Of a stretch of DNA of 64,000 nucleotides, positions 1-64,000 are shown piece by piece; the stretch's first letter is position 1, and every line of letters begins with the position of its first letter. Source of the DNA: Bacteroidia bacterium. GTDB taxonomy: Bacteria; Bacteroidota; Bacteroidia; NS11-12g; UBA9320. The notes under the pieces are model-generated. The model was not told the DNA's origin. It searched no databases and was given only the letters and a program-made list of their open reading frames with translations. The position numbers and the translations under genes were made by a program. The stretch is taken from the NCBI GenBank assembly GCA_018402155.1, contig JAGYJG010000001.1, forward strand, positions 1,942,501 through 2,006,500, in the 5' to 3' direction.

Positions 1-171
1 ACACCACAGTACGCCACCATAACCTATGATGTAAAAGAAGTGTTTCAAAATCCTGAAATATACACCATAGCAGAAGATGGAACTAGCTCGCATAGCACAA
101 CAAGTCCTGTTGTCATAAAATTGATAAATAACATGGGCAACATAATGACAGGAATTACTGTAAAGAAATAG
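1..171 (+). CDS. C-terminal fragment of an MbnP-like protein
   Basis: The window opens inside a reading frame that stays open for 56 codons and stops at 169-171, one base before the next gene. The visible tail contains FQNPEIYTIAED and ends KLINNMGNIMTGITVKK. In Bacteroidota and methanotrophs, MbnP-family periplasmic copper-binding proteins are very often encoded directly before an MbnH-type di-haem peroxidase, which is what follows here, and the Asn-rich 'NNMGNIM' end resembles that family. The name therefore rests largely on context. Most of the gene lies outside the window, so a different secreted protein is possible. Confidence 0.5.
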   Translation, partial: TPQYATITYDVKEVFQNPEIYTIAEDGTSSHSTTSPVVIKLINNMGNIMTGITVKK

Positions 172-172
172 A

Positions 173-1282
173 ATGAAAAAACTAATCGTATATCTACTCT
201 TAGCCAGCAGCGTCATCGCTTGCAAAGATGTTGTAAATGAAGTGCCAGATACCCCTTTTAGCACAACGCCTTATACGTTTAGCTTCAATAAAACAGTGCT
301 ACCTCCGGTGCGTATACCAAAAGATAATCCACTAACACAAGAAGGGGTACAACTTGGCCGCATGCTGTTTTATGACCCAATACTAAGTGCAGATAGCACC
401 CAAAGTTGCGCATCATGTCACAATCAAACAGATGCTTTCACTGACAATGGACGCCAGTTTAGCACTGGTATACGAGGCATTACAGGCACCAGAAATGCAA
501 TGTCTATTGTAAATATGATGTGGCACTTGGATGGATTTTTCTGGGATGGTCGCTCCGATGCATTAAAACACCTGGCACTGATACCCATAGAAGATCCTAC
601 AGAAATGGATGAAACAATAGGGAATGTAGTGGCAAAGCTCAACCGCTCACCTATGTATCAAGAAGCATTTAAAAAAGCCTTCGGAACAGGAGCCATAGGA
701 GACGAAATCATTGGCAAGGCGCTGGAGCAATTTATGCTAACAATGGTAAGTGGCAATTCTAAATTTGACCGCGTAGTAATGCTCAAAACAGAGGAGTTTA
801 CAGTGCAAGAGCGCACAGGACAAACTATTTTTAACCAAGAGGCTACGCCAATAAATGAGGAGCTCGACCCAAAAAATCCCAAAAATTTTGGCGGAGATTG
901 TTTTCATTGCCACGGTAATAGTCTCTTTATGAGCCGCAATTATATGAGTAATGGGTTGCCAAATGTAACCGATTTAGGACGTGGTGCTACAAATGGAAAC
1001 CCACGAGATAATTACAAATTTAAAACACCTACGCTGCGCAACATTGAAAAGACAGCCCCTTATATGCATGATGGTAGGTTTAACACCCTAGAGGAAGTGG
1101 TACAGCACTACCTGAGCGATATGACAAATGCAACCGCAAACTTGGGAGATGAACCAAACATGCACGCACTACGGGACTCTGTATACCTCAGCGAAGAACA
1201 TAAAGCCGCTTTGGTAGCATTTTTGAAGACCCTAACTGACGACGATTTTTTAACCAATGAAGCTTATTCAAATCCATTTTAA
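173..1282 (+). CDS. Di-haem cytochrome c peroxidase, MbnH-like lipoprotein
   Basis: This is a 369-residue di-haem protein of the CcpA/MauG/MbnH superfamily. The N-terminus is a lipoprotein signal (ASSVIAC, Cys17), so it is probably anchored in the periplasm or outer membrane. Two c-type haem sites are visible: CASCH at residues 79-83 and CFHCH at 243-247. The family signatures FFWDGR (about 122-127) and APYMHDGRF are present, the latter supplying the Met ligand near the second haem. Known MbnH enzymes oxidise a tryptophan in the partner MbnP to kynurenine to create a copper site, while classical relatives reduce H2O2. The gene starts one base after an MbnP-like gene and is followed by a metal-binding protein, so I favour the MbnH role over generic peroxidase. 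That choice is inference. Confidence 0.85.
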   Translation: MKKLIVYLLLASSVIACKDVVNEVPDTPFSTTPYTFSFNKTVLPPVRIPKDNPLTQEGVQLGRMLFYDPILSADSTQSCASCHNQTDAFTDNGRQFSTGIRGITGTRNAMSIVNMMWHLDGFFWDGRSDALKHLALIPIEDPTEMDETIGNVVAKLNRSPMYQEAFKKAFGTGAIGDEIIGKALEQFMLTMVSGNSKFDRVVMLKTEEFTVQERTGQTIFNQEATPINEELDPKNPKNFGGDCFHCHGNSLFMSRNYMSNGLPNVTDLGRGATNGNPRDNYKFKTPTLRNIEKTAPYMHDGRFNTLEEVVQHYLSDMTNATANLGDEPNMHALRDSVYLSEEHKAALVAFLKTLTDDDFLTNEAYSNPF

Positions 1283-1321
1283 CCAAATAAAAATTATTTT
1301 AACATTTTAAAAAAACAACAC

Positions 1322-1693
1322 ATGAAACAAATTTTTTTAGCCATTTTAATGATAGCCACACTAGGTGTGACTGCAAAAAACATCACCAAAACCATTTTAG
1401 TAAAAGGCGAATGTGGTGAATGTAAAGAGAAAATAGAAGCGGCTCTAGACATGCCGGGAGTAAGTTTTGCAGAATGGAACGAAGAGACCAAAATGCTAAC
1501 TATACGTTTCAACGACAAAAAAATAACAGAAGATGACATACACAACACTATCAGTAATTTGGGCTATGCCACAGACCGCCTAGAAGCCAACAAAGCTAGC
1601 CAGGCCAAACTCTCTAAGTGCTGCCAACCAAAGGAAGTGAAGAAAGCATGTGATGATAAAAAAAGCTGCTGCTCAGGCACAAAAAAACAATAG
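1322..1693 (+). CDS. Secreted heavy-metal-associated (HMA) domain protein with Cys-rich tail
   Basis: This 123-residue protein has an N-terminal signal peptide (about 1-18) and an HMA fold with the metal motif GECGECKEKIEAAL, a CxxC pair in the place of the usual MxCxxC. It ends in a Cys-rich tail (KCCQ, KKAC, SCCSG) that could bind additional metal. HMA domains carry Cu(I) or other soft metals. It lies 39 bp after the di-haem peroxidase and before a strong terminator, so it is probably the last gene of the MbnP-MbnH-HMA transcript and may deliver or buffer copper. The metal is inferred from context. Confidence 0.75.
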   Translation: MKQIFLAILMIATLGVTAKNITKTILVKGECGECKEKIEAALDMPGVSFAEWNEETKMLTIRFNDKKITEDDIHNTISNLGYATDRLEANKASQAKLSKCCQPKEVKKACDDKKSCCSGTKKQ

Positions 1694-1705
1694 ATTCAAT
1701 TCACT

Positions 1706-1742
1706 AAAAAAAGGCCCGAACAAACATTCGGGCCTTTTTTTT
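1706..1742 (+). terminator. Rho-independent terminator after the HMA gene
   Basis: The stem GGCCCGAA/TTCGGGCC (1713-1720 with 1727-1734) has a 6-base loop and is followed by eight T. It lies 13 bp past the HMA stop codon and is also preceded by an A-run, so it may work in both directions. Confidence 0.9.
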
Positions 1743-1895
1743 GGCTAGCAGGGAATGCGCACACACCGTCGGTCACATTGGTCGCATCAAAACGCACTAT
1801 TTCATTGTCTTCCCACTTTTTGATTCTAATGCATACCGTCTAATATCTCTATTTCTGATACTCTCTTCACTCGCACCCAATACTCAAATAAAATG

Positions 1896-1903
1896 TAACT
1901 TTG
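1896..1903 (+). promoter_or_regulatory. Putative -7 box (TAACTTTG) for the panD transcript
   Basis: TAACTTTG matches the Bacteroidota -7 consensus TAnnTTTG and lies 20 bp before the panD start, giving a short leader. No good TTTG -33 box is visible at the usual distance, so this is a motif call only. Confidence 0.45.
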
Positions 1904-1923
1904 CACATTAAAAATAAGGCATA

Positions 1924-2277
1924 ATGCTGATAGAAGTTTTAAAATCCAAAATACACCGAGCGAAAATTACCCAAACTGAGTTAGACTATGTTGGGAGTAT
2001 AACCATAGATGAGAATTTGATGGATGCTGCCAATATGATAGAAGGTGAAAAGGTGCTCATTGTAAATAATAATAATGGCGAAAGACTAGAAACGTATGTA
2101 ATAGCCGGCGAAAGAGGCAGCGGAATGGTTTGTCTTAACGGCGCGGCAGCTCGCAAAGCAGCCAAAGGTGATATTGTCATTGTATTATCTTTTGCCACCA
2201 TGGAGTTTGAAGCAGCAAAAAAGTTTACTCCTTTTTTAGTGTTTCCAGACAGGAACAACAAAATAATCTGTGACTAA
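1924..2277 (+). CDS. panD: Aspartate 1-decarboxylase (pyruvoyl enzyme)
   Basis: PanD decarboxylates L-aspartate to beta-alanine, the precursor for pantothenate and coenzyme A. The 117-residue product is normal length. The self-cleavage site Gly24-Ser25 (in YVGSITID) is intact; it generates the N-terminal pyruvoyl group. The conserved [15 protein letters not shown] segment (about 63-77) and Lys9-Ile-His-Arg near the N-terminus are also in place. The 3' end overlaps the next gene by 8 bp, which suggests translational coupling. The identification is firm. Confidence 0.95.
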
Positions 2278-3265
2278 AAATACAAAAACAGGCATTCAAA
2301 CAGTAGTTTTCCTCTTACTAGGAATCTCCTTGTTTTACTACGCAATAGGCTCAGAGCCTATTGGCGATAAAATAAAGAATGCTGACCTTTTTTGGATTAG
2401 TGTGTCAATGTTTTGCGGGATATTAAGTCATTTGGCGCGTGCACTAAGATGGAACCTACTACTAGAGCCAATGGGCTATAAGGCTGGTCTTTGGGCAAGT
2501 TTCCACGCTGTTATCTTAGGGTATCTGGTCAATATGGTTTTGCCCCGAGTAGGTGAAATAACCCGGCCCGCTGTGCTCAGCAAGGTAGAAAACATCCCTT
2601 TCAATAAGTTGGTAGGAACTGTAGTGGTAGAACGCGTAGTGGATTTACTCATCACCCTGCTCATTGCTATTGCGATTTTCTTTATACAATTTCAAATCAT
2701 TTCCGATTTCTTTAGCGGTATTTTTACCTATATCAACGTTAAAAACATAGCTTTATACGTAGTTCTGGTCTTAGTAATTTTCATTGGATTATTTATCCTC
2801 TACAAAAAACGACGTTGGTTTTACCAACTTCCTATTATTAGCAAGTTTCAAAGTTTCATAGAAGGCCTATTAGACGGTATGAAAACCGTATTTAGCCTTC
2901 AGCAAAAGGGACTTTTTATTTTTTACAGCTTATTTATTTGGGTCATGTATTTTTTTATGCCATTTTTTGTGCTCTACGCACTAGAGGGCACTGCCCATCT
3001 CGGAGTATCTGCCGGGCTCACGGTATTGCTGTTTGGCACAGCGGCTATGATAGTCCCCGTACCAGGTGGTGTAGGTACTTTTGAATTTATGGTGCCCGCT
3101 GCTTTGGCCTTATATGGGATAGCACCCCTTATAGGAAAAAGTTATGCTATTATCACTCACGCTATACAATTTCTGGTAATACTAGGCGTAGGAGCTTTCT
3201 CCATTATTTATTTTATTATAAAAAACCAACAACTGAAAAAATACAATGTGGAATCAACTGATTGA
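2270..3265 (+). CDS. Integral membrane protein, lysylphosphatidylglycerol synthase TM-region (UPF0104) family
   Basis: This is a 331-residue protein with about eight hydrophobic segments, of the family sharing the transmembrane half of MprF-type enzymes and often called flippase-like. Family features include [12 protein letters not shown] near residue 60, [13 protein letters not shown], and the late motif [12 protein letters not shown]. There is no soluble lysyl-transferase domain, so its substrate is unknown; lipid or glycan-lipid flipping is the usual guess. It starts with GTG inside the end of panD and overlaps the following rfaE2 gene by 20 bp, so the three genes are probably co-translated. 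The link with heptose activation may hint at envelope glycan work, but this is speculative. Confidence 0.8.
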
Positions 3266-3740
3266 AGACAAGATATATAAACGTGCTGACGACTTAGCCA
3301 AGCAAATAACTCTTTGGGCTATGTACAATGAGAAAATAGTATTTACCAATGGATGCTTTGATTTACTGCACATGGGCCACATAGACTATTTATGTAAGTC
3401 CGCAGATTTGGGAGATAGACTTGTTATAGGAGTAAATACAGACGCATCTGTACGTAAATTAAAAGGAGCTTCAAGGCCAATTATTCACCAAGATACTCGA
3501 CTCATTAAGTTGGCTGCTTTGGCTTTTGTAGATGCGGTTATCCTATTTGATGAGGAAACACCTTTGGAACTGATATCTGTACTTAAACCTCACGTACTTG
3601 CTAAAGGTGGTGATTATACCACAGAGACTATTGTTGGTGCACGTGAAGTATTAGCCAGAAATGGTCGAGTTGAGGTTATTCCATTTTTGGATGGGCATAG
3701 CAGTACTGCTATTATTCAAAAAATACAATCAGATAACTGA
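3246..3740 (+). CDS. rfaE2: D-glycero-beta-D-manno-heptose 1-phosphate adenylyltransferase
   Basis: This stand-alone nucleotidyltransferase corresponds to the C-terminal half of E. coli HldE. It transfers AMP/ADP to heptose 1-phosphate to form ADP-heptose for lipopolysaccharide core. The cytidylyltransferase-fold motif TNGCFDLLHMGH (residues 34-45, with the HxGH nucleotide site) and GVNTDASVRKLKG (about 72-84) are clear. The length of 164 residues fits the single-domain form. The start overlaps the preceding membrane protein gene. No kinase half (rfaE1) is present in the window. Confidence 0.92.
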   Translation: MWNQLIEDKIYKRADDLAKQITLWAMYNEKIVFTNGCFDLLHMGHIDYLCKSADLGDRLVIGVNTDASVRKLKGASRPIIHQDTRLIKLAALAFVDAVILFDEETPLELISVLKPHVLAKGGDYTTETIVGAREVLARNGRVEVIPFLDGHSSTAIIQKIQSDN

Positions 3741-3741
3741 A

Positions 3742-4437
3742 TTACTTTCTTTTTCCGCCTTTTAAATCTTCTTGCAAAAGAGCAAGCTCATCCCATTTAC
3801 CTTGGTGAGCAAGCTGTGCTTGCTCAGCCCAAGTAGACGGATCATGGACAGCATAGTTAGGTCCTGCAGCTATTAGAATCCCTTTTATACGCTGTACGCT
3901 AGCCTCTGTGATGTCTTTAAAATTGATTAGTCCATCGTTATTTAATAGCTGTTCTATCTTTGGGCCAATACCCTCTATTTTTTTTAAATCGTCAGCAATT
4001 TTATTTGCACTGTCAGAAGTTAGCGGCATAACTCCCCCTTCAGCGTGGTCAGTAGGCTGCTCAGGCTTTATTTCACTGGAACTAGTTGGTTTCTCATCTT
4101 TACTTTGTGCCAAAGACAAGGCATTTTCAGCCTTAACGCGTGAGGCAAAGCACTCAGAAAGTCGTGTATTTAGCTTGTCTATTTCTCGCTTTTGTGCCCC
4201 AAGTTGTATTTCATTTTTCTCAATCTCCGATCTAGCAGTTTCGTATTGCTTTGCCTCAGTATACAGCCTAGCATTTTCTGATTCTAAAGTAAGGATTCGT
4301 TTTTTTACTCCTTCATTTAGCACTAAACGCAGCAAATAGCCCAATATAAAAGCTATACAGAGTATAAATGCTAACTCCCAAACGTAAGTCAGCATATCTG
4401 AATTTCCTGGGCCTTCAAAAAATTTTTCTGTATTCAT
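3742..4437 (-). CDS. Membrane-anchored coiled-coil protein with C-terminal helix-hairpin-helix
   Basis: The 231-residue protein has one transmembrane helix (about 17-38), then a charged, heptad-like stretch (about 45-115) predicted to be coiled coil, a polar linker, and a helix-hairpin-helix-like segment DDLKKIEGIGPKIEQLL near residue 150. Such 'GIGPK' hairpins bind DNA non-specifically in other proteins and occur in several Bacteroidota membrane proteins whose function is unknown. It is 15 bp downstream of the OmpA-family gene and on the same strand, so the two are probably one operon. It converges with rfaE2, one base apart. Confidence 0.6.
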   Translation of the reverse strand: MNTEKFFEGPGNSDMLTYVWELAFILCIAFILGYLLRLVLNEGVKKRILTLESENARLYTEAKQYETARSEIEKNEIQLGAQKREIDKLNTRLSECFASRVKAENALSLAQSKDEKPTSSSEIKPEQPTDHAEGGVMPLTSDSANKIADDLKKIEGIGPKIEQLLNNDGLINFKDITEASVQRIKGILIAAGPNYAVHDPSTWAEQAQLAHQGKWDELALLQEDLKGGKRK

Positions 4438-4452
4438 TGCTATCGTGTTTGT

Positions 4453-5214
4453 TTAGTTAACCAAAATTTCTATTCTATTATTTATCACACGCCCACTATC
4501 CGTACTATTATCTGCTAGAGGTTCTGTGAGCCCTTTGCTCGATACTATGACCATACTATCTATTGCGCCACGTTCTATCAGCAAATCTCTCACTGTATTG
4601 GCCTTTAAAAGTGCGTTTTCAAAACTTTTTTCCTCATCGTCAGTAGCATCAGTGTGACCAACTATATGAAGTTTTGTCTTATTATATTCCTTTGCTAAAA
4701 ATGTAAGATAGGCATCTACTTTTGGTTCTAATAGAGATGTTACATCGCGAAGACCCACATATATGATTGCTCCAAAGTCTGTCTCTGTTATCCATTCATT
4801 TCGAGTTATAACTTTGAATTTTACGGCTTCCAAAGCCATTTTTACAGTATCAAATTGTGCCACCTCAGAGCGAAGTACAATTCTATTTGGGTTAATAGCG
4901 GTTAGCACTTTTTGTACCTCTACCGCTCGGGCAAAACCCAGATTATCATAGGCATTTGGCTCTTCCAAACTATATAATCCCGTTATCTGTAACAAATTAG
5001 AGTCTACTAGTAGACGCACCAACCTATCTTGCAATGCCGGAAACAAACTTCCTAATGATGGAGTGTCTACCCCCTTACTAAAACTAATTGCGGGCGATTC
5101 CACCACTAGCTTACTGCTGGGGCACTTTTGCTTTATAGTGCACACATAGTACCATCCAGAGGCTACAGACCAGATGACGAACAGTAGAAACACTAGAAAA
5201 GCCTTTGCTCTCAT
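4453..5214 (-). CDS. OmpA-family protein
   Basis: The 253-residue protein has an N-terminal membrane anchor or signal (about 6-26) and a C-terminal OmpA/MotB-like domain. The peptidoglycan-binding core is visible as HIVGHTDATDDEE followed by NALLKANTVRDLLIERG and GRVINNRIEILV. An earlier segment (GLYSLEEPNAYDNLGFARAVEVQKVL) looks like a second, more degenerate OmpA-like unit, an arrangement seen in other Bacteroidota. It probably tethers the envelope to peptidoglycan. It is the first gene of a two-gene unit with the helix-hairpin-helix protein. Confidence 0.8.
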   Translation of the reverse strand: MRAKAFLVFLLFVIWSVASGWYYVCTIKQKCPSSKLVVESPAISFSKGVDTPSLGSLFPALQDRLVRLLVDSNLLQITGLYSLEEPNAYDNLGFARAVEVQKVLTAINPNRIVLRSEVAQFDTVKMALEAVKFKVITRNEWITETDFGAIIYVGLRDVTSLLEPKVDAYLTFLAKEYNKTKLHIVGHTDATDDEEKSFENALLKANTVRDLLIERGAIDSMVIVSSKGLTEPLADNSTDSGRVINNRIEILVN

Positions 5215-5226
5215 ACTATACTTTAG

Positions 5227-5250
5227 TTGCGGAGAAAGGGATTAGGACCC
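5227..5250 (+). repeat. Duplicated tRNA-Ser 3'-end fragment (candidate att site)
   Basis: TTGCGGAGAAAGGGATT followed by AGGACCC matches the tRNA-Ser 3' end at 10668-10693 (TTGCGGAGAAAGAGGGATT then CGAACCC) in the same orientation, with a 2-base deletion and two substitutions. It stands 13 bp upstream of the OmpA-family gene start and has no tRNA body attached, as expected for the distal attachment-site copy of an integrated element. Confidence 0.55.
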
Positions 5251-5483
5251 AGCCTCCTATATACTTATTATCAGTTAATTATAACAATTAATTCGCCTAA
5301 GTCAACCCGCTAAACAACCCAATCGGCCGCGGAGGGCATTTCACCCAATTGTATGTCTCAGTGTTTGCAAATATAATTGTTTTGCCAAAAAGTTGATTCC
5401 TTAATTCCAGTTTTGAGAGCTACCCAGGTGGATAGCTCTCCAAGCAAGTGAGAGAAGCGGAGATTTATTCTTTCTTACTTGCA

Positions 5484-5616
5484 TATTACGGCGGCGGGCT
5501 TGGCGAAGGTGGCGATTTTTACCCCTGAACTAACTACGAAGAACTGAACTTCAAATTTAGCAATTAGCTGTCCTACGAAGCACAAAAACCCTGCTTGCGT
5601 ATAGGTGCTGTTGTAC
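5484..5616 (-). repeat. attC-like repeat copy A
   Basis: This ~133 bp sequence aligns end to end with copy B at 6161-6292. Shared blocks include AGGTGG.GATT.TTA, TGAACT, ATTTAGCA, GAAGCAC and CCCTGCTTGCGTATAGGTG. It lies directly 3' of the lipoprotein gene at 5625-6050 (8 bp away), the position of attC in an integron cassette. Its ends are imperfect inverted repeats. Just outside, on the OmpA side, are two further hairpins (5415-5440 and about 5442-5484). Whether it is recombinogenic is unknown. Confidence 0.55.
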
Positions 5617-5624
5617 GGTCGTTT

Positions 5625-6050
5625 TTATTCTTCTTTTTTCCAATCTTCAATAATTTTTACACTATCCTGATAAAACGTAAAGGTCAACCAGTTATCTAAA
5701 ACAGCACCTACAAATGACTTTTGAGTATTATTAATATCAAAATGAATTATACTATTTGCAGTGTCAAGTTCAAATGTGCCATTGATATCAGGTCCGTATT
5801 GTGCTTTTGTAAATTCTCCTTTTAAATCATCTAATTCACTATCTCCTATTAATTCGAGGGTTTCAAAATGAATTGACATATCAGTAATTCCGCCAATTGT
5901 CAATCCTTGGAGCCTCCATTTCCCGAGAATACCATGTTGTTCTAATCTGTCGGACGGATCAATTTTGTCATTTTCTTCGTCTTTTTCGCAGCTAGTGAAA
6001 ACTGTTATAATGGATAAAGTTAGTAAAAGTAAATATTTCAGTTTGCTCAT
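5625..6050 (-). CDS. Small lipoprotein, cassette-borne, function unknown
   Basis: This is a 141-residue protein with a lipoprotein signal (SIITVFTSC, Cys20) and an acidic linker (EKDEENDKIDPSD). The mature part has GILGKWRLQGLTIGG and a run of beta-strand-like segments, resembling lipocalin-like or META-type Bacteroidota lipoproteins in outline only. I do not recognise a family. It sits alone between two attC-like repeats and reads towards copy A, so it looks like a single-gene cassette. No terminator or promoter is evident. Confidence 0.65.
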   Translation of the reverse strand: MSKLKYLLLLTLSIITVFTSCEKDEENDKIDPSDRLEQHGILGKWRLQGLTIGGITDMSIHFETLELIGDSELDDLKGEFTKAQYGPDINGTFELDTANSIIHFDINNTQKSFVGAVLDNWLTFTFYQDSVKIIEDWKKEE

Positions 6051-6160
6051 TTGTCTTTATTAATAAAATCTAAAGCGAAGTTAATTTTGAATTTGTTAGG
6101 ACTTTGCACTTAGTGAATTATTTTTATGTTATTTTTTGCTGTCGGTTTTTTTAAATGCCC

Positions 6161-6292
6161 CATAACGTTTTGCAGCTACACGCAGGTGGGGATTCTTAGC
6201 ACTGAACTTCATTAAAAGTACTGAACTTGGATTTAGCACTTCACTTTCATAGAAGCACTGAACCCCCTGCTTGCGTATAGGTGATGTTATCG
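6161..6292 (-). repeat. attC-like repeat copy B
   Basis: Read on the minus strand it starts CGATAAC and ends GTTATGG, which pair as an imperfect inverted repeat, like the R''/R' ends of an attC site. The CGCAAGCAGGGGG and CCCCACCTGCGTG arms also pair in part. The interior holds a degenerate tandem of about 35 bp (TTAGCACT..GAAC twice). It is 66 bp past the stop of the AlbA-type gene at 6358 and upstream of the lipoprotein gene, matching cassette order. The strict attC consensus GTTRRRY is not met. Confidence 0.55.
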
Positions 6293-6357
6293 CTTCGGTG
6301 TTCTTCTCTGTCGATTTTCTTCATTATTTGTATTGTCTTATGAGCCAATTGAGCCAA

Positions 6358-7689
6358 TTATGAGCCAATCAAAACATAAGTTGTACCTGCCCCAACTTCT
6401 CCACTTCTGTCAAATACTTTGAACTTCTCAACAAGTTCAGTAAAATCTCTGGTGGCAGTTGCTTTTGAAACATCATTTAAAGTCTGATAATCACTATTAT
6501 TAATTTTTCCGTTTTCTTTTACGAAAAGCACAGCCTTGATCTGACGTTCATTAAGTCCAAGGTCTTTAAGTTGGTTGTGGTTATAAATGTCCTTTCTGAA
6601 CTCAACCCAAAAACCTGAACTTTTAAAAAAGAACATGGGTGCAGGAAGTCCAAAATTAAAGCACTGCTCTGTCATTTTTGAAATACCACGACCCCAAGAT
6701 TCAATATATCCGCTTCGAAAAAGTGCATTTGCAACGTCTGGATTAAATGGCTTAGAGGAGTGCTTGTCTAAAAGCGTTTCAATGGTCCAGTTTTCAGGAA
6801 GTTGCCCTTCATTCCAAATCATTATCTTGTCTTTGTAAACACTGATTTGAATAGGAACACCGCCCGAATAGTCTTTATGGGCAACCGCATTTAGTAATGC
6901 TTCCCTGATTGCTTCTTTTGGATACTCGTATGTTTCCACACGATTCAACCCTTCATAGCTTATCAAACCTTTGATATATTTTGTGAAAAGTAATTCTGTT
7001 GTCTTCTCAATTTGTTCAAAAAGATTTCCGTGAATTTCGTCTTGATATCTCAAGTCACTGTCACTTTCGAAAAAACCTATTTTTATGTAAGTGCCTGTTA
7101 TATACTTTTCTGGTTTAGGGTGAAAAAGTAGAATAGATGCCCTCTTAAGAAATTTTCCTTCTTTGAGTTGAAGGTTTTCAATAAGGTGTTCATTACTATC
7201 AGTTAAACTTCCTTCATCAATTCTTTGGCTTCTGAAAGCTCGTTTGCGGAAAAAATCAAATGTTTCTTGCTTAAAGTCATTTATTGAAACATTCGGAACA
7301 GGGACTCCATCCCATCTTTTCCCTTTTTTCTGAAGGAGAAACTTGTCAAGTGCTGCCCCCTTTAATTCCTGTTTGGTGCTGCCGCTTCTGTAATGATATT
7401 GCCCTTTGTAATTGACTGGATAAGGGTATTGCTCAACAAGAATTTCAATAAATTTCCCTTGGTCGGTTTGGTGCAGATTAACATCAACTAAAATCCCTAA
7501 AATGTCTCTGACCTTGTTAGGAATTTCTTCTAAAAGCTTTTTAGCATCCCTCAAGTCAACTACATTTCCTGAGTCGTCTTTCCCGATAAAAATAGTACCA
7601 CCATAAGCATTTGCAAAACCACAAATCCATTTCAAGTATTCGTCTCTCCAAGTTACTTTAAACTCAATATTTTGCGATTCTGATGCCAC
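6358..7689 (-). CDS. AlbA_2/Schlafen-type ATP-binding transcriptional regulator-like protein
   Basis: The N-terminal half is a Schlafen-AlbA_2 domain (ESQNIEFKVTW, then FANAYGGTIFIGKDDSGNVV). The middle is the associated GHKL-like ATP-binding segment (EAIREALLNAVAHKDYS, then IWNEGQLP and GYIESWGRGI). The C-terminus is a short winged-helix-like region. Such proteins are frequent in accessory DNA and are often near defence or regulatory genes; their molecular role is not settled. The frame is open up to 7824, but the first strong family residues follow a GTG at 7689, and a recombination-site-like sequence lies at 7761-7788, so I prefer the shorter start (443 residues). It is followed by attC-like copy B. 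Confidence 0.8.
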   Translation of the reverse strand: MASESQNIEFKVTWRDEYLKWICGFANAYGGTIFIGKDDSGNVVDLRDAKKLLEEIPNKVRDILGILVDVNLHQTDQGKFIEILVEQYPYPVNYKGQYHYRSGSTKQELKGAALDKFLLQKKGKRWDGVPVPNVSINDFKQETFDFFRKRAFRSQRIDEGSLTDSNEHLIENLQLKEGKFLKRASILLFHPKPEKYITGTYIKIGFFESDSDLRYQDEIHGNLFEQIEKTTELLFTKYIKGLISYEGLNRVETYEYPKEAIREALLNAVAHKDYSGGVPIQISVYKDKIMIWNEGQLPENWTIETLLDKHSSKPFNPDVANALFRSGYIESWGRGISKMTEQCFNFGLPAPMFFFKSSGFWVEFRKDIYNHNQLKDLGLNERQIKAVLFVKENGKINNSDYQTLNDVSKATATRDFTELVEKFKVFDRSGEVGAGTTYVLIGS

Positions 7690-7760
7690 TACAGATAATT
7701 TATAAGTTGCAAATTTACTCTTTTCTCTAATGTTATTTTGATGTTTGGGTTTTCTACACT

Positions 7761-7788
7761 GAGCGCTAACATCAGTATATGCCCAATA
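7761..7788 (-). repeat. Possible recombination-site end upstream of the first cassette gene
   Basis: On the minus strand this reads GGGCATATACTGATGTTAGC then GC. It resembles the plus-strand end of the attC-like repeats (TTGCGTATAGGTGATGTTAT then CGC), so it is one repeat end in the opposite orientation. It lies just upstream of the AlbA-type gene and just downstream of the recombinase remnant, where an attI-like or worn attC site would be expected. It is a single short match. Confidence 0.3.
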
Positions 7789-7919
7789 CATACCCCCTAT
7801 TGTGCATATTTCCACTATGTACACTATAGAAAACGTGTCTCATTAAAAAAGGTGTACGATGAAACATTGTGAACTGGTTATACGTATCATTTCTATTACC
7901 CTCCAAAATTAACTAAACC

Positions 7920-8160
7920 TTACAATAAATCTAAAGGACTTTTTATGGTTTTGTTAGAAATATTCATTACGTGGGTATATACCTCTGTTGTCTTACTGCT
8001 ACCATGACCGAGTGCACTATTTTGGATATTCCCTTAGGTTTCCCCGTACTTGCATTAGATGTGTAGCAAAAGAGTGCCTAAACGTGTGAGGCGTACTGCA
8101 GGGGTTAGAGTTGATTCTTTTACCAAAAGAATCAATTATATAGCACTTGCCATTTCTATC
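7920..8160 (-). pseudogene. Frameshifted C-terminal remnant of a tyrosine recombinase
   Basis: Translation of the minus strand gives STPHTFRHSFATHLMQVRG, NLR, then after one extra G near 8032 NIQNSALGHGSSKTTEVYTH, VMNISNKTIKSPLDLL and stop. This is the catalytic C-terminal end of a tyrosine recombinase: the HxxR box (HTFRH), the LGH box and the Tyr nucleophile (EVYTH). The terminal SPLD resembles Bacteroidota Xer-like integrases and also the end of integron integrases. The N-terminal two thirds are missing. It is therefore inactive, and marks the island as integrase-derived. Confidence 0.8.
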
Positions 8161-8181
8161 ATTAATATAGTATGACAAAAA

Positions 8182-8211
8182 AACCCTGAAAAATCTCTGA
8201 TTTTCAGGGTT
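8182..8211. terminator. Hairpin, possible terminator
   Basis: AACCCTGAAAAATC (8182-8195) pairs with GATTTTCAGGGTT (8199-8211) with one bulge and a 3-base loop. An A-run precedes it on the plus strand, so on the minus strand a T-run follows. It lies between the recombinase remnant and the tRNA-like fragment. Confidence 0.5.
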
Positions 8212-8234
8212 CTAATTAAAGGCCATAGCCTTTT

Positions 8235-8250
8235 ACGCGGAGAGAGAGGA
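8235..8250 (+). repeat. Third tRNA-3'-end-like fragment
   Basis: ACGCGGAGAGAGAGGA resembles the 3' end of the tRNA-Ser gene (TTGCGGAGAAAGAGGGA at 10668) in the same orientation. It has no tRNA body. It is short and could be chance, but its place beside the recombinase remnant fits an internal att site between two tandem elements. Confidence 0.3.
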
Positions 8251-8439
8251 AAATATACCTCAACTCCTAAACTTATATTTTTCTAGTGTTTTAAACTTGT
8301 TTTGCAGATTGGGTTACCAGTTAGCTACCCAGTGAGCAAAGATGGGGACTTAAACTCGTTTCGCTGTGATAAACAAACTTAGCAAAATTTAACGGAGATA
8401 TTCAAAATGAACCGTTTTTTTCGCACCTATTAAATACCA

Positions 8440-9480
8440 TTATTCCACAAAATATCCTGTTGATTTACCTTGTCCCTCTTTGGTGATAATTCCTTTTGAA
8501 ACCAATTCTCCCAAAGACTTTTTAACCGTTGGCAACGCCATATCAAGTTTTTTTGCTATCTCACTGGAGCTACATCCCGCGTGGTTTTGAATAAAAAACA
8601 AAATGCGTTTATCACGTTGTGAAATAGGCTTGACTGTTCTGCCTTCTTCCAATTTATTCATCAATTGCTCTTGAATGTTTATCATACAGCTGCTAAAAAA
8701 CGCCAGCCACTCCGTTACGTTTTCTCCTGGTCTATGACGCTGTGTTTGCATGAGAATCTTATAATACTCTGACTTCCTACTTTCAATCTCATGTTCAAAA
8801 CTGACGTATTGAATCCAAGAATACCCATTTTTTAATAACAACAAACTGCCAAGCAATCTACTTAATCTTCCATTGCCATCCTGAAAAGGGTGAATACTTA
8901 AAAACTCATACACAAACAAAGCTGCCTTTACAAAAGGAATTGTTTCCTTGTCGGTATTGTACCAATCAAACAACATCATCATCGCATCTTGAGTTGCCAA
9001 TCCTGGCTCCGTTGTTCTAAATACAATTTGTTTAGTTCCGTCAACCAAATTAGCCTCGACAGCATTACTAACTTGCTTGTAATCTCCTCTATGCCATGAA
9101 TCCTTTTCTCCATGTTGCATCAATATTTTATGCAGGTTTTTAATTTGGCTTTCTGAAATACCAATGGATTCATAGTTTTCAGTGATTGCATCCAATGCTT
9201 CGAAATAACCAATCACTTCTTGCTCATCCCTTTCTTCTAATTTTGAAATGGCCAATTTTTCAATCAACACCGCTACTTCATCATCGGTCATTTTAGAGCC
9301 TTCAATCCTGGTTGAAGCTCCTACACTTCTTACCGTAGCAATCGATTTCAGTTGCTTTAGCGATGCCCCTTCTCGCTTTTCTATGGAAGCCCATGAAGCA
9401 TCAAAACGATCTATTTTACTAAGCTCAGTCATGAGTTTCATGCCCAAGTCAAGCCTCAATGTATGTATTTTTATACTCAT
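8440..9480 (-). CDS. Fic family protein (class II, with N-terminal inhibitory motif and C-terminal winged helix)
   Basis: Fic enzymes transfer AMP or another nucleotide to target hydroxyls. The catalytic motif HPFQDGNGRLSR (about residues 197-208) is intact, including the His and the GNGR phosphate loop. An N-terminal STRIEG (about 56-61) fits the inhibitory helix (S/T)xxxE(G/N), whose Glu blocks ATP, so this is a class II auto-inhibited Fic needing no separate antitoxin. The last ~70 residues look like a winged-helix DNA-binding domain (SSSEIAKKLDMALPTVKKSLGELVSKG). The frame extends to 9534, but residues 1-18 of that version are encoded by a tandem repeat, so I start at ATG 9480 (346 residues). 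It sits in the tRNA-Ser island. Confidence 0.88.
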   Translation of the reverse strand: MSIKIHTLRLDLGMKLMTELSKIDRFDASWASIEKREGASLKQLKSIATVRSVGASTRIEGSKMTDDEVAVLIEKLAISKLEERDEQEVIGYFEALDAITENYESIGISESQIKNLHKILMQHGEKDSWHRGDYKQVSNAVEANLVDGTKQIVFRTTEPGLATQDAMMMLFDWYNTDKETIPFVKAALFVYEFLSIHPFQDGNGRLSRLLGSLLLLKNGYSWIQYVSFEHEIESRKSEYYKILMQTQRHRPGENVTEWLAFFSSCMINIQEQLMNKLEEGRTVKPISQRDKRILFFIQNHAGCSSSEIAKKLDMALPTVKKSLGELVSKGIITKEGQGKSTGYFVE

Positions 9481-9583
9481 AATATATCCGTATATATACG
9501 CAAATATACGCAAATAGATATGGTTCAAACTCATAATATATCCGTATTTATCCGAAAATATCCGAAAACAGATATGAAAACAA
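9476..9583 (-). repeat. Two 54 bp imperfect tandem repeats over the fic start
   Basis: Copy 1 (9476-9529) and copy 2 (9530-9583) both begin CTCATAATATATCCGTAT and share the whole length with scattered changes. Each holds iterated ATAtaCGcaa or ATATCCGAAA steps spaced about one helical turn apart. The array covers the fic start and upstream region, so it may be a multi-site operator, possibly for the winged-helix domain of the Fic protein itself. The regulatory role is inference. Confidence 0.6.
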
Positions 9584-9653
9584 TCATGAGAAGCAAAAAC
9601 GCTGAATTTGCCCTCTCACCGTTAGGCTCAAATTGATCTTGCACAAGGGAGGG

Positions 9654-9670
9654 GGTTCTGTCGCATTAAC
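9654..9670 (+). repeat. Candidate left inverted repeat of the IS6-family element
   Basis: GGTTCTGTCGCATTAAC resembles the usual IS6 terminal sequence GGYTCTGTTGCA. It lies 49 bp before the transposase start. I find no convincing matching right end after 10387, so the element may be truncated on that side. Confidence 0.45.
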
Positions 9671-9718
9671 TATTGCAATATAATACATATGTAGGTTTGC
9701 TATGTAAAAATCACCTTC

Positions 9719-10387
9719 ATGTTCAAACGTCACAGATATCCAAGAGCAATCATTCTTCAAGCAGTTTATTTCAAGTTGAGATTCACATTGAGTTATCGAG
9801 ATGTTGAAGAATTACTAAAAATTCGAGGTGTTAAAGTAGACCATTCCACTATTCAAAGGTGGGTGTTTAAGTTCAGCCCAATGATTGAGGCTACTATGCA
9901 CAAGAGGAAGAAACAGATATGTGATAGTTGGCGAATGGACGAAACCTACATCAAGGTCGGAGGTAAAGACAGATACTTATATCGAGCTGTAGACAAGCAA
10001 GGAAATACTGTAGACTTCCTACTAACTAAACGGAGAATGAAGGGATCAGCACAGAAGTTTCTAAACAAAGCCATAGGTAACAATGGAAAACCAAGACTGA
10101 TTAATATTGATAAAAGTGGATCAAATACTGAAGCCATCCGTATTATCAATAGACATAGTTTAACCTTCAAGAAGATAAAGACCAGGAGAGTCAAGTATCT
10201 AAATAACATAGTGGAGCAAGATCATCGGACGATCAAACGTCGAATAGCCATTACAACAGGATTCAAAGAATTTGAATCCGATCAGAGAACACTAGCAGGA
10301 ATAGAAATCATAAACATTATCAGAAAGGACCAACTTTCAAATTCAAAGAAAAGTTGGTTTGCTACTTTTAAGTCTTTAGCAGCTTAA
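9719..10387 (+). CDS. IS6-family transposase
   Basis: The 222-residue DDE transposase is of the IS6/IS26 type, close to full length. The N-terminal HTH region (LSYRDVEELLKIRGVKVDHSTIQRWV) is followed by catalytic residues Asp74 (WRMDETYIKV), Asp131 (INIDKSGSN) and Glu166 (NNIVEQDHR). The 34 residues between the second Asp and the Glu are the IS6 DD(34)E spacing. IS6 elements move by cointegration and leave direct copies. The reading frame is intact, so the protein may be active even though only the left terminal repeat is apparent. It lies between the fic gene and tRNA-Ser in the island. Confidence 0.9.
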   Translation: MFKRHRYPRAIILQAVYFKLRFTLSYRDVEELLKIRGVKVDHSTIQRWVFKFSPMIEATMHKRKKQICDSWRMDETYIKVGGKDRYLYRAVDKQGNTVDFLLTKRRMKGSAQKFLNKAIGNNGKPRLINIDKSGSNTEAIRIINRHSLTFKKIKTRRVKYLNNIVEQDHRTIKRRIAITTGFKEFESDQRTLAGIEIINIIRKDQLSNSKKSWFATFKSLAA

Positions 10388-10670
10388 GATAAGTTGAAAT
10401 CTGACTTAATGTTAATTAAGCCCTCCATTTCCATTACAAAGGTGGTAAACTTAGACCAAAAATGCTACTCGCAACTCACTGAACATCAGTACCATTATGT
10501 CCAATTTTGTCCCATTGCTGGGTTGCTTTTTTTGGCTTTCCAAAAAAGCAACCCGCTAAGCAACCCAAAGTGGGTGCAAAATGGGTTATTTTGGGACATC
10601 GTTTAGGGCAAAAAAAATGCCCAAAACGTTGGTTTTGAGCATTTTGGGACATTTTGGTACGTCCTACTTG
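10388..10670. other. Island end next to tRNA-Ser: hairpins and GCAACCC repeats, no gene
   Basis: A long hairpin occupies 10520-10554 (GGGTTGC plus T-run paired with A-run plus GCAACCC). A second GCAACCC follows at 10560-10566. The block CAACCCGCTAAGCAACCCAA (10549-10568) recurs with one mismatch at 5303-5322 near the other end of the island. Short repeats inside both ends suit integrase arm-binding sites. A GGGCA/TGCCC hairpin at about 10607-10624 lies closer to the tRNA. The 70-codon frame here is not credible as a gene. Confidence 0.45.
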
Positions 10671-10758
10671 CGGAGAAAGAGGGATTCGAACCCTCGGTAC
10701 ACTTGTGATGTACACACGCTTTCCAAGCGTGCTCCTTAAGCCACTCGGACACCTCTCC
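10671..10758 (-). tRNA. tRNA-Ser(GGA)
   Basis: Read on the minus strand it folds as a class II tRNA: acceptor GGAGAGG/TTTCTCC with discriminator G, D-arm with GAGTGGCTTAAGG, anticodon stem CACGC/GCGTG around TTGGAAA (anticodon GGA, reads UCC/UCU), an extended variable arm (TGTACATCACAAGTGTA), and T-arm GAGGGTTCGAATCCCTC. No CCA is encoded. It forms the right edge of the island. Confidence 0.96.
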
Positions 10759-10776
10759 TACTTGGTGCAAAGTAAA

Positions 10777-11535
10777 TTATAATTTGAACAATTTCAATGC
10801 ATTCTGTGTAGTTACCTCAATTATCTCACTCTGCGGCACATCAAATACGTAGCTCAAGTGCTGTACAACCTCTAGCATATAACTAGATTCGTTTCGTTTA
10901 CCTCTGTATGGTACAGGTGCCAAATAGGGAGCATCAGTTTCTAAAACCAAATGTTTCAAGCCTATATGTTTCAATGCCTCTTTTAATCCACTATTTTTAA
11001 AAGTAAGCACTCCACCTATGCCCAACAAAAAACCCATATCTATAATTTCCCTTGCCTGATCGCTAGTACCACCAAAACAATGAAATACTCCTGTCAAGTC
11101 TTTGAAAGTATTTGAATTTAATAACGAGATAAGAATGTCTGTAGAATCTCTAGCGTGTATAGCAATGGGAAGTTTCAATTCCTCCGCCCACTTACATTGC
11201 GCTATAAATGCCTTTTCCTGGTAAGATTGAGTAGTCTTATCCCAGTACAGATCTATACCGATTTCACCAATAGCTATATACGCGTTATTGTCTAGTTGTC
11301 GTCGTATAATTTTCAGTTGCTCTACATAGTTCTCGGTAACTGAGCACGGATGCAAACCCATCATAGGCCTACATAATTCTGATTCTTGTGCCAATTTGTT
11401 CAGTGCATCAAACGAAAATTCGTCTATATTGGGTAAAAGTATTTTTGTAATGCCAGCATCTATTGCACGCTGTATTACAGCATCGCGATCCTCATCAAAT
11501 TCCTTGGCATACAAATGTGCATGTGTATCTATCAT
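10777..11535 (-). CDS. tatD: TatD family metal-dependent hydrolase
   Basis: The 252-residue protein has the TIM-barrel amidohydrolase features of TatD DNases: the MIDTHAHL metal motif (His5, His7), GEIGIDLYWD (metal Glu about 92), IHARDS, GVFHCFGG and the late VLETDAPYLAP aspartate. Characterised TatD proteins have 3'-5' exonuclease activity and act in DNA repair, with a general housekeeping role. It follows tRNA-Ser on the same strand with 18 bp between them. The length and motifs are normal. Confidence 0.92.
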   Translation of the reverse strand: MIDTHAHLYAKEFDEDRDAVIQRAIDAGITKILLPNIDEFSFDALNKLAQESELCRPMMGLHPCSVTENYVEQLKIIRRQLDNNAYIAIGEIGIDLYWDKTTQSYQEKAFIAQCKWAEELKLPIAIHARDSTDILISLLNSNTFKDLTGVFHCFGGTSDQAREIIDMGFLLGIGGVLTFKNSGLKEALKHIGLKHLVLETDAPYLAPVPYRGKRNESSYMLEVVQHLSYVFDVPQSEIIEVTTQNALKLFKL

Positions 11536-11764
11536 ATCATGTTTTTGTTCGAACTTATTGCATCTAGTTATCTATGAACCCAGTTTTACCAATCCATAAC
11601 AGTTCTCAACATTGGCATTAGCAGTCGCAAAGATGATATTTTATAGTTCAGCGTCAAACTTCGATATGCCTAATATTTGCAATACAGACGCTAGCTTCTA
11701 AGAAAATATGCAGAAAAATAGAAAAACGAGTTACATTAGGTCATGCAGTACTATAATTCATTAC

Positions 11765-11806
11765 AAAAAAAATCCTGCTTCCTCATAAAAGGAAGCAGGA
11801 TTTTTA
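11765..11806 (-). terminator. Terminator after the large T9SS protein gene
   Basis: AATCCTGCTTCC and GGAAGCAGGATT form a perfect stem with an 8-base loop. On the minus strand it ends in a run of T, 23 bp past the stop of the 11829-15731 gene. A-rich flanks on both sides could make it bidirectional. Confidence 0.9.
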
Positions 11807-11828
11807 CTATTTTAATACGTATGGTTAA

Positions 11829-14800
11829 TTATTTTGAAACGGTGATTCGCTTAGTAGCGTAGAAGTCTCCATTTCTAACTTGTACAAAGTAAATACCCTC
11901 AGCTACTGCTGACATATCTACACTGTAAGTTCCGTTGAAGTTATCTACCACTTTAGCAGAAATCACGTTACCCAATATATCGCCTACTTTTACAACCACG
12001 TCTCCTGCATTTTCTACATTTACTGTGAATTGTCCGTTTGATGGGTTAGGATATACATTGATCATTGAGTTGTTTTTGGTCAATTGGTCTACACCCAATA
12101 GGTCTATTGCAATTGTTTCGCAAGACTCACTCCAGCACTCTCCTTTTTGTGTAGCAAGACAAGCTTCAAAAGTTGCTTGATCCACGTTCACGTAGTTGTA
12201 TGTTGGATTAGCAGCTTGGTCTTTACCACCATCGCCAAATGTCCATCTGTATTTATCGTTTCCTGCAGGTCCTGTGAAGACAACTTCTCTACCATTTTTA
12301 ACAAATGTGTAAGCAGCAACTGGAGCTGGATTTACCGTTACAGGCTTAGTGATTTGATCACTGCAGCCACCATCTACGATTGCCTCCAGAGTTACGTTGT
12401 ATGTCTTTGGCTCGCTGTACATGTGTGTAGGGCTCAAATCTGCACTTACGCTTGTAGGTCCGTCTCCAAATGACCAGCTGTATGATAGGTTACCAGCAGC
12501 TACAGTAGATTTATTAGTAAATACTGCTTCGTTGCCTTCACATACTGTGCCAGCTTCAAAATCTGCAACAGCTTGTAGTACCACACTTATCTCCTTAGTT
12601 ATCGAGTTAGTACATCCATTTAAATCCGCTATAGTAAGAGTTACCTCTTTAGTTCCTACTTGGCTAAATAGGTAAGAAGGATTCTCTTGTCCTGACGCTG
12701 ATTCACCATTGAAATCCCATGCCCAAGTACTTTGTGCCACATTAGCAGTACCGGTTCTTGTGAATCGTATAGGTGTTAAGTTACACGCTCTATCAAATGT
12801 AAAGTCTGCTTCTGGTGAAGGATTTAATGTAATGTTTTTTGATATGGCATCGGCACAACCAAACTCAGAAGTAGCTGTTAACGTTACAGACTTAGTACCT
12901 GCTGTTGCAAATGCAAATTTTGGTGCACCTGCTCTAGAGATTCCCTCTCCGTTAAAGTCCCACGCAAAACCCATACCTGCTCCGTTAGGAATAGTAGACT
13001 CATTCCTGAATACTACATCTACAAAATTACACTCACCTTCACTTGAGAAATCAGCTACTGGTTTCTCAAATTGGTACGCATTTTTAGTCAAAGAAGCATC
13101 ACATCCATTGGCAGTAGCCGTTACAGATATTTGGCGCTGACCTGGAGTAGAAAATGTATACGATGGAGTAGCACCTGTTGCACTATACTCGCCACCAAAA
13201 TCCCATGCATATGTGATAGGATCTGTAGTAGGCAACGTAGTGTTGTTTACTATAGTTATTGCAACACCTTCGCAAGCGTTTAAAACTTTAAAATCTATAT
13301 CTGGTTTTGGTGTTACATTAATAGTGTTGGTAGCTGTGTACTCAAATTTAGGGTACAAGCCATTAGCAACAGTCATTTCTACAGCTACATTATTTCCGTA
13401 GGTAGAATATTCCCAGAAACCATCTTTAATGTCTGAGTTATCATTGGTAATTGAAGGATCTGGATCTGCAAACTCCCACTTAGTTACAATATAGCTAGTG
13501 CCACCCAATGTAGATGTGTTTTTAAATTGAGCAACGTTGCCTAAGCAAATATCTGATGCTTCAAAAGATGCTACAGGAGTATGTGGTACATATACATATC
13601 TACCAAATGCAGTATCGCAACCAGTAGTATTGTCAAGTACTTCTATTTCTACAAAGATGGTTTTACCTGCAAGAGATACAGCAGGATCCATAGAAACTAC
13701 AGTATCAGCGTTGGTTAGTGAAAAACCGCTGCTAGTTACATCTACCATATCGTTGTCTGTAGCAGTAAGCGTGTAAGTGTAGTTTGTAGCTAGTGCTGGG
13801 TCAGCTATGGTATACTCAGATACGTAAGTATTTACTGTAGCATCTGGATCGCCCATGGTTCCTGCATTAAAATATCCGTCAAAAAGAGCTCCTTGAGATA
13901 ATGAACCTCCTGTCGGTGATTTAACTATATCAAAGCTGTAGTCATCAGAATTGTTAGTTAAGATATCATCATTACCATCTAAGTATGCCTTTACTAGGTT
14001 TGTTCCTGGTTTATTGAAAACTGGCTCCGCATCAAATACATAACTTGATGAAGCTCCTGCCGCAACACTTGCAGTAATTACTTCACTTATCTTTCCAGAA
14101 CCATTGATATCATAAGCTACAGGAACATTTGACACAGCAAAAGCACTTTCATTTTTTACTGTGATCCCTACAGAAGTAGAAAAATTACCACACTCAGAAG
14201 CGTTTGTTGTGATATCTATAGAAGTTACAGAGAAATCTAAATCATACTCTGTTGCTCCAAGGTCTGGAGTCGTTGTACTTCTAGTTACTCCATTTACATC
14301 TGTAGTAACTCCAGCATATGGTTTAGCTAAGTTACCAATACCAAATGAAGTCATTCTATAATCTTGAGTTGATCTATCTACATACGCTACACTTTCATTT
14401 AACCAGTCAGTACCAAAGCCTGAAGACATATCATCAAATGACTCATAAAGAGCATTGTGATACGCGTGATTAACTATTCCAGAACCAGTAATGTCATCTA
14501 AATACATATTGTTGTTATCCCAATCATTTACTCCAATACCTGCAGCATCAAAGCCATAAATACCATAAAAGGTACCCGCAGTCTTATTTACATTTGAGTA
14601 GATGACATTATTCTGGACAAGCCCTTCTATATAGCCTGTGTACATAGCATATATAGTACTTGTACTATTTTGATTAGGATTTTTAATGATATTAACGGTG
14701 TTGTTAATCACATCATGACCTGTAGCAAACGGAGCATACACATACATACCATAAGTAAATCCTGCACCATTTAAATCAATAATATTATTAGCGATAATTG

Positions 14801-15731
14801 ATTTAGAAGCCCCTCCCGAATAGTAAGCATAGATGTACATACCATATTTAGTGTTAGTACCTCCGTTGTCTAAGTTATATATTTTATTACCCGTGATTTT
14901 CATTTCTCCTCCAGCAAAATAATTGTACATATATAGACCATACATGAAATTATTAGAAGTGTTCCCTGTGTTGTGAATATCATTATTGGTAAACTCAAAT
15001 CCTAAGTCGGTATAGTAAGTAAATACTCCATAGTGTCTCCAATTTTTGATATTGTTGTTATCAAATTTATTTGGATTTTCATCAGAATTGCTGTTTACGT
15101 CCATAGAACACATACCATAATACGGTCCGCTGTTAACTGGTCCGTTTGTTACGTTGTTCTGGATTAGACAGTTAGACCCGGCAGATGAGTACGTAAAGAT
15201 AGAAGTAGTACCATTACCTATGTATAAATACGCGTTACTATTAGAAGTACTTGTCATGTTTGGCATATTAAGCTCACAGTTAGTGACATTAACATGATCC
15301 GACTCATCTCTAATTTGAACACATCTAGTCTGAGTACTAGTGCTACCAGTATTTTCAATAACAAAATCGTTAATTGTCATGTACTCACACCCACTAAATT
15401 GCATGGTTCGAGAACCATTTCGAGTAACTGTAACACCATTACCGTTAAGCACAATAGTGTTTGTAGCAGTACCGATAACGTCCTCAAATTCTAAGCCCCC
15501 CGAGTAAGGACCGGATAATGCTGCCACATTAATAGTTACAGGACCAGAAACTCCTTTAGAGTTCAATGTGTCTACTACAGCCGTTAGTGAAGTAAAGTCT
15601 CCTCCACCTGCCGAGTTAACGGTATACGTGCCGCTAAGTTGTGCTGACGCCGTACCTGCAAAGAGCAGTGCACCAAAGACAGCTAATGATTTTAATTTGA
15701 AAAGCCAATTTCGTGTGTAATTTTTTTTCAT
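11829..15731 (-). CDS. Large secreted adhesin-like protein: parallel beta-helix, PKD repeats, T9SS sorting domain
   Basis: This 1300-residue protein has a signal peptide (about 1-30, ending ASAQ). Residues about 30-480 are rich in N-turn ladders (NNIKNW, NNTVNI, NNVIYS) typical of a right-handed parallel beta-helix. After a linker come roughly six PKD-like beta-sandwich units, with YAWDFGG, FAWDFNG, WAWDFNG, YSWSFGDG and YRWTFGDGG marking them. The last ~75 residues (VYPNPSNGQFTVNV to the ITVSK end) are a type A T9SS sorting domain, so it is exported through the outer membrane and fixed at the surface. Its ligand is unknown; adhesion or glycan binding is likely. It has its own promoter and terminator. 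Confidence 0.85.
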   Translation of the reverse strand: MKKNYTRNWLFKLKSLAVFGALLFAGTASAQLSGTYTVNSAGGGDFTSLTAVVDTLNSKGVSGPVTINVAALSGPYSGGLEFEDVIGTATNTIVLNGNGVTVTRNGSRTMQFSGCEYMTINDFVIENTGSTSTQTRCVQIRDESDHVNVTNCELNMPNMTSTSNSNAYLYIGNGTTSIFTYSSAGSNCLIQNNVTNGPVNSGPYYGMCSMDVNSNSDENPNKFDNNNIKNWRHYGVFTYYTDLGFEFTNNDIHNTGNTSNNFMYGLYMYNYFAGGEMKITGNKIYNLDNGGTNTKYGMYIYAYYSGGASKSIIANNIIDLNGAGFTYGMYVYAPFATGHDVINNTVNIIKNPNQNSTSTIYAMYTGYIEGLVQNNVIYSNVNKTAGTFYGIYGFDAAGIGVNDWDNNNMYLDDITGSGIVNHAYHNALYESFDDMSSGFGTDWLNESVAYVDRSTQDYRMTSFGIGNLAKPYAGVTTDVNGVTRSTTTPDLGATEYDLDFSVTSIDITTNASECGNFSTSVGITVKNESAFAVSNVPVAYDINGSGKISEVITASVAAGASSSYVFDAEPVFNKPGTNLVKAYLDGNDDILTNNSDDYSFDIVKSPTGGSLSQGALFDGYFNAGTMGDPDATVNTYVSEYTIADPALATNYTYTLTATDNDMVDVTSSGFSLTNADTVVSMDPAVSLAGKTIFVEIEVLDNTTGCDTAFGRYVYVPHTPVASFEASDICLGNVAQFKNTSTLGGTSYIVTKWEFADPDPSITNDNSDIKDGFWEYSTYGNNVAVEMTVANGLYPKFEYTATNTINVTPKPDIDFKVLNACEGVAITIVNNTTLPTTDPITYAWDFGGEYSATGATPSYTFSTPGQRQISVTATANGCDASLTKNAYQFEKPVADFSSEGECNFVDVVFRNESTIPNGAGMGFAWDFNGEGISRAGAPKFAFATAGTKSVTLTATSEFGCADAISKNITLNPSPEADFTFDRACNLTPIRFTRTGTANVAQSTWAWDFNGESASGQENPSYLFSQVGTKEVTLTIADLNGCTNSITKEISVVLQAVADFEAGTVCEGNEAVFTNKSTVAAGNLSYSWSFGDGPTSVSADLSPTHMYSEPKTYNVTLEAIVDGGCSDQITKPVTVNPAPVAAYTFVKNGREVVFTGPAGNDKYRWTFGDGGKDQAANPTYNYVNVDQATFEACLATQKGECWSESCETIAIDLLGVDQLTKNNSMINVYPNPSNGQFTVNVENAGDVVVKVGDILGNVISAKVVDNFNGTYSVDMSAVAEGIYFVQVRNGDFYATKRITVSK

Positions 15732-15781
15732 ACGCTTTAAGATTGATAATTTTATTTGTTAATTCTCCTCAATGAGAACAT

Positions 15782-15810
15782 CAAAAATATACTAAAAATT
15801 TAAAAAACAA
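15782..15810 (-). promoter_or_regulatory. Putative promoter of the beta-helix/PKD gene
   Basis: On the minus strand TTG (15808-15810) is separated by 18 bp from TATTTTTG (15782-15789), matching the Bacteroidota -33/-7 arrangement. The gene starts about 50 bp downstream. Confidence 0.55.
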
Positions 15811-15840
15811 CTTTTTTCTTAAAAAAAATGACATATTAAA

Positions 15841-17928
15841 TTAAAGTTCAAGAAAACCTTTGTTTTCGTACATTAGGGTTGATGGATGTATGTTTCGCAC
15901 TATATTTTTATCTATTTGATACTTATGTAGGTATATTTTATGCGGTTTCAGGAGGGGCAACACGCTTGTGAGATAGCTGTTGTTTTTTCTTCTGCCACAA
16001 ACCAATATGTCACTTTGAATTGGTGCGTGTATGTATTGTGAAGTATAGTCAAGAAAATGTAATTTTTTATTTTGAAACCAAATCAATCCATTTCCTATCG
16101 TTTTTAATGGCCCGAAATCTGCTGCTTGATTTAGCAATAGATCTGGTATCATAGCATAGTCAAAATTTAAACGCTCGTATATCATATAAGGTTTTACCAC
16201 GTAGTCTATTTTCCTTGGGTCTAGATAAACTCCCTGCGAAGCCACAAACGTAATATTTTGACCAACTCTAAAACCCACAAGAAAATCAGATCCTACGTCA
16301 AAGACTACTACCTCTTCTTTGGGTAGCTGACTCTGGTACCGAAAATCTGCGACAACAAAAAGCATCACAAACGCTGCAGCCAGTACTAGAGCTACTCTAC
16401 TTTTTTGGCTCCATGCTATAGTAGTGAGTATTATACATCCATAAATACTAAGCATTTGCCAAAATGAAAGATGCACATGCTCTACAAAAGCGTAGGGCAA
16501 TTCTTGTACATAATGTACTACAGTAGCTATAAAATCAATATACATCTTCGTCAAGCGGGCACACCACTGAGCTACACTATCGCTAAATGGTACAAAAACC
16601 ACAAAAGCAATACCTATGTATAGTATTATAGTGATAAAGGGAATCACCACGAGGTTGGAAATAAAAAAATAATTGGGAAATTGATGGAAATAATACAACC
16701 CCAAGGGAAAGGTAGCTAGTTGGGCTGCAATGCTAACTGCAAGTAGAGAAGCTACTTTGTCTCCAATATAAGAAGATGCTGGCAACAGCTTGCGTATGGA
16801 TTTTTGATAATAGACAATGCCTAACACGGCTAAAAATGAAAATTGAAATCCTACGTTGTATAAATTTACCGGTTGCACTACCAATAAGACAAAGCAAGCA
16901 AAACTCAAGGTGTTGTATATATTACTCCGGCGCTGAAAAGCTTTGGCCACTACAACCACGCCGAACATAATGGAGGCTCTACTCACTGATGGTGCAAAAC
17001 CCGTGAGCATACAGTAAGCAAACAAGCACAACAAAACCACAATAGATTTTAGTTTCAGTACATAACCTTTACTTCTTTTGAGCATGAGAAGGCTACTAAG
17101 CAGCACATAAATAATACCTACATGTAGCCCAGATACGGCCAGCACATGGATGGTGCCTGTTTTAGAAAATGCATCCATCCATTCATCGTCTAAATCATCT
17201 TTGTAGCCAAATACAATAGCTTGGGCCACACCTCGGCTTGCTTCATCGCCAAAAAATTGTGCAAATTTCTGTTTGAGATAGTCTTGCCAGTTGTACGATA
17301 ATGCTAGTAGCCAGTTGGACTTATTTTGCCCGGTAACACGCCAATGGCCACTTTTTATATATCCTTGGTGATAAATGTTTCGTTGTGCGTAGTACTTTTT
17401 AAAATTGAACTGATGCGGGTTGCTCGGAGGCGAAACAGTTTTTATGTCATTGGCTACTAGCAAGTAGTCCCCATATTTCAAAAGTTGACTTTGTTTGTCA
17501 TTCTGTATGTAGAATTGTGCTTGGCCACTCACGGGCATATGGTGAGCAGAGTCTAATGCCCCGTGTAGTTCTACAGTACAACTGATAGACTTTGTTTTCT
17601 GCTGTGGATGGCTAGAGATACGAACTAGTAGCTCAGTAGCACCCTCACTATTATCAAAATGAGAGGGATAGTGAATTTGCTCGTGTGCCCAAGTGAGTAC
17701 AAAACCCGTTGCAAAAAAATGAAGTAAAACAAGAAGTGAAGCAGCCTGTTGCCAAGGCCTATTGATGTGCCCTTTGAAATAAAAGTGAGAAGCAATGATA
17801 ACCGGGAAGCCAATAAACAGGAAAGTTATAAAAGGCAACACATTCCACCCTAGCTCTACATAGCAAACTATGCCAAGAATAAAAGGTAAAAGTAGTCTGA
17901 GCAGAGGTATCTGTCGCCAAACATACAT
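15841..17928 (-). CDS. comEC: ComEC/Rec2 family DNA-uptake channel protein
   Basis: The 695-residue polytopic membrane protein carries the ComEC core: an N-terminal soluble DUF4131-like region after two or three helices, then the competence domain with GTIHVLAVSGLHVGI near residue 255 and many transmembrane helices. The C-terminal segment (VVVFDVGSDFLVGF onward) is a short remnant in the place of the beta-lactamase-like domain found in long ComEC proteins. ComEC conducts single-stranded DNA across the inner membrane in natural transformation. It starts 4 bp after the preceding minus-strand gene, so they share a transcript. Confidence 0.88.
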   Translation of the reverse strand: MYVWRQIPLLRLLLPFILGIVCYVELGWNVLPFITFLFIGFPVIIASHFYFKGHINRPWQQAASLLVLLHFFATGFVLTWAHEQIHYPSHFDNSEGATELLVRISSHPQQKTKSISCTVELHGALDSAHHMPVSGQAQFYIQNDKQSQLLKYGDYLLVANDIKTVSPPSNPHQFNFKKYYAQRNIYHQGYIKSGHWRVTGQNKSNWLLALSYNWQDYLKQKFAQFFGDEASRGVAQAIVFGYKDDLDDEWMDAFSKTGTIHVLAVSGLHVGIIYVLLSSLLMLKRSKGYVLKLKSIVVLLCLFAYCMLTGFAPSVSRASIMFGVVVVAKAFQRRSNIYNTLSFACFVLLVVQPVNLYNVGFQFSFLAVLGIVYYQKSIRKLLPASSYIGDKVASLLAVSIAAQLATFPLGLYYFHQFPNYFFISNLVVIPFITIILYIGIAFVVFVPFSDSVAQWCARLTKMYIDFIATVVHYVQELPYAFVEHVHLSFWQMLSIYGCIILTTIAWSQKSRVALVLAAAFVMLFVVADFRYQSQLPKEEVVVFDVGSDFLVGFRVGQNITFVASQGVYLDPRKIDYVVKPYMIYERLNFDYAMIPDLLLNQAADFGPLKTIGNGLIWFQNKKLHFLDYTSQYIHAPIQSDILVCGRRKNNSYLTSVLPLLKPHKIYLHKYQIDKNIVRNIHPSTLMYENKGFLEL

Positions 17929-17932
17929 TGGC

Positions 17933-18634
17933 CTATTCTGTATGCTTGCGGTAGATTAGTGCTTTTAGTTCGTCCTTTAGTTCTTCGTTTTCCCACTCAT
18001 ATTTATCTTTATGTGCGTGATATATTTCAAATGCCGCCTCTCTATTTTCAGCATTTTCTAAGGCTGCAATAAACTCATTGTATGCCCTGCGGTCTCCGTC
18101 AAAAAATGCACTTTGGAACTCAAATCTTTTAGCTAAAGACATCCCTTTAGAAATACTATCTATAGGGGTGCTGCTAAATTTTTGAAAAAGCGAGAGTATT
18201 TCTTCAGTAGCTAGATTAGTAGATGTGGTTTTAGATTTATTGGCCTTTTCTGATGCTATAGATTTGGAATCTTCCGGTTTTTGTGTGGCCGTATTTTTAG
18301 ATTCAATAGCAGGTACTTCCGCGTGAGAGATTTTTATTTCAGATTCAGGAATTGTGTCTGCAGAGGTTGGTGGTACTTCTGCTTTTTCCTCCGATTTGGG
18401 AGTAGAGGCTACTTTTGCAATAGGTTCTTTTTCCTGCTGCGAAGTGGTATTGGTTACTCGTTTGCCTTGCAGTGCTAGTTTGTTTACTTCATCGTACAAG
18501 TCTATGCACTGCTTGCGCAGCACGTCTATATCTAGCTGAGATAGTTTTTGAGTATGAAGGCTTAGGCGACTGTTTTGATTGCTAATAAGTGTAAGCAGGT
18601 CATCTATTCTTTGGTGTATACTGTCTCTACTCAT
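17933..18634 (-). CDS. Hypothetical protein with helical ends and low-complexity linker
   Basis: The 233-residue soluble protein has an N-terminal helical segment (about 1-60, RIDDLLTLISNQNSRLSLHT onward), a Lys/Glu/Thr/Ser-rich linker (about 60-145), and a conserved-looking C-terminal helical region (RFEFQSAFFDGDRRAYNEFI, ALENAENREAAFEIYHAHKD). I do not recognise a named family. It stands directly upstream of comEC with 4 bp between them, so a role near competence or simply shared transcription is possible. Confidence 0.55.
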   Translation of the reverse strand: MSRDSIHQRIDDLLTLISNQNSRLSLHTQKLSQLDIDVLRKQCIDLYDEVNKLALQGKRVTNTTSQQEKEPIAKVASTPKSEEKAEVPPTSADTIPESEIKISHAEVPAIESKNTATQKPEDSKSIASEKANKSKTTSTNLATEEILSLFQKFSSTPIDSISKGMSLAKRFEFQSAFFDGDRRAYNEFIAALENAENREAAFEIYHAHKDKYEWENEELKDELKALIYRKHTE

Positions 18635-19016
18635 ATGATAGGTACGAAGTAACGGTTTTTTGCCTGAATATTATATAAAATCATTAAATTATGGTGAAAG
18701 TCATTGTAAAAACAAGCGTTTTATTAGCGTACCATTTTTTGGTTTTACTTAATTTAAAAATATATAACGAGAGCTGTAAAGTGTCGCGTTTATGGCTATT
18801 TCTGAGGCCAGAGGATGATGATTGCCCTTATAATAACCTGTGTGCGCCTGAGTGAGCGTTACCTGCAAGCAACGTGAATGACCAGATAATGAGCCGCAAA
18901 ATTGAGAAATGAAAGCAGAAGATGACTCTAGATGGATAAACTTGCAAATGCAACTAGAAAGCTAAACTAAGTACTAAAAAAGAAAGTACCTTTGAAGCCA
19001 TACTAATACCACTACC
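18635..19016. other. Divergent intergenic region with a -7 box
   Basis: No gene is visible in 382 bp between the comEC operon and the next plus-strand gene. TACCTTTG at 18987-18994 matches TAnnTTTG and lies 22 bp before the start at 19017, so it is the likely promoter of that gene. Nothing else stands out. Confidence 0.5.
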
Positions 19017-19475
19017 ATGGACAACACAATACTAATAAACGCACACAGCATCTTGAGATGGGCTGTTTTACTATTTGGCATTTATGCCATAACAAAGAGC
19101 GCACAAGGGGTTTTCATGAAGCAATCTTTCACTGCAAGTCACTCTATGGCTGGCACCTTGCTAGTAGCTAGTGTACACCTGCAAATAGTCATAGGACTGC
19201 TACTATACATTGCGCGCGATTGGCACCAAAGTTTTGGCAATATGGCAGAAACCATGGGAAATCCTGCACTTCGATTTTGGGCTGTAGAGCATTTAACAGG
19301 CATGCTTGTGGCAGCTATAATTATTCAAATAGGCCGTTCTAGAAGTAAAAAAGCAAAAGAAACCACAGCAAAACATAAAACAGCATTGATTTTTTATACC
19401 ATCGGAATACTACTCATAGTTGCTATGATTCCATGGCCCTTCAGAGCAGAAGTAGCCCGTAGTTTGTGGCCTTAA
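19017..19475 (+). CDS. Four-helix membrane protein, cytochrome b-like, function unknown
   Basis: The 152-residue protein has four hydrophobic helices (about 12-28, 42-65, 85-105, 122-140). His residues fall in or beside helices (INAHSILRW, TASHSMAG, ASVHLQI, VEHLTG), which could allow b-type haem ligation. It ends PWPFRAEVARSLWP. Similar proteins in Bacteroidota are sometimes labelled cytochrome B, but haem binding is not shown by the sequence. Confidence 0.55.
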   Translation: MDNTILINAHSILRWAVLLFGIYAITKSAQGVFMKQSFTASHSMAGTLLVASVHLQIVIGLLLYIARDWHQSFGNMAETMGNPALRFWAVEHLTGMLVAAIIIQIGRSRSKKAKETTAKHKTALIFYTIGILLIVAMIPWPFRAEVARSLWP

Positions 19476-19509
19476 ATAACGCTATAATAGTACCTAAAAA
19501 GAATAACTT

Positions 19510-19854
19510 GTGAAAGAAGAAACCCAACAAGCAATAGCAACAATAGTAGGAAATGGATACAAATGCTATGTACACAAAACCACAGCTCAAGTCTTCACAG
19601 CAGAAGACATTTCGCTGGAGGACCAAAAAAGTGATACCTATGCAGAGTATGTACCATTAGATGCTGTTTTCACTTTCAGATTTATGCAAAACTTTATACA
19701 GACGGTAGACGATTTCGAAAAGCAAAGTGAGCTTTTGGAGGCTATAAGCTTTGAAAGCCCATTCAAAAGTTTCAAAACGAAGGTATACAACGTAGGTCTT
19801 GGCGATGAGTGGTTGGCTTACCGCACACGTTGCATCATTGAGCTACTTGAGTGA
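19510..19854 (+). CDS. UPF0158-like small protein
   Basis: The 114-residue protein (GTG start) has the closing pattern of UPF0158: ELLEAISFESPFKSFKTKVY and GLGDEWLAYRTRCIIELL, comparable with the family's 'AI.GkgAFRRFKd.l...gl.deWy.fR'. The function of UPF0158 proteins is unknown. It lies 34 bp after the membrane protein gene on the same strand and converges on paaD. Confidence 0.55.
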   Translation: MKEETQQAIATIVGNGYKCYVHKTTAQVFTAEDISLEDQKSDTYAEYVPLDAVFTFRFMQNFIQTVDDFEKQSELLEAISFESPFKSFKTKVYNVGLGDEWLAYRTRCIIELLE

Positions 19855-19909
19855 GCGTAAGCTTGCGACACCTTGGTATCTAGTATTGGTGCGCTATACG
19901 TGCAACGTA

Positions 19910-20407
19910 TTAAATTGGTTTAAATCCTTCAAACGCTTGTTTGCACGAATTACAATAGTGCAAACTGCGGCACAAGGTAGGTCCAAACGGGCTTTTCATA
20001 GTGGTATCTTGGCTATCGCAATATGGGCAATGCGTATCTTCTAGCAACTCCATTGTAAGGCTGCCACAGTTTCTTTTTGGCGGTGCAAGCCCGTGTTTTT
20101 TAATAGCTTCATGACCTTCTGGAGTAATAAGATCTGTAGTCCAAGTGGTTTCAAAACTAGTCTCTACAGTGATATTGCCTAGAGCCTCGTAACTACTGAG
20201 GTGCTCTACTACCATATCTTCCATCATTCTAAGTGCAGGACAACCAGCAAATGTAGGAGTAAGGGTAACGTGTATATCATTGTTTTCCTTTATATCTATG
20301 CCTGTCACTATTCCTAAGTCTACGATAGATATCGTAGGGATCTCAGGATCTTTTACCTGCTTTAGCTCCTCGCGAATGTACGCTGGTGTGATTGCTTGTT
20401 CTACCAT
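19910..20407 (-). CDS. paaD: Phenylacetyl-CoA 1,2-epoxidase subunit PaaD
   Basis: The 165-residue protein combines an N-terminal MIP18/DUF59-type domain (QVKDPEIPTISIVDLGIV; DPE motif about 20-22) with a C-terminal zinc/Fe-S-like cysteine cluster (RNCGS, CPYCDS, CNSCKQ). PaaD is needed to mature the ring-1,2-epoxidase, probably by supplying an Fe-S cluster to the reductase. Its start overlaps the paaC stop by 7 bp. No paaE follows; the next gene is convergent. Confidence 0.93.
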   Translation of the reverse strand: MVEQAITPAYIREELKQVKDPEIPTISIVDLGIVTGIDIKENNDIHVTLTPTFAGCPALRMMEDMVVEHLSSYEALGNITVETSFETTWTTDLITPEGHEAIKKHGLAPPKRNCGSLTMELLEDTHCPYCDSQDTTMKSPFGPTLCRSLHYCNSCKQAFEGFKPI

Positions 20408-21159
20408 TCTGCACTCGGATCTATAGTATATACTTCTGTCATTTCAGTGAGTAGCGGCTGCAGATGTTCGGTATGCTCACCTACTCTACCACCATATATA
20501 GGAGCCCATCCAGCTTGTGATGGTATAGTTAGTCCACTGTTTTCTAGTAGAGGAGATATCATAGAAAACCATTTTTCTTGCAAAGCTATTTCTCCTATAA
20601 AAATATTTTCTTTTATGAGGACTTCTTCGGCTGGTCCAGGTTCAAACATTCCCAAAGCATAGTTCCAAGCATAATTCAGCGATTCTTGCATTTTACCATT
20701 ACTTTCTTCATTTCCTTTTCCTAGTTGATGCACCCAAGTATTAGCGTGCATGGTATGATATTTTATCTCACCAAAAAATTTCTTGGATACTTGAGCTAGT
20801 GGCTGATAAGCTGATGTTTTTAGAGCTTCGAATCTCGAGTATTCTGCAAAATCAAATAGAAAATGACGGATTAAGCTAAAATCGTATCCACCAATAGGTA
20901 GTTCTACCAATTGCGAGCAGTGAAACTGAGGTGCGTTTCGTGTAAATGCAACAGTATCTGGATCTGCTTCTCCAAGTTGGTGAAGTAAGTTGTACAAATG
21001 TTCACTTTGGCCTATTTTATCTTGCGCCATACTAGAGAATGCAATATCTTCTTCTAGCAAAGGGCCTAATCCAGTCCATTCACTGTTTCTGTGACCTATA
21101 ATTAACTGGTCATCAGCTATTTTATATAATAACTCTTTCAATGCTTCTATGCTGTTCAT
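20401..21159 (-). CDS. paaC: Phenylacetyl-CoA 1,2-epoxidase structural subunit PaaC
   Basis: The 252-residue ferritin-like subunit pairs with PaaA. It includes IIGHRNSEWTGLGPLLEEDI, AFSSMAQDKIGQSEHLYNLL and YHTMHANTWVHQLGKG. PaaC is structurally like PaaA but lacks a working diiron site. It lies 96 bp after paaB and overlaps paaD. Length and motifs are normal. Confidence 0.93.
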   Translation of the reverse strand: MNSIEALKELLYKIADDQLIIGHRNSEWTGLGPLLEEDIAFSSMAQDKIGQSEHLYNLLHQLGEADPDTVAFTRNAPQFHCSQLVELPIGGYDFSLIRHFLFDFAEYSRFEALKTSAYQPLAQVSKKFFGEIKYHTMHANTWVHQLGKGNEESNGKMQESLNYAWNYALGMFEPGPAEEVLIKENIFIGEIALQEKWFSMISPLLENSGLTIPSQAGWAPIYGGRVGEHTEHLQPLLTEMTEVYTIDPSAEW

Positions 21160-21255
21160 GATGTAAATTTAATTTTGTATAGTTATTGTGTACGGTAGGT
21201 TTTTGGGGTTTTACAGTCTCTGTAGCGTCTTTGAAATCTATGATATCTCTCTTTG

Positions 21256-21660
21256 CTAAACTTCATCTGTTGCTTTCATTCCTCTTTCTTTGAAAGCTTG
21301 GATGCGGTCCATTACTTTGTATGACGCTGGATTTCGGTAGAGCTTTTCTGGAGCAGTGGTGAATATGTCGTCATCCTCATACTCTGTAGCACTCACACAA
21401 CTACTAGGAACCACCCAGATATTAGCAGTCACTTCTCTTCGGGCATATTGTTCCTTGGCATAAAGTAATGCCATATCTGCATTGGGAGCATGAACTATAC
21501 CTACGTGCTTATGTTGAGCTCCACGCTTATTTTGATGAAAAACTTCATAGGTCTGAAAATGTACAATACCTTCTACATCTGAGTGGTTCCCAGATATGAG
21601 ATTAGCCCGTGTAATCCTCGGATCTAGTGATATTACTTCTTTATTATTTTCTAAGGACAT
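21256..21660 (-). CDS. paaB: Phenylacetyl-CoA 1,2-epoxidase subunit PaaB
   Basis: The 134-residue small subunit bridges the PaaA-PaaC heterodimers in the epoxidase complex. The family pattern FQTYEVFHQNKRGAQHKHVG and YAKEQYARREVTANIWVVP is clear. The C-terminus is somewhat longer than in short PaaB proteins. It lies 18 bp after the interposed secreted-protein gene. Confidence 0.93.
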   Translation of the reverse strand: MSLENNKEVISLDPRITRANLISGNHSDVEGIVHFQTYEVFHQNKRGAQHKHVGIVHAPNADMALLYAKEQYARREVTANIWVVPSSCVSATEYEDDDIFTTAPEKLYRNPASYKVMDRIQAFKERGMKATDEV

Positions 21661-21678
21661 GATTGATTGTATGGTAAT

Positions 21679-23070
21679 TTATTGTTTGAGAACTTTTATG
21701 ATGGTAGTGTTTTTGTCTTTATTTAGTAAAGTCACGTTGTATATACCGGTAGGAAGGTTGCTCATATCTATAATTCCGTTGTGGAATGGTAAGGTTAGCA
21801 TTTGGCCAATGGAATTGGATGCAATACACGTTGTGTAAATTTCATTAGTTCTTATTTCTACTAATCCGGTAGTAGGATTTGGAAAATAGGTCAAGTTACT
21901 CTTTGCAGCATGCTGTGTACTCAACCCTATGGAAGACGGCTCCATTACAAGTTCAAGATTGTCTAGATATAATCGTGTATTCAATCCGTTAGCATTATTC
22001 GCCTTGTGCGACCAAAAGACTAATGCAGCACTATCTGGCACTTCATCGCGATAATAATTTACTGGAATAGTAAAGAAGGTCCATTCTTCGGCAGGTTCAG
22101 AGATGAGAAGTTCGTCGTAGGAGGATGTACGAGCGCCTGACCACGTGCGGTACATAAAACGTGCAGTATCTGGTCCATCTGGCAAAAACTTATAATAACC
22201 CTGTAAGTAGTGAAAAGAGTCTTTAACAGCAAAAGCCTTACGATAGCTATGAAAATTTTCTGTACCAATAAAACAATAGCCATTTCGTATAGCATTGCCT
22301 TCTTTGTAGTTTTTGATAAGTAGAGAAGTATTTATTTTGGGGTTTGTATCGATTACTTTGCGAGAAGCAGAATCTGGAAGTAGGTAGGCGTAGCTATCAT
22401 AATTAAGTAAATCTCTGCTTCTCCAAAACTCTGGATACTCGACACCTGTATTATACCACTCCTCAAAACCTTGGTTATAAAATGAACCTACTGGATTGCC
22501 TATATTTTCAAATTGTATGTCGTCAAACAGTACAAAACCATCTCCATTAACCTTTGTACTTACATAAGAGTATACATAAAACCAAACACTATCTATCTGC
22601 CGGGCACCATTAGTATTCCAAGATATAGGTATAGTAAATTTCACGTATTCACCGTTGCTCGATCCCGAAAACCTAAAGTCAATATTTCCTCTGTAGGTCC
22701 CTTTTTCTCTAAGAATGGCTTGAAACCGGGCAGTATCGCCATCGGCAAGGTCGTATTTAGACCAAAACGATATACTCAAAGCATCAGCTTCTATGGCCAA
22801 CCCATTTATCTTATCTAGATTGTTGTAGTCTATAGAGCGTGCATATCCACGATAACCATTCGTACCTTCTATGTAGGTGTTGGACAGCAATAAAGCATAT
22901 TCACCTGACTTAGCATCAGTACTTCTGCTTACATTTCTAGTAGGAGAAAACCAGCCTGACAGCTTATGGTGATCACGCATCTTCCAACTCTCAAAATCTC
23001 CATTAGGGATGTTTTGACCAGTTGCACTAGTGGCGATCAGGAATGATATGAGTATTAGACTATATCTCAA
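21679..23070 (-). CDS. Secreted protein with two carbohydrate-binding-like modules and a T9SS sorting domain, inside the paa operon
   Basis: The 463-residue protein has a signal peptide (about 1-18, SATGQ). Two related segments follow, beginning IPNGDFESWKMRDHHKLSGW (about 21) and YNQGFEEWYNTGVEYPEFWR (about 198); the 'NGDFE.W' openings are typical of Bacteroidota surface proteins with PCMD or CBM-like beta-sandwiches. The C-terminus (YFPNPTTGLVEIRTN to the IIKVLKQ end) is a T9SS type A sorting domain. It lies between paaA and paaB on the same strand with gaps of 89 and 18 bp. A surface protein has no obvious place in phenylacetate oxidation, so it may be a late insertion or serve a linked uptake role. 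Confidence 0.75.
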   Translation of the reverse strand: MRYSLILISFLIATSATGQNIPNGDFESWKMRDHHKLSGWFSPTRNVSRSTDAKSGEYALLLSNTYIEGTNGYRGYARSIDYNNLDKINGLAIEADALSISFWSKYDLADGDTARFQAILREKGTYRGNIDFRFSGSSNGEYVKFTIPISWNTNGARQIDSVWFYVYSYVSTKVNGDGFVLFDDIQFENIGNPVGSFYNQGFEEWYNTGVEYPEFWRSRDLLNYDSYAYLLPDSASRKVIDTNPKINTSLLIKNYKEGNAIRNGYCFIGTENFHSYRKAFAVKDSFHYLQGYYKFLPDGPDTARFMYRTWSGARTSSYDELLISEPAEEWTFFTIPVNYYRDEVPDSAALVFWSHKANNANGLNTRLYLDNLELVMEPSSIGLSTQHAAKSNLTYFPNPTTGLVEIRTNEIYTTCIASNSIGQMLTLPFHNGIIDMSNLPTGIYNVTLLNKDKNTTIIKVLKQ

Positions 23071-23159
23071 GATTATTGATAAATATTTGAGTAAAAGCTG
23101 CTACCGTTTGTCCAATGCCAAGTAGCGGAATAACTTTAGCAGCTTAATTCTATTATTTT

Positions 23160-24143
23160 TTAGGCAAACGGACGAACATACTCGGCATCTTCATTGCGAA
23201 TAGCACGAGCTACCCATCTACCATTTTCCTCTGCCATTCTGCGTACTGCAAGTCGCTCTGCATTGCAAGGGCCGTCACCATTTATAACTCGCTTAAACTC
23301 TTCCCAATCTGGCTCAGTATATTCCCACATTTTTGTAGTTTCATTCTTTTTTAGCAAGGGATCTGGCAATGTTAGTCCAAGGTCCCAAATTTTGGGCACA
23401 TACATATCCATAAATTGCTGACGCATAGAGTCATTGCTTGCCATTTTCACTTTCCAACGCATCAGTGTTTCAGAGTGTACAGAAGCTTTGTCACTTGGAC
23501 CAAAGAAATGCATCAAAGGAGGCCACCATCTGGTCATAGCCGCTTGCACCATTTCACGTTGTTTTTTTGTGCCAGTAGCAAGATGTACTACATTATCGTG
23601 ACCGTACTTCAGGTGAAAAGACTCTTCATAGCAGATACGCTCAAGAGCTCGGCAATATGGACCATAAGAACCTTTACTATTGGCCAACTGATTTACAATA
23701 GCACCAGCATCAACCAGCCAAGCTATTACTGCACTGTCTGCCCATGTAAGTGCCGGATAATTGAAAATATTGGAGTATTTGGATTTGCCAGTAATGAGGT
23801 CATTCATCATTTCTTCACGGGGTTTTCCCAATGTTTCTGCCGCAGAATATAGCAACTGAGCATGTCCTACCTCATCTTGTACCTTGGCCATTAATGCAAG
23901 CTTGCGTCTAAACCCGGGAGCCCGAGTTATCCAAGTACCCTCCGGTAATGATCCTATAATTTCGGAATGCGCATGCTGCTCTATCATTCTAATGAGCTGC
24001 TTGCGATACATTGCTGGCATCCAATCTTGGGGTTCTATCTTATCTCCTTTATCTATTCGCGCTTGAAAAGCTGCTAATAATTCTGGAGTCTCTTCTTGAT
24101 TCTCAAATTTTTCGTTTGGGTCTATATAAGCGTTTCCGTACAT
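23160..24143 (-). CDS. paaA: Phenylacetyl-CoA 1,2-epoxidase catalytic subunit PaaA
   Basis: PaaA is the oxygenase subunit that epoxidises the aromatic ring of phenylacetyl-CoA. The 327-residue length is normal. The diiron-ligand motifs EVGH (Glu91, His94) and ESFH (Glu174, His177) are present within ferritin-like helices. It is the first structural gene after the tetR-like regulator (40 bp gap) in an operon reading towards paaB-paaC-paaD. Confidence 0.95.
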
Positions 24144-24183
24144 AAGTATTAAGGTTTTATTTTTTACTGTTTTTTTTAAATTT

Positions 24184-24756
24184 CTAAGCGGCTTTTTTTA
24201 AGCCAGATAATATAAAGTCACTCAATTTAGTAGCTATTTCTTGGGCATCTAGATTTCCATCCTCTTTGTACCACTCTACTATCCAATTTACACTTGAAAG
24301 TATTGTGAGGGAAGCAAACTTTTTGTCAGTTTCGTTAAATACACCTTCACGTATTCCCGTTTGAACTATTTCTCTTATTCCCATTTCATACGCATTTCTT
24401 TTGGATATAAATTCATCCAAACTCTGTCCAGTTAGGTTTCGCCAATCTCTGATAAAAATAATTGCCGAATTTAAATTTTCTGTGAGTATAGCAACGTGTA
24501 ATTGAATGGCCATACGAAGCTTTTCTTCTGCGTTAAAGTAAATATCATTTACTTCTTTTACAGCCAATTCAAACTTTTCTGCCATCTCAAAACATGTAAT
24601 TTTAAGAATATCTTCTTTGCTACTAAAATGACTATATAAACTAGCCGGCTCCATTTTTAATGCCTTTGCTATATCGCGCACAGAGGTGGCAGCATATCCC
24701 TTCTCTTTGAATACACATTGACTAGATGCAAGTATTTGTTTTTTTCTATCTGTCAT
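24184..24756 (-). CDS. TetR family regulator of the paa operon
   Basis: The N-terminal HTH ([40 protein letters not shown]) is textbook TetR; the remaining helical domain would bind a ligand, plausibly phenylacetyl-CoA. The frame allows GTG at 24762, but ATG at 24756 is preferred (190 residues). It is the first gene of the tetR-paaA unit. A perfect 14 bp palindrome sits 10 bp upstream, so auto-repression controlling the whole operon is likely. Ligand and control are inference. Confidence 0.88.
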
Positions 24757-24765
24757 TGTCACAAA

Positions 24766-24779
24766 CTAACGTTCGTTAG
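24766..24779. promoter_or_regulatory. Likely TetR-family operator
   Basis: CTAACGTTCGTTAG is an inverted repeat (CTAACG/CGTTAG around TT) directly upstream of the regulator start, a typical TetR-family site in form and position. Binding would cover the leader of the tetR-paa transcript. Confidence 0.7.
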
Positions 24780-24949
24780 GCAATAGTAATTTAAACTTTT
24801 TAAAACACCAAACATATTAAAAAGTTTTATTCCAAATTTCACTACTTTTCTTCGCTAATTCAAATAAACTATTAGCCACAGCATTTTTTTACTATTTGGG
24901 GCTTCACTATCAAAAAGCCTACTTTGCACCTAAATAAAAAGTAATATGT

Positions 24950-25792
24950 ATGAAATTCGGTAAAATTGATGACCCAACAAAATTGGATTTAAGTTTGCCT
25001 CAAGACGCAGCACATACAGCAAGAGTGCTCAAGGATAAAGGCACAAATAAGGACATTCCGAAGGTATACATCGGTTTTCCGCGTTGGGCAAAAGCTGAAC
25101 TCAAAAATTTTTACCCAAAAGGAACCAAAGATGAACTTGCGTATTATTCTACCCAGTATAATGCCATAGAACTAAACGCATATTACTACCGCATATTTCC
25201 CATAGCTGTGGTTGATAAGTGGTACGAGCGATCTGCACCAGACTTTATGTTTTTTCCGAAAGTTCCTCAACTCATCAGCCAATTCAGACGCTTAAAAAAT
25301 TGCCGAAATGAACTCGATGATTTTCTTCTATCTATTTCCCATTTTAAAGAAAAACTAGGGACTGTATTTTTGCAAATGAACGAAAATTATGGCCCTAATC
25401 ATTTTGATGATTTGGCTCATTTTTTACAAGATTGGCCAGTAGATGTGCCTCTGTCGGTAGAGGTACGCCACCAAGATTGGTTTGCTGACAAGGTGGTAGC
25501 GAACCAATACTTTGATTTGCTAGAAACCAACAATATAGGGGCTACCATAACCGATACTGCCGGCAGAAGGGACCTAGTGCACATGCGGCTTACCACACCC
25601 AGTTGTTTTATTCGCTTCACTGGTGCCAACCATAGTACAGATATCGACCGAATAGATGCCTGGTACAAAAGACTCACTGAGTGGAAAACACTAGGAATTG
25701 ACCAAATCAACTTTTTCATACATCAAACGGTAGAAAAAGACCTACCCATGTTGAGCAATAGACTTAGAGACAAAATACAAAACGAATGGTAA
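24950..25792 (+). CDS. DUF72 (YecE-like) family protein
   Basis: The 280-residue protein belongs to DUF72, a TIM-barrel-like family related to endonuclease IV-fold enzymes, with no settled function. Markers include YIGFPRWAKAELKNFYPKGT, YNAIELNAYYYRIF, FMFFPKVPQ and PLSVEVRHQDWF, with Glu and His residues where the family clusters its presumed active site. It is divergent from the paa regulator and has a TACTTTG -7-like box about 20 bp before its start. Confidence 0.88.
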   Translation: MKFGKIDDPTKLDLSLPQDAAHTARVLKDKGTNKDIPKVYIGFPRWAKAELKNFYPKGTKDELAYYSTQYNAIELNAYYYRIFPIAVVDKWYERSAPDFMFFPKVPQLISQFRRLKNCRNELDDFLLSISHFKEKLGTVFLQMNENYGPNHFDDLAHFLQDWPVDVPLSVEVRHQDWFADKVVANQYFDLLETNNIGATITDTAGRRDLVHMRLTTPSCFIRFTGANHSTDIDRIDAWYKRLTEWKTLGIDQINFFIHQTVEKDLPMLSNRLRDKIQNEW

Positions 25793-25892
25793 TCCCTCTT
25801 TTTTGAGTAATCTTAACCAAAAATAGCAGCCGTTACACTACAATATCAAATACAACTTGCCTACTAGCTTCTAGCATCAGTTCACTATTGAG

Positions 25893-28800
25893 TCAATAAC
25901 TGCTGTGCTGGCGTCTGTTGGATTTCAAGGTTTCAAACTCTGTCTCGTCTGTTACACGGTAGCGCATTCTGTGTGCCATTTCAAATTCGCGTACTTGCTT
26001 GCGTATTTGAAGTGCCTCATTTTCGTACTTGCTATAGCTCATTTCATCATCAAAATCGTATGCGTCGCGCTCTACTTCCGCTATCGTTGTGTCTACAGGC
26101 CCTAAGTAGCCATAGCTCCAATCGCCTTCAGATTTTACTTTAAAAAAATATAAATACCCTGTGTCTTTAAAGGTGCTCACCCAGTGTTTATCTACCAATA
26201 CTAGACTATCTCTGTATTGATTTACCCTTGCTTTTTGTGCATAGAGTGCTATAGCTAGGGAATCATGGTTATATTTCTTTGGAAATAAATCTAGTCGGTG
26301 AATATCTTTTAGTCGTTGATAAACTACTATTCGATCATTCTTGTTTTCGGTAAGTTGCTCCCAAATAGCCTTAGGCTGGTTTACTCCAGCTTGCACTTTG
26401 GCTATGGTAAAATCAACTTTAAATCTGGGGGATTTTAATTGCTCCGCGCGTAACAAGAATCGTTTGATCCTACTATTTTTAGCATATGGTAAGAGTAGCT
26501 TTGTATAGTACAGCAAGATATCTTCATACTCATACAACGTATTTCTAGTCTCTGTTTTGTAAAAATCTGGAGCCAAAATAGCCTCGCTTGCCTGCTGTCT
26601 TTTCACTTCATTATTGGCCTCCCAAGCCATTTGTTTGATATGTTTTTTATATATTCTAGGTTTCACAGCTCCACTATCTATCGCCATTGCAAGCACTTTA
26701 TAAATTTTTTCGCGATATTCCCTAAGTGATGTGAGCAATAACACATCAGGAAAGATTTCTTCACATAGATTAAGCGAATCTTCAAAAGGGTAAAACATAA
26801 CGTCCAAGGAGCGGCTACTTAATCCAAGAGGAGTATCATACACCAGTACTTTAGCAAATAATCGAGACGAAGATTTAGTGCGTTGCGCTGCAAGTGCTTC
26901 CAACAAAGGAATTTGGAATTGCACAGAATCTCCCACTTCTTTCAGTGCTTTGGTTACCCACGGCTGTATGCTTTCATGCTTATAGTAGCCTATCTTATCA
27001 GCAAGTTTTCGTCTGATTTCTAACCCATCTTTTATCCCCATAGTAGCATAATATGCTGCTATTATTTGAGGTGCATCATCAGACTCAAAAACCATATCGT
27101 CAAATGAGCGATTGGCTGCATCCCGGGTAGTGCTATCTAGGCTCACTAAATCTCCTAAAAACATAGCTACCTTGTTTTGTAATATGGGTGTTCCTATAGC
27201 TGTATCCCAAGGGGTAAACGTGGTAAAAAAGGTATCTACAAAAGCACTTCGTGGCAATTGGTAGTCTATTTCAGTAAATAGAGAATAAAGCATACCACCA
27301 CGCAAAAAATGTTTTACCAGTATATTTCGGCTTGAGTTGGTGTCTCCCATTTGAAGCTCAAGTGTGTAAATATTGTCTCGTTGTTCTGCTCTCTCTGAAC
27401 GCACAAAAAAAGTGCCTTGTTTTGCTCTATTGGTGTACCGAGCCCATAGTGAGTCTACCTCTTCCTCATAAAAGTATTTGTGATATCTGTGCATATGTAC
27501 TCGGATAGTTTCATCCGATTCTTTATTGTAATACACTGCAGTTTTTGACTCTTCTTGGTGGCTATTATCTTCATCATTGTCACTGCTATAGTAATTATAA
27601 TAATCACGCTCCTCGGCTGGCACTTCTACGCTAGTTTTTACACTAAACATGCGCGCTGTATCGTGGCGCAAAACAGCAGGTCTTTTGAACGAATATTCTT
27701 GAAAACTAATACTCTTCATAAACGAATCTACCGCTGCTGGATCATTGGTTTGGGCCGCCATTAAATAATACTGCTGCCCCACTGCTATGGCTTTTGTGTA
27801 CAAATCTGGTTTGCTCTTGTGCACAGACTTGGCAGTGTATGCCGCATAGTTTTGCTGTGTAGTATGGGTGCTATTTTGGGCAGTGTAGCCAAATTGCTTA
27901 ACAAAAAAATTGGTAAAAGCGCGCAGCTCAAAAGAGTCTTCTTCCATGTATTCCAAATCGGAGTGACTTCTGCTTAGCACAGCATAGTAACCTAGTTTCG
28001 GGTGAAAACTTTGAACATTCTTTTTCCAATACCCCCTTAGAAAACTCGTGTTTTCAGCCTCGTATACATCCGTACCCGGCAACGAAACGCGATAGGCTGT
28101 ATTGGTAGGTGAGTAGCTATGCCAATCGTCTTTTTCGTAAAACCGTATTTTATCAAAAAACATACCGACGTCCTCTCTTTTTACGAAGTTTCCTTTACCT
28201 GTTGCCTTAAAAATAAGAATCTCTGTAGGTCTTACCATAACGCGGTATCGTTGGTAGTCACCTCGTTTTGTTTTGTTAAGTATGTCAAAGCCTTGTACTC
28301 CGTCAATTTCTATAGCTTTTTTTTTCTCTATTTTACCGGGAATGTTCTCAAAAAACAGGCTATCTATTTTAGTGAGGTACTGCTGCTTAGATACCCCATG
28401 CAGTGGAGCAAATGTGAGCATACGTGTAATAACATAGGTAGCGCCATTTACCATATCTGGGTATGCCGCAGTGAGTATATTGTCCGCCTCCGGAAATTCA
28501 TACAAACAACCCGGCATATAAACTTCAAAACTTTTATCAAAAGAGGTTTGAGACTCAAATTTTTGCGCTACAAAAGTATTATTAAGTCGTTCTTTGGTCT
28601 GTTTACCAAAATCAGATTTATCATTCTTTACGGCAGTCACTGTATATCCTTTTTGGCGCAGTAGGTTTATGACTCCATAGCTATTGGGCAGGTGCGCTGC
28701 ACCTACCCCAGCAAAAAGTGTATTTTTTTGCATGATCGAGTCCATTGCATTGGCCATTCCTATGTTACGATAAACAATAATTAAATTGTGATGTTTACCA

Positions 28801-29531
28801 TTCTTGCCACTCAGCCTACCCATAGAGTCTAACATATCAAGGTCTCCTTGCCTATAGGCATTTTCCATCACTTCGCCGTACAATTTCCCGTCCAATATTT
28901 TTTCTAATTCAAAGCGTTTTCTGGCTGTATTTTCTCTGTCCTTTTTGCGCATAGCTTTATCTTCTTCGGGTTTATCTGCTAATAGATTTAAACGCATACT
29001 CATCTCCAAATTTTCGAGTCCAGTAATGGTTTTACCTTGTTTTTTGCCTGCTTGAAAAATAAACAAATCAAGGTAGGTGTCCTCTTGAAAATCTGCCGAG
29101 TAATTGTTTGTACGATAAAGCAATGAGTTTAGAATACCTAATTCTGAGCTCATGGCGCTCCCTATTTCATTGTTTTCTGGTGCAGAGAGTTCAAACATTC
29201 CTTTATAAAAACCATTGTAGCTGTTTGTTCTTCTTGAAGTGAAAGCGTTACCAATATTATCGGCTACATAATCTGAAGATACTACGGTTTCCATCCACCT
29301 TTCTGGATTTATTTCTAACGCCACTACATCTACACTTTCTATGGCTTTGTAAAACGAGTCGCTGAGGTGAAAAGCCACTTTGTTGCTCACGTGCATTGTA
29401 CCATACAAGAAACTAGGTTTTTGTAGCCCATTACCCGATATTTTCCAGAGTAGTCCTTGGTATTCCTTAGATTGAGCTACCGAGAATAGTACCATCAAAA
29501 AAACCAGCAAAAAGATTGAAATACGCTTCAT
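25893..29531 (-). CDS. Very large TraB/GumN family protein
   Basis: The 1212-residue exported protein (signal about 1-20) starts with a TraB/GumN domain: KPSFLYGTMHVSN (GTMH about 42-45), VVALEINPERW and VGAAHLPNSYGVINLLRQKG near residue 280. Related Tiki proteins are metalloproteases, and the conserved GTMH, Glu and His are retained. Typical bacterial members are about 300 residues. The remaining ~900 residues are an unnamed extension with repeated PsbP-like or TPR-like impressions, ending TDETEFETLKSNRRQHSSY. The function is unknown; periplasmic or outer-membrane placement is likely. Confidence 0.7.
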   Translation of the reverse strand: MKRISIFLLVFLMVLFSVAQSKEYQGLLWKISGNGLQKPSFLYGTMHVSNKVAFHLSDSFYKAIESVDVVALEINPERWMETVVSSDYVADNIGNAFTSRRTNSYNGFYKGMFELSAPENNEIGSAMSSELGILNSLLYRTNNYSADFQEDTYLDLFIFQAGKKQGKTITGLENLEMSMRLNLLADKPEEDKAMRKKDRENTARKRFELEKILDGKLYGEVMENAYRQGDLDMLDSMGRLSGKNGKHHNLIIVYRNIGMANAMDSIMQKNTLFAGVGAAHLPNSYGVINLLRQKGYTVTAVKNDKSDFGKQTKERLNNTFVAQKFESQTSFDKSFEVYMPGCLYEFPEADNILTAAYPDMVNGATYVITRMLTFAPLHGVSKQQYLTKIDSLFFENIPGKIEKKKAIEIDGVQGFDILNKTKRGDYQRYRVMVRPTEILIFKATGKGNFVKREDVGMFFDKIRFYEKDDWHSYSPTNTAYRVSLPGTDVYEAENTSFLRGYWKKNVQSFHPKLGYYAVLSRSHSDLEYMEEDSFELRAFTNFFVKQFGYTAQNSTHTTQQNYAAYTAKSVHKSKPDLYTKAIAVGQQYYLMAAQTNDPAAVDSFMKSISFQEYSFKRPAVLRHDTARMFSVKTSVEVPAEERDYYNYYSSDNDEDNSHQEESKTAVYYNKESDETIRVHMHRYHKYFYEEEVDSLWARYTNRAKQGTFFVRSERAEQRDNIYTLELQMGDTNSSRNILVKHFLRGGMLYSLFTEIDYQLPRSAFVDTFFTTFTPWDTAIGTPILQNKVAMFLGDLVSLDSTTRDAANRSFDDMVFESDDAPQIIAAYYATMGIKDGLEIRRKLADKIGYYKHESIQPWVTKALKEVGDSVQFQIPLLEALAAQRTKSSSRLFAKVLVYDTPLGLSSRSLDVMFYPFEDSLNLCEEIFPDVLLLTSLREYREKIYKVLAMAIDSGAVKPRIYKKHIKQMAWEANNEVKRQQASEAILAPDFYKTETRNTLYEYEDILLYYTKLLLPYAKNSRIKRFLLRAEQLKSPRFKVDFTIAKVQAGVNQPKAIWEQLTENKNDRIVVYQRLKDIHRLDLFPKKYNHDSLAIALYAQKARVNQYRDSLVLVDKHWVSTFKDTGYLYFFKVKSEGDWSYGYLGPVDTTIAEVERDAYDFDDEMSYSKYENEALQIRKQVREFEMAHRMRYRVTDETEFETLKSNRRQHSSY

Positions 29532-29627
29532 TATTTATTGTGTTGCCAAAAAAAGGTATTTTTTTTCACTCCATCCTTGTTTTTTAACAGATGAGTTTGG
29601 TTTTTACTTTTTTATCAAAAAATAAAC

Positions 29628-29981
29628 TCAGAAAACAACTTTAAAAGCATTGCTAAAATATGGCGGATCTAGAACCAAATTGTGCCTTATGTGCTGCCTT
29701 TCCAGCTCTTGGCTTACCATTTTTTTAAGTTTTCCTTCTCCTTTTCCTACTATGACATAGGCACTTGTTACACCATTTTTTTTGCAGTCTGTTATAAACT
29801 CCTGCAATACTTCTAGCTGCATAGGCAGCCGCTGAACTTGGGGTGTACTTCCGCCTTGCGGAAAAACACGATCAAAATGCAAATCAAATTCTACTTTTCT
29901 CTTGGCTTTTTGAGGTGTCTTCTTGTCTTTGGGTGACACAAATCCTGAGGAATCTGAAGAGAAACCTCCCATCATCATCAT
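29628..29981 (-). CDS. Smr-like domain protein lacking the catalytic His
   Basis: The 118-residue product has VEFDLHFDRVF, LPMQLEVLQEFI and VIVGKGEGKLKKMVSQEL, the three blocks of an Smr/MutS2 C-terminal nuclease-like domain. The family HGxGxG loop reads VGKGEG here, so the key His is absent and nuclease activity is doubtful. The frame is open to 30056, but a promoter-like box covers 30025-30032, so a start at the ATG cluster near 29981 is more likely. Two positives (FDLHFD and LPMQL) argue that the domain call is right. Confidence 0.6.
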   Translation of the reverse strand: MMMMGGFSSDSSGFVSPKDKKTPQKAKRKVEFDLHFDRVFPQGGSTPQVQRLPMQLEVLQEFITDCKKNGVTSAYVIVGKGEGKLKKMVSQELERQHIRHNLVLDPPYFSNAFKVVF

Positions 29982-30024
29982 TTTTAATATCTGAGGATTT
30001 ATGCTGTCTTTATCTTGCACCTTG

Positions 30025-30032
30025 CAAAAATA
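30025..30032 (-). promoter_or_regulatory. Putative -7 box for the Smr-like gene
   Basis: On the minus strand TATTTTTG matches TAnnTTTG and has a TTG about 21 bp upstream. A leader of roughly 35-40 bases to ATG 29981 would result. Confidence 0.4.
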
Positions 30033-30129
30033 CATTAGATAGCAGGGTAAGCGCAACTAGCCAGCAAAGTTTATAAAACACATTGACATTTTTGTTTGAC
30101 AAAAAGCTATATTAATCCGGATAGCAGGT

Positions 30130-31617
30130 TTAAAATTTCTTACTTAAAGTCAGCATCAACCGAGTATTTCTAAACTTGCTATTTACGGCTTCGCTAGTAG
30201 CTCCTGCTATTTGGTAAGGTACATACTTGTCTGTGGTCACATCTCTAGCCAAGGCAAAGTCAAAAGCCCACTTTTTTTCTTGTATTCCAAATCCTGCACT
30301 AACTATTCTCCTTCTCTGGTTTCCTTTTTCTACCATTGGATTTCCCACAGAAGCAAAACCACCTCGAAATATAAAACTATTCATCACGTACTCTGCCCCC
30401 AATTTTAGCGTAGTGGATCGCTTATATTTGTCTGCAATGCTAAAATTGATTTCTTCAAAATAATTGTCTTCTGTCGATAAATTCATAGTACTGAAGTCTA
30501 TTCTTTCTATCTCTGCGGTCACTAGACCTTTTTTACCGAAAATATATGCCCCTTGGAAACTGTATCTGGCAGGTGTCACTACATCGTAGCTGTACTCTTT
30601 ATCTATGGTTCGCAAATCATCAGTAGTGCCATCACTTCTGTTCACAAATAGCTCATCAAAGTAGTTATCTGTGAGGATAAGTCGTGTAGGAGTTTGCAAA
30701 GTAGCACCTACACGCACGTTGTCATTTGGCCTTACTATAACACCGAGTCTACCGCTAAAGCCATATCCTGAAGTTTCCAGATTGCGAGTAAAACTGTATT
30801 GATCCCAGCCACCAAACATACTTGCGTCATTCACTTCAGAAAATCGATTAGTTTCAGTGAAATTTATAGTGTGTATATTCAAGCTCCCCCCAAAATACAC
30901 TTTGTGTTCATAGTTGGCAGCGTAGGCTATATTAAACTCGCTACCGCCCCCTCTAGTCGCAACATTTCCTTTCTGCGATGCTATACCGTTGATTCTATCG
31001 TATACAGAAGTATAGTTGTCATTGCCTATAGAATCTATGAGATAAGTATACCAAAACATATTTTCAAAGTAATAAAAACCTTCTCGCAGCTGCTCTTCAT
31101 TGGCATCTAACTCAGAAGCATTTAGACCTCTAGACCGCTCAGCAACATAGTCGGTCAAAGAGTTGGTTGGATTATTTTGTTGGTAAGATATCGACCTGTT
31201 AAAATTTGCTGTACGATTGTAGCTAAGCATAAAATTGCTATTCACCCATCCTCTTTTGATAGGATTTCCTCGCTGTGTTTTTCTGGTTGTAAACAGTAGG
31301 CTAACATTTGGGATATCTCCTCTAAAGAGGTTTGATACTATTTTTGGAGACGTGCCGTAGCTAGCTTCGTTTTTGTTGGTTAATGTGCCCAATGACATAC
31401 TAAACTGACTAGTTTTGAACTGAGCCAAGCCAGCAGGATTTACCACTACTGCAGATACATCTGCACCAAGTGCGCCAGAAGCACCGCCCAAACCTATAGA
31501 CCTAGCGGTAGTTCCAAGGTTTGGAGTATTTGAGTACCGCAGAGCATCTATATCGCTTTGCGCTGCTGATTCAAAAATAAGCCACCCTAGTAGGGCAGTA
31601 AAGAGTGTTTTTTTCAT
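30130..31617 (-). CDS. Outer membrane transport protein, OmpP1/FadL/TodX-like
   Basis: The 495-residue protein (ATG at 31617) has a signal peptide (about 1-19), then SIGLGGASGALGADVSAVVV and NPAGLAQFKTSQFS, the N-terminal hatch pattern of the FadL family. A long series of alternating beta strands follows, ending in aromatic KKF as outer-membrane barrels do. FadL relatives pass hydrophobic compounds. The phenylacetate operon lies 6 kb away, but no direct link is shown. Confidence 0.75.
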   Translation of the reverse strand: MKKTLFTALLGWLIFESAAQSDIDALRYSNTPNLGTTARSIGLGGASGALGADVSAVVVNPAGLAQFKTSQFSMSLGTLTNKNEASYGTSPKIVSNLFRGDIPNVSLLFTTRKTQRGNPIKRGWVNSNFMLSYNRTANFNRSISYQQNNPTNSLTDYVAERSRGLNASELDANEEQLREGFYYFENMFWYTYLIDSIGNDNYTSVYDRINGIASQKGNVATRGGGSEFNIAYAANYEHKVYFGGSLNIHTINFTETNRFSEVNDASMFGGWDQYSFTRNLETSGYGFSGRLGVIVRPNDNVRVGATLQTPTRLILTDNYFDELFVNRSDGTTDDLRTIDKEYSYDVVTPARYSFQGAYIFGKKGLVTAEIERIDFSTMNLSTEDNYFEEINFSIADKYKRSTTLKLGAEYVMNSFIFRGGFASVGNPMVEKGNQRRRIVSAGFGIQEKKWAFDFALARDVTTDKYVPYQIAGATSEAVNSKFRNTRLMLTLSKKF

Positions 31618-31682
31618 ACATTTTTTACCTATTGGTTCTACTTTATTATTCGGCAAGTAGAGCTTAGATACTTTTCGTTGTC

Positions 31683-33050
31683 CTACCTTCTGCGAGGGCT
31701 GCTGCTCGGCGCAGAGGACCGTGAAGGACTGTTGCTCCGAGAAGGGCTTGCACTTCTACTTGGTGTACTACTACGAGATGGAGTATAACTTCTACTAGGC
31801 GTGGTGCTTCGGCTCGGGCTCACACTTCTACTTGGTGTACTACTACGAGAAGGAGTATAACTTCTGCTAGGCGTGGTACTTCGGCTCGGGCTCACACTTC
31901 TACTTGGTGTACTACTACGAGAAGGAGTATAACTTCTGCTAGGCGTGGTACTTCGGCTCGGGCTCACACTTCTACTTGGTGAAGAAGAACTAGGCGTCCT
32001 GCGTCGTAAATTTCCTACCTCATTAGTATTCGGAACCCCGTCTGTAACTGTATTTCCGTTTAACGTGCCGCTATTTCGAGTGCTCGTTCCTGTAGGCCTG
32101 GTATCTAAAACTGGTCTTCTAGATTGAGAATTATCCAATCTATCATCTCCTGCATTTCCTCCATAAACTTCGCTAGAATTTACACCTCTATTAATGGTGG
32201 GTGCGGTAGTTCGTTGGCCAGAAGGGCGACGTGTATTAACAGTTCCTCCATCATTATTTATTGAGTTAGATCCTATACCCTGTCGTGGGCTATTAGCTGC
32301 CCGGTTATAGCGTGTACTTCTTTGGGAGGGTACTCCGCTGCTAGTGTTAACGTCACTATTATTGGCAGTTCTAAAAGTTCTGTTTCCATACCATCCATTG
32401 TTGAATCCATTTCCCCATTGGTTTCCGTTATTCCACCCGTTATTCCATCCGCCATAGAAGTAGTTTGGTGTAGGGCAATTATTCCACCCGTTATTAAACC
32501 CACGCCCCCAGGAGTTGCCGTACCAACCTTGTGCATAAGGATTTCCCCAAGCGCCCCAACCTGGATTGCCCCAAGCATTTCCGCCGTACCATCCGTTCCA
32601 ATTATTGTAGCCAAGGTGCCAACCACCTCGTGGTCTAGCCCAAAAGCTATTGCCATACCACATAGTATTCCATCCATTGTTCCACGAACTATTAAGCCGA
32701 TTGTCTCTATTGGCATCGCGGAAGCCTTCTACATAGCCTCTTTCGTAGCTGTACTCAAACTCTTCTCCACGCAGTCGGCGTATTCTTCGTTCGTAGTCCA
32801 CATCTCCCAGAGCATAATCTTCTGTAGGTATAGCTTCATCATTGTACACAGGAGCTACCTGCTGTTGTGCGCGAGGCACAGGCGTTTGTGGTGTATAATT
32901 TTGAGGAGTTGATTGGGGCATTTTTTGTACGACTACCATATCATCAGCCGGCGTGTAATATACATCATCGGCAAAGTTGGTCGTAAACCTGCTAGATGTG
33001 CAACTTGCTAAGAATAAGGTGGCGAGAGCGAGATAGGTGGTTAATTTCAT
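31683..33050 (-). CDS. Lipoprotein with Asn/Gly/Trp-rich core and Ser-Arg-Pro tandem-repeat tail
   Basis: The 455-residue protein starts at ATG 33050, giving the lipoprotein signal TLFLASC. The middle (about 120-230) is dominated by N, G, W and Y (NNGWNNGWN-type steps). The C-terminal ~110 residues repeat the 24-residue unit PSRSVSPSRSTTPSRSYTPS plus RSST three times, then degrade and end RRR. The tail is very basic and probably disordered. I do not recognise a family. It is the first gene of a unit reading into the FadL-like gene and divergent from proS. Confidence 0.65.
   Translation of the reverse strand: MKLTTYLALATLFLASCTSSRFTTNFADDVYYTPADDMVVVQKMPQSTPQNYTPQTPVPRAQQQVAPVYNDEAIPTEDYALGDVDYERRIRRLRGEEFEYSYERGYVEGFRDANRDNRLNSSWNNGWNTMWYGNSFWARPRGGWHLGYNNWNGWYGGNAWGNPGWGAWGNPYAQGWYGNSWGRGFNNGWNNCPTPNYFYGGWNNGWNNGNQWGNGFNNGWYGNRTFRTANNSDVNTSSGVPSQRSTRYNRAANSPRQGIGSNSINNDGGTVNTRRPSGQRTTAPTINRGVNSSEVYGGNAGDDRLDNSQSRRPVLDTRPTGTSTRNSGTLNGNTVTDGVPNTNEVGNLRRRTPSSSSPSRSVSPSRSTTPSRSYTPSRSSTPSRSVSPSRSTTPSRSYTPSRSSTPSRSVSPSRSTTPSRSYTPSRSSTPSRSASPSRSNSPSRSSAPSSSPRRR
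31752..31982 (-). repeat. 72 bp in-frame tandem repeats
   Basis: Units begin at 31752, 31824 and 31896, with a partial fourth from 31968. They encode the Ser-Arg-Pro tail of the lipoprotein. Units two and three are nearly identical; unit one carries a few changes. The repeat length is a multiple of three, so copy-number change would alter length without a frameshift. Confidence 0.9.
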
Positions 33051-33137
33051 GGTTCTAAAATCTAAATTCAACATAACGGCTTAAATTTGCCGACACTTAT
33101 AGTATTTCAATAAGCATACCAAAAGTAAGAATAAAAA

Positions 33138-34616
33138 ATGGCATTTGAAAAAGTAACACGTGAGCAAGACTACAGCAAGTGGTACAATAATTTAGTAGAG
33201 GACGCAGATTTGGCTCAACACAGCAGTGTGCGAGGCTGCATGGTTATCAAGCCTTACGGATATGCAATTTGGGAAAAAATGCAAGCCGAGCTAGATCGAC
33301 GCTTCAAAGAAACCGGACACGAAAATGCCTACTTTCCACTTTTTGTTCCCAAAAGTCTTTTTGAGGCAGAAGAAAAAAATGCAGAGGGTTTTGCCAAAGA
33401 ATGTGCCGTAGTAACACACTACCGTTTAGAAAGCGACCCAGACCACCCTGGAAAATTGCGTGTAGATCCCAATGCCAAGCTAGAGGAAGAACTTATAGTG
33501 CGACCTACCAGTGAGGCTATTATATGGAACACATACAAAGGTTGGATACAAAGCTACAGAGACTTACCCATTTTGGTAAATCAGTGGGCCAATGTGGTAC
33601 GCTGGGAAATGAGAACTCGACTTTTTCTAAGAACTGCAGAATTTTTGTGGCAAGAAGGGCACACTGCACATGCCACCAAAACAGAAGCTATAGCAGAAAC
33701 AAACCAAATGGTGCGTGTATATGAAGAGTTTGCTCGAACTATTTTGGCTATTCCTACCATTATGGGTCACAAAACAGAAAGTGAGCGCTTTGCAGGAGCA
33801 GATGACACGTTGTGTATAGAAGGTCTGATGCAGGACGGTAAAGCACTGCAAATGGGAACCTCTCACTTTTTAGGCCAAAATTTTGCCAAAGCATTTGATG
33901 TAAAATTTGCAAACAAAGAAGGAAAACTAGAACACGTATGGGCTACTAGCTGGGGAGTAAGCACTCGTCTGATGGGCGCTTTAGTGATGAGCCACTCTGA
34001 CGATGAGGGACTTGTGTTGCCGCCAAACTTGGCACCGATACAAGTGGTAATAGTGCCTATCTACAAAGGACTAGAACAACTGGACAAAGTAGCAGAACAT
34101 ATACAACCTGTTATAAATAATCTGAAAGAAAAAGGTATTAGCGTGAAGTTTGACGATAGAGATACCCACAAACCTGGTTTTAAATTTGCAGAGTGGGAGC
34201 GCAAAGGAGTGCCTATACGCATAGCCATAGGCCAGCGTGACCTAGAAAACGGTACTGTAGAAGTAGCGCGTAGAGATACCAAAGAAAAACATACCTATGC
34301 ACTTACCGATATTGAAAATAAAATAGAAAATCTACTCGGCGTGATGCAAGATGCTATGTTTATGAAAGCACTCAATTTTAGGGACAACCACACCACTTTA
34401 GTTAATACGTGGGAAGAGTTTCAAGAAGTACTAAAGAACAAAGGCGGATTTATCTCTGCCCACTGGGACGGAACGGCAGAAACTGAAGATACGATAAAAG
34501 AACTGACTAAGGCAACCATACGTTGTATCCCTTTTGACAACCCACAAGAAGAGGGAATTTGTGTTTTTTCTGGGAAGCCGAGTAAGGAAAGGGTTTTGTT
34601 TGCCAAAGCTTACTAA
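33138..34616 (+). CDS. proS: Prolyl-tRNA synthetase (archaeal/eukaryotic-like type)
   Basis: The 492-residue class II synthetase charges tRNA-Pro. It starts [20 protein letters not shown] and carries class II features RPTSEAIIW (motif 2 region), [12 protein letters not shown], and [15 protein letters not shown] (motif 3). The absence of the bacterial editing insertion and the ~490 length fit the ProS type common in Bacteroidota, with a C-terminal zinc-like domain ([13 protein letters not shown]). It is divergent from the repeat lipoprotein. Confidence 0.96.
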
Positions 34617-34786
34617 TACTTTACCAAGAGATGTAGCTTAGTATCTTTTTGTAGCTATAAAAGCTATTGAACTACTCGCTGCGTTGAGTCAGCTTATTTA
34701 AGTGGGTCATGCCAAGACTATGGTGCGGAGTTTTATTTATTTTTTATAAAATTCTGGCAAAAATGGCTGCGCCTGAAAGGGAACTA

Positions 34787-35452
34787 TCACTCCTCCCACA
34801 CGTACTTGAACAACACAACCGATAGCACCATCTGCATGCAGAGCAATAACACAAGTACCGCCCAGTCTTGGTAATACACGTGTATATCTAACGGTGATAT
34901 AGCTTTGCTTGCTGATTTTAAGCTAACCAGCAGACTAGGAATCAATAGTGGTAAACTTAGTATCAGAGCCACTAGACTACTGTTTTTGGCACCCAAAGCC
35001 AAGGCTGAATTGAAGGTAAATACCGCAGAATTGCACAATGTGAAAAGTAGCGCAGTAAAAATATACTCACCAAAATGAGGAATGCGCTGGGGCAGCCAAA
35101 AATTCATTAAAACTATTAAGACAACTAAAAAAAAGGCATTGACCAAAAATTGATACGCAATCTTGGATACAATTATAGCCCTACTGTCTACCAAAAACTT
35201 GTAATACAGCAGACTTCCTTTATTTTCCATCAAGAAACTACGCCCTATATTTTGTACCACCCCAAAGATAAGGACTACATAAAATAAGCTGTGCCATACT
35301 TGATTGCTAGCTTCTTTTTGAATAGAATACACAATATAAACAGACACTACCAGCATCAATACCAGTGACCAAAGTGCGTATTTATTTTTCAACTCGACAG
35401 CGAGCTCTTTCAGAAAAAGTTGTTTTATCTGCTTAATAAGTACGGTTTGCAT
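34787..35452 (-). CDS. ccmB: Haem exporter protein B
   Basis: This 222-residue protein with six hydrophobic helices is the CcmB subunit of the CcmABCDE haem-handling ABC complex of system I cytochrome c maturation. The family pattern LFLKELAVELKNKYAL at the N-terminus and FLMENKGSLLYYKFLV are visible. The preferred start is ATG 35452. The rest of the ccm genes are not in the window. It diverges from the next gene with a 27 bp gap. Confidence 0.85.
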   Translation of the reverse strand: MQTVLIKQIKQLFLKELAVELKNKYALWSLVLMLVVSVYIVYSIQKEASNQVWHSLFYVVLIFGVVQNIGRSFLMENKGSLLYYKFLVDSRAIIVSKIAYQFLVNAFFLVVLIVLMNFWLPQRIPHFGEYIFTALLFTLCNSAVFTFNSALALGAKNSSLVALILSLPLLIPSLLVSLKSASKAISPLDIHVYYQDWAVLVLLLCMQMVLSVVLFKYVWEE

Positions 35453-35479
35453 AAATTTGCGACAGCAAAAGTACATTTA

Positions 35480-35938
35480 ATGTTATACCAATTACAAAAG
35501 TTATCAGAACAAGAGCAAACCTTGGTAAGGCGCTCTCCAATTTGGGTCACCCTGCTAATAGCTTGTGCAGACCACGATATAGAGGAAGCAGAAATAAATC
35601 GTGCAAAAGAAATCATACATATCAAATCATTTACAGTGCAAAATGACGTTCGAAATCTTTACAAAGATTTGAATCAACATGTAGATGAGGAGATAGACTT
35701 TGCACTGCAATCACTATCTGCGGACGGTAAGGAGCGTTTGGCTTTTTTGGAAGAACACATCGCCAAACTAAACGGTATATTTGCCAAGCTAGACCCTACC
35801 TATGCCACACAGTTGTACAACAGTTTGATTGGTTTAGCAAAAGTAGTAGCCCGAGCAGATGGAGGCCTATTTGGCATCTCCAAGATAGGCCCTGACGAGG
35901 CGAAGTACGTGAACCTACCAATGCTCCAAAAGCCGTGA
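35480..35938 (+). CDS. Hypothetical helical protein, TerB-like at most
   Basis: The 152-residue soluble protein is mostly helical (ADHDIEEAEINRAKEIIHIK, EIDFALQSLSADGKERLAFL). Acidic Asp/Glu repeats near 'ADHD' and 'ARADGG' are reminiscent of TerB folds, but I would not assign it. ATG 35480 is preferred over 35420. Its stop overlaps the GTG start of accC by 4 bp, so they are translationally coupled. Confidence 0.5.
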   Translation: MLYQLQKLSEQEQTLVRRSPIWVTLLIACADHDIEEAEINRAKEIIHIKSFTVQNDVRNLYKDLNQHVDEEIDFALQSLSADGKERLAFLEEHIAKLNGIFAKLDPTYATQLYNSLIGLAKVVARADGGLFGISKIGPDEAKYVNLPMLQKP

Positions 35939-37404
35939 ACAAAATCTTAATAGCAAACCGTGGTGAAATTGCGGTACGAGTGATAAAAACCTGTCAAAAG
36001 ATGGGTATTTCTACGGTAGCTATTTACTCAGAGGCAGACAGAAACTCCAAGCATGTGCAACTAGCCGATGAGGCTTTTTGTGTAGGTCCTGCTGCAAGTA
36101 TAGAAAGCTATCTGCAAGCAGAAAAAATAATACAAATCTGCAAGGACAACCATGTAGATGGTATACATCCAGGCTATGGTTTTTTGTCAGAAAATGCCAA
36201 TTTTGTAAAGGCGGTACAAAAAGCGGGAATCACCTTCATAGGTCCTAGTGCAGCAGCCATAGACCTCATGGGCAGCAAGATAGCCAGTAAGCAAGCCGTA
36301 GAAAAATATGGTGTGCCCCTAGTGCCGGGCATAAACCACGCTGTAGAAGATATAACCGAAGCAGCCGATGTTGCCAATCAAATAGGCTATCCCGTATTGG
36401 TAAAAGCGAGTGCTGGTGGTGGCGGAAAGGGTATGCGTATAGTGCATGACCCACAAGACCTTGAGAGCCAAATGAGAACCGCCCAAAGTGAGGCTCAAAG
36501 TGCTTTTGGAGACAGGTCTGTGTTTATTGAAAAATTTGTAACAAAGCCACGCCATATTGAGATACAACTAATAGCTGATAACCATGGTAACGTGGTGTAT
36601 TTGCTAGAGCGTGAATGCTCCATACAGCGCAGACACCAAAAACTAGTGGAAGAAGCGCCTAGCGCCGTACTCACTCCAGCTCTGAGAAAAGCTATGGGCG
36701 AAGCTGCTGTAAATGTAGCCAAGGCATGCAACTATTCTGGAGCAGGTACGGTAGAATTTTTGCTGGATGCAGATCACCAATTTTATTTCTTGGAAATGAA
36801 TACACGGCTGCAAGTAGAACATCCAGTAACAGAACTGATAACAGGACTAGACCTAGTAGCCGAACAAATAAAAGTAGCACGCAACGAGCCACTAGAGTAT
36901 GTACAAGAAGATATAAAAGCACACGGACACGCTATAGAACTAAGACTAACAGCCGAAGAACCAGAAAATAATTTTGTGCCCGCGATAGGTACTATAGAAA
37001 AATACCAACCACCACAAGAGGACTGGGTTCGTTTAGATGATTTTGTGTATGAAGGTTACGAGATTCCTATTTTTTATGACAATATGTTTGCCAAACTAAT
37101 TGTATGGGGTGAAGACCGCACACAAGCCATACAACGGATGATAGTAGCGTGCAACCAGTTTGTGATAAAAGGTGTACCCACCACACTTGATTTTGGTAGA
37201 TTTGTGATGCAGCACCCCAAATTTGTAGACGGTGATTTTGATACCAACTTCATTGCCCAATACTATACACCAGAAGCTCGTGCAGAGCAAGATGCCGCTA
37301 TCAATAAAGCTGCCGCTCTCTTTACCTACCTCGAGTTTAACGAACACAAAGAAGTAAAAATAGCACAACACGCCAGTACAGCTTGGCGTCAACGAAACTC
37401 ATAG
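35935..37404 (+). CDS. accC: Biotin carboxylase subunit of an acyl-CoA carboxylase
   Basis: The protein carboxylates biotin using ATP and bicarbonate. The ATP-grasp features are intact: KASAGGGGKGMRIV (about 155-168), ERECSIQRRHQKLVEEAP and FLEMNTRLQVEHPVTE. At 489 residues it is longer than E. coli AccC (449) through a C-terminal extension; there is no biotinyl domain. It may serve acetyl- or propionyl-CoA carboxylase, with carboxyltransferase elsewhere. The GTG start overlaps the previous gene. Confidence 0.9.
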   Translation: MNKILIANRGEIAVRVIKTCQKMGISTVAIYSEADRNSKHVQLADEAFCVGPAASIESYLQAEKIIQICKDNHVDGIHPGYGFLSENANFVKAVQKAGITFIGPSAAAIDLMGSKIASKQAVEKYGVPLVPGINHAVEDITEAADVANQIGYPVLVKASAGGGGKGMRIVHDPQDLESQMRTAQSEAQSAFGDRSVFIEKFVTKPRHIEIQLIADNHGNVVYLLERECSIQRRHQKLVEEAPSAVLTPALRKAMGEAAVNVAKACNYSGAGTVEFLLDADHQFYFLEMNTRLQVEHPVTELITGLDLVAEQIKVARNEPLEYVQEDIKAHGHAIELRLTAEEPENNFVPAIGTIEKYQPPQEDWVRLDDFVYEGYEIPIFYDNMFAKLIVWGEDRTQAIQRMIVACNQFVIKGVPTTLDFGRFVMQHPKFVDGDFDTNFIAQYYTPEARAEQDAAINKAAALFTYLEFNEHKEVKIAQHASTAWRQRNS

Positions 37405-37665
37405 ACACTTCTTTTTTTTTTGGCTAACGGCTTTTTAACAGGTACCTCTGTACAGAAAAAACCAAACAACTTTGTTAAAAAATAAAGAACACTGCAACAA
37501 AAAGAGACTCATAACCTGTATGATAATTTCAAAAAATGGTACCGATGACTTTATTTTAGTTAAATCATGGTGTAGTCTAAAAGAAAGGGTATCTACTATT
37601 CACAACTAAAAATCATAAAACCTAAGGAGTTTCACGTAGATTCTTTAGTTTGAAATTACTAAAGC

Positions 37666-37673
37666 TACCTTTG
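37666..37673 (+). promoter_or_regulatory. Putative -7 box for the DEAD-family helicase
   Basis: TACCTTTG fits TAnnTTTG and lies only 8 bp before the ATG at 37682, so the transcript would have almost no leader. A TTTG at 37649 is closer than the usual -33 spacing. Confidence 0.4.
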
Positions 37674-37681
37674 CAACGCTC

Positions 37682-39028
37682 ATGGAGTCATTTGAAGAAT
37701 TAAATATAAATCGCCAACTGCTTAACGCCATTGCTGATTTAGGTTTTGAAAAACCAACACCCATACAAGAAGAAGCCTTTCCTGTGGCTATGTCTGGCAA
37801 AAATATAGTAGGAATAGCACAAACAGGTACAGGAAAAACCTTAGCCTACATGTTGCCCATACTGCAGCAGCTAAACTATTCCAAAGATTATAAACCACGT
37901 GTGATAATACTAGTCCCTACCCGCGAGCTTGTGGTACAAGTGGTGGAGCACATAGAACATTTTACTAAGTATATGAGCACCAGAGTACTGGGGGTATACG
38001 GCGGGGTCAATATAAAAACACAAATGGGCCAACTAACCGAAGGGCAAGATATAGTAGTAGGTACGCCAGGCAGATTGTATGATCTAGCAGCCAATCGCTC
38101 CCTGTTGCTACAAGAAGTAAAGAAGCTAGTGATAGACGAGGTAGACGTCATGCTGGACCTCGGTTTTCGTTTTCAGTTGAATAATATTTTTGAGCTTTTG
38201 CCCGAAAAACGCCAAAACATCATGTTTTCAGCTACTATGACCGAAGACGTAGAAATACTCATCAATGAAAATTTCATAGCTCCAGAATACATTGCCATAG
38301 CACTAAGTGGAACGCCGCTAGACAATATAAGCCAATCCTGCTATGCAGTGGCCAACTTCTATACCAAGGTAAACCTACTAAGCCACCTACTAAAAGATAA
38401 AGAAACGTATGCAAAAGTTCTTATTTTTATAGACAGCAAAAAAAATGCAGATCGATTATTTGAAGCGATGGAGCAAGAGTTTTGGAGCGACTTACTGATA
38501 ATACACTCCAACAAAAGTCAAAATAATAGACTAGCAGCTATAGAACGTTTTAATGATAACAATGCGCGCATACTGATAGCCACAGATGTAATAGCTCGCG
38601 GTCTAGACCTCGATAACATATCCCATGTTATAAATTTTGATACCCCAAAATTTGCAGAAAACTATATGCACCGGATAGGCAGAACTGGAAGAGCCGAAAA
38701 AGTAGGGCATTCCATTTTGTTTTATACAGAAGATGAAGCCAAGTATAAAGATGCAATAGAAAAACTAATGGAGTATACTATACCGCATACTCCGTGGCCA
38801 CAAGAGGTAAAAATAAGCAAGCAACTAACACTGGATGAGCAGCCACGCGTAATAGAAAAAAATCCACATAAAAAGCGCAAGTACGAGTCTGGAGCTAGTT
38901 TTCATGAAAAAAAGGATAAAAATAAGAAGACGACTAACGTAGGCGGCGGACAAAAAATAAAATTAAAAAAAGCAAAAAAATACAAAAGCCCAATCACCAG
39001 AGGGTCTAAACCACAGGGTAAGAAATAA
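37682..39028 (+). CDS. DEAD-family ATP-dependent RNA helicase (DEVD variant)
   Basis: The 448-residue helicase has the Q-motif (GFEKPTPIQ), Walker A AQTGTGKT, PTRELV, TPGRL, SAT, ATDVIARGLDLD and HRIGRTGR. The Walker B box reads VIDEVD rather than DEAD; the two acidic residues for ATP hydrolysis are kept. The C-terminal ~70 residues are Lys-rich (KKKDKNKKTTN, KIKLKKAKKYK), as in other Bacteroidota RNA helicases that bind RNA through a basic tail. Probable roles are ribosome assembly or RNA turnover. Confidence 0.93.
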   Translation: MESFEELNINRQLLNAIADLGFEKPTPIQEEAFPVAMSGKNIVGIAQTGTGKTLAYMLPILQQLNYSKDYKPRVIILVPTRELVVQVVEHIEHFTKYMSTRVLGVYGGVNIKTQMGQLTEGQDIVVGTPGRLYDLAANRSLLLQEVKKLVIDEVDVMLDLGFRFQLNNIFELLPEKRQNIMFSATMTEDVEILINENFIAPEYIAIALSGTPLDNISQSCYAVANFYTKVNLLSHLLKDKETYAKVLIFIDSKKNADRLFEAMEQEFWSDLLIIHSNKSQNNRLAAIERFNDNNARILIATDVIARGLDLDNISHVINFDTPKFAENYMHRIGRTGRAEKVGHSILFYTEDEAKYKDAIEKLMEYTIPHTPWPQEVKISKQLTLDEQPRVIEKNPHKKRKYESGASFHEKKDKNKKTTNVGGGQKIKLKKAKKYKSPITRGSKPQGKK

Positions 39029-39339
39029 TACGGTAAGCTGGCAAGCCGAGCTATTTATTCTAAAAATGCCTACAAACTCATAAAAAAAATTTATTCTACT
39101 TTTGAGAACTAAAGATGATTTCGTATTCACTTTGGGGCTGTATATTTATGAAAATAATCATTTGTTGATAGTGAGTCTAAATGCACTAAAAATGAATCAC
39201 ATCTACTGCGCTTCAAAAACACTTAAAGCCAATAAACTTACACTTATTTGATATACGACACACTTATTTATTTTAAATCCTAAATATTTAAATAAATTTG
39301 AACTATTGATATTGTCATTAAATCCTTAGTTTAAATCAA
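39029..39339. other. AT-rich intergenic region
   Basis: The 311 bp between the helicase and the first FISUMP-type gene contain no convincing gene, terminator or -7 box. They presumably hold the promoter for the gene at 39340. Confidence 0.4.
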
Positions 39340-40257
39340 ATGCGTACTAAAAACACACTTATCGCCATCGCAGCATTTTTTGCTACCACCGCAGCCTACG
39401 CTCAAGTAGGCATAGGCACCACCACCCCAAATTCTTCTGCAGCTCTAGACATTACCTCTACTACCAAAGGATTACTTCCGCCCCGCATGACCGCAGCTCA
39501 AAGAAACGCTATTGCCACTCCAGCCCAAGGACTAATAATCTATTGTACCAATTGCGGTGCAAATGGTGAGGCACAGTTGTATAACGGAACTGCATGGGTA
39601 AATTTGGTAGGCGGGACAGCTACTTGGGGATGCGGAGATAGTGAAACATTTACATACAACGGTTCTAGTGTTACCTACGGCACGGTGATAGGTGCCAATT
39701 CCAAATGTTGGTTAGACCGTAATTTGGGTGCTACACAAGTAGCAACAAGCAGTTCTCATTCTGCTTCTTACGGTGACTTATTTCAGTGGGGCAGAGGGAC
39801 AGATGGACATCAAAGTAGAACGTCTTCTACAACCACTACCTTAAGTACGACAGACCAACCAGGTCACGATGATTTTATTGTAAATACAAATTTTTCGCCT
39901 TACGATTGGCGCAACCCACAAAACACTAATTTGTGGCAGGGTGTAAATGGAACAAACAACCCCTGTCCTAGTGGATATCGTTTGCCTACCGAAACAGAAT
40001 GGAACACAGAACGCACAAGTTGGAGCACTAGCGATACAGCAGGCGCTTTCGCCTCTCCGCTCAAGTTAACGGTGACCGGTAACCGCAATCATAATAACGG
40101 CAATTTGATGCAAACCGGTGTGGCAGGCTTTTATTGGAGTTCTTCAATTAGTGGCACGGTATCGCGTGCACTTAATATACAGCCAAGTTCTAGTAATACT
40201 ACTATTAATGATCAAAGACGTGCCTCCGGCTTTTCTGTGCGTTGCATAAAGGACTAG
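39340..40257 (+). CDS. FISUMP-domain surface protein 1
   Basis: The 305-residue secreted protein (signal about 1-21) begins its mature part with VGIGTTTPNSSAALDITSTT and PPRMTAAQRNAIATP, a head shared by the other members of this cluster. The C-terminal part (about 95-305) is a Fibrobacter-major-paralogue (FISUMP)-like domain: WLDRNLGATQV, CPSGYRLPTETEW, GFYWSSS and the closing GFSVRCIKD. These C-type-lectin-like folds are usually surface-exposed. The shared 65 bp block at 39541-39605 also occurs in the gene at 48051. Confidence 0.8.
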   Translation: MRTKNTLIAIAAFFATTAAYAQVGIGTTTPNSSAALDITSTTKGLLPPRMTAAQRNAIATPAQGLIIYCTNCGANGEAQLYNGTAWVNLVGGTATWGCGDSETFTYNGSSVTYGTVIGANSKCWLDRNLGATQVATSSSHSASYGDLFQWGRGTDGHQSRTSSTTTTLSTTDQPGHDDFIVNTNFSPYDWRNPQNTNLWQGVNGTNNPCPSGYRLPTETEWNTERTSWSTSDTAGAFASPLKLTVTGNRNHNNGNLMQTGVAGFYWSSSISGTVSRALNIQPSSSNTTINDQRRASGFSVRCIKD

Positions 40258-40641
40258 TGCTGATTGCTGCGGTGCTTTGAGCATGTCAAAGTATTGATTC
40301 CGGAGTTTTATTTACCAAGTGGAGCAAGGTGAAAACCTCTGCGAAACAGATTTTAGTGGGTAAACTCAATAGTTGAACTCCTTGTACTGCCATTCGATAA
40401 ATCATAATCTGACAGTCAATGAGGTAAACAGAGCTGACATGCGTTCTTTGCACTTCTTATTTATATTTAGTCGCCCTAAATCCTCTGAACCAAATGAAAC
40501 ACCATTTGAGTAAATTCAACTTACACATGTAGTATCTGCAATGCGTGTGTGGTTGACGGCTTAAACTCCTTTTGCAGATGCATCAAAACAGATATTAAAG
40601 CAGTCGTTAAAATTCAGTTTTTATGCAAATAGTGTGCAAAT
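40258..40641. other. Gene-free region before tRNA-Val
   Basis: No coding frame, repeat or clear promoter is visible here. The only recognisable element nearby is the terminator at its right edge. Confidence 0.4.
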
Positions 40642-40669
40642 AAAAAAAGTCCCACCGAAGTGAGACTTT
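40642..40669 (-). terminator. Terminator downstream of tRNA-Val
   Basis: AAAGTCCCAC pairs with GTGAGACTTT (one mismatch) around CGAA; on the minus strand a T-run follows. It lies 21 bp beyond the tRNA 3' end. Confidence 0.8.
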
Positions 40670-40689
40670 ATAATTGATTGATAATCAAG

Positions 40690-40764
40690 TGGGAACTGCT
40701 GGATTCGAACCAGCGACCCTCTGCTTGTAAGGCAGATGCTCTAAACCAACTGAGCTAAGCTCCC
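40690..40764 (-). tRNA. tRNA-Val(TAC)
   Basis: On the minus strand the acceptor stem is GGGAGCT/AGTTCCC with discriminator A. The D-arm is GCTCAGTTGGTTTAGAGC, the anticodon stem TCTGC/GCAGA encloses CTTACAA (anticodon TAC), and the T-arm is CTGGTTCGAATCCAG. No CCA is encoded. Confidence 0.96.
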
Positions 40765-41082
40765 TTCCAAAAGGGCTGCAAATATACTAGGTGTTTTAAA
40801 AAAACAAAATAAAATATAGCTCACTACTCTTTTTTTGATCATACTTTGGTTGTACTACGATAGTATTATCAGCATAGCACGACTTTGGAAATCGGTTTAG
40901 CTTACTTTGCGCCTACAAAAGCTAAGTTTATGGGATTCTAACCGCGCTAATCTGCAGAAGATCTATACGCAAAACCGAGCAATAAAGTACTGAAAGCTTA
41001 CACACAATAATACTAGGAAAGTTTAAAATAAATAACACCTTGGTAATGGGATATAACACCGTAAGTTTGCATACGACAACTT
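40765..41082. other. Intergenic region upstream of the LytTR gene
   Basis: There is no credible gene in 318 bp. A TTACTTTG near 40910 resembles a -7 box but is more than 150 bp from the LytTR start, so I do not assign it. Confidence 0.35.
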
Positions 41083-41865
41083 GTGAAAAAGTACAGCACT
41101 CTAATTTTAGACAATCAAGAAGAAAACATTGTGCTCACGGAGCTGATGCTTCGAGAGTATTGCAAAAGTATAGGAGACATTTATACTGCAACCACTCTAA
41201 AGCAGAGCGAAGCCATTTGTCTAAAACATGCACCTGACATTTTATTTTTAAATTTAAATTTAGACAAAGGGAAAATCGGGTTTCAGCTAATAAAAAATTT
41301 ACCCGCTACTATAGGTGAAGTTATTTTCATAGCGTCGCATGATGATTGCGCACTAGAGGCAATAGCCTGCAACGCATCATCGTATTTACTCAAACCATTT
41401 AGTGCTTCTACTTTTGTAAAAGCTGTAAATAAAGCCATAGCAAGCACCTCGACTAAACGCGAAATGGTACGTTTGGTAGAAATGCAAAAAAAACCTGAAC
41501 CAAAAAATAACAAAGTAGTTGCCATTGCCGCATTAGATAATGTGTACTTGGTAGATGTTGACGATATACTATATTGTGAGGCACAAGGTGGATATACGCG
41601 AGTTCATCTCAAAAACCACAAGGAATATATCTCATCCAGAAGCATTAGCGATTATGAGTCGATACTCGACAAAAGTTGTTTTTTTAGGATACACCATAAA
41701 TACCTGGTAAATATTAATCATATCGATACTATTGATAAAAAAAATGGATACAGCTGTATATTAAAAAATCACCAAAAACTGCCAGTAGCTGCAAGACGGC
41801 AAGAAAATTTCAATCGTTTTCTTCAGTTAAAAACCTCCCAAACTCCTAAACTCTTAACCTTCTAA
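41083..41865 (+). CDS. LytTR-family regulator with a degenerate receiver domain
   Basis: The 260-residue protein has a CheY-like N-terminal domain and a LytTR DNA-binding domain (about 148-250: VYLVDVDDILYCEAQGGYTR, FFRIHHKYLVNINHI). In the receiver, the position of the phospho-acceptor Asp reads Asn57 (DILFLNLNL), while the conserved Lys (YLLKPF) remains. It may therefore act without phosphorylation. The start is GTG at 41083. It stands alone upstream of the FISUMP cluster and could control it, but there is no direct evidence. Confidence 0.85.
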   Translation: MKKYSTLILDNQEENIVLTELMLREYCKSIGDIYTATTLKQSEAICLKHAPDILFLNLNLDKGKIGFQLIKNLPATIGEVIFIASHDDCALEAIACNASSYLLKPFSASTFVKAVNKAIASTSTKREMVRLVEMQKKPEPKNNKVVAIAALDNVYLVDVDDILYCEAQGGYTRVHLKNHKEYISSRSISDYESILDKSCFFRIHHKYLVNINHIDTIDKKNGYSCILKNHQKLPVAARRQENFNRFLQLKTSQTPKLLTF

Positions 41866-41935
41866 ACTCTTAAGCTCATAAACTTTCAACTTCAAACTAT
41901 AAACTTCAAACTTCTAAACTTACTAGCTCTTAACA
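41826..41935. repeat. Pyrimidine-rich heptad-like repeat
   Basis: Steps of CTTCTAAACT, CTCTTAA and AACTTTCAACTTC repeat imperfectly across the end of the LytTR gene and beyond. It is the reverse-complement type of the purine-rich repeats at 44036, 45176 and 46203, so arrays of both orientations bracket the cluster. Confidence 0.6.
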
Positions 41936-42095
41936 TAGAAAAAACTGCCCTAAAAAACGCAAGTGGCACACCAAAGTACTTAATATCTACCCCTCTATAA
42001 AAACACTTATAGAGTATATAGATGCCGAAAACTTCACTCCAGACCCAAGCAAAGAAAAAGGATTCTTTGACAAAATGAAGGAATTTTTTAACTAA
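41934..42095 (+). pseudogene. C-terminal fragment of an unrecognised gene
   Basis: An open frame without a start codon reads HRKNCPKKRKWHTKVLNI, YPSIKTLIEYIDAENFTPDP, SKEKGFFDKMKEFFN and stops at 42093-42095. The composition (acidic turn then amphipathic KEFF end) looks like a genuine protein C-terminus. A stop codon and repeat lie just upstream, so only a fragment remains. I do not recognise the family. Confidence 0.4.
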
Positions 42096-42460
42096 TACCT
42101 TACAATTCCTATATCAATTTGCATCTGAGATAGTGCTCCTCTTTGGGGCGAAACTACACTCGCAATGAGAAATATTATCGCTGCAATTTGCACTATAACA
42201 GCATAGTACACGCAAAACACTTCTAACCTCTTATTAACCTACAATTTATTTAGGTATGAGCAAATTAAACGATGAAACATAATATGTTGATAGATAGATA
42301 CATAAATATATAAATAAATAAAATTGCAATTTTTTTGTTACTAACAATATTTTTTGCCCATTTTCGTATCGTTGTTTTTAGAGAAATTCTTAGATTTTTG
42401 AGTAAATTGAAAAACTAATTTTCAGAACCCACCTAGAAATCACCACTCAAAAATATCGAA
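42096..42460. other. AT-rich leader region of the next T9SS gene
   Basis: No gene is visible in 365 bp. It is strongly AT-rich near 42290-42420 and presumably holds the promoter of the gene at 42461. Confidence 0.35.
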
Positions 42461-43471
42461 ATGAACACAAAAAACAAAATTATCGCTACACTGCTCTTTT
42501 TTCTATCTATCAACCTAAGCCAGGCGCAAGACATCAAAGTAACCTCAGGTACGGCGTTTCATATTTCCAGTGGAGTTGTCTTCCATGTGAATGGACTCAC
42601 GCTCACGCCTTCAGCAACGTTTGATTTAAACGGCCTGAGTATAACCAAGGCGTCTTCAACTACAACGGCAACTTCCACTGGAAACGACTATTTAACAAGA
42701 ATTTACGAATTAAGCCATGCTGGCACGTACCCCACTTTTACGGGGGCCTTAAGAGTAGATTACCTGCAATCAGAACTACCTGCGAGTTTAGTAACTAACG
42801 AAAATTTATTAGAGGTAAACTACTACGACGGTACTGCTTGGAATCAAGTTAGTACGGCTAGCAGGGATGTAAGCACTAACTATGTAATCTCTGGTGCGCT
42901 CACCAGTCAAACCTTAAGAGAAATTACCTTAGCATCTAGCTCTGCAGCATTACCCGTTACTTGGCTAAACTTCACGGCAACTAAGCAAGACAAAGCCGTG
43001 CTACTCAACTGGAGCACTGCACAAGAGCTCAATACCCTAGACTTTGTAGTACAGCACAGTACAGATGCTAAGAACTTTACCAACGTAGCTAGCCAACCAG
43101 CAGCTGGCAACAGTAATGTTATTCAAAACTACTACTACGTGCATACCTCACCTGTAACGGGGTACAACTATTACCGCTTGCACCAACGCGATTTTGACGG
43201 GGAGAGCTCGTACAGCGAGATACGTTCTGTTAAGCTAAACACTGCATTGAATACAAACGACGTACGCGTACTAGGAAACCCATTGCAAACCAATGAACTT
43301 ACACTGGTAACGCCAATAGAGCAAGAGATTGCACTATATGACATGGTTGGTAAATTATGCCTAAAACAGCAGCTTGAGGCAGGTAGCCACACGCTAGATG
43401 TTAGCTTTTTACCTAAAGGAATGTACTTAGTACAAACCGCTACCTCTAGCCAAAAGATAATTAAACTGTAA
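42461..43471 (+). CDS. Secreted T9SS-sorted protein
   Basis: The 336-residue protein has a signal peptide (about 1-22, SQAQ). A beta-rich N-terminal part (IKVTSGTAFHISSGVVFHVN) is followed by the Bacteroidota linker module ALPVTWLNFTATKQDKAVLL, NWSTAQELNTLDFVVQHS and YYRLHQRDFDGESSYSEIR. The sequence closes with a T9SS type A sorting domain (VRVLGNPLQTNELTLV to the KIIKL end). The function is unknown; it is exported to the surface or medium. It opens the run of secreted genes at 42.4-46.2 kb. Confidence 0.8.
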   Translation: MNTKNKIIATLLFFLSINLSQAQDIKVTSGTAFHISSGVVFHVNGLTLTPSATFDLNGLSITKASSTTTATSTGNDYLTRIYELSHAGTYPTFTGALRVDYLQSELPASLVTNENLLEVNYYDGTAWNQVSTASRDVSTNYVISGALTSQTLREITLASSSAALPVTWLNFTATKQDKAVLLNWSTAQELNTLDFVVQHSTDAKNFTNVASQPAAGNSNVIQNYYYVHTSPVTGYNYYRLHQRDFDGESSYSEIRSVKLNTALNTNDVRVLGNPLQTNELTLVTPIEQEIALYDMVGKLCLKQQLEAGSHTLDVSFLPKGMYLVQTATSSQKIIKL

Positions 43472-43533
43472 TCTAACCAACGTTAGCAATCAGTTCACCA
43501 GAAATCATAACTCATAAAAAATAACAAATCACT

Positions 43534-44031
43534 ATGAAACACTACCTAGTTACACTTACTCTACTACTTGCAGCCACTGTAACCCAAGCGCAAGTGGGCA
43601 TAGGCACTACCAGTCCAAACACTACTGCAGTTTTAGACATTACCGCAAGCGCCAAGGGATTAATCGTACCCAGAATGACAACAGTACAACGCGATGCCAG
43701 TATTTTATCGCCAACTGCAGGTTTACTTATTTACAATACTACTACCAATGCGCTAGAAATAGTTAATGGCAGTTCACTATGGGTTAATCTAACAACAGGA
43801 ACAACCACATCGGTAGCTCCAGGACCTACCAGCTCAATAGGCCTAATAGGAATAGGAACTGATGCTCCAAACGCCAATGCCGTTTTGGATGTAACTTCTA
43901 CCACAAAAGGCGTTTTGCTGCCCAGACATACTGCCGACCCTACGGGCGTAGCAGGTATGGTCTATTACAATACTACCGATCACGAGGTAAGAATGTATAA
44001 CGGTTCCGCTTGGATTACATTAACGAATTGA
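43534..44031 (+). CDS. Short secreted protein with duplicated VGIGT..PN head module
   Basis: The 165-residue protein has a signal peptide (TQAQ about 17-20), then two copies of the head module: VGIGTTSPNTTAVLDITASA and IGIGTDAPNANAVLDVTSTT, each followed by a 'GL..PR' and 'YNTT' strand. Unlike its neighbours it has no FISUMP domain, so it is just the head repeated twice. The module resembles the trimeric tail-fibre/collar-like repeats seen in Bacteroidota surface proteins. Its role is unknown. Confidence 0.65.
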   Translation: MKHYLVTLTLLLAATVTQAQVGIGTTSPNTTAVLDITASAKGLIVPRMTTVQRDASILSPTAGLLIYNTTTNALEIVNGSSLWVNLTTGTTTSVAPGPTSSIGLIGIGTDAPNANAVLDVTSTTKGVLLPRHTADPTGVAGMVYYNTTDHEVRMYNGSAWITLTN

Positions 44032-44035
44032 TAAA

Positions 44036-44094
44036 GTTTAGAGTTGAAAGTTTAAAGTGGAAAGTTTAGAGTGGAAAGAAGAAAGTTTAATAAC
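44036..44094. repeat. Purine-rich GTTTAGAGTTGAAA-type repeat
   Basis: Imperfect units of GAAAGTTTAGAGT(T/G) repeat directly upstream of the FISUMP gene at 44095 and end GAAGAAAGTTTAATAAC. The same ending precedes the gene at 45239. Confidence 0.65.
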
Positions 44095-45174
44095 ATGAAG
44101 AATAAAATAACAACACTCATTTTGGTTATAATGTGCTCGCTAGCGAGCATGGCGCAAGTGGGCATAGGCACTACCAGTCCAAACACTACTGCTGCGCTAG
44201 ATGTAGAAAGCACCACCAAGGGGTTTTTGCCTCCCAGAATGACAACCGTACAGCGAAATGCTATCGCTAGCCCTGCTGATGGTCTTACTATTTTTAATAC
44301 TACCGAAAACTGCTTGCAGTGGTATAACGGTACTGGTTGGTATGATGGATGTGATGGTGACGGAAATCTTAGGGGTGGCGGTTTCACCAACGGCTTTGAG
44401 GATAATACAACATGTGCTACCAAAGTAATATCAGTTACCTCTTGTGCAAGTGTTACTGGTGCCACTATAAACGATGATGCAACTACAACAGATGGCACGG
44501 AATATGACTGGAACAACGCTACAAGCTATATGGGTGGTACTAATACAGAAGCCTTAGTAGAAATAGGCGGACAATGCTGGTTTGGACGTAATACAACAGC
44601 AGCCCCTACAGCCCCATGTGCCGACGCCATCAATACGGGTTGTAACGTGTGGGCCGCATCAGCATCATCACCTGGTGATATTGGTTCTTGGGGCTATTAC
44701 AATACCAGTTCTAACACCGCCTGGGCGACCTCGGAAAATGCAGCTGGTGAAGGATTATTGTACCAATGGAGTGCTGCTATGAATGGCAGTACCACAGAGC
44801 GTGCGCAAGGCGTATGCCCCACGGACTGGCACGTGCCTAGTGACTGTGAGTGGATGTATTTAGAAAACACATTAGGAATGAGTACAGCGGATCAGCAAGG
44901 GACAGGTTTAAGAAATTCTGGTTCTGTGGGCTCAAAGCTTTCAAATCTTACCTCATCTTTTACCAACAGCTCCGGGTTCACTGCCCTGCTCGCTGGCAAC
45001 CGCATCACCAATGGCACGTTCGGCAGTCGTAGCTCCGTCGGCAACTGGTGGTCTTCGTCATGGGCCAGTCATACCCATGCTCAATGGCGTGACTTGCTCA
45101 GCAGTCAGGCGGGCGTGCGCCGTAACAGCTCCTTTAAAGCCTTCGGCTTTTCTGTCCGTTGCCTCAAGGATTAG
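44095..45174 (+). CDS. FISUMP-domain surface protein 2
   Basis: Starting at ATG 44095 the protein has 359 residues: signal peptide (MKNKITTLILVIMCSLASMA), head module VGIGTTSPNTTAALDVESTT, then a FISUMP domain with GGQCWFGRNTTAAP, CPTDWHVPSDCEWMYLENTL, NWWSSS and the GFSVRCLKD end. The 5' and middle DNA is nearly identical to the gene at 45239, whereas the C-terminal 65 codons differ at many positions. The last ~220 bp look more GC-rich, with C-ending codons, than the rest of the gene. Confidence 0.8.
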   Translation: MKNKITTLILVIMCSLASMAQVGIGTTSPNTTAALDVESTTKGFLPPRMTTVQRNAIASPADGLTIFNTTENCLQWYNGTGWYDGCDGDGNLRGGGFTNGFEDNTTCATKVISVTSCASVTGATINDDATTTDGTEYDWNNATSYMGGTNTEALVEIGGQCWFGRNTTAAPTAPCADAINTGCNVWAASASSPGDIGSWGYYNTSSNTAWATSENAAGEGLLYQWSAAMNGSTTERAQGVCPTDWHVPSDCEWMYLENTLGMSTADQQGTGLRNSGSVGSKLSNLTSSFTNSSGFTALLAGNRITNGTFGSRSSVGNWWSSSWASHTHAQWRDLLSSQAGVRRNSSFKAFGFSVRCLKD

Positions 45175-45175
45175 A

Positions 45176-45238
45176 TACAGTTTAAAGTGGAACGTTTAGA
45201 GTTGAAAGAAGAAAGTTGAAAGAAGAAAGTTTAATAAT
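45176..45238. repeat. Purine-rich intergenic repeat
   Basis: It has the same type as at 44036: AGTTTAAAGTGGAACGTTTA then GAGTTGAAAGAAGAAAG repeated, reaching the start of the next gene. Confidence 0.6.
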
Positions 45239-46201
45239 ATGAAGAATAAAATAACAACACTCATTTTGGTTATGATGTGTTCGTTAGCGAGCATGGCGCA
45301 GGTGGGTATAGGTACCAATAGTCCCAATACCAATGCGGCCTTAGATGTAGTAAGCACCACCCAAGGTATATTATTCCCGCGCATGACCGAGACACAGCGT
45401 GACAATATAATCAGCCCTGCAGAGGGTTTAACCATATTTAATACTACAACAAACGCTATGCAAACTAATATCAGTACTATCGGTGCAGCCAATTGGAAAA
45501 ACTGGTCCAATGGTTTTGAGGATAATACAACATGTACTACCAAAGTAATATCAGTTACCTCTTGCGCAAGTGTAACTGGTACTACTTTAAACGATGATGC
45601 AAATACAGCAGATGGCACGGAGTATGACTGGACAGGAGCTACCAGTTTTACTTTAGGAACAGGGTTTGGCGCACCAAGCAATACCCGTGCATTAGTAGAA
45701 ATAGGCGGCCAATGCTGGGCTAAGTTCAACATGAATATTGCTTCTGCCAGCAATTCTTGGTGTTATAATAATACTAGTTGTAATACGGATGGTCGCTTGT
45801 ACAATTGGAGTGGTGCTATGAACGGCAGTACCACAGAGCGTGCGCAAGGCGTATGCCCCACGGGGTGGCACGTGCCTAGTGACTGTGAGTGGATGTACCT
45901 GGAAAACACCTTGGGAATGAGTACTACGGACCAACAATTGAGTGGTACTTGGAGGAATTCTGGTAACGTAGGAACGAAACTAAAATCTTCAGGCAGCTCA
46001 GGATTCACTGCCCTGCTTGCCGGCTACCGCATCTCCAATGGCACGTTCAGCAATCGTGGTACCAACGGCTACTGGTGGTCCTCGTCAGAGACCAGCGCTA
46101 CCCTTGCACGAAGACGCGGCTTGGACAGCTCTCAGGCAGGCGTGTACCGCTACAGCAGCTATAAGACCGACGGCTTTTCTGTCCGTTGCCTCAAGGATTA
46201 G
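45239..46201 (+). CDS. FISUMP-domain surface protein 3
   Basis: The 320-residue paralogue of the upstream gene has a signal peptide identical but for one residue, head VGIGTNSPNTNAALDVVSTT, shared block GFEDNTTCTTKVISVTSCAS, GGQCWAKFNMN, CPTGWHVPSDCEWMYLENTL, YWWSSS and GFSVRCLKD. It is probably a recent tandem duplicate. About 22 residues differ among the last 65. It is surface-exposed by inference; no partner is known. Confidence 0.8.
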   Translation: MKNKITTLILVMMCSLASMAQVGIGTNSPNTNAALDVVSTTQGILFPRMTETQRDNIISPAEGLTIFNTTTNAMQTNISTIGAANWKNWSNGFEDNTTCTTKVISVTSCASVTGTTLNDDANTADGTEYDWTGATSFTLGTGFGAPSNTRALVEIGGQCWAKFNMNIASASNSWCYNNTSCNTDGRLYNWSGAMNGSTTERAQGVCPTGWHVPSDCEWMYLENTLGMSTTDQQLSGTWRNSGNVGTKLKSSGSSGFTALLAGYRISNGTFSNRGTNGYWWSSSETSATLARRRGLDSSQAGVYRYSSYKTDGFSVRCLKD

Positions 46202-46202
46202 A

Positions 46203-46275
46203 TACAGTTGAAAGTTTAGAGTTTAGAGCGGAAAGTTTAGAGTGGGAAGTTTAGAGTTTAGAGCGGGAAGTGTAT
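46203..46275. repeat. Purine-rich intergenic repeat after the third FISUMP gene
   Basis: Units GAAAGTTTAGAGT and GAGCGGGAAGT alternate imperfectly. It closes the tandem pair on the right. Confidence 0.55.
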
Positions 46276-46395
46276 ATTGACGCACTGCACTTGTCGAAGT
46301 GCTTACTATACAACGTTTACAGTACAAAAAATAATCGTTGGAAACCAAGACAGCACTCTACATCCAAATCAACAAAATTGTAAACGTTTTTTCAA

Positions 46396-47574
46396 TTAAG
46401 TCTTTGCACCTAGACTCTGTAGATACTGCGCAGGAGATAGATTAGTTTGCTTTTTGAAAGCTACAAAAAACGGATTGTATGAAGTAAATCCAACCTGAGT
46501 TGCTAATGCATCAAAAGTTTTATCTACCAAGAAATCTTGATCAATAAGGAAAATAGCATCTTTGATTCTCTTGGTATTTTTAAATTCTGTAAAATTAATT
46601 TTTGAATAATACTTAAACAAATAAGCAATATGACTCGACGGAACATTCAAATCTTTGGCCAAGTCTTTGGCCTTATATTCTGAAACTCTAAACGGACTTT
46701 GGGTTGTTACAAATTTTTCAATGTTGTGTATGTACGCAAGATTTTTTTTATCAACTGTTGGCTGTACTATTTCATTGTGTTGACTTTCAAGGTGCTTATT
46801 ATCCAAAATCCAGGTAGAATCTTTATATAGAAAAAGGTTTGAGTCTATTTTAACATCAGTTTTTAGATTCGGAAACCCATACAAAATCTCAATATTAAAT
46901 AAGATAAAACCAAATTTGAGTCCCCAAATTAAAATATTGATGATAAAAAATGAGTTGCCTGTAATTATATCGCCACTTCTATATTCGTAAACAACGGATA
47001 AAACCAATTTTAAACCGGATATAATTGCAATTGTGATAATGAAAATAATCCACCTAGAAACTACCCATTGGTGCTCAGTGTTTCCTTTGTTTTTTGGCTT
47101 GAAGATTTTAGCAATAATTTTTTTTAATTCCAGAACAATCAAGACCATATAAAGCATAAAAAAAAGTACAACGCACCAAATCTGGGTCAACTCGATTGTA
47201 TGGTTTTGGAATACTTCAAATTTTGTTTGCAGAAAATTTAATGTCAAACTCAATAAAGGAAAAATAAAATGAAGTAAATCCCTTTTATAGAAGCTTCTAT
47301 AGTCCATCAATAAAGCCCTCAGGTACAAAAGAAAACTGGGAATAGCAATCAAACTTATGGGTATAAAATAGGTGTGAAAGTTAGGATGCAATTCAAAGAA
47401 ATCTAAATGAACTAGGCCATATGTGATGAATCGAAATGAGGCAAAAGCCAAAACAATAATGATGTATATATTGACATTGACGTTAGACTTATACGAAAAA
47501 AACATCAGGATAATTATGAATATACCGATAAAACCTACCAATAAAGATAGGAAACTTTCAAACTGAATATACAT
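46396..47574 (-). CDS. Membrane-bound AraC-family regulator
   Basis: The 392-residue protein has about seven transmembrane helices (1-240) followed by a linker and an AraC/XylS HTH domain (about 300-388: AKDLAKDLNVPSSHIAYLFK, FDALATQVGFTSYNPFFVAF). This layout, an integral membrane sensor fused to an AraC domain, is common in Bacteroidota. The signal is unknown. It converges on the FISUMP cluster and could regulate it or the gene at 48051. Confidence 0.82.
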   Translation of the reverse strand: MYIQFESFLSLLVGFIGIFIIILMFFSYKSNVNVNIYIIIVLAFASFRFITYGLVHLDFFELHPNFHTYFIPISLIAIPSFLLYLRALLMDYRSFYKRDLLHFIFPLLSLTLNFLQTKFEVFQNHTIELTQIWCVVLFFMLYMVLIVLELKKIIAKIFKPKNKGNTEHQWVVSRWIIFIITIAIISGLKLVLSVVYEYRSGDIITGNSFFIINILIWGLKFGFILFNIEILYGFPNLKTDVKIDSNLFLYKDSTWILDNKHLESQHNEIVQPTVDKKNLAYIHNIEKFVTTQSPFRVSEYKAKDLAKDLNVPSSHIAYLFKYYSKINFTEFKNTKRIKDAIFLIDQDFLVDKTFDALATQVGFTSYNPFFVAFKKQTNLSPAQYLQSLGAKT

Positions 47575-48050
47575 TATTGATCGATTTTTTTATGGAGACG
47601 GTTATATTCTTGGCTGTATTAAAGTGAGGAGTGGTATGACTTTTTAATAAAGCAGTACCTTTCGTTAGCAAAGGTAAGATTATAATCTTCAAACTGTTTT
47701 TTAGGGCTTTTATTTATATTGTTTTCACTAATTTTTACCTATCGGGTAAATAGATGGTTGAGGTCATCTTTTGTTTTAGAATCTAAAAATTCCCACAAAT
47801 TAGACTTACTGAAAAAGGTCATTATGTTTACTGATTACTGCTAATAATTGCCATTAAGCAATAAAACTTTAGCAATGAATAGAGGGTAGCTTTTACACAT
47901 CTTATTTGTAGGAATTGATTATTTAGTTTTGTTCCGATAATAGCGAATGGTATTCTATTTCTGATGTAATCAAGCATGAATATTTGGAAATACAATTACT
48001 CCTCGCTTTGGTCAGGAGAAAGTTAAATTAGAAAAACAACCACAAAAAAA
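47575..48050. other. Divergent intergenic region
   Basis: No gene or tRNA is visible in 476 bp. Both flanking genes start here, so promoters are expected, but I see no convincing TAnnTTTG box. Confidence 0.35.
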
Positions 48051-48809
48051 ATGAAACAATCCTATATATTTTTGACATGCTTACTACTAAGCACCGCCGC
48101 CATGGCGCAAGTGGGCATAGGCACCACCAGTCCAAATACTTCTGCTGCGCTAGATGTAGAAAGCACCACCAAGGGGTTTTTGCCTCCAAGAATGACAGGT
48201 GCACAGCGCAATGCCATTGCCACTCCTGCCCAAGGACTAATGATTTATTGTACCAATTGCGGTGCAAATGGTGAGGCACAGTTGTATAACGGAACTGCAT
48301 GGGTAAATTTAATTGGAGGCACAACCGCTTCTATAATTTTGGCTGTAGGTGATGACCACGAAGGGGGTAAAATCGCTTATTTATTAGTTTCCGGAGATCC
48401 AGGATATGATGCAGCTGTACAACACGGTTTAATTGCAGCTACTACAGATCAAAGTACCAGTGCTGCGTGGGGTTGTAGTGGAACCTCCATTTCAACTTCA
48501 ACAGCCTTGGGTACAGGCAATCAAAATACAATTAATATTATGGCAGGTTGTGGTACTGCGGGTATTGCTGCAAGGTTATGTGGCGATTTAGTTTTAAACG
48601 GCTACAGTGATTGGTACCTACCGAGTGAGGAGGAATTAGGTAAACTTCGGGACAATAGGACAGCGATTGGTAATTTAAATGAAATATATTATTGGAGTTC
48701 TACTCAATATAGTAGCAGTCATGCAGTTCGAATAAGAATTAGTAGCGGGGATTTTAGTAATCATGGAAAGACTTCAGGATATGGTGTTCGTGCCATTCGG
48801 ACATTTTAG
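48051..48809 (+). CDS. DUF1566/FISUMP-like surface protein 4 (mosaic)
   Basis: The 252-residue protein has a signal peptide (about 1-19), head VGIGTTSPNTSAALDVESTT and then a DUF1566-type domain (DWYLPSEEELGKLRDNRTAI, YYWSSTQYSSS, GYGVRAIRTF). Its 5' part matches the gene at 44095 almost exactly (through PPRMT), and then it switches to the version found at 39340 (AQRNAIATPAQGL, CTNCGANGEAQLYNGTAWVN). This suggests recombination among paralogues. The domain is related to, but distinct from, the FISUMP ends of the others. Confidence 0.75.
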   Translation: MKQSYIFLTCLLLSTAAMAQVGIGTTSPNTSAALDVESTTKGFLPPRMTGAQRNAIATPAQGLMIYCTNCGANGEAQLYNGTAWVNLIGGTTASIILAVGDDHEGGKIAYLLVSGDPGYDAAVQHGLIAATTDQSTSAAWGCSGTSISTSTALGTGNQNTINIMAGCGTAGIAARLCGDLVLNGYSDWYLPSEEELGKLRDNRTAIGNLNEIYYWSSTQYSSSHAVRIRISSGDFSNHGKTSGYGVRAIRTF

Positions 48810-49097
48810 TTATTTATCTATTTTACACTCTAACTGCGTAGCGGTTAATCGACGATCTACTTAGACGATATAGTCCATCTACTTCAAAATGTTGCTTTGC
48901 AAAGCGATTTGATTATTTGTGTCACACAACCTGTTGTCGCGTTTAGGTGGTAAGATTTTTAAATGCCAGTGTCACTATTAACCTACCCAAAAAAAAGTAA
49001 GCCAAAAGAGCAAAATAAGTAAGGGAAAAAACTACCAAATAACAAGATAGGAAATAAGCTGTGCCAAACATTGCAGCTTGTTGCTTGTTTAGCATAT

Positions 49098-49709
49098 ATG
49101 AATATTTTTCCACTGATAGTACTAGGTGCACTAGCAGCATGCTCACCAAAAACTCAAAAAAGTACCACCACAGAACAAGATAACACCATCAACATAACAG
49201 AACCAACTACAATGACAGAAGGAATAATAGGTATCACCAATTTTCATTATTTTACCATAAACAGTCTAGATGAGGAGCAAACAATCAACATGGCCGATTT
49301 TAAAGGCAAAAAGATACTGATCGTAAATGTAGCTTCTAAATGTGGCTATACCTCACAGTACGCAGCATTACAAAAGCTGCATGAGCAATACGGTGACCAG
49401 GTACAGATAATAGGTTTTCCATGCAATCAGTTTATGGGACAAGAGCCCGGCACGAAAGAGGAAATAGCTACTTTTTGCTCCAAAAACTATGGGGTAACTT
49501 TTCCACTGACCACCAAGATAGATGTAAAAGGGAAAGACCAGCATCCTATATACAAATGGCTAACTACCAAGACAGAAAATAATGTAGATGACTTTAAAGT
49601 AAGTTGGAATTTTAATAAATTTCTGGTAGATGAAAACGGTAAACTACTAGCCCATTTTGGCAGCGGAGTAGACCCAATGGACGAAGAAATAATAGCTGCA
49701 ATAAAGTAA
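49098..49709 (+). CDS. Glutathione peroxidase-family lipoprotein
   Basis: With ATG 49098 the protein has 203 residues and a lipobox (LAAC, Cys15), so it is likely periplasmic or membrane-anchored. The catalytic motif NVASKCGYTSQY places the peroxidatic Cys at about 82 (Cys, not Sec). GFPCNQFMGQEPG and the WNFNKFLVDENG strand are conserved. Bacterial members usually take electrons from thioredoxin-like donors. The 49071 start would destroy the lipobox position. Confidence 0.9.
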   Translation: MNIFPLIVLGALAACSPKTQKSTTTEQDNTINITEPTTMTEGIIGITNFHYFTINSLDEEQTINMADFKGKKILIVNVASKCGYTSQYAALQKLHEQYGDQVQIIGFPCNQFMGQEPGTKEEIATFCSKNYGVTFPLTTKIDVKGKDQHPIYKWLTTKTENNVDDFKVSWNFNKFLVDENGKLLAHFGSGVDPMDEEIIAAIK

Positions 49710-50001
49710 ATCAATCTATAGACCGTTTTGAGCACTGCATATAGGAAAACCAACAATCCTCTAATTACAACTAGACCACTCGATTTGTAATAGGTTTATT
49801 ACTATCTTCATTGTGCAAATTGACTAGGAGTGTGCCTCACACCTCATCATACGTTTTAAAGCAATACTTGATCTAAAAGCCGTTTATCTAAACTCAATTT
49901 CGGCAACCGTGAGCATGTATTTACTCTGTGGTGCAAATAGTACACAATACTAAAACCACTTGTGTATTGTTGATGCGTTAGTAAACACATTGTAAAATGG
50001 A

Positions 50002-52497
50002 ATGCTTTATTTCGCTCGTAATAACAGACTAATTGTGAATAGAATAATTAAAATCGTCCTTATTGTGTTTGTAGTGTTCGCTGCAGCTATTTTTGGTATT
50101 GGATTTTATTTTCACAAGAATATACAACCTATTTTAATATCAGAGATAAATAAGGCTTTGGCCGTAGAGGTTTCTGTAGATAAGATCACACTATCTGGAT
50201 TGCGAGATTTCCCTAACTTGGGTATAAAACTGAGCAATGTATCGATAAAAGAAAGCACTCCATTTTATAAAGATAAGCTACTAATAGCCGAAGAGCTAAA
50301 TCTTTTTTTAGATGTTTTGAAACTGTATAAAGGAGAATATGTCATAGATAAAGTATTGCTGCGCAAAGGTGTGCTGCGCATGGCAGATCTCAGCATAGGC
50401 AATAACTATGCTATACTAAAATCTATAGCAGAGGATAACAGCTCCTCTGTATCTTTTGCTATAAATGATTTAATCCTGATAGATTGCGACATAGAATACC
50501 AAAACATATTGGCCAAATTTTCGTGTAAAACAACGACCAAAAAAAGTACTATAGCGTTAAAATATACGGAAGCTACCACACAACTAGGTATAAAAGGCCA
50601 GCTAAATAGCACCTGCATAAGCTCAGGCAGGGAACAATATCTCAAAGAAAAAAATCTCAGTATACATACCCAAGTAACAGTAGATACGAAAGAGCGAATA
50701 GTATCTATAGCACCAAGTAGCCTGCGCATACAAAACGTAGATTTAACTGTGCAAGGAACTGTAAACTACACGGAAACTTCTGCTGTAGATATCGCTTTTG
50801 CCAATGCCAGCACATCCATAGAATCTCTATTGAGTATTCTACCAAAAAGCATAAAGGAGAGTTTAGAAGCGCTACATCTCACTGGCAATCTAGCGCTAGA
50901 AGGTCTTTTGCAAGGAAAAACATTTAACAACCACGAGCCACATTTATCCCTTCATTTCCTTCTACAAGACGCAGCGGCGAGCGTACAAGGTCTAGACCAG
51001 CAGATAGCTGGCATAAATGCTAGTGGGGATATTACCATACCCGCGCTGGGCAAACTGGCAAATGCATCGGCCAATTGTACTCTTACTAGCGCTTCTAACG
51101 GAAAAAACAAACTAAGCGGAGAGGTAGCCATACAAAATTTTGTACGGCCCACATTTACTTGGGACGGGCAAGCCCACCTAGACGCGGCCTTTGTTTTAGG
51201 ACTACTGGATAGCACAAATTTTAATGCAACAAGCGGAACGTTTGATGTAGACGGGAAAGTGACCTTAACCTACGATCTAGACAAAAACATACCTGCACCA
51301 AATAGTTTACGTTATGCTGGTGATATTACTGTAACTAATCTTAATGGAACCCTATCAGATCCAAAAATAAGCATACAAAACGGCCAACTATCTATACGCG
51401 TAGAAGCTGATAACATGGTAGTGAAGTCTGCTAGTGTAGCCTATAACAACACTACCGCCAATCTGAGCGGGTACGTAGAAAACTACACCACACTGCTAAA
51501 TACCGAAAGTACAGCCAAACTAGTTGGTGAGCTCACTGTAAACAACCTGTATATAAATGAGCTCTACCAAACAACGCAACAGCCCACTGAGCAGGTATCA
51601 TCTGCAGCACTCATACCTCTACACTTATCGCTAAATACTGTTTTTACAAATTTTAAATTCAATGATTTTGTTGCGGAAAAAATGCAAGGTTACTTAGAAT
51701 CTAATCGGATAAGCATACGCATGCCTCAATGCGAGATAACTGCTTTGGGTGGAAAAACGATAGCCAACATTGCACTAAAAAAATGGGGTGACAACCATTT
51801 ATTAGATATCAATTCAACTCTAGACAAGATAAATATCTCAGAACTTTTCAAGCAGTTTAATAATTTTGAGCAGAGCGAAATAACAAGCACACACCTAAGC
51901 GGAACACTCACGGGAAACATACTAGCCAAAGTAATACTCAATGAAAACTTTGAACCCATACTACCAAAGCTATATGCCAAAGCAACGGTACGCATAGAAA
52001 ATGGTGCACTAGTTAATTATGAGCCACTAGGGGAGCTTTCATCCTTTGCCAAAATAGAAGACCTCAAAAATGTACAATTCAAATCTCTTGAAAACACCAT
52101 TGAGATATTTGATCAAACTATTTTCATTCCAAAGATGAAAATAGCCAATAACGCACTGAATTTAGAAATAGAAGGTACCCACACTTTTGACAACTACATG
52201 AGCTATAATATAAGCTTGAGTGTAGCAGAGCTGCTAGCTACCAAAGCAAACTGGATAGCTCGGAAAGCTGAAAAACGAATAGAGCGCAACAAAGAGGGCG
52301 GGCTTACGGCGTATATACTAATGGAGGGGACACCCGAAAAGCTACGCATCACCTATGATAGAGCTACCGTAAAAGAAAACGTGAAAGAGGAGGTAAAAAA
52401 CGAGAAAACCAGGTTTATACAAGCGTTACAAAATGAAGGAAGCCTGCACCAAGAATCGGAGCGATCTAAGAATTACGAGGATGTGTGGGACGAGTGA
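50002..52497 (+). CDS. AsmA-like inner-membrane protein
   Basis: The protein of up to 831 residues has an N-terminal transmembrane helix (about 15-38) followed by a long periplasmic part rich in beta strands, with AsmA-type features: ALAVEVSVDKITLSGLRDFP, NLGIKLSNVSIKES and the late TFDNYMSYNISLSVAELLAT block. AsmA/TamB-like proteins form bridges for lipid transport to the outer membrane. A GTG at 50035 would put the helix right at the start and is a plausible alternative. The stop lies 25 bp inside the convergent hemW gene. Confidence 0.78.
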   Translation: MLYFARNNRLIVNRIIKIVLIVFVVFAAAIFGIGFYFHKNIQPILISEINKALAVEVSVDKITLSGLRDFPNLGIKLSNVSIKESTPFYKDKLLIAEELNLFLDVLKLYKGEYVIDKVLLRKGVLRMADLSIGNNYAILKSIAEDNSSSVSFAINDLILIDCDIEYQNILAKFSCKTTTKKSTIALKYTEATTQLGIKGQLNSTCISSGREQYLKEKNLSIHTQVTVDTKERIVSIAPSSLRIQNVDLTVQGTVNYTETSAVDIAFANASTSIESLLSILPKSIKESLEALHLTGNLALEGLLQGKTFNNHEPHLSLHFLLQDAAASVQGLDQQIAGINASGDITIPALGKLANASANCTLTSASNGKNKLSGEVAIQNFVRPTFTWDGQAHLDAAFVLGLLDSTNFNATSGTFDVDGKVTLTYDLDKNIPAPNSLRYAGDITVTNLNGTLSDPKISIQNGQLSIRVEADNMVVKSASVAYNNTTANLSGYVENYTTLLNTESTAKLVGELTVNNLYINELYQTTQQPTEQVSSAALIPLHLSLNTVFTNFKFNDFVAEKMQGYLESNRISIRMPQCEITALGGKTIANIALKKWGDNHLLDINSTLDKINISELFKQFNNFEQSEITSTHLSGTLTGNILAKVILNENFEPILPKLYAKATVRIENGALVNYEPLGELSSFAKIEDLKNVQFKSLENTIEIFDQTIFIPKMKIANNALNLEIEGTHTFDNYMSYNISLSVAELLATKANWIARKAEKRIERNKEGGLTAYILMEGTPEKLRITYDRATVKENVKEEVKNEKTRFIQALQNEGSLHQESERSKNYEDVWDE

Positions 52498-53630
52498 TCT
52501 TCATCTGCAAAAAGCTCACTAGCAATGTAGTCAGCAAATAAGAGACCCTTATCTGTCAGCCGTAAGATGGTGCCGTGTAGCTGCACCCAGTTGACCGATT
52601 GCCAATAGGCCAACTCTTCGGCGTACAGCTTTAGTATATCATAATTGTGAGTTTTTAGTATTTCTGCCAAATCTACTCCCCATATAGCCCTTAACCCAGT
52701 AAGTAAGGTTTCATTCAATCTATTTTGAGCAGTAAGTTCCTCTATTTCGTAGGTCTTTTTATTGGCGGCTATGTACTCCAAATACATTGCGTTATTACTT
52801 ACATTGAAGCTTCTGCTTTGCAAATCGTAACTATGAGCAGAAGGCCCTACACCTAGGTATTTTTTCTGTTGCCAATAGGCGGTGTTGTGCTTACTATAAT
52901 TGTCATTTTTACAAAAATTACTTACCTCATAATGCTGCCAACCCGCCGCATCTATTTCCTCTATGAGGATATCGTAGTGCCCAGAGGTAAAGTCCTCATC
53001 TGGTTCTTGGTATTTTTTTTGCTGCACCAATTTATGGTATGGTGTATTTTCCTCCATAGTCAAACTATACGCAGAAAGGTGATTTATAGGCAAAGCTAGC
53101 GCCTTTTTTATGGTTGCCCGCCATTCTTCATTTTGTAAATGAGGCAATCCATAAATCAGATCAATCGTAATATCTTTAAACCCGACAATAGCAGCATCAT
53201 GCACACATTGTATGCTTTGTAAAGCGGTGTGACTCCTATTCATCCACGTCAAATGTTCTTCATTAAAACTCTGCAAACCAATACTCAATCTATTGATTCC
53301 CACCATTTTTAGCATTTTCAAATACTCCAAACTCAAATCGTCAGGATTACACTCAAAAGTAATTTCGACTTGAGGTGATACGGTATAGTTTTCATAGACT
53401 GCTCCGAGTATTTCGTCTATTTCGTGAAAAAGCAAAACGCTAGGTGTACCACCGCCAAAGTAGATAGATGCAATTTTTTCATTGGGTTCAAAATAGGTCT
53501 TTCTACGTACAAGCTCCTTTTGAATAGCCGCTACTAAATCAGCCTTATGCTTTAGAGATACAGAAAAATGAAAATCGCAGTAAAAGCATGCTTTCTTGCA
53601 AAAAGGGATGTGTATGTATATTCCTGCCAC
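52473..53630 (-). CDS. hemW: HemW-type radical SAM haem chaperone
   Basis: The radical SAM protein has the cluster motif CKKACFYC (Cys11, Cys15, Cys18 from GTG 53630), then YFGGGTPSVL, ECNPDDLS and GLQSFNEEHL typical of HemW/CPO-III-like proteins. HemW transfers haem rather than making protoporphyrin. The frame runs open to 53684, but GTG 53630 begins just before AGIYIHIPFCKKAC and avoids overlap with the divergent Omp85-like gene. Length is 385 residues. Confidence 0.9.
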   Translation of the reverse strand: MAGIYIHIPFCKKACFYCDFHFSVSLKHKADLVAAIQKELVRRKTYFEPNEKIASIYFGGGTPSVLLFHEIDEILGAVYENYTVSPQVEITFECNPDDLSLEYLKMLKMVGINRLSIGLQSFNEEHLTWMNRSHTALQSIQCVHDAAIVGFKDITIDLIYGLPHLQNEEWRATIKKALALPINHLSAYSLTMEENTPYHKLVQQKKYQEPDEDFTSGHYDILIEEIDAAGWQHYEVSNFCKNDNYSKHNTAYWQQKKYLGVGPSAHSYDLQSRSFNVSNNAMYLEYIAANKKTYEIEELTAQNRLNETLLTGLRAIWGVDLAEILKTHNYDILKLYAEELAYWQSVNWVQLHGTILRLTDKGLLFADYIASELFADEDHSSHTSS

Positions 53631-53676
53631 TGTATAATTTAGGTATGTTGTATATCGTTTACCTTTGTAGGCAAAC

Positions 53677-55416
53677 GTGTACAAAGGTATCTTTATTTGG
53701 AGCTTAATGGTGGCGAGTTTTTATACTCGTGCACAGCAAGTGGTACTAGCTACAATACATACTACTGATACATCTTATCTGACCGTATCTGACTCTTTTG
53801 AAGTAACGCGCATAACACAAGAAAAAATAAGTCTATTGCGAAAAAAAGGTCACTTGGCGTCAGGTATAGACACTGTTTTTCACAGCAATGATACACTTTG
53901 GCAAGTTATGCATGTAGGACCAGCGTATACCACATTGCACATCAACTCGCACAATATTGGCACTGAATATCTGCCTCAAAAAAACCATTTAGTAATGAAC
54001 ATCAGCAGTTTTGAACGGTTGCAAAAACAGCTACTAACACTGCATGAAAATACTGGATATCCATTTGCTCAGCTTTTTTTGAAGGACAATTACACCCAAG
54101 GCGACACCCTATTCTCAACTTTATTTTTTGATCCTTATATAAAATTTGAATACGATACAATAGCCTATAATGGACGTACTACACTGTCTAAAAAATACCT
54201 AGCTAAATACCTGGACATACAACCTGGGCAAGTTTACAACGAAATAGCAATAAAAACTATGGACAAAAAACTACGAAATTTACCCTTGGTACGAGTCACC
54301 GGGTCATCTCGTGTCGTTTTTGTGCGGGACAAAGCTCAGGTAATTCTTCAAATAGAGGATGTAATAACAGACCGAATAGACGGGGTAATCGGGCTAGCAC
54401 CAAATAGTGAAAACGGCGCAGAAAATCAATTATTAATTACTGGAGAAGTAAACATAGAGCTCAATAATCTCTTTCAAAGTGGGAAACAATTGGAGCTCCA
54501 TTGGAGAAACTACCTTCAAAACTCTCAAAAACTAGATGCTAGCTTCACCTATCCTTATTTATTTAATACGAAGGTGGGTATTTCTAGTGAGTTTAATCTC
54601 AATAAGTTTGATACTTTATTTGTAAATCTAAAGGGTAAATTTTCATTGCGTTACCAGCAGCAGGGCAACAACTACTTAGAGGTATATTACCAAAATATAA
54701 GTAGCAATTTACTAAATGCCGATACAAGCAGAATACGCACAACAAAATCAATACCTACCAATAACCCTTACAGAATTGACAACTACGGTTTAGCTGTTTT
54801 TCAACAGGACTTAGACTACATGCCAAACCCAAGAAAAGGGTATAAGCTTTTGGCTGACGTAGCCATTGGTCAAAAACAAATATTACCAAATGCCGATATA
54901 CGACAAGTTACCTTTGCCAATGCTGAAAATGGCACTTTAATTAATGTATATGACACCGCACGGCTGAGGAGTACGCGACTAGATATCAAAATTTCGTCTA
55001 CGTATTATATTCCTATAAAAGAGCGGAGTACACTACGTCAAGTCATTTCATTTCATGGATTGTTTTCAGAAAACCTATTTTTCAATGAATTATACAATTT
55101 TGGCGGTTATGCCACGCTCCGAGGGTTTGACGAAAATGAGCTATTTGCAAGTAAAGCTCTGACCTATTTAATAGAATACCGATATTTAATAGGAGAAAAC
55201 AGCAATGTAGGACTATTTGCCAATACCGCATTAATAGAAAACACGTTAGAAAGTGACCGTTTGGTAAACGACATTCCGTATGGTTTTGGGGCATCTGCGA
55301 ATATACAGGTCGGAAAGGGTATTTTAAATTTAGCCTATGCCCTGGGATCTCAGCAAGGCAATCCACTACAGCTTAGTGCAGCAAAATTTCACTTTGGTAT
55401 TATCAATTATTTCTGA
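53677..55416 (+). CDS. Omp85/BamA-like outer membrane protein
   Basis: The 579-residue protein has a signal peptide (about 1-19), a periplasmic part with POTRA-like features (YNEIAIKTMDKKLRNLPLVR), and a beta-barrel C-terminal half ending in FHFGIINYF, with the family-like FGGYATLRGFDENELF (RGF lid motif). It is shorter than BamA, so it is probably a TamA- or D15-like relative. It might pair functionally with the nearby AsmA-like protein, as TamA does with TamB, but that is speculation. Confidence 0.75.
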   Translation: MYKGIFIWSLMVASFYTRAQQVVLATIHTTDTSYLTVSDSFEVTRITQEKISLLRKKGHLASGIDTVFHSNDTLWQVMHVGPAYTTLHINSHNIGTEYLPQKNHLVMNISSFERLQKQLLTLHENTGYPFAQLFLKDNYTQGDTLFSTLFFDPYIKFEYDTIAYNGRTTLSKKYLAKYLDIQPGQVYNEIAIKTMDKKLRNLPLVRVTGSSRVVFVRDKAQVILQIEDVITDRIDGVIGLAPNSENGAENQLLITGEVNIELNNLFQSGKQLELHWRNYLQNSQKLDASFTYPYLFNTKVGISSEFNLNKFDTLFVNLKGKFSLRYQQQGNNYLEVYYQNISSNLLNADTSRIRTTKSIPTNNPYRIDNYGLAVFQQDLDYMPNPRKGYKLLADVAIGQKQILPNADIRQVTFANAENGTLINVYDTARLRSTRLDIKISSTYYIPIKERSTLRQVISFHGLFSENLFFNELYNFGGYATLRGFDENELFASKALTYLIEYRYLIGENSNVGLFANTALIENTLESDRLVNDIPYGFGASANIQVGKGILNLAYALGSQQGNPLQLSAAKFHFGIINYF

Positions 55417-55472
55417 GTCTATACACTGTACATAGCGTGCTTATATAAAAAAATAAACACCTTTGTACTGTA

Positions 55473-56156
55473 ATGTCAAATAATGATGCAATAGCAGATT
55501 TAGTCTTACGACAAGAAGTACCCATCGCTGTAAAAGTGGTGCTGCTTGTGGTGCTGTTGTGTGCTACTATATTATTTGCTTTCGACGAGCGTTGGGGTGA
55601 TTCTATACGCCATTTAGCTGCCATTCCTTTTCAGCGGTTTAATTGGCAAAGTGAACAATTTTTGGGTAATCCTGTGATTAGAATTACATCGCTATTATTG
55701 AGCAGTCTTACTATAGCCGCTTTTATTTTTGCGTATAATCTCGGTGAGCATTATAATTATGAGAACTCGTCATTTATCGATTTTATTAAAATTTTAGTGG
55801 TCGTTCTGCTTTTTTCTACCGTAAAATTTGGCTTCAACTATAGCTATTTTCGTTTGCATAAATCTTCTGGTGTAGGCTCACAACTCACTGATTTTCATTT
55901 CAGCATTAATCAAATTTTGAGTTTAGTACTAGGTACACTTTTACTTGTTGACGTATTTTATAACCGATTGCACGGCAATTTTTTTTATTTTTTGGTAGGC
56001 ATTGGTTCTCTCTTTTTTCTAATTCGACTGTACGGCACTATTCTTCTACTTCAAAATAATTTTAGATATCCAATTCTCACTCTTTTTGTGTACCTTTGCA
56101 CGGTCGAAATAGTACCTACGCTAATTGTAGCCAAAATACTTTTCGTAAATAGCTAA
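55473..56156 (+). CDS. DUF4271 membrane protein
   Basis: The 227-residue protein has about six hydrophobic helices and no soluble domain. Its size and its position immediately upstream of a hemD gene (12 bp) are typical of DUF4271 in Bacteroidota. The function is unknown. Confidence 0.7.
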   Translation: MSNNDAIADLVLRQEVPIAVKVVLLVVLLCATILFAFDERWGDSIRHLAAIPFQRFNWQSEQFLGNPVIRITSLLLSSLTIAAFIFAYNLGEHYNYENSSFIDFIKILVVVLLFSTVKFGFNYSYFRLHKSSGVGSQLTDFHFSINQILSLVLGTLLLVDVFYNRLHGNFFYFLVGIGSLFFLIRLYGTILLLQNNFRYPILTLFVYLCTVEIVPTLIVAKILFVNS

Positions 56157-56168
56157 AAACGTTAACAC

Positions 56169-56918
56169 TTGAGCGTAAAGACAATACTAATATCGCAACC
56201 ACATCCAGGGGGCAAAAAAACAGTATACGATGTGCTTTCTGAAAAGTACGGCGTTAGAGTTGACTTTCACCAATTTATAGAGGTGAAACCCGTACCAGTA
56301 CGAGAACTTCGCAAGCAGAAACTTCGTATTCTGGATCATGATGCAATCATTTTTAACTCTCGAAATGCCATTGATCATTTTTTTAGAATTGTAGAAGAAA
56401 TGAAGGTAGAAATACCTCCTACCCTAAAGTATTTTTGTACCAATGAGGGAGTTTCGCTTTATATCCAAAAATATACCCAACTACGAAAACGAAAGGTTTT
56501 TACGGGTAAAGGGACAGATTCTTCTTTCTTAGAACTGATCAAAAAACACAAAACACTTAATTACCTTTTTGTGTGCAGCAATATTCGAAATGAGATAATA
56601 CCAAACTATTTGGACGAAATGAATATAAAGCACACAGAGGCAATAATGTATCACACCGTAAACTCAGATTTATCTGAGTTAGCTAGTGTTTACTATGATA
56701 TTTTGGTGTTTTTTAGTCCTCAGGGTATCGCCTCGCTTTTTGCTAATTTTCCAGAATTTGTACAAGACGAGAACCGGGCAATCGCTGGCTGGGGAAAAAC
56801 TACTGATCAGGCACTTGCAGAGGCAGGATTGATAAATACTATACCCGCACCTACTGCTGAGTATCCTAGTATGGTAGCTGCACTTGAAGCATACGTGAAG
56901 TCGCAGCTCAAGAAATAA
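56169..56918 (+). CDS. hemD: Uroporphyrinogen-III synthase
   Basis: HemD cyclises hydroxymethylbilane to uroporphyrinogen III in haem synthesis. The 249-residue sequence (TTG start) has the two-domain pattern of the divergent Bacteroidota enzymes: ILISQPHPGGKKTVYDVLSE, DAIIFNSRNAIDHFF, FTGKGTDSSFLELI, VFFSPQGIASLFANF and AIAGWGKTTDQAL. Its end overlaps the convergent methyltransferase-like gene by 11 bp. Confidence 0.85.
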   Translation: MSVKTILISQPHPGGKKTVYDVLSEKYGVRVDFHQFIEVKPVPVRELRKQKLRILDHDAIIFNSRNAIDHFFRIVEEMKVEIPPTLKYFCTNEGVSLYIQKYTQLRKRKVFTGKGTDSSFLELIKKHKTLNYLFVCSNIRNEIIPNYLDEMNIKHTEAIMYHTVNSDLSELASVYYDILVFFSPQGIASLFANFPEFVQDENRAIAGWGKTTDQALAEAGLINTIPAPTAEYPSMVAALEAYVKSQLKK

Positions 56919-58092
56919 ACGTTGTCAAAAAAGCTTGGTTTACCTTACCACGCAATAAAAATAAATACCAATCTCCTCCATCTTTCGTCTTCAATTTTTT
57001 ATGCCAGTGATCTGGGTGTTCAGCACTCCCCTTTACCAATATCACACATCTTGTTACCCCATTTTTTTTGAGCATTGCAAGTACTTTCTTATGAGCTAGA
57101 CCAGTACGGTCGTGTATTTCAAAAGACCTAAATCCCTCTATAGTAGGCACTGAGCTGCAATACAATTCAAATTCGATAAATTTTGTGTACGTGATATTTC
57201 TAAGAAAATAGGCTGCAGTACTACTTTTGGCTACCAATGCCAACGGCAAGTGTAAAAACTTTCCTAGGGAAAAAGGTATATTCTTCTGATATCTCAGAGC
57301 ATTGCTAATAGTATAATCAAAACCCGAGGCTACATCTATCAAACGAACTGCATCGCTATTTTTGTGTAGCATAAAGTCTAGCCAAACGCCTACCTCTTTC
57401 ACTTCTCCTTGTTCAGCTATTACAAACACATTTTTTATACACTCGAAAGCTCTATATACCTCTGATACATCAAAAAGTGGTGAAAGTTTAATATACAGCT
57501 GATTGGATTTCTGACGTAACAGCGGTAATAGCTCCAGAACATTTGGATTAAGGTATTTGAGCGCAACAGATCTACCAAAATCACTACGCCTATCTGGGTC
57601 TATATAAATCAAATCATAAACTTCCGTAGTCGTCTCAAGATAGTATTGGGCTTCTGCACACACCCGATGTAAATTGGTAATACCCATTTTGGTTTTATTA
57701 AAGAGCGCCATGTTATGTAACTCTGAATTTTGCTCAACTGCCACCACCTGCTGAAAACTTTGCGACAAAAAATGACTATCTACCCCTAAACCACCTGTTA
57801 AATCTAATAGGCTAACACCTGAAAAAATTGTAGACTTGAAACGAGCAACTTGCTCGGAGGTACTTTGAGCATATGACCGATCATCTAAAGCCAAAAGATG
57901 CTGCCAATATGTGGGTAATTTTCGTTGTGCTTTTTTGTACAGCTTCATTAATTGCAAGCATACAGCGAAGTCAAAATCAACCTTTCTTTTATTGGCCAAG
58001 GCCAAAACTGCCATGTCCTCGTTTATGTTTAGCGTAATAAACCTTTTTGCTTCTTGATTTTCTAAAATCTCTATAATTACGTTACTTTGCAC
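56908..58092 (-). CDS. SAM-dependent methyltransferase with THUMP-like domain
   Basis: The ~395-residue protein has an N-terminal helical segment (KKAQRKLPTYWQHLLALDDR), a class I methyltransferase core (LLDLTGGLGVDSHFLSQSFQ, VVAVEQNSEL, YDLIYIDPDRR) and a C-terminal ferredoxin/THUMP-like part with RCVILVKGSAEHPDHWHKK. This matches the PG_1098-like family of Bacteroidota, whose substrate is not known but probably RNA. GTG 58092 is preferred, because the longer frame would run into the upstream region of the tiny lipoprotein. Confidence 0.8.
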   Translation of the reverse strand: MQSNVIIEILENQEAKRFITLNINEDMAVLALANKRKVDFDFAVCLQLMKLYKKAQRKLPTYWQHLLALDDRSYAQSTSEQVARFKSTIFSGVSLLDLTGGLGVDSHFLSQSFQQVVAVEQNSELHNMALFNKTKMGITNLHRVCAEAQYYLETTTEVYDLIYIDPDRRSDFGRSVALKYLNPNVLELLPLLRQKSNQLYIKLSPLFDVSEVYRAFECIKNVFVIAEQGEVKEVGVWLDFMLHKNSDAVRLIDVASGFDYTISNALRYQKNIPFSLGKFLHLPLALVAKSSTAAYFLRNITYTKFIEFELYCSSVPTIEGFRSFEIHDRTGLAHKKVLAMLKKNGVTRCVILVKGSAEHPDHWHKKLKTKDGGDWYLFLLRGKVNQAFLTTFIS

Positions 58093-58149
58093 TATGTTGT
58101 GTTGCAAAATTGTCTTTTTTTGTGATACACAGTAAAAATAAAAAAGAAA

Positions 58150-58284
58150 ATGAACGTAAAACAAATTGTAAGCTTATTCGCAATAGCGCTATTTATAAGT
58201 GCTTTATTCACCTCTTGCCGGTCTAGGGATGCTTGTCCAGGGGTAGCTACTATCCAAAAAACTACTTCTCAAAACATAGGGTAA
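58150..58284 (+). CDS. 44-residue lipoprotein upstream of ytxJ
   Basis: A short frame starts at ATG 58150: a hydrophobic signal (QIVSLFAIALFISALFTSC) with a lipobox Cys, then RSRDACPGVATIQKTTSQNI and a stop at 58284. The mature peptide is only about 20 residues with a CPG motif. It ends two bases before the ytxJ ATG at 58287, so the two are coupled. The very small size explains why gene callers may miss it. Function unknown. Confidence 0.6.
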   Translation: MNVKQIVSLFAIALFISALFTSCRSRDACPGVATIQKTTSQNIG

Positions 58285-58286
58285 GT

Positions 58287-58607
58287 ATGTGGGAGTATAC
58301 CCAAACAGTAGACATTTCTGCCTTGAAAAAGGAAGAAAAACCGGTCATTATTTTCAAACATAGTAATCGCTGTAGTATAAGCACTATGGCATTGAATCGG
58401 TTGCTTGACGCTCAAGAAGAGCTAGATGCTAACGCCACAGTTTTATTGATAGATGTGATAGCAAATAGAAGTACATCGATGCAGTTAGCCGATGACTTAG
58501 ATACAGAACACGCATCTCCACAAGTGATTGTAATAAAAAGTGGCGAAGTGATACATACCGCGTCGCACATGGCTATACGTCCAGCAACTATATTGACTCA
58601 CTTATAA
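58287..58607 (+). CDS. ytxJ: Bacilliredoxin-like YtxJ protein
   Basis: The 106-residue thioredoxin-fold protein has the monothiol active site FKHSNRCSIS (Cys29). YtxJ-type proteins (BrxC-like) take bacillithiol off protein thiols in organisms that make bacillithiol. SPQVIVIKSGEVIHTASH shows the cis-Pro region. ATG 58287 is preferred to 58233, because the tiny lipoprotein stops at 58284. Its presence suggests bacillithiol use by this organism. Confidence 0.85.
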   Translation: MWEYTQTVDISALKKEEKPVIIFKHSNRCSISTMALNRLLDAQEELDANATVLLIDVIANRSTSMQLADDLDTEHASPQVIVIKSGEVIHTASHMAIRPATILTHL

Positions 58608-58793
58608 GATTGGAAACTGCAGTGAGTGCGTCTGTATACTAGAGCACAAAAAATTTTGATAGCACCATTTGCTAATTTCGTGAATATAGAATCTGCAAAA
58701 TATCTGACAAATCGTATCCCAACGAAACCAAACCCAATAAATGCTCAAAGTTCTATCAAAAATAAATTATAGAATAGTTTCTATATTTACCGT

Positions 58794-59519
58794 GTGAAAC
58801 ACCGCACAAAACAAGTACAGCGCCACAGTAGAATGAGTATCTTGTTTCTTGTGTTTTGCATTGGTTTTGGCAAATGTTTGGCACAGAGTGTCAAAAGTAT
58901 ACATACTGGTAAATTTATAGCGGCTACCAATGGGTTTGGCCTCGGATATACTTGCTACATCAAAGCACAAACCCGTGCAATATCAGTGGATTTGCAAACT
59001 ATTTCCCACCCTCAAAGTAGGTCGATACAAAACGAAGCTTTTATAAATTCCAAACCATATATTTACGCTAAGATAAATACGGCAGCAAGCTTTCGCATAG
59101 GCTACACGCACTACAAGGTATTAAGTACAGGAACAAAAAATAGTCCTACACCTCGAATCGCCATAGGAACCACTCTCGGGCCAAGCATTGGTTTTTTAAA
59201 ACCCTACTATATTAGCTATCAGCACGCTCGTGGAGACGGATCTGGACCTGACATTATTCAACAAAATACAGAAACCATACAAAATACTGACTCTGTATAT
59301 GGCCCAGTAAGCTGGACAAGAGGCCTAAAACACCTGAGCACACGGGTAGGACTACATACAGACCTACACCTAGCCGTAGACTGGAATCATTCTTATTATT
59401 TTCAAAGCTGTAAAATTGGTGTCAGATTAGATTACTACCCAAACTCGCTGCCAATCATGTATAAGTCTACTAATCAAGTTTTTACATCGATGTATGTTAG
59501 CTACGAGGTAGGTAATTGA
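58794..59519 (+). CDS. Predicted outer-membrane beta-barrel protein
   Basis: The 241-residue protein (GTG start) has a hydrophobic signal (about 12-30, ending CLAQ). The mature part is made of short amphipathic strands with Tyr/Gly (ASFRIGYTHYKVL, KIGVRLDYYPNSL) ending VSYEVGN. This is typical of small Bacteroidota barrels with no named family. The function is unknown. Confidence 0.55.
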   Translation: MKHRTKQVQRHSRMSILFLVFCIGFGKCLAQSVKSIHTGKFIAATNGFGLGYTCYIKAQTRAISVDLQTISHPQSRSIQNEAFINSKPYIYAKINTAASFRIGYTHYKVLSTGTKNSPTPRIAIGTTLGPSIGFLKPYYISYQHARGDGSGPDIIQQNTETIQNTDSVYGPVSWTRGLKHLSTRVGLHTDLHLAVDWNHSYYFQSCKIGVRLDYYPNSLPIMYKSTNQVFTSMYVSYEVGN

Positions 59520-59640
59520 TTGAAATTACTCCAACATAAGTCAATTCAACGTCACACTTCATTAACATTTACTTGATAGTCTAAAATCAAAATTTAAATT
59601 TGTATGTTAATTTTCAATAACAACACACTTAAAGAACAAT

Positions 59641-62361
59641 ATGAACAGAAAAACAGTACTACCCTTTGTCATTGCTTCATTGCTAGTCGTAGGAGGTTTA
59701 TTTTATTACACTTCAGATAGTGAGCGGGCATATTCTCCTCGCCAAAAAGCGGAAGAAGGTATTGCAGGATATGGAAAATATCTGCAATCTATTCGAGCAA
59801 ATGAGATTACAGGCGAGGTAACTTCAGGTGATATACAAGCGGTAAAAGCGGAAATCCAAGGTCAATCCAATATTAAATTCAAATCTGACTGGCCCCTCTC
59901 TTGGGAGTTTAGAGGACCAGACAATGTAGGTGGTAGAACACGATGCTTAGTTATAGATAAAGACAATCCGAAAGTTTTGTATTCTGGCGGAGTTTCTGGT
60001 GGTGTTTTCAAAAGCACTAACGGAGGGGCAAGCTGGTATCCACTCACCATGAAAGATGATAATTTTGGTGTGGTAAGTATGGAGCAAAGCAAACAAGGTA
60101 CTATTTTGTATGGCACAGGAGAGGCAGGCATAACTTTCGCTTCAGGTGGAGAAAATGGTACACCCGGTTTTAACGGTATGGGTATTTTCAGATCTGCCGA
60201 TGGCGAGACGTTTAGTCCAGTAGCAAATACTGCAACTTTTGGTAGCGTATTTATGCTTACTATGGACCCTACATCGGGCTTCATATACGCTGGTACTCAA
60301 ACTGGACTTAGAATAAGTAAGGATGACGGCGAAACATGGTCTTTGGTTTGGGGCGGATCTTGCAAAGACATTCAATTCAATAAAAATGGTGTTGCTTTGG
60401 CTAGCAGGGGAAATACCATTTGGCGATCTTCTACTCCAGATGTAGGAACTAGTTATGAAACAATACAAACTATAAATAGTGGCTCTAGAGCTGCTATAGG
60501 ATGGTCTGCTTCTGATCCAAACTATGTATATGTAGTGACTGTAGGCTCCGAAACTTTTGATGGTAGAACATATGGAAGCGCACTATCAGGGTTATACAAA
60601 TCAACAGATGCAGGTGTTACTTTTACAGAGGAAGTAGACAGAATAAGTAAATTCTTTGCACCGTTCACTATTATAGGCTTGCAATCTCAAGGAGATTATG
60701 ACATCGCAATTGGCGTTCACCCTAGAAATAAGGATAGAGTGTTTATTGGAGGTATAGAATTTTCAGAATGGACCGAACAAGAAGGGCCACGAATAGTTGG
60801 AAATAAATTTAGATCACCTACTAACCCATTTGGAATCCACTCCGACAAGCACTTAATTAAGTTTGACAATAGGGGAGCAGATCCTATCATGTATGTATGC
60901 TCAGACGGCGGTATAGCACGAACTACGAACGCAGATTTGGATAGGTATACCGACATCAGTACTAATATGATAACAACACAGTTTTATTCTATAGACGCAG
61001 ATGCTAATGGAAGAATATTAGGAGGCACACAAGACAACAACACTATGTTGCTGCGCGGAGAATCGTTTCCAAGGCACTTTGCTGAAAACGTAATCGGAGG
61101 AGATGGTTTCCAAACGGCAATCAGTAAATATGATGGTAATTTCATGTTTGGCGAAAGTCAGTATGGAAATCTCAGAAGATCAATTACTGGCGGTGGTTCG
61201 TTTGAGTCTATATGGGATAATCGTATAAGAGCTTCTTTTAATAGCGCTACACAACCCACTAGCTATTTTAATAATGCGCTAGCACTGTGGGAAAACACAG
61301 AAATAATAAATGCTTTAGAGACTCGTGATAAAGAAGAATCAGACGATTCACTTATCAATGCTAAACTATATTTTGCAGCGGATGATGGAGTATGGGTATG
61401 TAATAATGCTTTAGGGAAACCGCATGATCCTGATAATCCAAAAGACTTTGGTGCTGTGCGTTGGTTTAGAATTTCTAACATCCCTAGTGTGCACTATATG
61501 GAGCCAACTAGAGACGGGAAGTCACTGTTTGTTTGCACTACAAACGGTAGATTATTTAGAGTAGATAATCTACTGACAACCACTTTTGACACCACTGTTT
61601 TAGTTGCTAGAAATGCTATTGCTTCTAGTCTTGTTACTACACAGATAAACCGAAATTTAAATTTAGGAGGACGCACAATAACCTCTGTTGCCATTGACAG
61701 AAGCAACCCTAACCGAGTAGTTCTCACAGCGGGAAACTACAACAATACCAATTTCGTTTATATCTCTGAAGACGCACTTAGTGATAACCCATCTTGGAGA
61801 AGTATACAAGGAAATTTACCGCGTTTTCCGGTTTACCACGCTATAATAAGTGCAGATGATCCAGATATTATCGTGCTAGGGACGGAATTTGGTATTTGGG
61901 CTACTCAAAACGGCACGTCTACCAATCCTACTTGGGCAGAAGCTCTAGAAGGCAAAAATGATAAAATGCCGTTTCCAAGAGTCCCTGTATTCGACCTTGT
62001 ACAGGTAGAGAGTAAGTCATGGACTGGTCCTAGAATTTATGCTGGAACCCACGGTATGGGTATTTGGGAAAGTAAATCGCTGCTCACCAATGTGAAAAAA
62101 GATAAAAATAGTGAGCCAACTAATGCTAGCGTTACTGCGTACCCAAATCCTGCCGATTCTTATGTAAACATTCAAACATCAGTGAAAGGCGAGTATCGTA
62201 TCAATTTGTATGGCATTGATGGAGTACTACACTATACCAACAAGGGAACTAGCAACGGTACTATTCGCATAAGTACAAACGATTTTGCCTCTGGAAACTA
62301 TTTTGTAGAAGTCATAGGTAATAGCGAAAAAGCAGTATCTAAAATCATAGTACAACACTAA
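59641..62361 (+). CDS. T9SS-exported beta-propeller (BNR/Vps10-like) protein
   Basis: The 906-residue protein has an N-terminal membrane/signal segment (about 8-25) and repeats of BNR-type: GVFKSTNGGASWYPLT, GIFRSADGETF, GLRISKDDGETWSLVWG, GLYKSTDAGVTFTEE. These build a sialidase/Vps10-like propeller. After a further propeller part it closes with a T9SS type A sorting domain (VTAYPNPADSYVNIQTS to the KIIVQH end). It probably acts outside the cell, perhaps on or binding glycan, but catalytic residues are not evident. Confidence 0.8.
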   Translation: MNRKTVLPFVIASLLVVGGLFYYTSDSERAYSPRQKAEEGIAGYGKYLQSIRANEITGEVTSGDIQAVKAEIQGQSNIKFKSDWPLSWEFRGPDNVGGRTRCLVIDKDNPKVLYSGGVSGGVFKSTNGGASWYPLTMKDDNFGVVSMEQSKQGTILYGTGEAGITFASGGENGTPGFNGMGIFRSADGETFSPVANTATFGSVFMLTMDPTSGFIYAGTQTGLRISKDDGETWSLVWGGSCKDIQFNKNGVALASRGNTIWRSSTPDVGTSYETIQTINSGSRAAIGWSASDPNYVYVVTVGSETFDGRTYGSALSGLYKSTDAGVTFTEEVDRISKFFAPFTIIGLQSQGDYDIAIGVHPRNKDRVFIGGIEFSEWTEQEGPRIVGNKFRSPTNPFGIHSDKHLIKFDNRGADPIMYVCSDGGIARTTNADLDRYTDISTNMITTQFYSIDADANGRILGGTQDNNTMLLRGESFPRHFAENVIGGDGFQTAISKYDGNFMFGESQYGNLRRSITGGGSFESIWDNRIRASFNSATQPTSYFNNALALWENTEIINALETRDKEESDDSLINAKLYFAADDGVWVCNNALGKPHDPDNPKDFGAVRWFRISNIPSVHYMEPTRDGKSLFVCTTNGRLFRVDNLLTTTFDTTVLVARNAIASSLVTTQINRNLNLGGRTITSVAIDRSNPNRVVLTAGNYNNTNFVYISEDALSDNPSWRSIQGNLPRFPVYHAIISADDPDIIVLGTEFGIWATQNGTSTNPTWAEALEGKNDKMPFPRVPVFDLVQVESKSWTGPRIYAGTHGMGIWESKSLLTNVKKDKNSEPTNASVTAYPNPADSYVNIQTSVKGEYRINLYGIDGVLHYTNKGTSNGTIRISTNDFASGNYFVEVIGNSEKAVSKIIVQH

Positions 62362-62383
62362 AAAAGTTAATCAATAAAATAAT

Positions 62384-62417
62384 AAGCCCCTTACCCCATT
62401 GGTGAGGGGCTTTTTTT
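62384..62417 (+). terminator. Terminator abutting the next start codon
   Basis: AAGCCCCTTACC pairs with GGTGAGGGGCTT (one mismatch) around a 5-base loop, followed by a T-run. It lies 22 bp after the propeller gene stop. The ATG of the methyltransferase gene is the very next codon (62418). Confidence 0.88.
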
Positions 62418-63083
62418 ATGAATGTTAAAAAAAATCTACAAAAAATAGCTTCCTTCGTGTGGGACGTGCCCATAGAACGCTCATCCTCTGCAGAAAATAA
62501 CTACCTCGAAGTAGTTTGGAGTAACGGAATCAAAATGCTTAATACCAAAGAAGCCAATTTCTCTTTTGGCAACGGTTATATGGTTTTTGAAGAAGCCATG
62601 AAATACACTACAACAGCTATATCCAAAGCTAAAAATATACTTATACTTGGATTTGGATGCGGTAGTATTCTACACCTCCTAGAAAAAAAATTTAAGTATA
62701 CAGGCAATCTTGTTGGGGTGGAGTACGATAAAGAGATACTGCGATTATTTCACAAACACTTTGCACAAGCCTACACCTTAAAACCTGTGCTACACACTAA
62801 AGATGCACTCGATTTTTTAGAAAAAAGTACAGAAACCTATAGTATGCTATTCATTGATCTATTTCATGAACTAGACAATTCTCCACTATTAAATTCTCTA
62901 CAATTTAGAAATGCTTTGATGAATGCCTGTACGCCAAATACTACACTAATATTCAACATAACATCTAAAGACCAAGAGGGGAAAAATGCAAATGCTAGCC
63001 TAAATTTATGGCTCAAACAAAACTTCAAAACAGTGGATACACATCCATTTCAGAATTTTAACCATATAATCATAGCACAATAA
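62418..63083 (+). CDS. Spermidine synthase-like SAM-dependent enzyme
   Basis: The 221-residue protein has the class I methyltransferase/spermidine-synthase fold: ILILGFGCGSILHLLEKKFK, LVGVEYDKEILRLF, TKDALDFLEKS and YSMLFIDLFHE. The full polyamine-site signatures of SpeE are not evident, so I would call it spermidine-synthase-like only. Its ATG sits directly behind the preceding terminator's T-run, so its own transcription must start inside that region or come by read-through. Confidence 0.75.
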   Translation: MNVKKNLQKIASFVWDVPIERSSSAENNYLEVVWSNGIKMLNTKEANFSFGNGYMVFEEAMKYTTTAISKAKNILILGFGCGSILHLLEKKFKYTGNLVGVEYDKEILRLFHKHFAQAYTLKPVLHTKDALDFLEKSTETYSMLFIDLFHELDNSPLLNSLQFRNALMNACTPNTTLIFNITSKDQEGKNANASLNLWLKQNFKTVDTHPFQNFNHIIIAQ

Positions 63084-63197
63084 CATGACATTTTGGCCAT
63101 TTTTTAAATGTTTTACATGTAACTTACGCCAAAAAGTCGTTCTTTCGAGTCTGGTTTGTAAATTGATATAAATCAGTACATAGAAATATTTATAAAA

Positions 63198-63635
63198 ATG
63201 AACACACTTAAAACAACACACAGACCAACACCAGCATTACTATCAGATGCTTGGGCAAGTAATTTCGGACAATTGGTACATGAAATTCTACAAGAACCAT
63301 TACACCAAAGCACAATAACCCCAAGGATAAGCTTGACAGAAAAACATAACGGATATGAATTAAAGGCTACACTACCCGGAATAAGCAAAGAAAATATTAA
63401 CCTAAATATTGAAGATGGTATTCTTACCTTAGTTGCTCATAAAGAAAGTACACCCCTCGGTGATACCGAAAAAGTACTCATCAATGAACTACATCCTGAA
63501 AACTATAAGCGTTCGCTACGTCTACCTAAAAACGCTGATACTGAAAGTACGGACGCAACGCTAGAAAATGGAATACTTACAGTAATTCTTTCCAAACGAA
63601 AAGAGAGTTTACCTAAACAAATCGAAGTGAAATAG
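63198..63635 (+). CDS. Small heat-shock protein (Hsp20/alpha-crystallin)
   Basis: The 145-residue chaperone has the alpha-crystallin domain: NGYELKATLPGISKENINLN, IEDGILTLVAHKES, and the RSLRLPKNADTEST, ATLENGILTVILSKR closing pattern. It binds unfolded proteins without ATP. A terminator follows at once. The N-terminal ~40 residues are variable as usual. Confidence 0.93.
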   Translation: MNTLKTTHRPTPALLSDAWASNFGQLVHEILQEPLHQSTITPRISLTEKHNGYELKATLPGISKENINLNIEDGILTLVAHKESTPLGDTEKVLINELHPENYKRSLRLPKNADTESTDATLENGILTVILSKRKESLPKQIEVK

Positions 63636-63670
63636 ACACCTCAGAGGTGAATATCTGAAAAAGCGTACTG

Positions 63671-63704
63671 AAGGGCACAGCTAGTTTTGCTGCTGCCCTT
63701 TTTT
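63671..63704 (+). terminator. Terminator after hsp20
   Basis: AAGGGCA-CAGC pairs with GCTG-CTGCCCTT (one mismatch) around TAGTTTT, followed by a T-run. Confidence 0.85.
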
Positions 63705-64000
63705 ATAAATTAACGACTACACGCGCCAAAATAATGCTGAATAATTAAGAGGTAGCAGATGAATAAGAACCAAGGAGAGGTGTTTAGAATATCTAACTGC
63801 CTAAAAAGTGGGGAGATAAGATTTTACTATAAGAGCTGTAGCTGTACAGAAAATTACCAAGGTAAATACTCACAGATATTTTAATCCTGTTTAAGTCTCA
63901 TGTCGCCTATATCAGAGACTATATTTCATAGACTCTAATCTGTACATACAATAGGCGATCTAAATAGTCTTTAATAAGTGCGACTGCCAAAAGTATATCT
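63705..64000. other. Gene-free end of window with an inverted repeat
   Basis: TCGCCTAT (63903-63910) pairs with ATAGGCGA (63951-63958), with a partial inner pairing (AGAGACTATA/TAGACTCT). It has no T-run, so it is not a terminator. No coding frame is seen. Confidence 0.4.

Follow-up and report, generated by a model that had tools for sequence, protein, structure and literature searches.

The window locus and its islands

The window, i.e., the whole stretch of 64,000 nt of Bacteroidia DNA analysed here, carries on its minus strand the following order of elements: integrase remnant, GTT triplet (7770–7768), SLFN/AlbA_2 gene, site B, lipoprotein-like gene, site A (Table 1). The original prediction had called this an integron-like mini-array, perhaps with a site type specific to Bacteroidota, a guess that proved largely right. 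The recombinase remnant that it placed upstream is real: it matches positions 259–314 of the IntI profile TIGR02249 in two pieces and is 86% identical over 361 nt (blastn) to the intact integrase region of a second locus in the same genome, L024. The gene-then-site order holds at both sites, as R'' of site B lies about 70 nt beyond the stop of the SLFN/AlbA-type gene (6358) and R'' of site A 13 nt beyond that of the lipoprotein-like gene (5625).

Table 1. Coordinates of the features at the window locus.
Feature	Position	Strand	Remarks
tRNA-Ser (gga), insertion target	10670–10758	-	3' end is the third copy of the 13-mer
Inner boundary repeat, copy of tRNA-Ser 3' end	8237–8249	+	divides the integron island (5229–8236) from the second island
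Integrase gene remnant, catalytic C-terminal part HTFRHSFATHL...SPLDLL	7920–8236 (about)	-	stop 7920–7922; 5' side truncated
attI-like region	7768–7919	-	likeness to two intact integron loci stops exactly at GTT 7768–7770
Cassette 1, crossover to crossover	6164–7770	-	SLFN/AlbA_2 + HATPase_c_4 gene (Pfam), ORF stop 6358
attC-like site B	6164–6288	-	R'' AAC 6286–6288, R' GTT 6164–6166; R'' extends to about 6298
Cassette 2, with 141-aa lipoprotein-like gene (5625–6050)	5487–6165	-	start not paired with site A
attC-like site A, hybrid or decayed	5487–5612	-	R' is GTA; 3' arm from another subtype
Outer boundary repeat, copy of tRNA-Ser 3' end	5229–5241	+	13-mer match

The two predicted repeats are both present. 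Copies A and B are 76% identical over 110 nt (blastn, E = 3e-13), and a newly built covariance model, trained on copy B and its relatives without copy A, fits each of the two across its full 124 positions, site B with 92 bits and site A with 43 bits (E = 2.6e-7). Copy A is only partly alike, however, with a different 3' arm, GTA in place of GTT at R', and no fold into paired arms. In folding against shuffled sequence, site B forms paired arms on the plus strand only, which is the bottom strand for these genes, with a z of −0.1, i.e., not above shuffles; site A gave no paired-arm fold and did worse than shuffles. The intact copy of the site at L024 reaches a z of −3.5.

The listed start of the 488-aa open reading frame, 7824, falls outside cassette 1, so the real start must lie downstream of 7768. 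Cassette 2 is probably composite or decayed, because its start fails to pair with site A. The truncated integrase, the GTA instead of GTT at site A, and the failure of own pairing in cassette 2 mark the window copy as a decaying two-cassette remnant of an integron-like system. Cassette 1 could be moved at most in trans, by the genome's two intact integrases.

The setting of this remnant is a tRNA gene. In congeners, an ompA-like gene, tRNA-Ser, and tatD are found, with about 130–145 bp between the two protein genes; in the window, the interval between the ompA-like gene and tatD is 5.5 kb. The 13-mer at the tRNA-Ser 3' end occurs three times in the window, at 5229, 8237, and 10670, versus 0.07 copies expected, which indicates two tandem islands, the first of which carries the mini-integron. 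The second (8237–10670) holds a Fic gene (SoFic by PADLOC) and a transposase-like gene, and a 54-bp tandem repeat rich in ATATATCCGTAT, possibly an operator, lies upstream of the Fic gene at 9470–9576. Elsewhere in the window, direct repeats with a 36-bp period (31725–31981) and copies of 120–300 bp spaced about 1.0–1.1 kb and 4–9 kb apart (39380–48330) are probably repeated protein domains.

Intact counterparts and the recombinase

It had been predicted that no intact integrase was present. This is true of the window, which has the truncated end alone, but not of the genome: two intact tyrosine recombinases of 372 aa, 97% identical, are encoded elsewhere on the same chromosome (loci L024 and L025). 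Each heads a series of same-strand genes that bear sites at their 3' ends. L024, L025, and the window are alike through the end of the integrase gene and 148 nt beyond, up to ...ATATACTGAT and the GTT that directly follows, and then diverge. On this alignment, we identify the junction of ATATACTGAT and GTT as the attI position. The arrangement of integrase gene, adjacent attI, and cassette array is intact at L024, at L025, and at 24 loci of integrase relatives, mostly from Bacteroidota, where an attI with a paired first cassette lies 34–446 nt after int.

The genome has five close copies of the site by blastn, two in the window and three further, and the model gives 19 sites at E ≤ 1, of which 17 are below 1e-4. 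Model matches outside the three integrase loci (G000 C1 931401–963925, 1418835, 1828942, and 8447; C5 3589) may be more arrays or solo sites. Cassettes of 2–6 kb share a leader of about 235 bp and the signal-peptide start of the first gene, at about 86–97% identity (L024 12186–12436 and 18585–18831; L025 8776–9023, 11815–12091, and 18322–18597), perhaps a shared promoter. Two stretches of cassette genes at L024 (7413–8471 and 10132–12069) match defence-candidate families (PDC-S02/YhcG nuclease; GmrSD, HEC-06).

By Pfam, the recombinase consists of a plain phage integrase domain, a SAM-like domain, and about 95 extra N-terminal residues. The catalytic residues are conserved. Every NCBIfam score lies under its cut-off, and the XerA and IntI profiles score nearly equally, as follows: XerA 198.6 bits (cut-off 220), TIGR02249 187.2 (265), XerD 170 (329.6), and XerC 164.7 (335). 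The K motif and HxLRH are 64–65 residues apart, versus about 71 in the XerD-like protein of the same genome and 106 in IntI1. In a structure search, XerA (5hxy) and the solved integron integrase 2a3v came nearest to an AlphaFold model of a Flavobacterium relative (L067, mean pLDDT 81). When the recombinase is aligned to 2a3v, residues 187–243 of the latter are skipped. That is, the IntI-specific region around patch III and the I2 helix is absent from the recombinases beside arrays. On these comparisons, the enzyme is Xer-like and lacks the region of about 40 residues that holds the I2 helix in IntI.

Profiles and folds place the recombinase closest to XerA and XerCD, which act on double-stranded dif sites and have no cassette arrays. 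A rival reading is a module of the pdif type, moved by the host's XerC and XerD on double-stranded dif-like sites. In its favour, the recombinase is closest to archaeal XerA by both profile (below cut-off) and structure search, and pdif modules also carry resistance genes (PMC7530245). We consider it very improbable. The sites are 45–125 nt long with two-armed stems, versus 28 bp for dif; an XerC-like and an XerD-like protein are encoded separately in the genome; and every array has its own recombinase and attI.

Site structure, cassette pairing, and strand

The original prediction noted that the sites depart from the strict attC consensus, and this is so across the set: the classical R boxes, GTTRRRY and RYYYAAC, are found in 2 of 52 sites. 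Rfam gave no match. The proposal that the sites are attC variants moved by IntI in trans, i.e., that this is a classical integron, draws on the tolerance of IntI1, which accepts very diverse attC. In addition, attC2 of Polaribacter phage P12002L recombined with attI1 through IntI1, on the bottom strand only (PMC9892861); that phage (L244) carries model matches at 39123–39244, 14503–14624, and 38036–38089, which are not equated with the paper's attC2. Against this proposal, no IntI above the TIGR02249 cut-off is encoded in the genome, the array-adjacent recombinases are without the IntI-specific region, the R-box consensus is as rare as just described, and the model found nothing in a class 1 integron locus. 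Hence, we hold a classical integron to be improbable, if somewhat less so than a pdif module.

In the sites described here, the R box is 9–12 bp of free sequence, and its partner is found at the other end of the cassette. To measure this, sites were called by stem alone, and each R'' was then compared with the start of its own cassette, agreement being scored at 6 or more of 7 variable bases. Among the relatives, over the first ~13 bases of the cassette, own-cassette agreement was found in 39 of 79 consecutive pairs, compared with a mean of 1.6 and a maximum of 6 on random re-pairing. Own pairing was seen in 35/68 cases downstream of int, in 2/36 upstream, and in 0/13 in shuffled sequence, and some array sites have no matching start. 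In the window, the cassette 1 start, GTTAGCGCTC, is identical to the R'' complement, GTTATCGCTT, at five of the seven variable bases.

In 51 of 52 validated, oriented sites, the start has A at its eleventh base (position 10, counting from 0) where the R'' complement has G or T, a conserved mismatch beyond which pairing resumes; this position was not used for selection. Because complementary stems served to call the sites in the first place, the stem statistics are partly circular, unlike the R-box and junction tests.

As a separate matter, the original prediction had noted the inverted ends of copy B, CGATAAC..GTTATGG. These are rejected as the functional pair, because the R'' and the adjacent start agree in 3 of 117 cases; the true partner of R'' is the start of its own cassette, which for copy B lies beside attI.

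The same pairing bears on whether the sites are recombination sites at all. A dispersed intergenic repeat, REP or terminator-like, could be moved by homologous recombination, which is possible between copies because the 130-bp subtype is 78–95% identical across species; site A, moreover, resembles a hybrid. Yet the junctions lie exactly at GTT, the start and R'' of one cassette covary though they differ between cassettes, and the sites cluster beside one recombinase family. Unless it has another cause, own-cassette pairing refutes a dispersed repeat, to which we give as slight a chance as to a pdif module.

On the bottom strand of the intact copies, paired R and L arms with covariation are present, as the original prediction proposed to check: the alignment fold gives an L-stem with compensatory changes in 11 of 12 pairs. 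RNAalifold on the top strand gives the R box only. This difference pointed to a polarity of mismatches, A.C on the top strand and G.T on the bottom. Constant A.C mismatches are seen in the sites, and among the non-Watson–Crick positions of the top strand A.C occurs 176 times versus 26 for G.T. Since an A.C mismatch of the top strand turns into a G.T wobble on the other, the arm hairpins have the higher predicted stability on the bottom strand in 51 of 52 sites, by a median of 5 kcal/mol. The imperfect two-armed R/L hairpin, with its bottom-strand-favouring asymmetry, is weakly present in window copy B and absent from copy A. We suggest that A.C/G.T polarity marks the strand, the role that extrahelical bases play in classical attC.

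The proposed mechanism is as follows. A Xer-like tyrosine recombinase would recognise attI beside its own gene and the folded, single-stranded, attC-like hairpins at cassette ends. Cassettes would form circles and enter at the GTT triplet, each thus carrying its own R'' at its end and its own R' at its start. The bottom strand would be the substrate, marked by its G.T wobbles at positions where the top strand has A.C mismatches. This scheme builds on the attI and site positions, the own-cassette pairing, the exact GTT junctions, and the strand asymmetry of stability, all read directly from the sequences; within it, the recombinase would be the catalyst and single-stranded DNA the substrate. 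We estimate at about 0.88 the probability that the window is a decayed mini-array of an unrecognised, integron-like lineage working in this manner. Such a system would function like an integron, yet its recombinase falls outside the IntI family, and the sites, by their consensus, do not qualify as attC.

Distribution and cassette traffic

The model has matches in 179 of 395 Bacteroidota genomes at E ≤ 1e-6, a figure without a matched outgroup, and the 130-bp subtype is found in 48 of the 395 species. Viral contigs had been meant as the negative control but bore phage arrays; instead, 20 loci were used, 19 from other phyla with homologous recombinases and the class 1 integron locus, and none had a model match. 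Many IMG/VR contigs with a recombinase relative (276 and 286 aa on the two contigs inspected) carry up to 15 sites beside it. In contigs L147–L226 (e.g., L158 2300–8770, L205, and L220), arrays of 5–15 small cassettes lie beside an I2-less recombinase, with genes against site polarity; these genes point towards the integrase, and the site often supplies their stop codon. Own-cassette pairing on phage contigs is 123/183, versus 8 permuted. Phage RNA-ligase and tail-fibre genes were found on the one contig whose flanking genes had matches. Phage integrons, that is, cassette arrays in phage genomes, have been described, but were found with classical IntI and attC models (PMC9892861).

That the repeat flanks different genes elsewhere, another point the original prediction had raised, is seen among resistance genes. 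One erm(F)-adjacent site is common to six plasmids, from Riemerella, Salmonella, Myroides, Sphingobacterium, Bacteroides, and Flagellimonas, and beyond its GTT the plasmids differ, continuing with estT, tet(X2), aadS, a dihydrofolate-reductase-family gene, or the ere(D) cassette. Conversely, four different left flanks, one of them the attI-like end of the xerD gene of Acinetobacter, precede tet(X2/X3), whose start is GTTATGTGCCATTTTTG; estT begins exactly at GTT behind three, and ere(D) behind two. Thus, with exact GTT starts behind two to four different sites, these cassettes have been shuffled. Within this system, tet(X), estT, ere(D), and aadS act like gene cassettes (L030 6001–8159; L032, L035, and L036), and gene direction and site polarity are opposed in the ere(D) and erm(F) cassettes. 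The Riemerella plasmid NZ_CP072192.1 (L032) bears a multi-resistance array in which OXA, MarR, ere(D), erm(F), estT, and catB genes are accompanied by at least seven site matches.

The Acinetobacter gene belongs to the ISCR2-xerD-tet(X)-res module, so far described as ISCR2-borne (PMC7530245). Its xerD groups with the array-heading integrases in a quick tree with long branches, from which no placement of IntI is taken, and tet(X3) starts at GTT after xerD; this xerD looks like a truncated integrase with its attI. In Riemerella anatipestifer, aph(3')-IVb, with flanks of 27 bp 5' and 140 bp 3', was shown by experiment to insert independently of homology, and the same uptake, of a gene with an attC-like 3' flank of about 140 bp, is described for lnu(H) and blaRATA. 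An attC-like fold was proposed and the mechanism left open, the paper naming no recombinase, attI, or site family (PMC13148043).

With class 1 and chromosomal IntI integrons, the system shares an attI beside a tyrosine recombinase gene, arrays of gene plus site, the GTT junction, two-armed folded sites, and bottom-strand bias. It differs in its recombinase and R boxes, in its proposed A.C/G.T strand mark, and in that int is, in bacteria, co-directional with and upstream of the array. Integron finders require the IntI-specific domain and a classical attC model (PMC9668308, PMC9024848), and the lineage should therefore be largely invisible to them; IntegronFinder work reported, for Bacteroidetes, In0 elements and a single complete integron, that of Salinibacter (PMC9024848). 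No description of the lineage was found in the literature searched, preprints and most subscription papers being outside its scope.

In the accepted account, it was the acquisition of the I2 helix that enabled integrases to recombine single strands, although its authors note that direct proof is lacking, since deletion of I2 kills IntI1 (PMC7790495). We think it fairly probable, if less so than the reading of the window itself, that Bacteroidota and their phages have a second integron lineage, one in which folded bottom-strand hairpins are recombined by an enzyme that was without an I2 helix from the outset. A natural system without I2 makes the acquisition account testable. If the proposal is true, I2 is not required for single-strand cassette recombination, and the lineage either converged on the IntI integrons or is their ancestor; the tet(X), estT, and aadS cassettes would originally have been carried by it. 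The system also offers a mechanism by which tet(X), estT, ere(D), aadS, and erm(F)-linked genes move between Bacteroidota, and it may explain the homology-free gene uptake of Riemerella.
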